In this document: piece after piece, positions 1 through 34,470 of the stretch
How the letters are laid out: the number at the start of each line of letters is the position of its first letter
Position numbering within the stretch: position 1 is the stretch's first letter
Origin: Planctomycetales bacterium
GTDB taxonomy: Bacteria; Planctomycetota; Planctomycetia; Pirellulales; JAEUIK01
Assembly: GCA_020426575.1 (NCBI GenBank)
Contig: JAGQPT010000270.1
Coordinates: 1-34,470 of the forward strand
DNA length: 34,470 nt
Direction: 5' to 3'
Made by a program: the position numbers and the translations under genes
Notes under the pieces: generated by a model
Databases searched by the model: none
The model's input: only the letters and a program-made list of their open reading frames with translations
What the model was told of the DNA's origin: nothing

Positions 1-263
1 ATTATCTCGATCGGCAGTTGGACATCATCCGCCCGAAGGTGATCTGCTGCCTGGGTTCGATCGCCGCGCGCACATTGCTGGACACGACGCTTTCGATCGG
101 TCGGCTGCGCGGCGAGTTCTATGAATACCGTGGCGTTCGCGTCGCCTGCACCTATCACCCGGCCTATCTGCTCCGCAATCCCGCGGCCAAGAAGGACGTT
201 TGGCACGACATGAAGTTGGTGATGCGCGAGCTGGGAATCGAACTGGATAGCGCGGGCAAGTAG
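1..263 (+). CDS. Uracil-DNA glycosylase, family 4 (C-terminal part)
   Basis: Partial gene entering from the left edge; the frame is open from base 3 and ends at TAG 261-263. The protein would excise uracil from DNA as the first step of base-excision repair. About 86 C-terminal residues are visible. They start with YLDRQL, the segment that follows the last iron-sulfur cysteine in family 4 enzymes, then RPKVICCLGSIAARTLL and SIGRLRGEF, and then the active-site motif YHPAYLLRNPAAK followed by W and D, which is typical of the C-terminus of thermostable [4Fe-4S] UDGs. The cysteine ligands and the N-terminal catalytic motif lie outside the window. The short ORF starting at TTG 18 is not the real start because the homology continues upstream of it. 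It converges on the next gene, 64 bp away, with no clear terminator between them. Confidence 0.85.
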   Translation, partial: YLDRQLDIIRPKVICCLGSIAARTLLDTTLSIGRLRGEFYEYRGVRVACTYHPAYLLRNPAAKKDVWHDMKLVMRELGIELDSAGK

Positions 264-327
264 GGCACGGGTCTGCAGGAAGCGAGGTGGCCGGCGAGTC
301 GTGTGGGGCGTCGCGCGCCTGCGGGGT

Positions 328-915
328 TTAGAGGCCGCGTTGGGCCAGCAGTTGGCGCTCTTCCTTGAGCATCATTTGCTGCGTCTCGAGCCACTGTGTC
401 ACTCGGGCCCGCGTGGGGAAGTGCAAGGCGATGCCGATGATCATCACGCCGCCCAGCATCAGGCAGTAGCGCTGCTGTTCGATGATGGCCACGACCAGCG
501 CGAAGAAGGCCGCCCCCTCGATAATCGCCGCCCCGATAATGGTGCGGGTCACGTAAAGATTGAGCAGGGCGTCGATGACCGGCACCGGTCGCGAGCGCTT
601 GTCGGTCGAAATGGCCACGAGCCCCGAAGACGACTCGCGACGGATGATGTGCCGGCGGCCAGCCAGGGTGACGATGTGCGGCACGACGGCCCGGGCCACC
701 AGTGCGACGGTCGCAAAGCCGAAGGCCAGGTAGGCCATCAGTTCCATCTCGCCGCGTTCGACGCCTTCGTCGATGAAGACGCTCTTGATGATGGCGATGA
801 TCAGGAACGTCAGGGCACCGGTGGTGAGCGAACCGACGATGATTTGCAGATTCCGGACCAAAGCCGGCAGACGATCGCCGGGATCGTCGAATCGATCGAA
901 ACGTGACCTGTCCAT
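328..915 (-). CDS. Four-helix membrane protein of unknown function
   Basis: 195 residues. The start at 915 (MDRSRFDRF) was chosen because a GAGGGA ribosome-binding site lies about six bases upstream; the frame extends further to 1086, but that part is arginine-rich and unlike coding sequence. Four hydrophobic segments are visible: residues about 22-48 (LQIIVGSLTTGALTFLIIAI), 57-82 (LMAYLAFGFATVALVARAVV), a segment around TIIGAAIIEGAAFFALVVAII, and a last one around CLMLGGVMIIGIALHF. A basic stretch (GRRHIIRRESSS) sits between helices 2 and 3. The C-terminal tail (QWLETQQMMLKEERQLL) is helical and charged, probably cytoplasmic. I do not recognise a named family. The E-G-A-A-F-F pattern in helix 3 resembles small inner-membrane proteins common in planctomycetes. 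Function unknown. Confidence 0.75.
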   Translation of the reverse strand: MDRSRFDRFDDPGDRLPALVRNLQIIVGSLTTGALTFLIIAIIKSVFIDEGVERGEMELMAYLAFGFATVALVARAVVPHIVTLAGRRHIIRRESSSGLVAISTDKRSRPVPVIDALLNLYVTRTIIGAAIIEGAAFFALVVAIIEQQRYCLMLGGVMIIGIALHFPTRARVTQWLETQQMMLKEERQLLAQRGL

Positions 916-1503
916 AAATGTCCCTCGATCGTGCTGCCGATGCGTTTGCCGAGCGGATTGTGTTTGCCGAACAACTGGTTCGTGCGGGGCGAGCGGCGTC
1001 AAAGCGACGCGGTTCTCCGCCGTGGGCCGAGTTGCAACCACAGCGTGACGGCAAGACAACAGTCCACAACTAGTAATATGACGCACGATTACTCGCTCGG
1101 CATCTATTTTCCGCGATCACGCGTCGGCCGTCCAGTTCGGCGGCTGTCCGCTGCCGACGAATTTGTTCGCTAACCCCGCGTTGACGTTGAGGATACATCG
1201 ACTTCAGGCGTCCTATTCGCCACGCGGTTGGTGGTTTCGGTACAATGGGTTGCATGTCGTCGGGTCAAGAACCGCGCACCGTTGAGGCATGGCGCGCGAT
1301 GCCAGCATCGGGCCAGGTGTCGTGCCTGCCCGCCGTCAACGTTTCAGGCCAAGGCCGACAACCGCTTCATTCCAACGATACCTGCCGCCGCCGAAGCGCG
1401 GCGTCCTACCCCAACACCATCCGCAATCTCGCCACCACGACTGTCCCAAACGACGCCGGGCCATGACGGTCCCCCGCCACGCGTCGCCCCGGGACGACAC
1501 GCT
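916..1503. other. Intergenic region between divergent genes
   Basis: 588 bp between a minus-strand and a plus-strand gene, so promoters for both should lie here. The frame of the downstream PSD gene is open back to 1228, but the translation is rich in Arg/Pro/Thr, lacks recognisable domain sequence and precedes a proper signal-anchor start at 1504, so I treat it as untranslated. TACAAT at 1241-1246 is a good -10 match, but no convincing -35 box lies at the right distance. No RNA gene or repeat is seen. Confidence 0.5.
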
Positions 1504-3582
1504 ATGTCTTCAGCCCTTTCCATCTCGATCGGCCCGCGCCATCGTCCCTGGCACATGGCGCTATTCGCCGTAACAGCGGCGATTGCAGTCCGCGCCTGGA
1601 GCGACGTGCCGTCGCGGGCCGACGAGCCGGCACCTGTTGCCTCGGCTGACGCAGCTGCCGACGGTGAGGCGCCGGCGGGCGGCGACGCGCCCGCCAATGA
1701 CAACGCAGCCGTTGAGGCGGCCACGGCCGAAGACTTCTTCGCCGAGTCGCTCCAGCCGTTGATTGCCGCACATTGTCTTTCCTGCCACAGCGGTGACGAC
1801 GCCGAGGCGGGCATCTCCCTGGACGCGTATGCCGACGTGGAAGCGATGCGGGCGGCTCGCGAAACCTGGCAACGAGTAGCTCGCGCCCTGGGCGACGGCA
1901 TCATGCCGCCGAAGGACGAGCCGCGCCCCGAGCACGATCACGTCACGCGCACCGTGGCTTGGATCACGACGGAGTTGGACCGTGTCGACTGCAGCCAGGG
2001 CGTCGACCCGGGGCAGGTGACGATCCATCGGCTTAACCGCGTCGAATACAACAACACGATCCGCGACCTGACCGGTTTAGACGTTTCGCCGGCCGACGAT
2101 TTTCCGTCGGACGACGTGGGCTACGGTTTCGACAACATGGCCGACGTGCTTTCGCTGCCTCCAGTGCTGTTGGAGAAATACCTGGCGGCCGCCGAGACGG
2201 TCGCGCAGGCCGCGGTCATCGATCCGGATGACGCAGACTCCCCTGCCGCTGCCATGGCCGACACCGTCGCCGACGCGGAGGTGCACGCCGGCATCATGGC
2301 CGTCTCGGATACAAGCGCGGCGGACGCCGTGCGCGCGGAAGAAATCCTGCGACGGTTCGCCACACGGGCCTTTCGACGACCGGTCGACGAGGAAACACTC
2401 GACCAGCTCGTGGGAATCGCCGAAGCGACGACCGCGGCGGACGCGAGTTTCGAACGCGGCATCCAGGTCGCGATCCAGGCCGTGCTCGTTTCGCCACGGT
2501 TTCTCTTCCGGCTGGAACTCGACCCGACCGACGTCGAGCCGGGAAGTATCTACCGAATCGACGCCTACGACCTGGCTGCCCGGCTGTCGTATTTCCTCTG
2601 GAGCACGATGCCCGACGAACAACTCTTCGCGGCGGCGGCCGATGGCTCGCTCCACGATCCAACGGTCTACGCCTCGCAGGTGCGACGACTGCTGGCCGAC
2701 GAGCGGTCACAGGCGCTGGTTGACAACTTCGCGATGCAGTGGCTCCAGCTCCGCAAGCTCGACACGGTGCAGCCGGACCGCGAGCGCTTCCCGGCGTTCG
2801 ACGACGAGCTGCGCGAGGCGATGTGGCAGGAAACGCGGATGTACGTGACGTCGATCGTCCGCGAAGACCGCAACCTGCTCGAACTGATCGATTCGGACTA
2901 TACGTTCGTCAACGAAGCGCTGGCGGCGCATTACGGGATCCCAGGAGTGGCAGGAAGCACAATGCGGCGCGTGAGCGTCGACGCGGCTCAGCGCGGCGGC
3001 GTGTTGACGCAGGCGAGCGTGCTTACCGTCACGTCGAATCCGACGCGAACGTCGCCGGTGAAGCGCGGTCGCTGGGTGCTCGAACAAATCCTGGGGACGC
3101 CTCCCCCGCCCCCGCCGGCTGACGTACCGCCACTCGAAGAATCGGCCCAACTGACGGGCACGCTGCGCGAGCGGCTCGAACAGCACCGCGCCGACCCAAG
3201 TTGCGCCTCGTGCCACAAGCTGATGGACCCGCCGGGTTTTGGACTGGAGAACTACGATGCCGTGGGAGGGTGGCGCACGACCGACGGCGACGACCCGATC
3301 GACGCATCGGGCGAAATGTCCGACGGCGAAACGTTTTCAGGCCCGGCCGGTTTGAAACGTCTGTTGCTCGGCAAGAAGGAGTTGTTTCTGCGGGCCATCA
3401 GCGAGAAAATGCTGACGTACGCCCTGGGGCGGGGCCTGGAGTACTACGACCGCTGCGCGGTGGACGAAATCGCGGCCGCCGTGAACAATGACCCCGAGCA
3501 TCGTTTTTCGACGCTGATCCTGGCGATCGCGCACAACGATGCATTTCAAAAACGTCGTGCCCGAGGAGCCGAGGATGATTGA
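1504..3582 (+). CDS. Secreted cytochrome-c-like PSD protein (DUF1587/1595/1592/1588/1585)
   Basis: 692 residues from ATG 1504. An N-terminal hydrophobic segment (HMALFAVTAAIAVRAW, residues about 17-32) is followed by an Ala/Asp-rich stretch, indicating export. A CxxCH motif (HCLSCH, C91/C94/H95) opens a short cytochrome-like domain. The PSD modules follow in the usual order: PSD3/DUF1587 (about 173-237, HRLNRVEYNNTIRDL), PSD5/DUF1595 (about 281-345, RRFATRAFRRPVDEETL), PSD4/DUF1592 (about 351-480, YDLAARLSYFLWSTMPDE), PSD2/DUF1588 (from about 498, TSPVKRGRWVLEQILGTPPP) and PSD1/DUF1585 (about 620-692). A second CxxCH (C567/C570/H571) lies between PSD2 and PSD1. These proteins are a planctomycete hallmark of unproven function; heme binding and a role in breaking down complex carbohydrates have been suggested. 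The stop overlaps the next start by 8 bp, so the two genes are very likely co-translated. Confidence 0.9.
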   Translation: MSSALSISIGPRHRPWHMALFAVTAAIAVRAWSDVPSRADEPAPVASADAAADGEAPAGGDAPANDNAAVEAATAEDFFAESLQPLIAAHCLSCHSGDDAEAGISLDAYADVEAMRAARETWQRVARALGDGIMPPKDEPRPEHDHVTRTVAWITTELDRVDCSQGVDPGQVTIHRLNRVEYNNTIRDLTGLDVSPADDFPSDDVGYGFDNMADVLSLPPVLLEKYLAAAETVAQAAVIDPDDADSPAAAMADTVADAEVHAGIMAVSDTSAADAVRAEEILRRFATRAFRRPVDEETLDQLVGIAEATTAADASFERGIQVAIQAVLVSPRFLFRLELDPTDVEPGSIYRIDAYDLAARLSYFLWSTMPDEQLFAAAADGSLHDPTVYASQVRRLLADERSQALVDNFAMQWLQLRKLDTVQPDRERFPAFDDELREAMWQETRMYVTSIVREDRNLLELIDSDYTFVNEALAAHYGIPGVAGSTMRRVSVDAAQRGGVLTQASVLTVTSNPTRTSPVKRGRWVLEQILGTPPPPPPADVPPLEESAQLTGTLRERLEQHRADPSCASCHKLMDPPGFGLENYDAVGGWRTTDGDDPIDASGEMSDGETFSGPAGLKRLLLGKKELFLRAISEKMLTYALGRGLEYYDRCAVDEIAAAVNNDPEHRFSTLILAIAHNDAFQKRRARGAEDD

Positions 3583-4927
3583 AAGCCGACGCATCAACCG
3601 CCGCACTGTGCTCAAGGGACTCGGCACCGCGGTGGCGCTGCCGATGCTCGACGTGATGCGACCGCTCGCGGCGGCTGCCTCTGAGGCGAGCGCCACGGCG
3701 GCACCGGTTCGCGCGGCGTTCATCTACGTTCCCAATGGCATGCAGATGTCCGCCTGGACGCCGGCAACCGAAGGCGGCGACTTTGTGCTGCCGTACATCC
3801 TCGAACCGCTCGCCAAGGTGCGCGAGAAGTTTTGCGTGCTCAGCGGACTGGCGCATGATAAGGCGCGGGCCAACGGTGATGGTGGCGGCGATCACGCGCG
3901 CAGCGCCGCCACGTTCCTCACCGCCTGCCAGGCGTACAAGACCGACGGCGCCGACATACACGTCGGCCGATCGGTCGACCAGATTGCCGCCGCCGAGATT
4001 GGCGCCGCCACGCGTTTCGCTTCGATCGAAGTCGGCTGTGACAAGGGCGCACAGTCAGGCAATTGCGACACGGGGTACAGTTGTGCCTATTCGTCGAACC
4101 TCTCTTGGCGCACCGAGTCGATGCCGCTGGCCAAGGAGGTCGATCCCCGGTTGATCTTCGACCGACTGTTCGGCAACGACGCGGCTCCCGAGCTGGCGGA
4201 AGTGCGCGTGCGGCGCGACCGCGATCGCCGCAGCATCCTCGACTTCGTGCTGGGAGACGCCCAACGACTCAGCAAGCAGCTTGGCCGCAACGACCGCCGC
4301 AAACTCGACGAGTATCTCGGCTCGATCCGCGACGTGGAAACACGGATTGGCCGCTACGAAACACTGGCGGCTGAGGACCGCCCCGAGTTGGCCCGCCCGA
4401 GTGGCATCCCCGAAGACTACGCCGAGCACCTGCGGATCATCGGCGACTTGCTGGTGCTCGCCTTCCAGGGCGACCTGACGCGGGTGGGGACGTTCATGTT
4501 CGCCAACGCGGGCAGTAACCGTGCCTATCCCCAGATCGACGTTCCCGAGGGGCATCACAGCTTGTCGCACCACGGCGGCGACGAAGAAAAACAACGCAAG
4601 ATCAGCGAAATCAATCGCTTCCACGCCACGCAGTTGGCCTACTTGCTCGAACGGCTCGACAGCGTGGCCGAGGGCGACGGTACGCTGTTGGACAACTCGA
4701 TGATCGTCTACGGCAGCGGCATCGGCGACGGCAATCGCCATAACCACGACGACTTGCCGGTTCTACTGGCTGGTCGCGGCGGCGGCACGATCGCCAGTGG
4801 TAGACACATCCGCTATGCCGATCAGACGCCGATGGCCAACCTCTACGTAGCGCTGTTGGAACGTATGGGCGTGGCGGCTGAAACGCTGGGCGACTCGACG
4901 GGCCGACTCGACGGCCTGCAGGGGTGA
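3575..4927 (+). CDS. DUF1552 family secreted protein, Tat-type signal
   Basis: 450 residues, the usual length for DUF1552 (PF07586). The start at ATG 3575 follows a GAGGAG ribosome-binding site and lies inside the end of the PSD gene (overlap 3575-3582). The N-terminus NRRTVLKGLGTAVALPMLD carries a twin-arginine-type motif (R9, R10) and hydrophobic core, so the protein is probably exported folded by Tat. Conserved family segments include FIYVPNGMQMSAWTP, LSGLAHDKARANGDGGGDHA, and near the C-terminus VYGSGIGDGNRHNHDDLPVLLAGRGGG. The last segment, with its GDGN and HxHDDLP residues, resembles alkaline-phosphatase/sulfatase-fold DUF1501 and DUF1552 proteins. The biochemical activity is unknown. 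Constant pairing with PSD proteins in planctomycetes implies a shared periplasmic complex or substrate. Confidence 0.9.
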   Translation: MIESRRINRRTVLKGLGTAVALPMLDVMRPLAAAASEASATAAPVRAAFIYVPNGMQMSAWTPATEGGDFVLPYILEPLAKVREKFCVLSGLAHDKARANGDGGGDHARSAATFLTACQAYKTDGADIHVGRSVDQIAAAEIGAATRFASIEVGCDKGAQSGNCDTGYSCAYSSNLSWRTESMPLAKEVDPRLIFDRLFGNDAAPELAEVRVRRDRDRRSILDFVLGDAQRLSKQLGRNDRRKLDEYLGSIRDVETRIGRYETLAAEDRPELARPSGIPEDYAEHLRIIGDLLVLAFQGDLTRVGTFMFANAGSNRAYPQIDVPEGHHSLSHHGGDEEKQRKISEINRFHATQLAYLLERLDSVAEGDGTLLDNSMIVYGSGIGDGNRHNHDDLPVLLAGRGGGTIASGRHIRYADQTPMANLYVALLERMGVAAETLGDSTGRLDGLQG

Positions 4928-5264
4928 AGCACGCCGGCCGCGCCACAGCGATGCGCGTGGCCGGGGGGCCAGCGCAGCGGGCTCGCATACCAACGCCGCT
5001 TTCTGGCAAGTCGGGCAAACTCTACCGATTCGCGAAACCCTGCCGGTTGAGTCCAGTTGCGCGGTCGCGTATTTAGTACGGCCCGTTTCGACGGAAATCA
5101 CTTGGTGGCAGGGGGTTCTCTGCCCTTCTCTTGCGCCGTTGCGGCGCATTTCGTTGGTTTTTTCCCGGCCCGGCGGACGATGGATTTAGCATACGGGTGC
5201 CCAGCGCGCGATGGATGCGCGCCGGAGCCTGAATCGAAGCAGCCAAGCATCACGGACGATTCCC
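4928..5264. other. Intergenic region upstream of the lipoprotein gene
   Basis: 337 bp between two plus-strand genes. A GC-rich hairpin lies just after the DUF1552 stop (listed separately). The rest includes a T-run (TTGGTTTTTTCCC near 5153-5165) and an AT-richer patch, GGATTTAGCATACG, near 5182-5195, the most likely promoter area for the lipoprotein gene, but no -35/-10 pair is convincing. No RNA gene or repeat is seen. Confidence 0.4.
4934..4964 (+). terminator. GC-rich hairpin after the PSD/DUF1552 operon
   Basis: CCGGCCGCGC (4934-4943) pairs with GCGTGGCCGG (4955-4964): ten pairs with one G-U, around an 11-base loop, seven bases after the DUF1552 stop codon. A run of G, not T, follows, so it is not a classical intrinsic terminator. 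It may be a terminator without a U-tract or an mRNA 3'-end protector. Confidence 0.35.
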
Positions 5265-7949
5265 ATGTACCAACGGAAGGTTTCCACACTCGTAGCGCTG
5301 GTAGGCTCGACGGGCCTCGCGCTGGCAGTGGGCTGCGGCAAAGGCACACAACACGACACCTCCGCCCGGCGGTCATTGGAAGGCGCGCCCGAGCGCCAGG
5401 TGGCTAGCGCCGCGGCGGCCGAGCAAGTCGAGCCGGTCAGCGATGTGCCGATGCCCGGGTGGCTGCGCGGCGAGGATGGTTTGGGCGGTGGGGCCATGTT
5501 GACGCCTCCGCTGGCTCGCGGTCACCGCGCGGACGATGCACTGGGTGAGCCCCCCATGCCTCAAGCAACGTTGCCGCAGACGTTGGCCGCCGGCGCGCTC
5601 GAAGAGCGCAGCGGCTTCAAATCGAGCGGGCACGCCCGCCTGGCCGAGACGGTCACACCCGATCAAACCGTTGCCGCCGTGCCGCAGGAGCACATTATCC
5701 TGCACGGCGAATTGACCCCGCGCACAGAAGAGGCGTCGCAGAAATTCGCCGCGACGGCTGCGCCGTCAACGGGTGATCTTTCGGTTGAGGCCCCCGCCGG
5801 TGGCGCGGTCGACGACACGACGCTCGTCGCCGACCTGGACGGCACGCACTCGCTGAAGGTGCTCAGCACTTCGCCGCTGGCGCCGATTCCTGCCGACGCG
5901 GTCGCCAAGTCGACGACGAATGCAATTACCCCGACACCGTTGGCGATGACGGTCGAACGCCCCAGCGAACAGGTCGTGAATCCGTTCGTCAAGCCGACCG
6001 TGAAGGCCGATGAGACAGTCGACGAAAACTCGGTGCCGACGTCGCCGGCCGCGGATTCGCCCGCCACGGACTCGATCGCGGCGGCTACCGCGGACGTGCC
6101 TCGGCTGCGAGCCGATCTTCAGCCGCTGACGCATCCGCTGGCCGTGACAATGTCGCCATCGGAAAGCGCGACGCCGTCGGCTGACGAATTGGTTGGCGAG
6201 GCCACGTCCGACGCATCGCCGGCCCAGCAGTCCAACCAACAGCCGTCGTTGATCTCGATCCGCGGTCTGGCCGATGCGACGCCGGCCGTCGAGGCCCCAG
6301 CGGCCGAACCGCTCGCAGCCAAATCGAACGTCGCGGCCGACAGCCGCAGTGCCGCACCACCACGCACCACGGTGCCACGGGTCGAAGCGCGTCTGGCCGC
6401 AAAGCAACCGGCCGTGACGCACCCCGCTGCCGCGAAGCCCACGGTGAGCAAACCAGTCGAGGTAAGCCTTGCCGAAGCGGCGCCGCCTCCGAGCGCGCCT
6501 CTGGCTGCGACGGTCAAGACGAACACGAACGACGCGGCCGAGTTGGAAGCGACACAGCGGGCAAGTGCGCCGAGTGTTGCGGCGACTCCGATCGTGAGCC
6601 AACCGGTTGCCGCGATCCCACCGGTTGACACACCCGCAACGTCGGTCGCTGTGGACCCGCCGGCCGTTGACGTCGCGGCGAATGAATCGGTGCAGCCCCG
6701 CGTCGCGTTGGCCGAGCAGGTCGACGATGGCAAGCCGGCAAACCACCCGGCGGAGCAGACCTTCGCGCCGACGCCGCACCTCGAAGTGGCCGAATCGCTG
6801 AAGAAGTCCATCGAGGCCCCCGTCGCCCCGCAGCCGGCCACGGCGGCGACGATCGATCAACTGGTCGCAAGCGCCCAGGCCCACAACAATGCCGAGGCCC
6901 GCCGGCAGTTCCGCGCACCGGCCAACCGCGGTCAAGCCGCGGCACCACAATCGCGGGTCAATCCGCTGCTGGCCCAGGCGCCACGTCAGGCGGCCCCGCC
7001 GAGCATGTCACGCGAGATGTTGGCCGTCCGCAAGATGGCCGACATGCACACCTTTAACGGCTTCGACCTGGCTGCACGTCGGGCGCTCTTTTCGGCCGAG
7101 GCCGAGTTTGTCAGTGCATTGCGAGTGCTAACCCGGGCCGCCGACCGGCAAACCGGCAAGAAGGAGCGCGCTGAAGCTTTGGCCGAGGGCATTCTGGCGC
7201 TGGAGGAGTCGACCGACTTCCTGGCGAGCGGCTCGGAGTTGGAGGCCGACTACGACGTGAGCATGATCGTGTCGGGCCATCGCACCGAAGTGCTGCGTGG
7301 TGCTGAGAACTTGTCGGCCATGACGCCGCTCGAGGCGTCTCAGCACTACTACGCGTTTGCCCAACAGCGGCTTGCCGACGCGGTCGCCGGTGAACCGTCG
7401 GGTTCGTTCGCGCTGTACGGTCTGGGCAAGCTGTACGCGGCACGGTGCCTGGAACCGGGGGCCAACCCCGAGGCGCTCGAGCCCAAGGCGATGGTGTTCC
7501 ACCAGTCCGCGTTGATGTCGTGCCCGCTCAACTACATGGCGGCCAACGAGCTGGCGGTGTTGCTGGCTCGATACGGCAAATTGGAAAAGGCCCGCGACCT
7601 GCTCGTGCACAGCGTCCGCATCGCGCCGCAGGCCTCGACCTGGCACAATCTGGCAACAGTGCACGCCGAGCTGGGTGAACGCCAGCTGGCAGACGCCGCA
7701 ACTGCCGAGCGCACTTATGCCGAACATCGGGCACCGAGCAGCGTGAGCGATGCGGAAGTGAGCCCGGTTCGTTGGTTGGAGCCGGGCGACTTCGCCCGTT
7801 CGTCGGACCAGACCCGTTCGCCGATGGCGACCACCAACACAGAGCCGACGATCAAGCCGACCGTCGAGTCGAAGCCAACGGCAAAAACGCCGGTGCAACA
7901 AACCGCCGCCAAAGACGACGGACTGTTCGGCCTGTTCAAGAGGAAGTAA
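5265..7949 (+). CDS. Lipoprotein with long disordered linker and C-terminal TPR-like domain
   Basis: 894 residues from ATG 5265, chosen because it gives a clean lipoprotein signal: basic MYQRK, hydrophobic core, lipobox LAVGC with the lipidated cysteine at C24. An in-frame start at 5211 would place 18 hydrophilic residues before the signal. Residues about 25-575 are rich in Ala, Pro, Val, Thr and Glu, without predicted fold and with recurring short phrases such as AAEPLAAK and PAAAKPTVSKPVE. From about 580 to 845 the sequence becomes helical: SREMLAVRKMADMH, SQHYYAFAQQRLADAV, KAMVFHQSALMSC, NYMAANELAVLLARYGKLEKARDLL, STWHNLATVHAELGERQLADAA, a TPR-like arrangement. It ends GLFGLFKRK. It precedes a Wza-like export gene by 134 bp, suggesting a role in exopolysaccharide export or envelope organisation, with the linker spanning the periplasm. 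No enzymatic motif is seen. Confidence 0.8.
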   Translation: MYQRKVSTLVALVGSTGLALAVGCGKGTQHDTSARRSLEGAPERQVASAAAAEQVEPVSDVPMPGWLRGEDGLGGGAMLTPPLARGHRADDALGEPPMPQATLPQTLAAGALEERSGFKSSGHARLAETVTPDQTVAAVPQEHIILHGELTPRTEEASQKFAATAAPSTGDLSVEAPAGGAVDDTTLVADLDGTHSLKVLSTSPLAPIPADAVAKSTTNAITPTPLAMTVERPSEQVVNPFVKPTVKADETVDENSVPTSPAADSPATDSIAAATADVPRLRADLQPLTHPLAVTMSPSESATPSADELVGEATSDASPAQQSNQQPSLISIRGLADATPAVEAPAAEPLAAKSNVAADSRSAAPPRTTVPRVEARLAAKQPAVTHPAAAKPTVSKPVEVSLAEAAPPPSAPLAATVKTNTNDAAELEATQRASAPSVAATPIVSQPVAAIPPVDTPATSVAVDPPAVDVAANESVQPRVALAEQVDDGKPANHPAEQTFAPTPHLEVAESLKKSIEAPVAPQPATAATIDQLVASAQAHNNAEARRQFRAPANRGQAAAPQSRVNPLLAQAPRQAAPPSMSREMLAVRKMADMHTFNGFDLAARRALFSAEAEFVSALRVLTRAADRQTGKKERAEALAEGILALEESTDFLASGSELEADYDVSMIVSGHRTEVLRGAENLSAMTPLEASQHYYAFAQQRLADAVAGEPSGSFALYGLGKLYAARCLEPGANPEALEPKAMVFHQSALMSCPLNYMAANELAVLLARYGKLEKARDLLVHSVRIAPQASTWHNLATVHAELGERQLADAATAERTYAEHRAPSSVSDAEVSPVRWLEPGDFARSSDQTRSPMATTNTEPTIKPTVESKPTAKTPVQQTAAKDDGLFGLFKRK

Positions 7950-8083
7950 GCAACGGCTTAGCGCCGAGAACGATTAGAAGCGCAAAGCGACCCACCGCTT
8001 CCCAGCGGCACGATCGCCCCATATTCAATCGATACATTCGGACGACGTTACCGTCCGACCGACTGAGAGAGAACGATCAGCTC

Positions 8084-9277
8084 ATGCGAACCGAAGATCG
8101 AACCATGGCAACGGCGAAACCATTCCGACGTATTTCCCGTCGTCGACTGAGTGCCACGGGCACGTGTGTCGTGGCCCTGCTGGCCGTCGCGATCACCGCG
8201 GGATCGTCACAGTGGGCGCGGGCCCAGGCGCTGGGACCGGCGGCTCCTTTCTGCATCGGCGGCGTCGACTCGACGATCACCGGCGGCTGCGGTGAAGCGG
8301 GCTGGGACAACATGGGACCGCTCCCCTGGCAACAATACGCCCAGGGTGAATACGTCGGCCACGCCCGTACGGCACACGTTCCCGAATACCGGCTCCGCGT
8401 CGACGACACGCTCGACTTCATCTATCGGCTCACCCGCGATCCGTCGGCCCAGCCGTATCGCCTCAACGTTGGCGACGAGTTGCGTGTCGAGTCGTTCGTC
8501 GACCCCGACATCAACCGCGACCTGCTGGTACAGCCCGACGGCACGATCACGCTGCGTCTGCTCGGGCAAGTGCAAGCGGCCAACCGCACGGTGCAGGAGC
8601 TGCGCAAGGACATCGACGATCGCTATCGCGAGTTCTACAACGAGCCAGCCATTTCGGTGATCCCGCTCAAGGTCGACACGCGACTGGAAGACCTGCGCGA
8701 CACGATCAACGGCCGTTTCGGCCAGCGTGGCCAATCGCTGGAAGTTCGCGTTACGCCCGAAGGCACGGTGCAACTGCCCGCGGTCGGTTCGGTGCCGGTG
8801 CAGGGCATGACGCTCACCGAAGTCCGCGTCGAACTGCAGCAGCGTTACGGTGCCGAGTTCTCGGGCCTGGAAGTGATTCCCGTGCTGCGGCTGCGGGCCC
8901 CGCGTTACGCCTTCGTACTCGGCGAGGTGCAAGCCGGGGGCCGCTTCGAGCTCGTGGGACCGACGACCGTGATGCAGGCACTCGCACTGGCCGGCGGTCA
9001 CCGCGTCGGTGCCAACCTGCGGCAGGTGGTCGTCTTCCGCCGCGGCGACGATTGGCGGCTGATGGCGACGATGCTCGATCTGCGCGGAGCGGTTTATGGC
9101 AAGAGCCCGGGTCCTTCGGACGAAATCTGGTTGAACGACTCGGACATCGTGATCGTGCCGAAGGCGCCGATCCTGGTCGTCGACGAGTTCATCGACTTGG
9201 TGTTCACTCGCGGCATGTACGGCGTGCTGCCGATGCAGGGCGTGAGCCTCAACTTCTCGAAGCTGAGCACGCTGTAA
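8084..9277 (+). CDS. Polysaccharide export protein, Wza/SLBB type
   Basis: 397 residues. ATG 8084 is preceded by the purine-rich GAGAGAGAA about ten bases upstream; ATG 8105 is an alternative with no better site. The signal peptide has a twin-Arg-like basic start (RRISRRRL), then VVALLAVAITAG, with probable cleavage after WARA near residue 47; no lipobox cysteine is seen. The poly-export domain spans about 125-200 (YRLNVGDELRVESFVDPDIN, VQPDGTITLRLLGQVQAANRT). Two SLBB-like beta-grasp segments follow (about 220-280, VRVTPEGTVQLPAVGSVPVQG; about 285-370, YAFVLGEVQAGGRFELVGP then TVMQALALAGG). Family members form the outer-membrane channel for capsular or extracellular polysaccharide. The C-terminal part (VDEFIDLVFTRGMYGVLPMQ) takes the place of the Wza helix. 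No Wzc kinase or Wzx/Wzy genes are in the window, so the substrate is unknown. Confidence 0.88.
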   Translation: MRTEDRTMATAKPFRRISRRRLSATGTCVVALLAVAITAGSSQWARAQALGPAAPFCIGGVDSTITGGCGEAGWDNMGPLPWQQYAQGEYVGHARTAHVPEYRLRVDDTLDFIYRLTRDPSAQPYRLNVGDELRVESFVDPDINRDLLVQPDGTITLRLLGQVQAANRTVQELRKDIDDRYREFYNEPAISVIPLKVDTRLEDLRDTINGRFGQRGQSLEVRVTPEGTVQLPAVGSVPVQGMTLTEVRVELQQRYGAEFSGLEVIPVLRLRAPRYAFVLGEVQAGGRFELVGPTTVMQALALAGGHRVGANLRQVVVFRRGDDWRLMATMLDLRGAVYGKSPGPSDEIWLNDSDIVIVPKAPILVVDEFIDLVFTRGMYGVLPMQGVSLNFSKLSTL

Positions 9278-9283
9278 GCCAAA

Positions 9284-9330
9284 CGCCCGCCCGCATGACG
9301 ATCGGAGCCACGCGTCACGCCGATCGGGCG
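9284..9330. terminator. Inverted repeat between convergent genes, possible bidirectional terminator
   Basis: GATCGG (9300-9305) pairs with CCGATC (9320-9325). An outer CGCCC (9284-9288) can pair with GGGCG (9326-9330), with an unpaired stretch on the left side. It lies in the 107 bp between the ends of the export gene and the convergent DUF11 gene, where a shared terminator is expected. No T-run follows on either strand. Confidence 0.35.
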
Positions 9331-9384
9331 CGTCCCACATATTGCCCCTTCCCCGACGACGGGGCCGGCGAATTCGGATGTGCT

Positions 9385-12252
9385 CTAGTCGGCGAAGACG
9401 ACGGTCGGTTCGTCGCGCGTGACCGGTGTCGAGAGGTCGTCGCTGGCCAATTCGACGCGCAAGCGTGATTCGCCGGCGCGAACGGCCTCGACCTCGACAG
9501 TGAACGTGGTGTCCGCCCGAGGCGCCAGTCGCGGGATCGGATCGAACACGACACGATCGGCCGCGACTGTGTGGCGCACCGGCCCGCTGGCGTCGATCGC
9601 CTGCATGGTCGGCGGAATCACGGCCGTGACGCGGACGTTGCTGGCGGCCTTCGAGCCCTGGTTGACGACGCGAATCTCGTAGGCGGTGCGGCCCCCCACT
9701 TCCACGGGGTCCTGCACGTCGCGCACTTCGAACGAGACGGCTGCCAGACCTTCGATGTCGATCGTCTGCGACAGTTCGGCTCGCAGGCCCTGGGGCGTGG
9801 TGCTTTCGACGATGAGCGGATGGGCCCCCTCTTTGACCGCCCGGGCGCTGAGTTTCACGTCAGCCGGCTGCTGCGGCGGCAACTCCGTCAGCAACCAATG
9901 CACGGTGCGCGTCGTGGGGTCGTAGTAGCCGGCGTTGTTGGCGTCGACAAACTCGAGCCCGTCGGGAACGTGGGCCGCCAACTGTACGTCGTGGGCCGTC
10001 GCCGTACCGGGATTGTGCAGCGTGAGCGTGAACGTTCCCTCGCGCTGCAGGTAGCGCTGCGTGGGCCCCTCGAAACGGACCTCGAGCTTCGGCGCGACCA
10101 CCTCGACGCGGCTGGTCTCTTCGGCGGTGAAGTCACCGGCGGCGTAGGCAACGAGCCGGTTGTCCGTAACGCCCGCCTTGGTGGCGGTGAGCATGAGGTC
10201 GAGCTCGCGAACCTGCTTGGGGCCGAGATCACCAACGTCGTAGACCAAGCGCTGACCGCCGGGATGGTCGAACAACTCGGGGACGTACTCTTCGAGCCGC
10301 ACGGCATGGGCGACGCCCGTCCCCACGTTGGAGATCTTGATGACCAGTCGGGCCAGGCTGCCCACCAGCACTTCTTCCGGCGCCGCCGCTTCGATCTGCA
10401 ATTGGGGCTTTGTCACCGTGGCTCGGGCCGTCGACTCGGCGCCGACCAAGACGCGCGCCACGCTGCCCATGTCGCCTTCTACCTCGGGAACGATCTCCAT
10501 CTCGAGCTGGCGTTCTTCACCGGGTTCGAGGCTGCCGAGGGACCAGACGATCCGGCCGCCGTCGTTCTGCGCCTGGGGGTGCGTGCGCGAGAGCGTGGCG
10601 CCACGCGGCACTTCGTCGTGCACTTCGACACCATGGGCCGTCACTTGTCCGGTGTTACGGACAAAAATCTCCCAAATGGCGGGGCGACCAACCTGTGCTT
10701 CGACCGGTGCCCGCTTTTCGATACTGACACTCGCCTGCTGGACGCCTTCGAGCTGTGCGGGACCAGGCTGACCATGCCCCGACTCTGCCGACACGCCGAC
10801 TTCGGACGACCGCGCCGCCTGAGCCGTCGTATCGCCGAACGGCTGAGACACACCGACCGACTCGTGGGCCGAGGCGCCGGCTGGGCGGGTGAAGGCATGT
10901 GCTGTCGGTGGTGCTTCAGTCGAGTCGGCAACGTCGCCGTATTGCGACCCGCTGGATGACCGGCCATAAGATTGCTCGTCGTACGGCTGTTTGTCATAGG
11001 GCTGTTCACTGATGGGCTGCTGGCCGTATGGCTGTTGGTCGTACGACTGCGCAGCGTAAGAAGGCTGTTGGCCCACGTCGCTTCTCGTGTCGGCGGTGCT
11101 TGATTCGTAAGCGTTTGAACCGTGGGCGTTTGTGGCGTAGGCGTCGGCGCCATACGTGCCCCCGCCATATGGTCCCGTGACATCACCATTCGTGGCTGCG
11201 GTGTCGGCAGCAACGTCGTCGAGTGGTGCGGCCGGGGCGGCGCTGGGGCGTGTGACCGGTTCGAGCGGAGCGGCCGCGGCGCCGTATTGTGGACGTAGCG
11301 GATTGCCGCCGTCGCGCGCCATCGAGTTCCCGGCGGCCGCGTTTTCGTAGGGTCCACCGATTTCGGACGGGGCCAATTCATCAGCACCGTAGGCCGAGGC
11401 CGCATTCACGTCGACGTCTGCGTCGGCCGCGTTCGCCGCCAGGGCGCCCACGGCGGCACCCACACCGGTCGCCAGCGCAGCGCCTGCCGCGCCGCCACCG
11501 TCCGGCGCATGTTGGTCGCCGTATTGTTGCCCGTACTGGTCGTAGGCACCGGTGCTTGCGCCGGCACCGCTGGGTTCGGCGGCAGCCGCGGCGTACTGAC
11601 CCGAATCGGTATACTGGCCCGAGCCGTAACTGTCGCCATACGGCTGAGCGGCATACTGGTCGCCGGACGGCGGCTGAGCGTATGCACCACTCGATGCGGT
11701 GACGTCATCGTGAGGGGGCAACAAGTCTTCCCGCGGCGGCAGCATGTCAGCGGCCTCGCCCAGGGCGTGTGCATCGACCGGCGGCGTCAGTTCGTTCAGC
11801 GCCGATTCGGTCATTTCGACCGCTGCGGACGTCACGTCGGCCATCTCGCCGGGCGGCTCGGTTTCGACCGGCTGGATGCCGGCAAACGCAGCCGCGGCCG
11901 TGGGAATTCCCGAGACGTCGCCGCCGGAGGCGCCAGCGCCATAAGAACCGGCGGACGTGGCGTTGCCGTACGAGTTGGCCATCGGGGCAACACCTGACCG
12001 GGCAAACGGGTCGGGGGCTGCGTCCGGCGGGTCGGTCGACTCGCCGAGTGCATCGTCGTCAGTCTGGGAGGTCGCATCCGTCTGTGCCGTCGCGTCGGCT
12101 TGAACCTCGCCGCTCGGCGGTTCGGCATCGCTGACTTGTTCGCTGTCGCCGCCACCGAAGTAGCCCGTGGTCCATGCCACGCCGCCGGTGCCGCCGGCGG
12201 TGATCGTACTGATGGCGGCGGCAATCAACGACCATTTCTTTGACTTGATCAT
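9385..12252 (-). CDS. DUF11-repeat surface protein with Tyr/Gln/Gly-rich low-complexity region
   Basis: 955 residues. The start at 12252 (MIKSKKWSLIAAAISTITAG) gives a basic N-terminus followed by a hydrophobic signal-anchor; the open frame beyond it to 12450 is not protein-like. Residues about 35-500 are low complexity: an acidic Asp/Thr/Gln-rich part, then Tyr/Gly/Ser/Gln-rich stretches such as QPYGDSYGSGQYTDSGQYAA and hexapeptide-like repeats (YDQQPYGQQP, SEQPYDKQPYDEQSYG). Residues about 508-955 form four DUF11-type beta-sandwich repeats of about 105-118 residues, each with the pattern V.N.G...A..V...VP.G (for example VRNTGQVTAHGVEVHDEVPRG, LHNPGTATAHDVQLAAHVPDG). DUF11 repeats are typical of secreted or cell-wall proteins, and many planctomycete surface proteins carry them. 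Probably an anchored envelope protein; its partner is unknown. Confidence 0.85.
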   Translation of the reverse strand: MIKSKKWSLIAAAISTITAGGTGGVAWTTGYFGGGDSEQVSDAEPPSGEVQADATAQTDATSQTDDDALGESTDPPDAAPDPFARSGVAPMANSYGNATSAGSYGAGASGGDVSGIPTAAAAFAGIQPVETEPPGEMADVTSAAVEMTESALNELTPPVDAHALGEAADMLPPREDLLPPHDDVTASSGAYAQPPSGDQYAAQPYGDSYGSGQYTDSGQYAAAAAEPSGAGASTGAYDQYGQQYGDQHAPDGGGAAGAALATGVGAAVGALAANAADADVDVNAASAYGADELAPSEIGGPYENAAAGNSMARDGGNPLRPQYGAAAAPLEPVTRPSAAPAAPLDDVAADTAATNGDVTGPYGGGTYGADAYATNAHGSNAYESSTADTRSDVGQQPSYAAQSYDQQPYGQQPISEQPYDKQPYDEQSYGRSSSGSQYGDVADSTEAPPTAHAFTRPAGASAHESVGVSQPFGDTTAQAARSSEVGVSAESGHGQPGPAQLEGVQQASVSIEKRAPVEAQVGRPAIWEIFVRNTGQVTAHGVEVHDEVPRGATLSRTHPQAQNDGGRIVWSLGSLEPGEERQLEMEIVPEVEGDMGSVARVLVGAESTARATVTKPQLQIEAAAPEEVLVGSLARLVIKISNVGTGVAHAVRLEEYVPELFDHPGGQRLVYDVGDLGPKQVRELDLMLTATKAGVTDNRLVAYAAGDFTAEETSRVEVVAPKLEVRFEGPTQRYLQREGTFTLTLHNPGTATAHDVQLAAHVPDGLEFVDANNAGYYDPTTRTVHWLLTELPPQQPADVKLSARAVKEGAHPLIVESTTPQGLRAELSQTIDIEGLAAVSFEVRDVQDPVEVGGRTAYEIRVVNQGSKAASNVRVTAVIPPTMQAIDASGPVRHTVAADRVVFDPIPRLAPRADTTFTVEVEAVRAGESRLRVELASDDLSTPVTRDEPTVVFAD

Positions 12253-12316
12253 GCGTGCACCTGTCCGTGGATTCCGCTTTTGAGGCCCGCCCGCTGTGTG
12301 TGAGGAGCGATCTGCA

Positions 12317-12360
12317 GCGATGCCGGGGGGATGTCGAGACCGTCCGAGTGCTGGCATCGC
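12317..12360 (-). other. Perfect 8-bp inverted repeat upstream of the DUF11 gene
   Basis: GCGATGCC (12317-12324) and GGCATCGC (12353-12360) are exact reverse complements separated by 28 bases, 65-108 bases upstream of the DUF11 start codon in its presumed leader or promoter. A role as an mRNA stem or protein-binding site is inferred only. No clear promoter boxes are seen in this 264-bp gap. Confidence 0.3.
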
Positions 12361-12516
12361 GGCGCGAGGCGGAGTGTTTTGCGACGCGTAGGTAACACAT
12401 TCCCCGCGACGCGAGAAGATCAGTTCACCCGCCGCGGCCACGCACCGCACGTGCTAGCAGTTGATGCCTTCGTCGTGTGGCGAGGCAGAGTTCGCCGAAG
12501 CGCCAGGCGTGGAACT

Positions 12517-12885
12517 TCAGGACCGCTGGTCTTCGGGGCCGTAGCGACCGCGGTACTCGTCGACGGGATACTTCTGGCGGTTCTTGACCATCTTGGCAGC
12601 CAGGGCGGCGGCTACGTCGACATCCAACTCGTTGGCCAGCGCCAGAGCGTAACAGAGCACGTCGGCCAGTTCGTCGGCAATGTCCGCCAGCTTGTGGGGA
12701 TCATCGGCAAGTCGCCGCGACGCCTCGGCATCGATCCACTGGAAGTGCTCCATCAACTCGGCGGCCTCGATGGCCAATGACATCGCCAGGTTCTTCGGTG
12801 CGTGAAACTGCCGCCAGTCGCGCTCGTCGACAAATTCGCGCACCAGCCGGCGGCACTCGGCGACGGTCGTCTCTCGGTCGTTCAT
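12517..12885 (-). CDS. MazG-like nucleotide pyrophosphohydrolase (dCTP pyrophosphatase type)
   Basis: 122 residues, all-alpha NTP-PPase fold, the usual length for the short MazG-like/RS21-C6 (DCTPP1) group. It is expected to hydrolyse a (d)NTP to the monophosphate and pyrophosphate, with mispaired or modified dCTP-like nucleotides as typical substrates. Conserved elements: WRQFHAPKNLAMSLAIEAAELMEHFQW (residues 24-50) with the magnesium-binding E40/E43 pair, and the second metal motif around DELADVLCYALALANELDVD (E72, D75), followed by KMVKNRQKYPVDEYRGRYG at the C-terminus. The protein is complete and all metal ligands are present. It lies 56 bp downstream of the pseudo-receiver gene on the same strand and may be co-transcribed with it, although no functional link is obvious. 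Confidence 0.9.
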   Translation of the reverse strand: MNDRETTVAECRRLVREFVDERDWRQFHAPKNLAMSLAIEAAELMEHFQWIDAEASRRLADDPHKLADIADELADVLCYALALANELDVDVAAALAAKMVKNRQKYPVDEYRGRYGPEDQRS

Positions 12886-12941
12886 GGCAGCAGCATCTCC
12901 CGGGCCAGCGGCCGAACCGTCCGCCTTGAGCCGACCTCGAC

Positions 12942-13949
12942 TCAGGCGGCCTCGCCATCAGTGTAGAGCGCGGGGGCCGGCGCGTCGTCGAAGCCGGGAA
13001 GCGACAACTGCCGTGGTGGATTTCGGCGCTCGTGGTAGCGATGCCGATACTCTTCGCCGAGTCGCACGATCAACTGCATGATCAACAGCCCGGCGCGGGT
13101 CATCACGTGGCGCGAACTACGGGAACCGAGCCCTCGAACCAGTTCCTCGAGCACGTGCAGGTGCATCTCCATCGTTTGCATTGGGGTGAATCCGGCGAAC
13201 GCCAGCAGCTCGGCCAGTTCGGCGAGTTCCTCGGCCAGGTTGCCGTCGCCCATCACGACGTAGGCCCGCAACAACTCGCGATAGTGGGCCAGCAGGTTGG
13301 CCGGCACACAACAGGTGATATCGTCGACGCCGGCCGCCGTCGTGTTCGAGGTTTCGGCGTCGTCGTAATCGACGCCGTCTTCAAGTTCGTCGCTTGTCAT
13401 CGCACGCACGAAACCGCGCTGTTCGCCGATCAGCCGAATCGCCTCGGCGTGTTGCTGGCGGAGGCGGTGTTGTTCGTGTTGCACGAACTTGCGGTTCTCG
13501 CGCAACAGGCGATGGCGCTCGACGGCCCGAGCGACGGTCCAGATCAGCGTGCGGGTCGTCGTCGTGTTGACACAGGTGTAGCCGTCGGCGCCGACTTCGT
13601 AGCAGAGGGCCGTCATCTCCTGCTCGCTCTGATCGCCGAGCACGATGACGGGCTGGTCGCCGACGCCGGCCTTCATTCCTTCGAGCAACTCAAGGGCGTC
13701 GAGGTGTTCGGGATCGTGGCTGAGCAGGACGGCGTCGAAGACTTCGTCGCGGAGCCGACTGATGCCGGCCGATTGCCCGCAGGCTTCCTCGAGCAGCACG
13801 TCCGAGGCACTGTCCGAGGCGAACGCCTCGGCGAGCCAGCCACCAGTGCGATGGGGGCTCGTGATGAACAACACGCGCAGCTGCGGCGGGAGCGCCTTCC
13901 AGCACCCTGCCGGCATCTGATTGACTGCGTCGCGCAGTCCCGCGCTCAT
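12942..13949 (-). CDS. Pseudo-receiver protein with C-terminal helical domain
   Basis: 335 residues from 13949 (MSAGLRDAVNQMPAGCW); AAGGACG lies about ten bases upstream and the longer open frame is not protein-like. Residues about 24-140 follow the CheY-like receiver pattern (LRVLFITSPH, FDAVLLSHDPEHLDALELLEGMK, QPVIVLGDQ, YEVGADGYTCVN). The phosphorylation residues are missing: T30/S31 replace the acidic pair, S77 replaces the phospho-acceptor Asp, G105 the conserved Thr/Ser and N128 the Lys. A coiled-coil linker (ENRKFVQHEQHRLRQQHAEA) leads to a C-terminal helical domain (about 225-310, LLAHYRELLRAYVVMGDGNLAEELAELAELLAFAGFTP) that resembles, by eye, the N-terminal partner-recruiting domain of RsbU. 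The protein is therefore probably a phosphorylation-independent adaptor or partner-switch component. No output enzyme or DNA-binding domain is visible. Confidence 0.7.
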   Translation of the reverse strand: MSAGLRDAVNQMPAGCWKALPPQLRVLFITSPHRTGGWLAEAFASDSASDVLLEEACGQSAGISRLRDEVFDAVLLSHDPEHLDALELLEGMKAGVGDQPVIVLGDQSEQEMTALCYEVGADGYTCVNTTTTRTLIWTVARAVERHRLLRENRKFVQHEQHRLRQQHAEAIRLIGEQRGFVRAMTSDELEDGVDYDDAETSNTTAAGVDDITCCVPANLLAHYRELLRAYVVMGDGNLAEELAELAELLAFAGFTPMQTMEMHLHVLEELVRGLGSRSSRHVMTRAGLLIMQLIVRLGEEYRHRYHERRNPPRQLSLPGFDDAPAPALYTDGEAA

Positions 13950-14020
13950 CGGCACGCGTCCTTGCTGGTCATCGTTCGGGCCCCGCCATTGCCTGGACAG
14001 GCTCAACGCCCCTGCTAGCT

Positions 14021-14063
14021 GTCCGCCTGTGGTGCGATCGACTGGGTCGCACCCATCGCGGAC
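14021..14063 (-). promoter_or_regulatory. Nested hairpin in the pseudo-receiver mRNA leader
   Basis: GTCCGC (14021-14026) pairs with GCGGAC (14058-14063), and inside it GGTGCGA (14031-14037) pairs with TCGCACC (14047-14053). The two stems are separated by a symmetrical 4+4 internal loop, and a 9-base loop caps the structure. All 13 pairs are perfect. Given the minus-strand promoter at 14095-14123, it would start about 25 bases after the transcription start and end about 70 bases before the start codon. It could be a regulatory leader element or an operator; no known riboswitch is recognised. Confidence 0.5.
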
Positions 14064-14094
14064 GGACCGAGCGTTTCGCCCGACAGGCGCGGCT

Positions 14095-14123
14095 ACTCTA
14101 TCGGCTGCCCTAGCGGGGGTCAA
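14095..14123 (-). promoter_or_regulatory. Sigma70-type promoter for the pseudo-receiver gene
   Basis: On the minus strand, TTGACC (14123-14118) and TAGAGT (14100-14095) are separated by exactly 17 bases, a 5/6 and a 4/6 match to the consensus. The predicted transcription start is near 14088, giving a leader of about 138 bases for the gene starting at 13949. Confidence 0.5.
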
Positions 14124-14198
14124 CATCGCCTGGACGACCGCCGCAGACATCTGCTCGGGGCCTTGCCGGCGCCAGCCGACGTCGGCGGAGCACTGATA

Positions 14199-14226
14199 TT
14201 GCTCAGTTGCCCCGTGCACTTAGAAT
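14199..14226 (+). promoter_or_regulatory. Possible promoter for larC
   Basis: TAGAAT at 14221-14226 is a 5/6 match to the -10 box. TTGCTC at 14199-14204, 16 bases upstream, is a weak -35 box. The predicted start near 14233 would leave a leader of about 57 bases before the LarC start codon. Confidence 0.35.
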
Positions 14227-14289
14227 GGGCAAGCTGGCGGGGCGGCGACATGTGTATCCGACCTTCACGCAGCCAGAACGACACGACGT

Positions 14290-15474
14290 ATGAAGATTGC
14301 CTACCTTGACTGTTCGAGTGGTATCAGCGGCGACATGACGCTCGGCGCGCTGATCGACGCAGGCGCCGACCTGGCCGCCGTGCAGCGCGGCATCGACTCG
14401 CTGGGGCTGCCGAGTTGCACCTTGCGGACCGAGGAAGTCAAGAAGAAGGGCTTCCGCGCCACACAGCTCACGGTCGAGCATGAACCGGAGCACGCCCATC
14501 GCCACCTCAGCCACATCGAGAAAATGATCGACGGCAGCGAGCTGTCACCCAGGCAGCGCGAACTGGCGCTGCGCATCTTCCGCCGGCTCGGCGAGGCCGA
14601 AGCCAAGGTGCATGGCACGACGATCGAAAAGGTCCACTTCCACGAAGTCGGGGCGGTCGATTCGATTGCCGACATTGTCGGTGTGGCGATCGCCTGGGAC
14701 CTGTTGGGGATCGAACGGGCCGAGGCGTCGGCCGTGCCGACCGGCTGCGGCGAAATCACGATCGCCCACGGTCGTTGCAAGGTGCCCGCTCCGGCCACGG
14801 CCGAGTTGCTGCGCGGTGTGCCGCTGGCGGGCAGTTCGATCGAGGCCGAGTTGACGACGCCCACCGGTGCCGCCATCCTCGCCGCGCTGGTCGAATCGTT
14901 CGGCCCACCGCCGAGCATGACGATCGACGCGATCGGCTACGGCGCCGGACAGCGCGACCTGGAAGAACAGGCCAATTTGCTGCGGCTGCTCCTCGGCACG
15001 GCAAGCGCATCCGCCAGTGGCGACACCGTCTGGGTGCTGGAGACGAACCTTGACGACGTGACGGGCGAGATCATCGGCCATTGTACGACTCGCCTGCTGG
15101 ACGCCGGTGCGCTGGACGTCTACACGACCGCGATCCAGATGAAGAAGAACCGGCCGGCGGTCAAACTCTCGATTCTCTGTGACGACGAGCATCTGGCCGA
15201 GTTGGAGCGGATCGTGTTTGCCGAGACCGCCACGTTGGGTATCCGCCGGTGGCGCACCGAGCGCGACACGATGCGGCGCGGCGAGCACACGGTCGCGACG
15301 CAATTCGGTGACATCACCGGCAAATTGCGCTGGCAGAGCGCCAGCGACGTGACGTTTCATCCCGAGTACGACGATTGCCAGCGTCTGGCCACCGAACACA
15401 ACGTGGCGCTCAGCGTCGTGCAGCGGGCGGCCCGACGGGCCTTTCGCGCCAGCGACGTAACCGCGGACGAATGA
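14290..15474 (+). CDS. larC: LarC, nickel-pincer cofactor nickel-insertion protein
   Basis: 394 residues. LarC (DUF111) inserts nickel into pyridinium-3,5-bisthiocarboxylate mononucleotide in a CTP-dependent reaction, finishing the nickel-pincer cofactor used by lactate racemase and related LarA enzymes. The N-terminus MKIAYLDCSSGISGDMTLGA is the family signature. Further conserved stretches are the His-rich EHEPEHAHRHLSHIEKMI (about 58-75), VHFHEVGAVDSIADIVG, PTGCGEITIAHGRCKVPAPATAELL, TPTGAAILAALV, GYGAGQRDL and, in the C-terminal CTP/nickel domain, ETNLDDVTGEIIGH, DVYTTAIQMKKNRPAVKLSILC and TLGIRRWRTERDTM. Both halves are in one continuous frame, unlike the Lactobacillus plantarum gene, where a ribosomal frameshift joins them. 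No larA, larB or larE is in the window, so the client enzyme must be encoded elsewhere. Confidence 0.95.
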   Translation: MKIAYLDCSSGISGDMTLGALIDAGADLAAVQRGIDSLGLPSCTLRTEEVKKKGFRATQLTVEHEPEHAHRHLSHIEKMIDGSELSPRQRELALRIFRRLGEAEAKVHGTTIEKVHFHEVGAVDSIADIVGVAIAWDLLGIERAEASAVPTGCGEITIAHGRCKVPAPATAELLRGVPLAGSSIEAELTTPTGAAILAALVESFGPPPSMTIDAIGYGAGQRDLEEQANLLRLLLGTASASASGDTVWVLETNLDDVTGEIIGHCTTRLLDAGALDVYTTAIQMKKNRPAVKLSILCDDEHLAELERIVFAETATLGIRRWRTERDTMRRGEHTVATQFGDITGKLRWQSASDVTFHPEYDDCQRLATEHNVALSVVQRAARRAFRASDVTADE

Positions 15475-15583
15475 CCGGCACGCACATACGAGACGTGCAC
15501 ACTGAGAGAAGCGTTTTCATAGCAACGACCGACGCGCCCGCAGCGGTCGGTTCACGCGAGAGCCCGATACGGAGGTCGAGGCA

Positions 15584-16213
15584 ATGTTGCTGCTCGCCGA
15601 GGCGTCGACGATGTCGTACGTTTTTCTGCTGCTACTGATCGGCGTGATCGCCTGGATGATGTTCCGCGTCACGCGGCGTCTGAATCCGAAAGACACGCCC
15701 ACGTCCCGCAAACAGCGGCCCCATATGGCGGCGGCCGCACACGCGGCGGCGTCGCCCGAGCTGGACAAGTGGAACGTCGAAGTGCAGGAGTTGGCCCGCG
15801 ACGCGCTGGCCCGCATCGACACGAAGATGCGGGCGCTGGACTACCTGATCACCAAGGCGGATCAGGCAGCCGAGCGACTCGAAGCCGCCCTCGAGGCCAC
15901 GACAAATGGCGACATCGAACGCACGACGCCTCGCGTCGCAGTATTGAAGTCCGGCGCAGCGGCGGAAACGCACAGCCAGGCCGATGTGCTGCAGCGCACC
16001 ACCGGTCGCACGCATCACTGCGACACGGCGAACGACGACACGGAACGCGGTGCCGGGGTGACTGCGCAAGTCCATAGCGCGACCGAAGCACGACGGCGTC
16101 GCATCTATGAACTGGCCGATCGGGGTGAGCTGCCCGCGGCGATCGCTGCGGAGGTGGGTAGCCCGCTTGGTGAAGTCGAACTGATCCTGGGCCTGCGCCG
16201 CAGCGAGCTCTGA
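15584..16213 (+). CDS. Small membrane-anchored protein with helical stalk and DUF6115-like C-terminus
   Basis: 209 residues. The start at 15584 (MLLLAEASTMSYVF) is supported by GGAGG about eight bases upstream; ATG 15611 is a weaker alternative. One transmembrane helix (residues about 10-29, MSYVFLLLLIGVIAWMMFRV) is followed by a basic stretch (TRRLNPKD), so the rest should be cytoplasmic. Residues about 60-110 (SPELDKWNVEVQELARDALARID, LDYLITKADQAAERLEAALE) look like a long helix or coiled coil. The C-terminus (RRRRIYELADRGELPAAIAAEVGSPLGEVELILGLRR) has the shape of a helix-turn-helix-like segment seen at the end of DUF6115 and related bacterial membrane proteins. Function unknown. It lies 109 bp downstream of larC on the same strand. 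Confidence 0.75.
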   Translation: MLLLAEASTMSYVFLLLLIGVIAWMMFRVTRRLNPKDTPTSRKQRPHMAAAAHAAASPELDKWNVEVQELARDALARIDTKMRALDYLITKADQAAERLEAALEATTNGDIERTTPRVAVLKSGAAAETHSQADVLQRTTGRTHHCDTANDDTERGAGVTAQVHSATEARRRRIYELADRGELPAAIAAEVGSPLGEVELILGLRRSEL

Positions 16214-16262
16214 GCCGAGGCCGGGCGGCTGGTCACCGGCACTGGGCCCCGCACCTGGCCGG

Positions 16263-16268
16263 CGTATA
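16263..16268 (+). promoter_or_regulatory. Possible -10 box upstream of the GNAT gene
   Basis: TATACT, a 5/6 match to the -10 consensus, lies 49 bases before the GNAT start codon in a GC-rich gap. No recognisable -35 box is 16-18 bases upstream, so the call is weak. Confidence 0.25.
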
Positions 16269-16317
16269 CTAGTTCGACCGATTCAATCGTGATGGTCTCG
16301 CCTGCCTCATCCGCCCG

Positions 16318-16848
16318 ATGCCTTTTCGCCCGATGCCTTGCCGCGAAATCGACGTTCGCTACCGACCGTACCAGCCCGACGACGACATCGAGGCGATCAC
16401 CGAGTTGTTGCACCGTTCGTACGCACCGCTTGCCGAAATGGGCCTGCGTTTCCATGCAACCTGGCAGGACGCCGAGACCACGCGACGTCGGCTCACGACG
16501 GGCCACGCATTGATCGCCGAATCCGGCGGAACGATCATCGGCACGGTGACGCTCTACGGCCCCTGGCCCGAGTCGCCCTGCCAGTGGTATCGCCGCGACG
16601 ACGTCTATCACTTCGGACAGTTCGCCGTGCATCCCGACCTGCAACGCGCGGGCATCGGTGCCCACATGCTCGAGATGCTTGAAGCCGATACCGTCCGCCG
16701 GGGCGGCCGCGAATTGGCCCTCGACACCGCCGAGCCGGCCGAACACCTCACCCGCTGGTACGCGCGACTCGGTTATCGGGTCGTCGGCCACGTCACCTGG
16801 GAAGTGACCAACTACCGCAGCGTCGTGATGTCGAAACGACTGGTTTGA
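16318..16848 (+). CDS. GNAT family N-acetyltransferase
   Basis: 176 residues; ATG 16333 (MPCREIDVRYR) is an alternative start. A single GNAT fold that transfers an acetyl group from acetyl-CoA to an amine. The acetyl-CoA motif A is clear: HFGQFAVHPDLQRAGIGAHMLEMLE with the pyrophosphate-binding Q109-R-A-G-I-G-A115 loop. Motif B follows (RELALDTAEPAEHLTRWYARLGYRVV), where the LTRWYARLGY element is typical. The N-terminal strand IDVRYRPYQPDDDIEAITELLHRSY fits the usual beta1-alpha1, and a Trp-rich insertion (YGPWPESPCQWYRRDD) precedes motif A. The substrate cannot be predicted. It ends 29 bp from the convergent LptB gene. Confidence 0.88.
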   Translation: MPFRPMPCREIDVRYRPYQPDDDIEAITELLHRSYAPLAEMGLRFHATWQDAETTRRRLTTGHALIAESGGTIIGTVTLYGPWPESPCQWYRRDDVYHFGQFAVHPDLQRAGIGAHMLEMLEADTVRRGGRELALDTAEPAEHLTRWYARLGYRVVGHVTWEVTNYRSVVMSKRLV

Positions 16849-16877
16849 CGCGCGACGCGCCCAAGGCGTGCAGGTGC

Positions 16878-17669
16878 CTACACCGTTTGCCGCGACGGGG
16901 GGCTGCCGGGGGTGCGCTCGCCGGCGCGGCGCTGGGCGTACAGCGTGAGGTCGACCGTGTCGCCGAAGTAATACTTGCGGGCATCGGCGTTTTGCACAAC
17001 CTCTTCCGGCGTGCCGTGACAGAGCACCTGACCGTCGCGGATCACGTAGCTGCGGTCGGTGATCTGCAGCGTCTCGCGCACCTGGTGGTCGGTGATCAGG
17101 ATCGAGATGCCGCCGGCCCGCAACTCGCGGATGATTTCCTGGATGCTGGCGATCGTCACCGGGTCGATGCCCGTGAACGGCTCGTCGAGCAGGATGATCT
17201 TCGGTTCGGAGACCAGGCAGCGGGCGATCTCCAGGCGGCGACGTTCACCGCCGGAGAGCGACATGGCGAGCGACTTGCGCAACCGCGTGATCTTGAACTG
17301 TTCGAGCAGTTCATCGCAACGGGCGCGGCGCTCACGGCGTCCCTTGCCGAGCATTTCCAACATGCCGAGCAGGTTCGCCTCGACCGTGAGTTTGCGGAAC
17401 ACGCTCGATTCCTGGGCCAGGTAGCCCATACCGCCGTCACGGGCGCGGCGATACATCGGCCAGTCGGTGACGTCGATCTCGTTAAGGACCACGGTGCCGG
17501 CGTTGGGCTGGATCATGCCGCAAGTCATGCGGAAGCTGGTCGTCTTGCCGGCACCATTGGGCCCGAGCAGCCCGACGATCTCGCCGCGCTCGACGTAGAA
17601 GTCGACGCCGTCGACAACGCGCCGTCGGCCGTAGACCTTCACCAATCCCTCGACTTCCAGCACGGACAT
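16878..17669 (-). CDS. lptB: LptB, ATPase of the lipopolysaccharide export ABC transporter
   Basis: 263 residues. ATP-binding subunit of the LptB2FG complex, which extracts lipopolysaccharide from the inner membrane; it acts on the cytoplasmic face. All ABC motifs are intact: Walker A GPNGAGKT (36-43), Q-loop Q86 in GYLAQESSVFRKLTV, a sequence typical of LptB, signature LSGGER (138-143), Walker B IILLDEP with catalytic E163, and switch histidine H195 (ITDHQVRETL), matching the E. coli LptB numbering for E163 and H195. The C-terminus is about 20 residues longer than in E. coli (RRAGERTPGSPPSRQTV), hydrophilic and of no known function. GGAGGA lies eight bases before the start. No lptF/G/A/C gene is adjacent. 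The next gene downstream on the minus strand is at 13949. Confidence 0.92.
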   Translation of the reverse strand: MSVLEVEGLVKVYGRRRVVDGVDFYVERGEIVGLLGPNGAGKTTSFRMTCGMIQPNAGTVVLNEIDVTDWPMYRRARDGGMGYLAQESSVFRKLTVEANLLGMLEMLGKGRRERRARCDELLEQFKITRLRKSLAMSLSGGERRRLEIARCLVSEPKIILLDEPFTGIDPVTIASIQEIIRELRAGGISILITDHQVRETLQITDRSYVIRDGQVLCHGTPEEVVQNADARKYYFGDTVDLTLYAQRRAGERTPGSPPSRQTV

Positions 17670-17795
17670 GCCGTGTGTCCTCCGTGACGTACCGGTTGGG
17701 TGCCAGTGCTGGCCCGTTCAGGTGGTTCAGCCAGCAGTGCCGCGGGGAAAGGCTACCTTGCCTCACGATTTGAGACCATGCCAATGTGCCGCGCC

Positions 17796-17823
17796 AATAT
17801 GTCAGCAGTGGGCAGGTCGACAA
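17796..17823 (-). promoter_or_regulatory. Possible promoter for lptB
   Basis: On the minus strand, TTGTCG (17823-17818) and CATATT (17801-17796) are 16 bases apart, each a 4/6 match. The predicted start is about 120 bases before the LptB start codon. It lies in the 268-bp gap between lptB and the upstream secreted-protein gene. Confidence 0.3.
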
Positions 17824-17937
17824 CGTACACACAGGTTACGACGCTACACGTATGCACGCAGCACTTTTAGCCATACGCGGGTGCAGGTGCCAGCAGCGAT
17901 CCCCGATGATGTGCTAGCATGCGAACGCTTGGCGTTA

Positions 17938-18441
17938 TTACTTCTCTTCGGCGGGTGTGTTGCCGTCTTTTTCGCGTTCGATCCGCCCGTACATCACGCC
18001 GCCGTGATTCGTGCCCTGCCAGGTGCCGGCGTAGCGGCCGTCGTAAAAGAGCACGCGGGCGGTGAACTGGCCAAAGCCCGGCACCAACACATTGGTGAGC
18101 GTGACGACAGGGGTGTCGCCGGCCCACTTCACCTCGAGCGGCAGCCGGATCGTCTGGTCCTGCTCGCCATACTGGATGCGGGTCTCGAAGACCCAGTAGT
18201 CCTCGCGCAGCTTCGACACGTCGCTGATCGTGTAGCGGTCTTCGCTCGGCGCGGCGTTCGGCCGGCTGCTGTCAGTGAACACGCCCACGAGCGTCGCGCC
18301 GCTGAGCATCTCGTCGAAACGCTGTTCGAGCGTGGCCTGATCGGGGATGGGCACCACACCCGGCGGCGTGTCATCGGCGCGTAACGAACCCAAACTCAGC
18401 GTCACGGCCACGATGGCCAGGCGGAATGATAAACGTGTCAT
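17938..18441 (-). CDS. Small secreted protein of unknown function
   Basis: 167 residues from 18441 (MTRLSFRLAIVAVTLSLGSLRADD), preceded by AAGAGGT six bases upstream. The signal peptide is clear, with probable cleavage near SLRA-DD at about residue 22. The open frame continues far upstream over the isomerase gene in another register, but that part is a shadow. The mature protein is mostly beta-strand by appearance: TLEQRFDEMLSGATLVGVFTD, YTISDVSKLREDYWVFETRI, QTIRLPLEVKWAGDTPVVTLTN, GQFTARVLFYDGRYAGTWQGTNHGG, then a charged tail ending in a lysine. Aromatic residues in the W-x-F-E and Y-x-G-T-W positions recur in small secreted planctomycete proteins. There is no cysteine, metal or catalytic motif. 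It lies 56 bp downstream of the isomerase-like gene on the same strand and is probably co-transcribed. Confidence 0.8.
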   Translation of the reverse strand: MTRLSFRLAIVAVTLSLGSLRADDTPPGVVPIPDQATLEQRFDEMLSGATLVGVFTDSSRPNAAPSEDRYTISDVSKLREDYWVFETRIQYGEQDQTIRLPLEVKWAGDTPVVTLTNVLVPGFGQFTARVLFYDGRYAGTWQGTNHGGVMYGRIEREKDGNTPAEEK

Positions 18442-18497
18442 GGCGGCACCTCTTGAACAAATGGCGAGAACGCGCCGACTCGGGCGGCAGTAACGTC

Positions 18498-19286
18498 TCA
18501 GGCAAAACTCCGCAGATACTTGATTGCGTCGCGTGTTTCGTCGACCGCGTCGTCGGCGCCGACGCCGGCAATCGTGAAGTGGCCCCGATAGCCACGTTCT
18601 TCCAGCGCGCCGAGCAGGGCGGGATAATCGACCGTGCCGCGACCGAGGACGGTTTGCTCGCCGCGGCGGGCGGCCGGATCGAACTGGGCGTCGTTGGCGT
18701 AGACGTGATACACGGCATCGCCCCAGCGTCGGGCCGCTTCGTGGGCCACGCGACCTGCGCCGGTGAGCGCCGCCGGATTCAGCACCAGGCCGATCGAGTG
18801 TGCCGGCAGTGCGTCGAGCAGGTCGGCCACCACCTCCTGCGACTGTCCGCCGGTGTCGGCCGCCGGCAGCGCGCCGACATGTTGTCCGAATCGCCCCAGG
18901 TCCGCGAGCACGTCGACAAGTGTGCTGCGCGCGGTGGGGAGTTCGTCGTCGGTCGGGATATAACCGACGGAAAACGGCACGACCGGCGCACCGAGTGAAT
19001 GCGCCAGCCGCATCGTCGACTTGAGCGCGTCGACACGGGCTTCGAGGCCTTCGAGCACGTGGAAGCCGCGGCGCGAGGCGAAATTGACCGCCACGACGCT
19101 GAGGCGGAAGTCGTCGAGCATCTTGCGCAGGGCGCGAATCGCCGTCCGGCCAACGTCGCCTGAGGGCAAGTCGTGGCGACCGTCGAGTTCGACGGCACCG
19201 ACGCCCAATTGGGCGACGACCGGCAAGGCTTGCTTGAGCGGCAGTCGCATGGCGCGCGGCTGGATGGCGACCTTGATGTCCAGCAT
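18498..19286 (-). CDS. Sugar phosphate isomerase/epimerase-like TIM-barrel protein
   Basis: 262 residues from 19286 (MLDIKVAIQPRAMRLPLKQA); no strong ribosome-binding site is seen, but upstream sequence is not protein-like. The repeated beta-alpha pattern matches the xylose-isomerase-like TIM barrel (AP_endonuc_2 superfamily): GVGAVELDGRHDLPSGD, LDDFRLSVVAVNFASRRGFH, AHSLGAPVVPFSVGY, ALPAHSIGLVLNPAALTGAG, DAVYHVYANDAQFD, GRGTVDYPALLGALEERGYRGHFTIAG. Active relatives use Glu, Asp, His and Glu to hold a divalent metal. Here E38 of VELD and the His of YHVYAND are present, but the Asp-containing third position reads VLNPA and the last Glu position reads FTIAG, so the metal site looks incomplete. 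It may be a non-catalytic relative or use a different site. Confidence 0.75.
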   Translation of the reverse strand: MLDIKVAIQPRAMRLPLKQALPVVAQLGVGAVELDGRHDLPSGDVGRTAIRALRKMLDDFRLSVVAVNFASRRGFHVLEGLEARVDALKSTMRLAHSLGAPVVPFSVGYIPTDDELPTARSTLVDVLADLGRFGQHVGALPAADTGGQSQEVVADLLDALPAHSIGLVLNPAALTGAGRVAHEAARRWGDAVYHVYANDAQFDPAARRGEQTVLGRGTVDYPALLGALEERGYRGHFTIAGVGADDAVDETRDAIKYLRSFA

Positions 19287-19468
19287 GGTGCGGTTGTAGC
19301 GGTCCGAGCGGTGGGGAAAACGGGACTGGCGCTCGCGGCCGTGCGGCGCCGATGCTGACGATGCGATGTCGTATGGTTTTCGGGCGGACGGTTGGTTCGA
19401 TTTCCCGATGGCCAGTATGCAGCGACACGGACGGTCGCGCCTCAACATGCTTGTTGTGTGAGACGGTG

Positions 19469-22132
19469 ATGTCCATCGTAGCGTCCTGGCTGATTTTAGC
19501 GAGTGTGTTGACCGCGCACAGCGGGGCAGCGGCGTCGGCCGCGGCGGACCTGACCGGCGTGCGCTATCCCGCCGCAGTGGAACTCTTCCACTGCGACTTC
19601 GATCCGGCCGAGGTCGACCGCGACCAGGACGGTTGGCCGCAAGACTGGCGGCGGCGCACCGGCGTGGGTTACCCCCATTACGTCGACATGGAAGTGGTCG
19701 AAGCACCGTCGCCCGGCAACGACCACTGCCTGCGAATCGCGCTCGACGGCGGGGCTGCCACGGCGTACAGCCCGCCGGTCGACGTGAGCATGCTGAGCAG
19801 TTACGTCGTCGAGGGTTGGCTGAAGACCGACGGTCTGGTGCACGATGAGGCGCTCCTGTCGGTGACGTTGCTCGACGCCCAGCGGCACCCGCTCGAACGG
19901 TTCGAGTCGCGCGTGTTGCGACACTCCGAAGATTGGGTGAAACTGCGCATCGGCCCGTTCGCACCGGCTTCGGCCGCGGCCGTTGCGGCAGTGATTGGAA
20001 TCGAAGTGCGTCCGGGCAGTGAAGAGGACCTGACCGGCACGGTGTGGTGCGACGACGTCTGGATGGGCCTGTTGCCACGTGTGACGCTCGACACGTCCCC
20101 CTCGCGGCGCTGGATCACGCCGGAGGAAGACATTGAAGTCGTCTGCGCGGTCTCAGGGGCGCTGAGTCCCGATGCCGTGTGCACGTTCCGCATCGAAGAC
20201 GCGCTGGGCGAAGTGCTGGAAAGCCACGAGCAGCGTCTCAGCGAAAATGACGATTTCGGCGACGGTTTTGGCGACGCGCCACCGGGGACCATTGCACGCG
20301 GCACTTCGACGCTGGCGTCGCTCAAGCGCACGTTCCGAATGCGACCACAGCTCGACCGCACAGGGCTGTACCGCGTGTATGCTCACCTGCACGGCGGCGA
20401 CGGGTTGAGTGTCGAGCATGAGCTCAATATTGCCGTCACCGACGACGCGGCCAACGGCGCGGGCGGCGAATTCGGCTGGAGCCTGCCACGCGGCGACACC
20501 CCGCTTTCGCAGGCCGAACTGCTGATGCTCGCCAGCCAGGTGGGCATCGGCAAGATTAAGTACCCGGTGTGGGTCGACCCGGCCAACAGCGAAGCGCTGG
20601 AACAACTCGCCTGGTTCGTCGAGCGGCTGAACAGTCGCGGCGTCGAGGTGATCGGGCTGTTGCAGGACCCGCCGCAAGCAGTGATTGACGCGCTGCCGGT
20701 GAACGCTCGCTGGCAGGCGGCGGACGTCTTCACGGCGCCGCCGGAGTCGTGGTACCCGTCGCTCGAACCAGTGGTGTCGCGGCTGGCGATGCGCGTGCGC
20801 CAGTGGCAATTGGGAGGTGATTACGACCAGAGTTTTCAAGGGGCGGCGGGGATCGAGCCGCTGTTGCTGACCGTGCGCCGCCGACTAGACGAAGTCGGCC
20901 AGGGGGTGCAACTCGGCGTGGGCTGGAACTGGCTTGAGCAACTGCCCCAGTGGACCGACTCGACGGCGTACGCCGTGAGCCTGTCGGCCCAACCGCCGCT
21001 CACGCACACGGAACTCGCCGAACAACTCGCCGCCGTCGCCCACGATCCGACGACGCGCTGGATCGACGTGACGCCGCTTCGGCGCGACGAATACACGACC
21101 GAGGCGCGTGCCCGCGACCTGGTGCTGCGGATGGCAGCAGCGAAGGTGCACGGCGCCAACGGCATCTTTTTGTCAGACCCGTTCGACGCCCAGCGCGGCG
21201 TGCTGACCCCCGAGGGCAACCCGGCAGAGTTGATCTTCGCCTGGCGCACGACGGCGCGACTGCTGGCCGGCGCCGAGTACCTGGGCGAGATGCAACTGCC
21301 CGGCGGCAGCCGTAACCACGTCTTTGCCCGCGGTGACGAAACGGCAATGCTCGTCTGGTCTGATGGCGCCGTGGCCGAGGAAGTGTTGTACCTGGGAGAA
21401 GCGCCGCGGTGGGTCGACGTTTGGGGCCGCAACGGTCCGGTGAGCGAGATTGCCGGGCGCCACGTCATCGAGGTTTCCAACGTGCCGCGCTTTGTCACAG
21501 GGCTCGATCAGCGCGTGACCCGATTGCGGATGGCCGTGCAGCTCGAGCCCGTGGCACTTGCGCCGAGTTACGGACGACCGCAACGGTGCCAGTTGACGCT
21601 GCACAACCCGCTGGAAGACGGGGTGAACGCCCACGTGCGGCTGGAGTTACCGACGCGTTGGAAGTGCACGCCCGAGGAGTTCGACCTGACGCTGGCGGCC
21701 CACGCCAAGGACGAAGTCCCGCTGGAGATCATGCTGCCGGTCGGCGCGAGCGCCGGTGTGCATCAGGTCCGCGCCGACGTGCAGCTCGCATCCGACCGGG
21801 AGTACCGCTATAGCGTTTACCGCACCCTCGAAGTCGGTGACGGGCGGCTCACGATCGACGTTGCCACGCGAACCACGCCGGACGGCGACCTCGTCGTCGA
21901 ACAATTGCTGACGAACCACAGCGACGACGTGGTGTCGTTGCGCTGCTATCTGCGTGGGGCCGACATGCACTTCGAGTCGCGCCAGGTGCGCGACTTTGGA
22001 CCTGGCATCAATGCCCAGCAGTACGTCGTTGCCGGCGGCGCCAATCGCGTGGGACAGTCGATGCTGATCCAGGTGAGCGAGGTGTTGGGCGACAGCCGCA
22101 CGCTCTACCACTGGTTCACCGTCGAACCGTAA
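19469..22132 (+). CDS. Large secreted protein with carbohydrate-binding-like and NEW3-like domains
   Basis: 887 residues from ATG 19469, which opens a clear signal peptide (MSIVASWLILASVLTAHSGAAA). Residues about 35-220 form a beta-rich region resembling a carbohydrate-binding jelly roll (ELFHCDFDPAEVDRDQDGWP, CLRIALDGGAATAYSPPVDV, VRPGSEEDLTGTVWCDDVWMG). A linker and Ig-like part follow (about 215-330). The central part, about 335-560, alternates helices and strands in a TIM-barrel-like way (GIGKIKYPVWVD, FVERLNSRGVEVIGLLQDPP, VGWNWLEQLPQW) with no definite catalytic pair. The C-terminal region (about 695-790) has a NEW3/alpha-galactosidase-associated look (CQLTLHNPLEDGVNAHVRLE, LPVGASAGVHQVRADVQL). 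Probably a periplasmic or extracellular polysaccharide-acting or binding protein. It diverges from the isomerase-like gene across a 182-bp gap. Confidence 0.75.
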   Translation: MSIVASWLILASVLTAHSGAAASAAADLTGVRYPAAVELFHCDFDPAEVDRDQDGWPQDWRRRTGVGYPHYVDMEVVEAPSPGNDHCLRIALDGGAATAYSPPVDVSMLSSYVVEGWLKTDGLVHDEALLSVTLLDAQRHPLERFESRVLRHSEDWVKLRIGPFAPASAAAVAAVIGIEVRPGSEEDLTGTVWCDDVWMGLLPRVTLDTSPSRRWITPEEDIEVVCAVSGALSPDAVCTFRIEDALGEVLESHEQRLSENDDFGDGFGDAPPGTIARGTSTLASLKRTFRMRPQLDRTGLYRVYAHLHGGDGLSVEHELNIAVTDDAANGAGGEFGWSLPRGDTPLSQAELLMLASQVGIGKIKYPVWVDPANSEALEQLAWFVERLNSRGVEVIGLLQDPPQAVIDALPVNARWQAADVFTAPPESWYPSLEPVVSRLAMRVRQWQLGGDYDQSFQGAAGIEPLLLTVRRRLDEVGQGVQLGVGWNWLEQLPQWTDSTAYAVSLSAQPPLTHTELAEQLAAVAHDPTTRWIDVTPLRRDEYTTEARARDLVLRMAAAKVHGANGIFLSDPFDAQRGVLTPEGNPAELIFAWRTTARLLAGAEYLGEMQLPGGSRNHVFARGDETAMLVWSDGAVAEEVLYLGEAPRWVDVWGRNGPVSEIAGRHVIEVSNVPRFVTGLDQRVTRLRMAVQLEPVALAPSYGRPQRCQLTLHNPLEDGVNAHVRLELPTRWKCTPEEFDLTLAAHAKDEVPLEIMLPVGASAGVHQVRADVQLASDREYRYSVYRTLEVGDGRLTIDVATRTTPDGDLVVEQLLTNHSDDVVSLRCYLRGADMHFESRQVRDFGPGINAQQYVVAGGANRVGQSMLIQVSEVLGDSRTLYHWFTVEP

Positions 22133-22253
22133 CGTCGAGCCGGTGCCGTGCCGTCGTCTTGGTGGGGACGCCGCGAAGCGGTAGGCTGGGCGGTGGGGTG
22201 AAACCGGATTCATGTCACCGGCTACGGTGATCGTCAACGTGGACGAGGGCGTC

Positions 22254-23066
22254 ATGCACACCGTCGGGTCGATCAGCGAGTTCCTCGAGGCATACGCGCC
22301 GCCGTCGCTGGCCGAGGATTGGGACAACGTGGGCCTACTGGTCGGCGATCCAGGACAGACGGTCCAGCGCGTGATGACCTGCCTGACGATCACGCCCGAG
22401 AGCGCCGACGAGGCAATCGCCGACGGGGTCAATATGATTGTCACGCACCACCCCCTGCCGTTTCGTCCGCTGCGGCGACTCACGACCGAGTCGCACGAGG
22501 GGCGCCTGCTCTGGCAACTGATGAGCGGCGGCGTGGCCATCTACAGCCCGCACACGGCGTTCGACTCGTGCCGACGGGGCATCAATCGGCAGTTGGCCGA
22601 GGGAATCGCCCTGCGCGACGTGCATCCGCTGGTGCCGGTGGAAAATGAAAGCAACAACGGAGCGGACGTGGACGTCACGATGGGAGGCGGACGGCACGGC
22701 ACGCTCGATGCGCCGCTGGAGTTAGCCGCACTGGCGGGACGGCTCAAGGCGTTTCTCGCCGTCGATCGGGTACAGCTCGTGGGAGAACCGACCCGGGCGC
22801 TGCGGCGCGTGGCCGTCGCCTGCGGGAGCGCCGGAACGTTTCTCCAGCCAGCGATTGCAGCGGGTTGCGAAGCCCTGGTGACGGGCGAGGTGAGCTTCCA
22901 CACCTGTCTCGAGGCTCAGGCGGCCGGTGTGGCGCTGATCCTGTTGGGCCACTATGCCAGCGAGCGATTCGCCGTCGCGGGGCTCGCCGATGTGCTCGCC
23001 GAGGCGTTTCCCGAACTGTCCGTCTGGGCAAGCCGCCACGAGCAGAACCCGCTGCAGTGGTACTGA
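22254..23066 (+). CDS. NIF3-like dinuclear metal-centre protein (DUF34/YbgI family)
   Basis: 270 residues from ATG 22254, where the family usually begins (MHTVGSISEFLEAYAPPSLAEDWDNVGLLVGD) and where GAGGG lies five bases upstream; ATG 22212 is an in-frame alternative adding 14 residues. NIF3 proteins form toroidal hexamers with two metal ions per subunit. A GTP cyclohydrolase I type 2 activity is annotated by homology in many genomes but is disputed. Metal-site residues are present: THHPLPF with H65 and H66, YSPHTAFDSC with its His and Asp, and GHYASERFAV near the C-terminus with His and Glu. The protein is full length for the short form, without the inserted PII-like domain. The gene is 121 bp downstream of the large secreted protein gene. 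Confidence 0.92.
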   Translation: MHTVGSISEFLEAYAPPSLAEDWDNVGLLVGDPGQTVQRVMTCLTITPESADEAIADGVNMIVTHHPLPFRPLRRLTTESHEGRLLWQLMSGGVAIYSPHTAFDSCRRGINRQLAEGIALRDVHPLVPVENESNNGADVDVTMGGGRHGTLDAPLELAALAGRLKAFLAVDRVQLVGEPTRALRRVAVACGSAGTFLQPAIAAGCEALVTGEVSFHTCLEAQAAGVALILLGHYASERFAVAGLADVLAEAFPELSVWASRHEQNPLQWY

Positions 23067-23186
23067 CGAGCAATGCGGTCGTTCCGCCGGACCAATTCGT
23101 TCCCGGTTTCTGGCGGAATTGCCCTCGTTTTTGTCGGCATTCGGGTCAACGCGCCATGTGGAGCTTGCCGGAGAATGCCGCTGGCG

Positions 23187-23225
23187 GACGGTCTGATCCC
23201 CCCGTGAGCTTGGGTGGGGGCCGTC
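23187..23225 (+). terminator. Hairpin downstream of the NIF3 gene
   Basis: GACGG (23187-23191) pairs with CCGTC (23221-23225). After a 6-base bulge on the left side, CCCCC (23198-23202) pairs with GGGGG (23216-23220), enclosing a 13-base loop. It lies 120 bases after the NIF3 stop. The following sequence GCTGCCTTTAA has only a short T-run, so termination is uncertain. Confidence 0.35.
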
Positions 23226-23256
23226 GCTGCCTTTAACGCGCGGCCCCTCGACCTCG

Positions 23257-23284
23257 TTGACTTCGGCCGTGGTCTTCTTAGATT
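23257..23284 (+). promoter_or_regulatory. Sigma70-type promoter for the glycosyltransferase operon
   Basis: TTGACT (23257-23262, 5/6) and TAGATT (23279-23284, 4/6) with a 16-base spacer. The predicted start is near 23291, about 103 bases upstream of the glycosyltransferase start codon. It is the only good promoter in the gap. Confidence 0.5.
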
Positions 23285-23289
23285 TGAGT

Positions 23290-23308
23290 ATTGCGCGTGA
23301 TTGCGCAA
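23290..23308 (+). promoter_or_regulatory. Palindrome/direct repeat at the predicted transcription start
   Basis: TTGCGC (23291-23296) and GCGCAA (23303-23308) form a perfect inverted repeat with a 6-base centre. The same bases also give a direct repeat, ATTGCGC at 23290-23296 and at 23300-23306, with a 10-bp period, about one helical turn. Its position at +1 suits a repressor operator, but no regulator gene is adjacent and the site is not recognised. Confidence 0.4.
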
Positions 23309-23393
23309 CACCGGTCGAGGCCCCGGTGCTATTCCTGCCGCACGGGACGGAACTTCTCGTGTGCCGCACGACAACAGAGAGGAAGCCCCCATC

Positions 23394-24215
23394 ATGAGTC
23401 GTTTCATCACCGTCTTGCCCGTTTACAACGAACGCGCGCACATTGTCGAAGTGCTGGATGAAGTGCGCCGCTACAGCCCCCACGTTCTGGTGGTCGACGA
23501 CGGCTCGACTGACGGCAGTCGAGAAGTTCTGCGCCAGTACGTGGCCAACAGCGATCGGGTAGCGACGGTTCGGCACACGACAAACCAGGGCTACGGCGCG
23601 GCCCTGCGGACAGGGTTCGAGTACGCCATCGCCCGCGACTATGACGTCGTTGTCACGATCGACTGTGACGGTCAGCATCAACCACGGCGCGTTCCGGAAT
23701 TCGTCGCCGCGTGCGAGTCGGCTGACATTGTCTCGGGAAGTCGTTATCTGGAAACGTTCGCCGCGGATGCCGACGCGCCCGAAGATCGCCGGCGGATCAA
23801 TCGGCTCGTGACCGAAGAACTGAATCGTCGCCTGGGACTCGAACTGACCGACGCCTTTTGCGGGTTCAAGGGCTACCGGGTCGACGCGCTCCGTAAGTTG
23901 CAGATCACCGAGACCGGTTACGCGATGCCGCTCGAGTTGTGGGTCCAAGCGGTCCACCACGGGCTGACGATCACCGAACTGGCCGTGCCGCGCATCTATC
24001 TGGAAGAGGAGCGATCGTTCGGCGGTTCGCTGGACGACGCCACGACGCGACTGGCGTTTTATCGCGACGTGCTCGACCGCAGCATGGCGGCCGTCTCCAT
24101 GACCGCACCGGTTGAGACGTCGCGGACCACGCGGCGACACACGCCGGCCAAACCGCCGATCAGCGGTGCGTTCAGCGACGAGTCGACGAGGATGTGCGGA
24201 AGGGCGTGTTCATGA
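23394..24215 (+). CDS. Glycosyltransferase family 2 (dolichol-phosphate-mannose-synthase-like)
   Basis: 273 residues from ATG 23394, with GAGAGGAAG about nine bases upstream. GT-A fold, using a nucleotide-sugar donor. Motifs: VLPVYNERAHI (7-17), VVDDGSTDGS (33-42), NQGYGAALRTGFEYAI (64-79), the metal-binding D90-C-D92 in TIDCDGQHQP, and CGFKGYRVDALRKL with an acceptor-side segment GYAMPLELWVQAVHHGL. The catalytic part resembles DPM/polyprenyl-phosphate glycosyltransferases, but no transmembrane helices follow. Instead there is a hydrophilic tail of about 40 residues (TSRTTRRHTPAKPPIS), so the enzyme is probably soluble or peripheral. The stop codon overlaps the start of the next gene as ATGA (24212-24215), suggesting translational coupling and a shared pathway. 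Confidence 0.9.
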   Translation: MSRFITVLPVYNERAHIVEVLDEVRRYSPHVLVVDDGSTDGSREVLRQYVANSDRVATVRHTTNQGYGAALRTGFEYAIARDYDVVVTIDCDGQHQPRRVPEFVAACESADIVSGSRYLETFAADADAPEDRRRINRLVTEELNRRLGLELTDAFCGFKGYRVDALRKLQITETGYAMPLELWVQAVHHGLTITELAVPRIYLEEERSFGGSLDDATTRLAFYRDVLDRSMAAVSMTAPVETSRTTRRHTPAKPPISGAFSDESTRMCGRACS

Positions 24216-25858
24216 CGCAGAGTGGCTCGTCGATGGAATACCGGCGGCTGCGGGCGCCGCGCCACGACCGCGGGATTCTGATCGAGCCAGCCCTCGAACA
24301 GGTCGGCGAAGTGCTCGGCGCCAACGCCGAGTCCCAGCGCTCGTCGACATGCCAGATTGGGGACCGTTGCATCCGCGAGCTCGCCAGATCGGCTCGCCAG
24401 ACGACGATCGCGGCCGCACTCGGCTACACGGCCGCCTACCGAGACGTGCCCGACGTTGGCGCGGACGCGGCGGAGCGGTTGTTCATGGCCGGACACCAGC
24501 CGCAGTTGTTCCATCCGGGCGTCTGGTTCAAGAACTTCGTGCTCGACCGCCTGACGCGGCAATACGGCGGCGTCGCCGTCAACCTGGTGATCGACAACGA
24601 CACGGCCAAGGCGGCCTCGATCCGCGTGCCGGGGGGATCGGTCCGGCGTCCCACGGCTTCGGCCGTGGCCTTCGACACCTCGTCGATGCCGATCCCGTTT
24701 GAAGAGCGCGACGTGCACGACTGGGCCACGTTCGAGAGTTTCGCCCAGCGGGTCGGCGACGAAATCGCGCCACTTGTCGACGATCCGATGGTGCGCGACT
24801 TTTGGCCGGCGGTCGTCGAGCGGGCACGCGCCACCGGGAGGCTCGGATTGGCGCTCGCCCAAGCGCGGCACGCTCTCGAGGGGCGCTGGGGCACCGACAC
24901 CCTGGAAGTACCGCTGAGCACAGTGACCGATTCGGCCGCCTTCTGGTGGTTGGCCGCCCACCTGCTGTGCGAACTACCCCGGCTCTTCGATGTCTATAAC
25001 CGGACGGTGCTCGCCTATCGCCGCGTGAACCATATCCGCAGTGCCAACCACCCGGTCCCGCTCTTGGAGCGGTCGGGCGACTGGACCGAGGTGCCGCTCT
25101 GGGTGTGGACGGACGAGAATCCGCGCCGCCGCCACCTGTTTGCGCGTCGGGTCGGGGGCGAATTGGAGTTGGGTGATCGCGGGAAGATCGCGGCAAGAGT
25201 GCCCTTGGGCAGCGGGGGAGATTGGTCGGCGACGGCCGCCGCACTGGGCGAACTCGGCCAGCGGGGGATCAAGGTGCGCCCTCGGGCCCTGGTGACCACG
25301 CTATTCGCCCGGCTATTTCTCACCGACATGTTCATGCACGGGATCGGCGGATCGAAGTACGACGAACTGACCGACGCAATTCTGCGAGATTTCTTTCACG
25401 TCGAGCCGCCGATCTACGCCACGGTTTCGGCGACGCTCAAGCTGCCGATTGAGCGTCCCAGCGTCAGCAGCGACGATCTGGCCGACGTGGTCGACGCGCT
25501 GCGTCAGATGACGTATCACCCGGAACGAGTTCTCACCGACCAGCATGTTGCGGTGAGTGGGCCCGACGCAGCGGCGGCGGAGCAAATCGACGAAATGATC
25601 GAGGAAAAACGGCGTTGGCTGGCGATCGAGCCGAATCGCGAGAACGCGCGGCAGCGTTGTCACGGCATCCGCGCCGCCAACGACGCGCTGCAGCCGTGGC
25701 TCGACGCGCAGCGCCGCGAGTTGATCGAACGACGGGAGGAATTGTCCGCCCAACTCCGCGCCGAATCGATCCTTGGCTCCCGTGACTACGCCTTCTGCCT
25801 GTTCCCCCGGAAAAAAATCGAGGGATTTATGCTGGAATTTGACAGCGGAACTGCGTAA
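24212..25858 (+). CDS. BshC-related protein of unknown function
   Basis: 548 residues. ATG 24212 overlaps the glycosyltransferase stop (ATGA) and has GGAAGGG seven bases upstream. By eye the protein follows the layout of BshC, the cysteine-adding enzyme of bacillithiol synthesis. AGHQPQLFHPGVWFKNFVLDR (from residue 93) corresponds to the GxQxGLxxGPLYTxxK region; VNLVIDNDTAK to the following strand with its acidic loop. RPRALVTTLFARLFLTD and IGGSKYDELTDAILRDFF (about 356-396) correspond to the RPxxQxxxLP and GGPxExxYWxQL segments. The C-terminal region (about 450-530) is a charged coiled coil (QIDEMIEEKRRWL, LDAQRRELIERREELSAQL), as in BshC. Identity is low and no bshA/bshB genes are in the window, so the activity is open. 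Length matches BshC (about 540). Confidence 0.55.
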   Translation: MTQSGSSMEYRRLRAPRHDRGILIEPALEQVGEVLGANAESQRSSTCQIGDRCIRELARSARQTTIAAALGYTAAYRDVPDVGADAAERLFMAGHQPQLFHPGVWFKNFVLDRLTRQYGGVAVNLVIDNDTAKAASIRVPGGSVRRPTASAVAFDTSSMPIPFEERDVHDWATFESFAQRVGDEIAPLVDDPMVRDFWPAVVERARATGRLGLALAQARHALEGRWGTDTLEVPLSTVTDSAAFWWLAAHLLCELPRLFDVYNRTVLAYRRVNHIRSANHPVPLLERSGDWTEVPLWVWTDENPRRRHLFARRVGGELELGDRGKIAARVPLGSGGDWSATAAALGELGQRGIKVRPRALVTTLFARLFLTDMFMHGIGGSKYDELTDAILRDFFHVEPPIYATVSATLKLPIERPSVSSDDLADVVDALRQMTYHPERVLTDQHVAVSGPDAAAAEQIDEMIEEKRRWLAIEPNRENARQRCHGIRAANDALQPWLDAQRRELIERREELSAQLRAESILGSRDYAFCLFPRKKIEGFMLEFDSGTA

Positions 25859-25908
25859 CCTGTTGGCATTGAAGGATCAAGCCAGTTATCGAAGAAGGGA
25901 TTCGATCG

Positions 25909-27363
25909 ATGAGCACGATGTCTTCGGCGGTTGCTGAGGTCGGTTCGGTTCGTGTGTCATCTCGCAAGGCTCTCGGGCGCAAGTCTTCGCGTCCTGTCGT
26001 TGCGAACGTTCTGCCATCCGCGGCAACGGTGCCGCCTCCCGTGCTGGAGCGACATTCGGCCGTATTGTGTCCGCTCCCCTGTGGCACGGCTCCGCGATTG
26101 GCATTTGGCACGGCGGGTGACCACCCCGTAGTCAGCCAGATGCTCTGCGACGTGTTCAACGGCTCGGCCCAAGCGGCATTTCCGGCGACGCTCGACGATC
26201 CGCACTACGAGCCCTGTGACCGGCTGCTGGTCAAAGGCGGGCCCCGGATTCTGGCCCATCTGCAGATGACGCGGCGGGTCCTGCAATTCGGCCCGCTGCG
26301 TCACGGAGTCTCCGGGCTACAACACTTCGCGACGCTCCCGGAGCATCGCCAGCGGGGTTACGGCCGCACGCTTTTGGGACTGGCTGAGGACCTGATGGCC
26401 GAGGACGGTTCGGGGCTGGGCATCGTGCAGACGGCGGTACCGAAGTTCTTCTGCCGCCGGGGTTGGGCCGTCTGCGGGCGGCACTGCTATTCAAGGGCCG
26501 GCGTCCGCGACTTGTTGGCTCAACTGTCCGCCGACGGCACGCGGTGGCCCAAACACCCGCTGAAGATCCGTCCCTGGCGGCAGGTGGAACTGCCCGACCT
26601 GATGCGGCTGCACCGCCAGTGGAGCGACCAGTTCGACGGCGCCACGCAACGGACCGAGGCCTATTGGCGCTGGATCGTGGGCCGCGGCGACCACGACCGC
26701 ATCTTCGTGGCGATCGACGGTGCCGACCCTGCCGCGGCGGACGACGACGTGCCGTGCAATGCCAAGGAGTCGCAGATCGTCGGTTATCTGGTGATGCGTG
26801 ACGATCGCATTCTTGAGCTGGCGACCGATCCCGGCCACGCCACGGCGGCCCATGAACTGTTGGCGCGGGCGGCCAGCGAGGCGATCGAGCGTGACTGCCA
26901 CGTGATCACGCTGCTGGCGCCCCCGAACGACCCGTTGCACGAGACGTTCCGCCAGGCGCGGGGTACCTCGGTGCACAACGAAATCGATCAGGGCGAAGTC
27001 TTCATGATCAAGGTGCTCGACGTGCTGGACCTGATGCGGTCGATGTGCCCGTTGTTGCACGATCGGGCCGCCGCGGCCGGCATTACCCGACCGACCGAGT
27101 TCGCGATCGCCGCCGATGGTCAGCGTTACCGCGTGCTGCTGACGCGTCGCAGCGTGAAGGTGTCGCGCGAACGCAGCGGACGGCGCACCCTGACGTGCAG
27201 CGGCGCCGAGTTGACGCGGCTGCTGCTGGGCCACAACGGCATCGAGGAAGCCATCGACGCCGGCCGGGCCAAGGTCTCATCGCGCGTCGTCGCCGAGATC
27301 GTCTCAACCATCCTGCCCGCCCGCCCGCTCTGGTACACCCCCTGGGACTTCGGGCCGGTGTGA
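25909..27363 (+). CDS. Eis-like double-GNAT acetyltransferase
   Basis: 484 residues from ATG 25909, with GAAGGGA about nine bases upstream, 50 bp after the BshC-related gene and probably in the same operon. After about 60 low-complexity residues, domain 1 is a GNAT acetyltransferase: LQHFATLPEHRQRGYGRTLLGLAEDLM (from about 137), where Q-R-G-Y-G is the acetyl-CoA loop, then VPKFFCRRGWAVCGRH. Domain 2 (about 225-375) is a second, degenerate GNAT fold (IRPWRQVELPDLMRLHRQW, SQIVGYLVMRDDRILELA). The end (about 380-484, MIKVLDVLDLMRSMCPLL, LTCSGAELTRLLLGHNGIEEAI) resembles the sterol-carrier-protein-like C-terminal domain of Eis proteins. Eis enzymes acetylate amines, including aminoglycosides, with broad specificity, but the natural substrate here is unknown. 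Confidence 0.78.
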   Translation: MSTMSSAVAEVGSVRVSSRKALGRKSSRPVVANVLPSAATVPPPVLERHSAVLCPLPCGTAPRLAFGTAGDHPVVSQMLCDVFNGSAQAAFPATLDDPHYEPCDRLLVKGGPRILAHLQMTRRVLQFGPLRHGVSGLQHFATLPEHRQRGYGRTLLGLAEDLMAEDGSGLGIVQTAVPKFFCRRGWAVCGRHCYSRAGVRDLLAQLSADGTRWPKHPLKIRPWRQVELPDLMRLHRQWSDQFDGATQRTEAYWRWIVGRGDHDRIFVAIDGADPAAADDDVPCNAKESQIVGYLVMRDDRILELATDPGHATAAHELLARAASEAIERDCHVITLLAPPNDPLHETFRQARGTSVHNEIDQGEVFMIKVLDVLDLMRSMCPLLHDRAAAAGITRPTEFAIAADGQRYRVLLTRRSVKVSRERSGRRTLTCSGAELTRLLLGHNGIEEAIDAGRAKVSSRVVAEIVSTILPARPLWYTPWDFGPV

Positions 27364-27460
27364 TCGGCTCGAAGAATGTGCGGTGACGGCGACAGTCGTC
27401 AGGCAACGATGCTTGCGCGGGAAGGCACCTTATGGCGACGGCACAAGCAACGTTGCATTC

Positions 27461-27490
27461 TTGGTGCTGCACGTTCGTCCGGTGTAGACT
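27461..27490 (+). promoter_or_regulatory. Possible promoter for hicAB
   Basis: TTGGTG (27461-27466) and TAGACT (27485-27490, 4/6) are 18 bases apart in the 184-bp gap before the HicA start codon, giving a leader of about 50 bases. The boxes are weak, as expected for an autoregulated toxin-antitoxin operon. Confidence 0.3.
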
Positions 27491-27547
27491 ATGCAGGGGC
27501 GTCCAGCGCTCGGACGGCGGTACACCTCGCAGCGTCGAAAAGCCGGG

Positions 27548-27745
27548 ATGCCAAGAAAAGTTCGTGAGTTGATCCGTGATCTTGAGCAAGCCGGCTTTGT
27601 GAATCGAGGTGGCAAGGGAAGCCATCGAAACTTCGTTCATCCCAATGTCGCTCAGCCGTTAACCCTGTCGGGAAAACTCGGAACCGACGCCAAACGGTAT
27701 CAAGAACGAGCGGTGCAGCGCGCCATCGAGGAGTCGCGATCATGA
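27548..27745 (+). CDS. hicA: HicA-type mRNA interferase toxin
   Basis: 65 residues from ATG 27548 (MPRKVRELIRDLEQAGF); the open frame begins earlier at 27491, but the extra residues are not family-like. HicA is a small double-stranded-RNA-binding-domain-fold toxin that cleaves mRNA and stops translation. The sequence shows the family pattern: helix VRELIRDLEQAGF, glycine-rich turn RGGKGSH with the catalytic H26, strand RNFVHPN, then PLTLSGKLGTDAKRYQERAVQRAIEESR. The length matches typical HicA (about 60-80). Its stop overlaps the HicB start (ATGA at 27742-27745), the usual organisation with toxin first. It is probably autoregulated through its antitoxin. Confidence 0.88.
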   Translation: MPRKVRELIRDLEQAGFVNRGGKGSHRNFVHPNVAQPLTLSGKLGTDAKRYQERAVQRAIEESRS

Positions 27746-27981
27746 AAGAAAGCGCCCGGTACGTGAAGATCGTTGAGTGGTCCGACGAAGACCAGTGCTA
27801 CGTTGGTAGTTCGCCGGGCTTGCTGATGGGCGGATGCCACGGTGACGACGAGCGGGCGGTGTTCGCGCAGCTTTGTCAGATCGTCGAGGAGACGATCACA
27901 CTCTACCACCAGGACGGCAAGCAGCTACCGCCGCCGACGTCGGGTCGCGACATCGTCAACAAAGTGCTCGGCGTCGGTTGA
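27742..27981 (+). CDS. hicB: HicB-like antitoxin
   Basis: 79 residues; ATG 27742 overlaps the HicA stop by four bases. HicB proteins neutralise HicA by binding it through a partly degraded RNase-H-like fold. Family features: YVKIVEWSDEDQCYVGSSPGL, where the strand-turn-strand W-D-E-D-x-x-Y-V-G-x-x-P-G-L motif is typical, CHGDDERAVFAQLCQIVEETI (helix) and the closing LPPPTSG stretch found in many HicB. There is no separate C-terminal DNA-binding domain after residue about 70, so if the complex autoregulates, DNA binding must come from this short protein or the toxin-antitoxin complex. The convergent transketolase ends 110 bp away. Confidence 0.85.
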   Translation: MKESARYVKIVEWSDEDQCYVGSSPGLLMGGCHGDDERAVFAQLCQIVEETITLYHQDGKQLPPPTSGRDIVNKVLGVG

Positions 27982-28091
27982 CGGCTTTCGTGCGTACCGC
28001 GCTGCGCACTACGGCACGCGTCCGGCCAGAGTAAAGACGGTGACACGGTGTGCGGACGAAGTGTCGCTGCTTACCGTTTCCTTCGTTTCGC

Positions 28092-30146
28092 TTACCCCAA
28101 CTGCCGCTTCGCGGCGGCGAGGACGTTGTCGACCGTGAAGCCGCGGGCGGCGAGTAGTTCTTCGGCCGGGCCGCTGGCGCCGAAGCCTGTGACGCCGATC
28201 ATCGTGCCGCCGGGGCCCAGGTAACGGTCCCAACCCTGCCGCACGCCCAACTCGACGGCGACACGGGCCGTCACACCCGCCGGCAGCACGCTGTCGCGGT
28301 AGGCGGCGTCCTGCTCTTCGAAAAGTTCCCAGCACGGCATGCTCACGACGCGGGCCTGCACGCCTTCGGCCGTGAGTTGCTCGTAGGCCTCGATGCAGAG
28401 CGATACCTCGCTGCCCGTGGCCATCAAAATCACGTCGGGCGTCGCCTCCGAGTCGGCCAGCACGTAGGCACCCTTTGCCACGCCACTGGCCGCGGCATAC
28501 TTCGTGCGATCCAGCGTCGGCAGGTCCTGACGGCTAAGTGCCAGTGCCGCCGGGCGGTCGCCGATCGGTATCAACGTCCGCCAGGTCTCGGCGACCTCGT
28601 TCGCATCGGCCGGGCGGAACGTGAGCAGGCCGGGAATCGCCCGCAGCGCCGCCAGGTGCTCGACCGGCTGGTGCGTCGGTCCGTCTTCGCCGACGCCGAG
28701 CGAGTCGTGCGTGAAGACGTAGATCACCGGCAGATGCATGATCGCGCTGAGCCGCAGCGAGGGACGGAGGTAGTCGCTGAAAACAAGGAACGTCGAACCG
28801 AACGGTCGCAGCCGCGACAGGGCCATGCCGTTGAGTGCCGCCGCCATGCCGTGCTCGCGGATACCGAAATGGAGATTGCGGCCGCCGTAGGAATCGGCCT
28901 GGAAGTCGCCCGTGCCGTCGAACGTGAGCGTCGTCTTGGTCGAGGCGGCCAGGTCGGCGGCACCTCCCACCAGCCAGGGCATGCGCTGCGCCACGGCGTT
29001 GAGGACCTTCCCCGAGCTGCTGCGGCTGGCCACGCCCTTGGCGTCGGCCGGAAACGTGGGGATGTCGGCGTCCCAGCCGTCGGGCAGTTCGCCCGACGCC
29101 ATCTGCCGCCACTGCTCGGCCAACTCGGGATACTTTTTGGCGTACTCGGCGAAGCTGGCTTCCCAGGCCTCGCGCTCACGCCCGCCGCGCTCGGCCAATG
29201 CCTGACGAAAGTGTTCGGCCGCTTCATCGGGTACGTAGAACTGCTTGTCGGCGGGCCAGCCGTAGGCTTCCTTGGTGAGCCGCACTTCCTCGGCGCCGAG
29301 CGGCGCACCGTGGGCACCGCTGGTGCCCTGTTTATGCGGGGCGCCGAAGGCGATCTGACTGCGGACGATGATCATCGTGGGACGATCGTCCGTCGCCTCG
29401 AAAGTGGCATAGGCCTGCTTGAGCGCGTCGAGGTCGTTGGCGTCGTCGACGTCGACGACGTTCCAACCGTAGGCTGCAAACCGACCGGCGACCGATTCGC
29501 TGAAACTGAGGTCGGTCGAGCCGTCGATGGTGATGCGGTTCGAGTCGTAAATCCAGCAGAGGTTAGCCAGCCGCAGGTGCCCGGCCAACGACGCCGCCTC
29601 GGAGGAAACGCCCTCCATCAGCTCGCCGTCACCACACAGTGCGTAGACGTTGTAGTCGAACAGCTCGAAGCCGGGCCGATTCATGCGGGCCGCCAGCCAG
29701 CGCTGCGCGATCGCCATGCCGACGGCGTTGCTCACACCCTGACCCAACGGGCCGGTGGTCGTTTCCACGCCGGTCGTATCGCCGTGTTCGGGATGCCCGG
29801 GACAGGGGCTGCCGAGCTGGCGGAAGTTGCGCAGGTCGTCCAGCGCGACGGCGGGTTCATCGAGCGGCTGCCCCGACTCGTCGAGCTTGCGGACACCGGC
29901 CAGGTGCAGCAGTGAATAGAGCAACATCGAGGCGTGACCGGCCGAGAGCACAAATCGGTCGCGAGCGGGCCAAAGCGGTGCCGCGGGATCGTAACGGAGC
30001 CGATCTGTCCAGAGCGTGTAGGCCACCGGCGCCATGCCCATCGGCGCGCCCGGGTGACCGGAGTTGGCCGCTTCGACGCCGTCGATCGAGAGGGTGCGGA
30101 TCGTGTTGATGCAGAGTTGATCGATTTGGGCCGTCGCCGTCGACAT
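28092..30146 (-). CDS. tkt: Transketolase
   Basis: 684 residues. Transketolase moves a two-carbon ketol unit between sugar phosphates in the pentose phosphate and Calvin pathways; it needs thiamine diphosphate and a divalent metal. The N-terminal half carries [35 protein letters not shown] and the diphosphate-binding motif [20 protein letters not shown] (GDG near residue 172) ending in NRITIDG. The middle domain has [17 protein letters not shown] (catalytic Glu of the REH element), [20 protein letters not shown] and [20 protein letters not shown]. The C-terminal domain has [30 protein letters not shown] and [17 protein letters not shown]. Full length, no damage. GGGAG lies six bases before the start. 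It appears monocistronic, with 284 bp of non-coding DNA upstream. Confidence 0.96.
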
Positions 30147-30281
30147 CGTGGCTCCCAGTTCGGGTGGATGGGGGTGTTCGGATGGTTTGGGTCTGCCGGG
30201 ACCGCTTGCTGGCGCGACCCCTGAAAGTGGCGCGACTCAGAGCGGTGCGCCGCCAAGCGAATGCCCCCGAAACGGCCGAGA

Positions 30282-30319
30282 CGCCTGTCCGGCCCGAGCT
30301 CGCCTGTCCGGCCCGAGCT
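30282..30319. repeat. Perfect 19-bp tandem duplication
   Basis: CGCCTGTCCGGCCCGAGCT occurs at 30282-30300 and immediately again at 30301-30319. The two copies are identical. They lie in the 284-bp gap upstream of the transketolase gene, which otherwise shows nothing clear. Probably a recent slippage duplication. Confidence 0.85.
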
Positions 30320-30430
30320 TGCAAGTCGTCCATCGACGCGCCAGCGGGTACGAGGTTTAGAGTGTAGATTTCGCCGCAGACCGAGTCAATCGGCGGCCCG
30401 CGCGCAGGCACCGGGCCGGCGCGACGTGCG

Positions 30431-30862
30431 CTACGTGTCGTCACGGCGCAGCAGGCCGGCGCTGGACTGAAAATAGCGGCGGCGGCGCGTCTGGGCGGCG
30501 GCTGACTCGCCCTGCTGGGCTTCAAGGTCGGCCTTGTTGGCCAGACAGAGTCGGCAGCCCACGTCGTCGAGATGAAAACGGATGTAGTCGGACAAGTCGT
30601 CGTCGACGACGCCCAGCAGATAGCCCCCCAACTGTTCGCGCGTCGGGCAGGTGAGCCGATGCCGCCGCCAGATTTCGCCCACCGTGTGCACACCCGCGTC
30701 ACGCCGCGAATTGATCAGTGCGAGCCGGCGCGTGAGCTTCGGGTTGCGCCGCAGCGCCAGTTCGATCTCGGCCATCTGCGCCGCCGGAAGTGCCTCATCG
30801 AGATAAGCTTCGAGGTCGTGTTCGCTGGGAAAGTCGCTCATCACTTCGGTCCGACTAGACAT
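30431..30862 (-). CDS. Short soluble protein paired with the ECF sigma factor, possible anti-sigma factor
   Basis: 143 residues from 30862; 30841 (MSDFPSEHDLEAYLDEALP) is an in-frame alternative start, and neither has a strong ribosome-binding site. The N-terminal segment SEHDLEAYLDEALPAAQMAEIELALRRNPKLTRRLALI has the pattern of an anti-sigma zinc-finger-like domain (short helices with a D-x-x-L-P start) but lacks the His and Cys pair of true ZAS domains. A later segment, YIRFHLDDVGCRLCLANKADLE, holds H-x7-C-x-x-C spacing that could bind a metal. There is no transmembrane helix, and the tail is basic (TRRRRYFQSSAGLLRR). It lies 179 bp downstream of the ECF sigma gene on the same strand, so a role in controlling it is plausible but unproven. 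Confidence 0.65.
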   Translation of the reverse strand: MSSRTEVMSDFPSEHDLEAYLDEALPAAQMAEIELALRRNPKLTRRLALINSRRDAGVHTVGEIWRRHRLTCPTREQLGGYLLGVVDDDLSDYIRFHLDDVGCRLCLANKADLEAQQGESAAAQTRRRRYFQSSAGLLRRDDT

Positions 30863-30872
30863 CGAGTTATTT

Positions 30873-30969
30873 CACCACAACGACACGACGTCACGACGAG
30901 TAGTCGTAGGCCACAGCGAAGTCGACGTGCCCCCACCTCAACTCTCTTATTTGTTGTGTCGTCGTGGTG
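30873..30969. repeat. Imperfect 17-bp inverted repeat between sigma and partner genes
   Basis: CACCACAACGACACGAC (30873-30889) and GTTGTGTCGTCGTGGTG (30953-30969) are reverse complements at 15 of 17 positions, separated by 63 bases. They fill much of the gap between the ECF sigma gene and its partner. The CACGACGAC-type words and AT-rich neighbours (TTATTT next to each arm, in the same orientation) suggest a small dispersed intergenic repeat. No ORF or terminator T-run is inside. Confidence 0.55.
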
Positions 30970-31041
30970 CACTTTGCCCCGCATGGGATTCTCTGTCAGT
31001 TCATCGAATTTCTGCGTTGAGCCGAGTCGACGCTGTCAGCG

Positions 31042-31689
31042 CTAATCCGCGTCGTGGAGTTCGGGAAACACGTCGGGCGGTAGCCCTTGTTTTTTCACCG
31101 AACTGCGCAGCTTGGCGAGGAAATCGAACTTGTAGTTAGCAACCGTTTGTTCGCTGAGCCCCAGATGACTGGCGACGTGTTTATTGGCCCACCCGCGCAC
31201 GAAGAGCAATTCGGTGACGCGGATTTTTTCCCAATCGCCCCGCTCGCGCCAGCGCTCGACGTGGTGCGAGATCGCCTCGACCAGGGCCGACTCTTCCAGG
31301 CCGCGACGTTCGCCGCTGCGGACGATGCTGCTGGCGCGGCGAGCGCTGCCCGGCAGCTCACGAGCCGGCATTTCGCTGTTCGTTTCGGGTTGCAGCGGCA
31401 CGGTGGGACGGCGGCCTTCACGCCGCAGGTGGTCGGTGAGTTTGTGCGCAGCAATCGAGAACAGATAGCTCTCCAGCGAACGCGAACAGTCGTAGTTCGG
31501 CAGGCTGGTAAGAAACCCCACGAACGATTCCTGCACGACGTCTTCGGCCGACGCACGCTGGCCCAGGCGGCTATCGACGAAAGCCAAGAGCCGACCTTCG
31601 AAGCGGCCGATCAATTCGTCCCAGGCGTCTTCGTCGCCGTTGCGAATGCGGGCGACGAGCAACTGGTCGGCGTCGGGCGTTGGTGCCAT
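31042..31689 (-). CDS. ECF (sigma-70 family) RNA polymerase sigma factor
   Basis: 215 residues from 31689 (MAPTPDADQLLVARIRNGDEDAWDEL); no clear ribosome-binding site, but the start fits the family. Region 2 spans about 12-85: AWDELIGRFEGRLLAFVDSRL, SAEDVVQESFVGFLTSLPNYD (core-binding and -10 recognition helices) and SLESYLFSIAAHKLTDHLRR. A Pro/Arg/Ser-rich linker (about 88-125) leads to region 4 at about 150-200: IRVTELLFVRGWANKHVASHLGLSEQTVANYKFDFLAKLR, a helix-turn-helix for the -35 box. It redirects RNA polymerase to a stress or envelope regulon. It lies 40 bp downstream of the large membrane protein gene and 179 bp upstream of the partner gene, all in the same direction. Confidence 0.88.
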   Translation of the reverse strand: MAPTPDADQLLVARIRNGDEDAWDELIGRFEGRLLAFVDSRLGQRASAEDVVQESFVGFLTSLPNYDCSRSLESYLFSIAAHKLTDHLRREGRRPTVPLQPETNSEMPARELPGSARRASSIVRSGERRGLEESALVEAISHHVERWRERGDWEKIRVTELLFVRGWANKHVASHLGLSEQTVANYKFDFLAKLRSSVKKQGLPPDVFPELHDAD

Positions 31690-31729
31690 CGGGTGAAGCG
31701 TTGGTTGTGCGTGCGGAGCGGTAGCGCGT

Positions 31730-33913
31730 TTAGCTGACCAGGGACACGATCCCGGCGAGTATTCCCAGTATCACCACACCGGACAACAGCTTCAAGCGCG
31801 TGCTGTAATACCCTCGGGTCATCGTGTCGAGTTTGAAGTAGCCGAACAAGGTGCCCAACACCGCCAGCAGCGCTCCCGAGAGCACGCCGGTCATGGCGAG
31901 TCGCTCGTTGACCATGCGTTGGCGGGTGACGACTTCGAGGTGACGTCGCACGTCGGGCGAATACTCCAGCCGCGCGTACATCGTCCGCATGGGGCCGACC
32001 GACGTCTCGCGCCGTTCTTCCCAAACGTTGGTGACGAGTCGGCTGCGGAGGTAACCGCGATCGAGGACGTCGAAGTTGCCGACCCCCGGCTGCAGGTGGG
32101 TCAGGTAGTCGCTCGTGGCCCGGTGTATCGCGTCGTCCAGTGCCCGGTCGCATTCGACTCGCGTTTCGTACGGCCCGGCCGAGACCGTGACGCGGTAGAC
32201 GCCGTCGTTCTTTAGTTGGTCCTCATCGTCGACCCAGTCGGGGCGGTCGGGAGAGGTATCGATCTCGATGGGGGAATCGATCTCGATCGCCTCGCTTTCG
32301 CGTCGGGGAATCGACGCAACGACCGGCGGCACGGGGGCGGCCGCGGGCGTGGCGGGCGAAATTGGTGACGGAGGCGCTTCCGTGCCCTCCGCGCCGATCA
32401 ACAGCTCAGGATCTCGGTCCAGCGTGGCCGCAGAAGGAGCAGTCGCGGCCTGTGGCTCGGCTGCCGCGTCGGCGTCGGACTCCGCGGCGGTCTTGGGCTC
32501 ATTCGCGGAGTCGTCGTCCGCAGGCTGTTCGGCTGTCGACGCCCCGGCGCTCGCGTCGGCTGTCGAGGTATCGGCTGTCGAGGCGTCTGATGTCGTGGAG
32601 TCCGCGACGTCGGCGGCCTCGGCGCTTGCATCTGCTGCGGTGGCATTGGCTGCAGTGGCAGCTGATGCTTCAGCAGCCGCCGATTCGACGTTGGAGGTGT
32701 CGACGTTGGTTGTGTCGACGTCGCCATCGCTGGTAGCTGCTTGGTCGGCGGCCCCGGCACTTTCGCTGGTATTCTCGCCGGTCTCCTCGACGGGATTGTC
32801 GGCTTGCGACGTCTCTTGTTCCGCGTCGTGGCTATCCGTTTCGCTGTCCACCGGCTCCGGACTTTCTGGCGGCTCCGCTGCGGACGAGTCGTCGGCAGTG
32901 TCCGGATCCGCAGCGGCAACATCACCGCCGCGCAGGGCGTCTTCCGGCGATTGAGCCGCTTCCTGCTGTTCCACGTCGTCGTCGAGTTGGGCAAGTTGTT
33001 TGCCCGCGTCGGAATCGTCGACCGGCAGTAGGGCCGCGACAATCTGCTCTCGCGACGCGTCGACCAACTGCTGCTCGACGTCGGTGAGCGGCTGACGCTG
33101 GTAGACCTGCAGGCGCACCGAGTCGTCGTCGACTTCCTGTGTGAACGTGCCCTGGATCGTTGCTTCAACGCGCTCGTCGAGCCAGATCAGCTCGGCGGCG
33201 AGTTCGTCCACGTCGGCGGCGCCCGTGGCACCATGTGGCACACCAATCACCCGAATCACGCGCGGTCCCTGAGTGTCGTCCTTGAGTTTCGTCGAACGGG
33301 ACAGGTCACGCGTCACGGCGGCAAGTGGTATCGCGTTGTTGTTGTCGTCACCCTGCAGACGGATGCGGCGGAGTTGGCCAAGGTCGACCGGATGTTCCGG
33401 ATCAGCCAAGGCCACAAGTTCGACAAACGTCGCCACGGCGTCGGCGAGTTGGCTCGCCGAGACGTGGAGTTCGTCGATGGCCGACGGGTCGAGCGCGAGT
33501 CGCACAACCGTCGCGGCGTCGCGGTCCGAAACATTCAGAGCGTCGGCGTGTTGCGCCGTCGTCGGGGTCACGACCGGCTGGGGATGCACGTCGTTTTCAA
33601 GCCGGACCGTTTTAGCATGTTGTTCGTCGACGCGCACGGCCAGTCGAGGTGCGTGCGGGCCGTCGGGGCGGAATTCTTGTGCGGGTTCTACTGGCACTAC
33701 GCGGTGAGCTCGGTAACCGACGAGGGCAATGCCGATGAGCACCACCGGCGTGATCAGCAGGCCGGTGGCGATCAGCCCCAGGACGGCCCACCCACCACCT
33801 TTTTTGACCACGGTCACCCACATCAACACGATCAGCGCGACGACGATCAGCTCCCAGAAGCCGATCACTCCGATGAACGCCAGCGGCGCGAAATGTTGAT
33901 CAACGGCAGGCAT
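31730..33913 (-). CDS. Large membrane protein with acidic disordered linker
   Basis: 727 residues from 33913, with GAGGAG ten bases upstream. Two N-terminal helices (residues about 10-35, IGFWELIVVALIVLMWVTVV, and 40-66, VLGLIATGLLITPVVLIGIA) are separated by a basic loop (KKGGG), so residues about 70-680 are probably periplasmic. Residues about 95-320 look folded (VRLALDPSAIDELHVSASQL, TRDLSRSTKLKDDTQGPRVI, IRVIGVPHG). Residues about 325-515 are an Asp/Glu/Ala/Ser/Thr-rich linker with short repeats (TSTADTS-like, DTTNVDTSNVES). A second folded domain (about 560-670, RPDWVDDEDQLKNDGVYRVT, AGPYETRVECDRALDDAIHR) precedes two C-terminal helices (LAMTGVLSGALLAVLGTLFG; LKLLSGVVILGILAGIVSLV). Family not named. 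Its neighbourhood suggests an envelope sensor or structural partner of the ECF sigma system. Confidence 0.72.
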   Translation of the reverse strand: MPAVDQHFAPLAFIGVIGFWELIVVALIVLMWVTVVKKGGGWAVLGLIATGLLITPVVLIGIALVGYRAHRVVPVEPAQEFRPDGPHAPRLAVRVDEQHAKTVRLENDVHPQPVVTPTTAQHADALNVSDRDAATVVRLALDPSAIDELHVSASQLADAVATFVELVALADPEHPVDLGQLRRIRLQGDDNNNAIPLAAVTRDLSRSTKLKDDTQGPRVIRVIGVPHGATGAADVDELAAELIWLDERVEATIQGTFTQEVDDDSVRLQVYQRQPLTDVEQQLVDASREQIVAALLPVDDSDAGKQLAQLDDDVEQQEAAQSPEDALRGGDVAAADPDTADDSSAAEPPESPEPVDSETDSHDAEQETSQADNPVEETGENTSESAGAADQAATSDGDVDTTNVDTSNVESAAAEASAATAANATAADASAEAADVADSTTSDASTADTSTADASAGASTAEQPADDDSANEPKTAAESDADAAAEPQAATAPSAATLDRDPELLIGAEGTEAPPSPISPATPAAAPVPPVVASIPRRESEAIEIDSPIEIDTSPDRPDWVDDEDQLKNDGVYRVTVSAGPYETRVECDRALDDAIHRATSDYLTHLQPGVGNFDVLDRGYLRSRLVTNVWEERRETSVGPMRTMYARLEYSPDVRRHLEVVTRQRMVNERLAMTGVLSGALLAVLGTLFGYFKLDTMTRGYYSTRLKLLSGVVILGILAGIVSLVS

Positions 33914-33926
33914 TGCTCTTCTCTCC

Positions 33927-34470
33927 TCAGGCCGCTTGCTGAACGGCGGGTCGATCTTCGGTGCTGGCCCAGGGACTGGCCATTTGGACGGCCACGGCGA
34001 TGGCCACGGCCACGATCACGCCCCAGGGCTGCGGAAACGGGATGCCGACGGCAGGAATCATGTACGCAACCAGCCCACAGAGAAACACGGACCAGATGCT
34101 CAACCGCGTCCGCCGCAATGGGTCGGCCATTTTCCACCACCGCATCACGGCAAACAGCAGGCAAAAGTAGGCCATGGCGCCGCGCGGAGTGGGCTGGCCG
34201 CGTTCATCGGCGAGCGAGGCAAATGGGTCGACCATCTGAAAATCGCGGGCGACGCTCCAATCGCTGTCGCGGGGCAATTCGAGCCACAACGCCGAGATCA
34301 CGCCGCTGGCAAAGAGACCCACGAGCAGTCCGGCCACAAGCAACACGAACCGACGCATCGTGGGATCGCCGTTGCGGCCTTCCCAAAACTTCGACGGGAT
34401 CAGGATTGCCCAGGCGCCGACGGTCGCCACCAAGGCGGTCCAGGCAAATCGAGCCAAGTACATTTCTTCG
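33927..34470 (-). CDS. Four-helix membrane protein (cut by the window edge)
   Basis: At least 178 residues from ATG 34463, but the frame stays open to the window end (two Glu codons precede the Met), so the true start may lie outside. Hydrophobic segments: YLARFAWTALVATVGAWAILI, FVLLVAGLLVGLFASGVISAL, a short one around AMAYFCLLFAVMRWW and the last pair IWSVFLCGLVAYMIPAVGI and WGVIVAVAIAVAVQMAS. Between helices 2 and 3 is an acidic loop (ELPRDSDWSVARDFQMVDPF). The motif IPSKFWEGRNGDPTMRRF in the first loop is conserved-looking and charged. There is no enzymatic signature. It ends 13 bp before the 727-residue membrane protein gene, so the two are almost certainly co-transcribed. Confidence 0.7.
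   Translation of the reverse strand, partial: EEMYLARFAWTALVATVGAWAILIPSKFWEGRNGDPTMRRFVLLVAGLLVGLFASGVISALWLELPRDSDWSVARDFQMVDPFASLADERGQPTPRGAMAYFCLLFAVMRWWKMADPLRRTRLSIWSVFLCGLVAYMIPAVGIPFPQPWGVIVAVAIAVAVQMASPWASTEDRPAVQQAA

Follow-up and report, generated by a model that had tools for sequence, protein, structure and literature searches.

Recurring short motifs and regularly spaced tyrosines in the predicted disordered linker of a planctomycete DUF11 protein

In the structure of CLIPPER, Lys 715 and Asp 748 belong to the isopeptide triad (PMC12617251, in the available part of the text). In an anammox planctomycete, the disordered repeats of an S-layer protein were suggested to allow phase transitions in the matrix (PMC10202920, likewise in its available part). 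A literature search on Planctomycetes DUF11, disorder, and prion-like or Tyr-rich regions, with subscription papers and preprints mostly outside its scope, gave no description of the protein reported here among the matches listed. To my knowledge, little has been written on short linear motifs in the linkers of exported bacterial proteins.

The window, the whole stretch of DNA analysed here, has 34,470 nucleotides and is contig C128 of a Planctomycetales genome assembly (G000; 610 contigs, 90.29% complete). It was found that a frame of 955 codons is open on the minus strand from 12252 to 9388 and encodes a DUF11 protein of 955 amino acids. The Tyr/Gln-rich peptides quoted in an earlier, sequence-only reading of this DNA are present in its translation. 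An upstream extension of 66 codons, reaching a GTG at 12450, is also open. The ATG at 12252 was preferred as the start codon, since the hydrophobic segment follows it directly, as in the orthologs. The features of the locus are as follows.

9388..12252, minus strand: the 955-aa protein, with an N-terminal hydrophobic segment, a predicted disordered linker and four DUF11 domains (from the frame, Pfam, model and orthologs)
12160..12231, minus strand: N-terminal hydrophobic segment, about residues 8-31, a putative membrane anchor or signal peptide (from the sequence, model and orthologs)
10783..12150, minus strand: predicted disordered linker rich in Ala, Gly, Ser, Pro and Asp, residues 35-490 (from composition; ten-residue blocks with pLDDT 36-54)
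12004..12012, minus strand: DPF motif, residues 81-83 (from [DN]PF enrichment across 94 linkers)
11521..11682, minus strand: Tyr/Gln-rich patch 1, residues 191-244 (16.7% Tyr, 14.8% Gln)
11293..11304, minus strand: NPLR motif, residues 317-320 (from NPLR enrichment across 94 linkers)
10939..11169, minus strand: Tyr/Gln-rich patch 2, residues 362-438 (14.3% Tyr, 14.3% Gln; from the list of Tyr gaps)
10411..10740, minus strand: DUF11 domain 1, about residues 505-614, with conserved Lys 513 and Asp 546 (from Pfam, model and alignment)
10096..10410, minus strand: DUF11 domain 2, about residues 615-719 (from Pfam and model)
9751..10095, minus strand: DUF11 domain 3, about residues 720-834 (from Pfam and model)
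9388..9750, minus strand: DUF11 domain 4, about residues 835-955 (from the TIGR01451 search and model)
8027-9277, downstream and convergent: polysaccharide export gene (PF02563 and SLBB, from Pfam)

The layout proposed by the sequence-only reading, in which a disordered linker joins the hydrophobic N-terminus to four DUF11 domains, is supported by sequence, Pfam and AlphaFold2. DUF11 (PF01345) scored 119.9 bits against a gathering cut-off of 24.6 (three stretches scored, E 9e-35), which places the protein in the DUF11 domain family, and TIGR01451 scored 53.3 bits against a cut-off of 24. In an AlphaFold2 run with 34 orthologs (mean pLDDT 67.0, pTM 0.44), four beta-sandwiches are predicted from residue 511 on, with a pLDDT of 83-97 in ten-residue blocks; the domain boundaries given above were read from the strands of this model. 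Residues 1 to about 500 have mostly a pLDDT below 50 and hardly any secondary structure, with a helix at residues 8-14. The low pLDDT of the linker is consistent with disorder, although it falls short of proof. Translation of the linker as drawn is supported by the frames of the orthologs, which likewise begin with a hydrophobic stretch, continue as a low-complexity linker and pass on to the DUF11 part. The codon-position GC (GC1 0.72, GC2 0.60 and GC3 0.72 in the linker; 0.74, 0.46 and 0.82 in the DUF11 part) lends weak support to translation inside the linker. A promoter and terminator scan of positions 9200-12600 found neither.

A sequence search of solved structures gave a single weak match, the grappling hook protein of Aureispira (E 0.0031). 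The leaders of a PDB fold search, among the 50 of 1969 matches listed, were multi-domain Ig-like proteins of a generic kind, such as PrgB Ig domains, central-pair proteins and integrins (TM to the query, 0.11-0.23), and no specific relative was among the matches listed. In Pfam at E 0.1, DUF11 and similar Ig-like or beta-sandwich families were the only matches, and no adhesive or sorting domain was found. A fibrillar adhesin is recognised by an adhesive domain on a stalk; thus, the Pfam matches do not place the protein in that class, an undescribed adhesive domain being possible.

Is this protein common in its order, probably Pirellulales, and in the class? All of the 57 same-order genomes (the own genome included, the others from outside its genus) have a match, and 53 of them have a clear ortholog of at least 295 bits. 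The genomes without a clear ortholog are G002, G016, G041, and G052; G002 and G041 are 80 and 73% complete. Of the 158 genomes taken as a sample of the class, among them the same-order genomes and the own genome, 157 match a profile of the DUF11 half. Matches of the orthologs mostly start at the beginning of the DUF11 half, and the identity over the matched part is 37-49% in 50 of the 52 non-own orthologs and 32 and 34% in the other two. Low-complexity sequence precedes the DUF11 part in all 52, of which L079 and L084 are cut by a contig end. The orthologs share the layout of a hydrophobic start, a variable linker and a DUF11 part, and the hydrophobic segment lies at the same place. The tree gives the query a long branch (0.97) and no sister with support; its bootstrap had not settled.

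For the comparison of linkers, the 52 non-own orthologs were combined with 80 named loci (80 of the 170 relatives found; Blastopirellula marina DSM 3645, Bythopirellula polymerisocia and Adhaeretor mobilis are among them) from partly overlapping genomes, giving 132 loci. This set was reduced to 94 by discarding loci whose DUF11 parts were over 85% identical, together with six that a contig end truncates (L079, L101, L108, L117, L147, and L148). In one of these, L127, the linker is apparently in a different frame from the DUF11 part, so that the gene or the assembly is interrupted. Counts over 95 rows include L127, while counts over 94 rows comprise 93 loci and the query, without L127.

In domain 1, Lys is found in 94 of the 95 rows and Asp in 93, while Ser occupies the presumed Asn position in all 95. 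That position, which I presume from the usual DUF11 pattern, was judged by eye. Since Ser stands at the presumed bond-forming Asn position, the Lys-Asp-Asn triad of CLIPPER appears incomplete, and the canonical isopeptide bond is probably absent from domain 1, which is possibly a bond-less or altered DUF11 form. In domains 2-4 of the query, no Lys was seen by eye at the equivalent place.

The hydrophobic residues 8-31 make the membrane anchor claimed by the sequence-only reading plausible but leave it unproven, as an AxAQ motif, which looks like a signal-peptide cleavage site, lies around the end of the hydrophobic stretch in 35 of 93 orthologs. Beyond the downstream polysaccharide export gene lies a gene (5211-7946, plus strand) whose 912-aa product matches TPR weakly, may begin like a lipoprotein and is rich in Ala, Pro and Thr over a long middle part. 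On its own strand, the DUF11 gene has a MazG-like gene (122 aa) upstream, followed by a gene for a 425-aa protein (12945-14219, minus strand) with weak response-regulator and KaiA C-terminal matches below the cut-offs. Beyond the latter, on the other strand, is a gene for a nickel insertion protein, which I take to be LarC. A scan of the neighbours of 52 ortholog loci gave SLBB in 11, TPR in 11, LarC in 5 and a response-regulator-like gene in 5; these counts cover flanks of about 6 kb, where several contigs end sooner, and frames of at least 150 aa, so that 122-aa MazG-like genes are missed. The shared neighbours support orthology, and the neighbourhood is too patchy to assign a pathway or to name a partner. 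Elsewhere in the window, hydrophobic segments lie close to the two termini of a 727-aa protein (31733-33913, minus strand), whose long middle is rich in Ala, Asp, Ser, Thr and Glu; no Pfam or NCBIfam match was found for it at E 0.01.

The linker of about 455 residues consists of Ala (20.6%), Gly (12.4%), Ser (9.7%), Pro (9.2%), Asp (8.8%), Gln (6.4%), and Tyr (5.4%) as its listed residues. It had been described as biased to Tyr, Gln and Gly over about 450 residues. The bias is real in residues 191-244 and 362-438, that is, in patches of 54 and 77 residues (131 in total), but does not extend across the Ala-led rest, where three other stretches have 0-2.6% Tyr. A prion domain in the Q/N sense has a threshold of about 30 Q+N in 80 residues. 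The linker reaches at most 13 in any 80 residues, and the term "prion-like" does not apply in this sense. The spacing of Tyr is regular. Eight of the 24 Tyr-Tyr gaps are exactly 5 (shuffle mean 1.06; none of 5000 shuffles reaches 8), and 12 of the 24 are 3-6, which one of 5000 shuffles reaches. In patch 2, eight of the 10 Tyr gaps are 5 or 10. Gaps of 2 or less are absent, as they are in 279 of the 5000 shuffles. The clustering of Tyr is weak, with a maximum of nine in 60 residues that is matched by 427 of the 5000 shuffles.

The sticker-and-spacer composition that had been proposed, in which small polar residues would separate Tyr over a long disordered region, holds for about 131 residues, but not for the remaining linker, and the patches have almost no Arg (patch 1 has none, patch 2 has 2.6%). 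It might be that such a region drives extracellular condensation or matrix assembly. The 14-17% Tyr of the two patches and their spacing would suit this role, and phase transitions have been suggested for the disordered repeats of the planctomycete S-layer protein in the anammox matrix (PMC10202920, available part). However, the qualifying residues are a minor part of the linker, the scarcity of Arg is unfavourable, and most of the orthologs compared lack the bias. I regard a condensation-driving region as improbable. A Tyr cluster of the cytoplasmic Tyr-kinase type was also considered and was rejected by reasoning only, since it would lie on the wrong side of the membrane if the protein is exported.

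Repeat slippage may have shaped the linker. Tandem Repeats Finder gave no array in the region; weaker short direct repeats exist in the DNA, whose further copies match the reference copy at 64-88% identity. These repeats would agree with the idea that the linker is a neutral spacer drifting by slippage and substitution, whose Tyr/Gln patches are functionless degenerate micro-repeats. However, a fresh slippage product is not apparent, because the codons in the linker are mixed for both Tyr (17 TAC and 8 TAT) and Gln (18 CAG and 10 CAA). A search of the own genome with the linker alone returned the gene itself, and no sister linker was found.

It was assessed whether the Tyr/Gln bias is shared by the relatives. 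The query ranks first of the 94 linkers in Tyr (5.4%, against a median of 1.4%), followed by L099 (4.9%), L161 (4.4%), L128 (4.3%), and L153 (4.0%), while it ranks 17th of the 94 in Gln. Therefore, the Tyr bias of the query is an outlier and its Gln level is not. The sequence-only reading had offered adhesion, matrix assembly or tyrosine cross-linking as roles and had named orthologs lacking the bias as the refuting evidence. Such orthologs prevail here, so that this refuting result was largely obtained, and a conserved role of the Tyr/Gln bias in adhesion, condensation or cross-linking is not supported. The same outlier status favours the neutral spacer, as does the length of the linker, which varies from 106 to 505 residues among the rows compared; the linker starts come from an automatic search for the hydrophobicity peak, which went wrong in some rows, and the linker of L051 includes the hydrophobic segment. 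Cross-linking of Tyr by dityrosine formation or oxidation, which would harden the envelope, is a very remote prospect. It would fit the even spacing of Tyr in sequence predicted to be disordered, but the bias is not conserved, and no peroxidase or tyrosinase family is among the Pfam matches of the 20 window frames scanned.

Some linkers have runs of Tyr. Series of at least three successive Tyr spaced 4-6 apart were found in 7 of the 95 linkers (shuffle mean 1.34, maximum 6). The shuffles used here keep the composition of each linker and not the kinship, and their numbers are not probabilities. The runs are rare in the own shuffles of L161 (eight Tyr, 0 of 500), the query (five Tyr, 1 of 500), L041 (four Tyr, 1 of 500), and L040 (three Tyr, 4 of 500), weakly rare in L152 (18 of 500), and not rare in L128 and L099 (65 and 62 of 500). 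The tree joins L040 and L041 as sisters, so their runs perhaps go back to a single event. The linker of L161 ends, shortly before the DUF11 part, in tandem PAYG-type repeats that place eight successive Tyr at a gap of 6. The own genome has a second DUF11 protein, the paralog L167 on contig C111, whose linker likewise contains a Tyr-spaced patch; with gaps of 4-7 allowed, it has a run of four Tyr (6 of 2000 shuffles). The recurrence of such runs in some orthologs and one paralog counts against the neutral spacer.

I found that three short motifs recur in the linkers far above the composition shuffles. Of the 94 linkers, 58 carry [DN]PF (shuffle mean 5.9, maximum 14), 47 carry NPLR (mean 0.3, maximum 3), and 48 carry [DNS]RY (mean 3.7, maximum 12). 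At least one of the three types is found in 83 of the 94 linkers, all three in 15 and none in 11. The excess persisted in a smaller set that omits the query and keeps loci up to 60% identity in the DUF11 half, where the counts were 24, 16 and 18 of 45 for [DN]PF, NPLR and [DNS]RY (shuffle means 3.0, 0.2 and 1.9). The order of the motifs differs from linker to linker, which argues against plain residual alignment. The query linker keeps DPF and NPLR and lacks RY; the comparison in which its motifs were located omitted L085, which nearly duplicates L064, and three linkers no longer than 100 residues. QPY was rejected as a conserved motif, occurring in 4 of 94 linkers against a shuffle mean of 2.5.

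The motifs were also counted outside the ortholog group. Among 20 linkers from high scorers of the class search that belong to other orders, five have DPF, two have NPF, one has [DNS]RY and none has NPLR. Of twelve paralog loci (two of the own genome, some cut short), none has NPLR, one has DPF, two have NPF and seven have RY. The low-complexity controls are small and consist in part of spurious frames: 6933 residues of stretches in other frames near the orthologs have one DPF, one NPF, one NPLR and four [DNS]RY, and 2231 residues from 400 kb of six genomes have no DPF, NPF or NPLR and four [DNS]RY. In the larger control, NPLR, NPF and two of the RY come from a single stretch in L127, probably a piece of the ortholog read in a different frame. 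Among the sequences examined, NPLR is thus specific to this ortholog group, while DPF is spread wider than the order. RY is the weakest and least certain of the three, since it is not rare in the random-genome control and occurs in paralogs. The enrichment of the motifs is hard to reconcile with a neutral spacer, which I consider unlikely, though still worth weighing.

I favour, with moderate confidence, the view that the protein is an exported tether and stalk with docking motifs in its linker, and that the Tyr patches are a lineage-specific expansion of micro-repeats. The N-terminal hydrophobic segment, to judge from the basic N-terminus, would export the protein, so that the rest may lie outside the inner membrane. 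There, a flexible, disordered tether would precede a rod of four Ig-like DUF11 domains. In this tether of variable length and composition, [DN]PF, NPLR and [DNS]RY probably dock partners in the envelope. In the query lineage, where RY is absent, (Q/S/P/A)Y(G/A/D) micro-repeats seem to have multiplied Tyr in the two patches. The likeliest reading of these repeats is that they contribute weak multivalent contacts or represent drift that is tolerated. In L041, the shared RY motif stands in tandem (DRYADRYADRY), which suggests how Tyr arrays may start. Some support for a wider role of Tyr survives in the runs of L161, L041/L040, and the paralog, together with the occurrence of [DNS]RY in about half of the linkers. 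A broader idea is that a near-universal envelope tether of the order uses movable linker motifs to dock partners, and that some lineages, including that of the query, have turned a Tyr motif into multivalent sticker arrays; I hold this to be possible and rather doubtful. The Tyr patches alone are a lineage curiosity. An ortholog in nearly every genome of the order, with a fast-changing linker in which motifs recur, gives a handle on how the planctomycete envelope holds together.

How does this protein compare with known systems? The FUS low-complexity domain, whose generally known composition was used for the comparison, is resembled by the two patches in their high Tyr, Gln, Gly and Ser. In contrast, Ala is the commonest residue of the query linker, the patches are short, the bias is not conserved, and the protein is probably an exported bacterial one. 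The stalk proteins of the CLIPPER type (PF01345; TIGR01451) have the same tandem DUF11 beta-sandwiches, found here in a probably exported protein. Domain 1 of the query keeps a Lys and an Asp 33 residues apart, like the Lys-Asp pair of CLIPPER (PMC12617251, available part), while the query differs by the long N-terminal linker ahead of the stalk. With the tethers of the TonB/TolA type, the query shares the three-part layout of a membrane helix, a proline-rich or disordered linker and a C-terminal domain (PMC12204202, as far as the available part describes it). The same source also names an SHLS motif and motor genes. The C-terminal part of the query consists of four DUF11 domains, and the likeness drawn here is one of layout. 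The anammox S-layer protein (PMC10202920) is likewise a planctomycete surface protein with a disordered part; it is likened here by its description in the available part of that source, and no relation is claimed.

Follow-up and report, generated by a model that had tools for sequence, protein, structure and literature searches.

Organisation of the locus

The window is the whole stretch of 34,470 nucleotides that was analysed. It comes from a planctomycete genome, and the relatives that have a name belong to the Pirellulales or to other planctomycete groups. The genes of interest are three consecutive reading frames and their upstream neighbour:

22212..23066, + strand: NIF3/DUF34 gene (PF01784, E 2e-72), the upstream neighbour in 24 of 68 loci
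23394..24215, + strand: GT2 glycosyltransferase, 273 residues (PF00535, E 1e-29), proposed to catalyze the first step
24212..25858, + strand: BSHCL, protein with a predicted BshC fold, 548 residues, proposed cysteine ligase
25909..27363, + strand: Eis-like GNAT, 484 residues, accessory, possible N-acyl capping enzyme

The name BSHCL designates the 548-residue protein of the window and its relatives. The positions of the three frames given in the initial annotation are correct: the stop of the GT2 gene and the start of BSHCL overlap in an ATGA (24212-24215), and 50 bp separate the end of BSHCL from the start of the GNAT gene (25909). The start of the GT2 gene (ATG, 23394) agrees with the start in its homologues. 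The NIF3/DUF34 gene is probably not part of the pathway discussed below.

The rest of the window contains a planctomycete-type gene pair (1228-4927), which encodes a PSD/PSCyt (DUF1587-1595) cytochrome protein and an HXXSHH (DUF1552) protein, a protein of about 1021 residues with DUF11/CARDB repeats (9385-12450), a LarC nickel-pincer cofactor protein which matches PF01969 over its full length (14290-15474), and an ECF-type sigma factor (31042-31689). The protein encoded at 19352-22132 has 926 residues and matches NPCBM_assoc weakly; it recurs upstream of NIF3 and the BSHCL locus in several relatives. A search of the window against Rfam gave no match.

Fold and homology of BSHCL

Searches of Pfam, NCBIfam and the PDB sequences with single BSHCL sequences or narrow profiles gave no match. 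The Pfam family of BshC, PF10079, matches neither the window protein nor any of 21 relatives, and none of the genomes of 20 BSHCL relatives has a match to it, even at E ≤ 10. The BshC-like layout that had been read from the sequence of the window protein is nevertheless upheld by structure prediction and by profile-profile alignments that were checked against shuffled controls.

The AlphaFold (AF2) model of the window BSHCL has a pLDDT of 90.3 and a pTM of 0.85. The first Foldseek match in the PDB is the BshC of B. subtilis (4wbd, E 6e-12), over the whole length; class I lysyl-tRNA synthetase comes second (1irx, E 2e-6), followed by other class I synthetases. The AF2 model built for L141, a deeply diverged relative (457 residues, 21% identical), gives an unchanged ranking, again with BshC 4wbd at the top (E 1e-12). 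The two independent models predict the same fold as that of BshC, a Rossmann core plus a coiled coil, so the BshC-like fold that was looked for is indeed found. The structural matches between BSHCL and BshC have a TM of about 0.5 and a high rmsd, about 11 Å, which means that the domain orientation differs or that the models are imperfect.

In hhalign comparisons with BshC, the narrow alignment A1 gave no significant result (probability 0.6, E 0.1), and only the broad alignment with deep members, A2, reached significance. A2 aligns end to end with 20 planctomycete BshCs (global E 9e-8, probability 92), and the 12 column-shuffled controls and the reversed one all gave E ≥ 0.05. An hmmsearch of A2 against the PDB sequences returned only coiled-coil noise. 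Nine residues are identical and conserved in both families (BSHCL in window numbering/BshC): G94/G90, Q96/Q92, K107/K105, D128/D134, D130/D136, R306/R294, R367/R336, G377/G352 and Y383/Y358. The GHQPQLF segment of BSHCL aligns on GQQ..L of BshC, and GGSKYDEL on GP.E..Y. These models and alignments show that BSHCL is a divergent homologue of BshC. H101-x-G103 of BSHCL, not found in BshC, is reminiscent of the HIGH motif in class I synthetases; one may guess that it marks BSHCL as an adenylating enzyme.

Distribution of BSHCL and its coupling to the GT2

BSHCL was found in 58/58 genomes of the order, across 20 families, as a single match in all but two, in which one gene is aligned in two pieces. 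BSHCL is a core gene of the order. A scan of species-representative genomes gave 479 stretches confirmed to encode relatives of BSHCL; the 80 that were kept are all labelled planctomycete, except one which is labelled "bacterium" only. BSHCL is present in 33 of 199 Planctomycetota genomes, a sample spread evenly over the phylum, and some of these genomes encode very divergent forms of 460-490 residues.

The initial annotation was right to call the first enzyme a GT2, and the gene-neighbourhood survey bears out its coupling to BSHCL: the GT2 gene lies directly upstream of BSHCL in 74 of the 77 named loci with room to tell (median identity 60%). In distant classes, whose BSHCL shares only 20-25% identity, the two genes are likewise adjacent. 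The adjacency of the GT2, BSHCL and GNAT genes is far beyond chance. Neither of the two outcomes that the initial annotation named as refuting, a predicted structure lacking a BshC-like fold or a lack of conserved synteny, was observed. In families f62 and f69 and in one genus of f21, the GT2 gene is not adjacent to BSHCL, and its orthologue is still present in the genome. Indeed, an orthologue scores 182-286 bits in 13 of 14 BSHCL genomes, unlinked cases included, compared to at most 92 bits in 8 genomes that have BshC. The GT2 and BSHCL form a unit.

Apart from the linkage of the deacetylase in f23 described below, no conserved neighbours of the unlinked GT2 or of the unlinked deacetylase were recognised. 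In the two f62 genomes viewed (L145, L146), the neighbours of BSHCL are a dCache membrane protein and a TIM-barrel protein similar to xylose isomerase. In f23 (L143:8758-9591, L315), a lipoprotein which resembles a periplasmic binding protein follows BSHCL.

DPM synthase (5mlz, 1e-20) and ArnC (1e-17 to 1e-19) are the nearest matches of the GT2 profile, and the best NCBIfam match of the GT2, PpgS, scores 101 bits, well under the cut-off of 370 for this polyprenyl/dolichyl-phosphate GT2 equivalog. This proximity to lipid-phosphate glycosyltransferases counts against a thiol pathway, and it makes a polyprenyl-phosphate acceptor possible. The GT2 could then make a polyprenyl-phosphate sugar to which, after deacetylation, the HUP-fold BSHCL would add an amino acid, yielding an envelope glycoconjugate and no small thiol. 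We consider this unlikely. No clear transmembrane helix was detected in 25 GT2 homologues (no KD19 window above 1.6) and none in the 19 BSHCL proteins examined; the GT2 is predicted to be soluble, although soluble DPM1-type enzymes exist, which weakens this argument. The partner deacetylase is of the BshB1 type, the conserved residues of BshC are kept in BSHCL, and the BSHCL genomes are devoid of the BshA/BshC thiol route.

A deacetylase encoded elsewhere in the genome

It had been noted that no deacetylase is adjacent to these genes. This is correct for the locus, but a deacetylase is not absent: a BshB1-type gene is present on another contig of the same genome. PIG-L proteins were found in 25/25 genomes tested, and one PIG-L protein of the BSHCL genomes carries an invariant GEPTP motif, present at 30/30 fetched deacetylase loci. 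The GEPTP deacetylase of the window's genome (G000:C501, 222 residues) scores 193.1 bits with the BshB1 model TIGR04001, over the cut-off of 182.5. This cut-off is likewise exceeded by four copies found in other BSHCL genomes, and two are just under it (168-180 bits).

A profile of the GEPTP deacetylase scores at least 309 bits in 31/199 genomes, every one a BSHCL carrier, compared to 240 bits for the best of the 166 non-BSHCL genomes, a gap which is inflated because 14 of the genomes that the profile finds had also served to build it. The two BSHCL carriers without the GEPTP deacetylase have genome completeness values of 83% and 86%. In the phylum sample, the distribution of BSHCL matches that of the GEPTP deacetylase almost perfectly. 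The two genes are unlinked in most genomes, which counts against the pathway proposed below; in f23 (one genus, four genomes), they are about 13-15 kb apart in all four.

Because the distribution is clustered on the species tree, one may ask whether the three genes are merely separate ancient genes, co-distributed by common descent and adjacent in an operon of unrelated functions. This explanation is very improbable. The adjacency of the GT2 and BSHCL survives in the very distant classes mentioned above, and a deacetylase of the GEPTP class occurs in no non-BSHCL genome. Moreover, the main BSHCL group of the RpoB tree does not include f51, f62 and f69 (two of the three are on weakly supported branches), and these families nevertheless carry the GT2, BSHCL and the deacetylase.

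The genome of the window encodes a second, longer PIG-L paralogue with a GEPTPR sequence (G000:C211; L261:472-1287), which scores 154.7 bits, below the BshB1 cut-off. Second copies in other genomes of the class score about 180-210 bits with profile A5. A possible role for this paralogue is that of an S-conjugate amidase, like Mca or BshB2.

Relation to the known bacillithiol genes

In the sample of 199 genomes, BshC is over its cut-off in 106 and BshA in 102, and bshC, bshB and bshA are close together in many BshC genomes. Bacilliredoxin (PF06491) is present in 92/199 genomes, nearly all of which have BshA/BshC. The 33 BSHCL genomes have none of these: BshC and BSHCL occur together in 0/199 genomes, BshA (TIGR03999, cut-off 273.7) is over its cut-off in 0/33, the best score in the genome of the window being 139 bits, and bacilliredoxin is found in 0/33. 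This agrees with the view of the initial annotation that the product would not be ordinary bacillithiol.

The nominal P of the zero overlap between BshC and BSHCL, 3e-13 under independence, overstates the case since the distribution is phylogenetically clustered. An RpoB tree of 27 genomes shows about three BshC/BSHCL changes, and a single split is not rejected (AU p 0.09). Many mutual replacements of the two proteins were considered, and are not supported by this tree. The exclusivity is consistent with functional replacement, but is not proof of it.

The presence of a BshB1-type deacetylase, the BshC fold and the fact that both routes occur in no genome would also fit a simpler scheme, where the GT2 makes GlcNAc-malate in place of BshA, BSHCL is a fast-evolving BshC, and the product is bacillithiol itself. 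We regard this scheme as improbable. The absence of bacilliredoxin from the BSHCL genomes is an argument that either the thiol or its redox partner differs. GT2 enzymes invert, whereas BshA (GT4) and MshA retain, so the glycosidic linkage at least should differ from that of bacillithiol, even if the acceptor is malate. The signature of the deacetylase, GEPTP, is also distinct.

One genome of family f52 (G151) encodes a BshC-family protein without the GQQ motif (L171:1009-2652). This genome has no BshA over the cut-off, and it is the one with the 240-bit non-BSHCL deacetylase. The protein is possibly an intermediate or a third variant.

The Eis-like GNAT

The third protein had been described as an Eis-like double GNAT and compared with MshD. 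The term "Eis-like" is fair as a tentative name: the protein matches PF13527 (Acetyltransf_9; 32.6 bits, cut-off 25), its C-terminus weakly resembles SCP2_2 (PF13530; 19.4 bits, below the cut-off of 23.2), and the best matches of its profile are Eis-like proteins and aminoglycoside acetyltransferases (3n7z, 2ozg, AAC(2')). The comparison with MshD is not supported by the profile search, in which no match is so named.

The GNAT gene is downstream of BSHCL in 39 of 69 loci, and it adjoins BSHCL in about half of the loci of the order. Among the 199 sampled genomes, only two, both of Pirellulales, gave a clear match to it, and one weak partial match lies elsewhere. As a core component, the GNAT is rejected, since it is essentially confined to the order and the only match beyond it is the partial one. 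An acylating last step is possible in the organism of the window and cannot be general.

The acetyl-CoA loop RxxGxG/A is present in 17 of 25 GNAT homologues, including that of the window. The strict motif is missing from the other eight; the BSHCL-adjacent GNATs without it include L067, L073, L087, L090, L097 and L103. This suggests that the loop-less GNATs have a changed or non-catalytic role.

Proposed pathway

We propose, with a probability of about 0.6, that the GT2, the BshB1-like deacetylase and BSHCL form a cytosolic, bacillithiol-like route of three steps to a thiol, Cys-GlcN-X. We infer the substrates, the product and the physiological role of this set by analogy with the routes to bacillithiol (BshA, BshB, BshC) and mycothiol (MshA to MshD) (PMC4360819). 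In the first step, the GT2 would act in place of BshA and move GlcNAc from UDP-GlcNAc onto a small acceptor, X. The GEPTP deacetylase (G000:C501), to which the second step is assigned by its family, would then free the amine to give GlcN-X. In the third step, the predicted fold and conserved residues of BSHCL suggest that it joins cysteine to the amine of GlcN-X, and the resulting Cys-GlcN-X would be a thiol of low molecular weight. Some of the Pirellulales may then use the Eis-like GNAT to acylate the amine of the cysteine, as MshD does in mycothiol synthesis; this is the weakest step.

Of the two kinds of product first envisaged, a glycoconjugate or a thiol, the analysis favors the thiol, as a predicted product. 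A bolder and more tentative version, to which we give somewhat less than even odds, is that several planctomycete classes make a new thiol, a cysteinyl-glucosaminide built by an inverting GT2, whose aglycone is neither malate nor inositol, and that, in part of the Pirellulales, an acyl cap is added to its cysteine, in convergence with mycothiol.

Hiras et al. (2018) listed the Planctomycetes among the lineages without a documented or predicted low-molecular-weight thiol (PMC6282198), and the main text of a survey of bacillithiol genes published in 2025 does not mention them (PMC12719100). Of the Planctomycetota genomes in the sample, roughly half encode bshA, bshB, bshC and bacilliredoxin, and another sixth the GT2/GEPTP/BSHCL set. 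The 2018 statement that no thiol is predicted is thus corrected twice, by the half with bshA/bshC and by the sixth with the new set. Full-text searches of the open-access literature found no paper describing this set. With three named genes, the question of the planctomycete thiol can be put to the test by bimane labelling of cultured strains, for example Blastopirellula marina (DSM 3645, locus L106).

Comparison with known systems

The window GNAT shares with Eis and Eis-like GNATs (3n7z, 3sxn) the GNAT part, and its C-terminus resembles SCP2 weakly. It differs in being beside a BshC-like gene and in the absence of the acetyl-CoA motif from 8/25 of its homologues.

The mycothiol pathway similarly combines a HUP-type ligase (MshC) with a GNAT (MshD), and the GNAT considered here could acylate a cysteine amine. 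However, the best structural match of BSHCL is BshC, class I LysRS ranks above CysRS, and the GNAT, besides being Eis-like, is not conserved. The second-best fold match is class I lysyl-tRNA synthetase (1irx), and the HxG that follows the first strand of BSHCL recalls HIGH/HIGN, but BshC is the better match and covers the full length, and the coiled coil of BSHCL is as in BshC.

BshA (TIGR03999, GT4) has the same proposed position as the GT2, the first one, that of glycosyl transfer, but the two enzymes are non-homologous. The PIG-L partner in the genome of the window is over the cut-off of BshB1 (TIGR04001). It carries GEPTP where neighboring bshB genes have GELGT or GEMGT, and it is not in an operon with the ligase.

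BshC (PF10079; 4wbd) remains the closest relative. The likeness includes the predicted overall fold, the C-terminal coiled coil, the collinear G-Q...K, DxD, R, R and G...Y, and the association with a glycosyltransferase and a BshB1-type deacetylase. On the other hand, the identity is only about 10%, BSHCL has no Pfam match, GHQ..HxG replaces GQQ..GP, GG..YD replaces GP.E..Y, an ExPxW is conserved in addition, and the operon partner is the GT2 instead of BshA. BSHCL adds a second family of the BshC type, which is very divergent and whose partner enzyme is fixed. As of 2015, the activity of BshC had not yet been shown in vitro (PMC4360819), a point against the role proposed for BSHCL. The reaction mechanism of BshC was unresolved at that date (PMC4360819), which is why this second family is useful.
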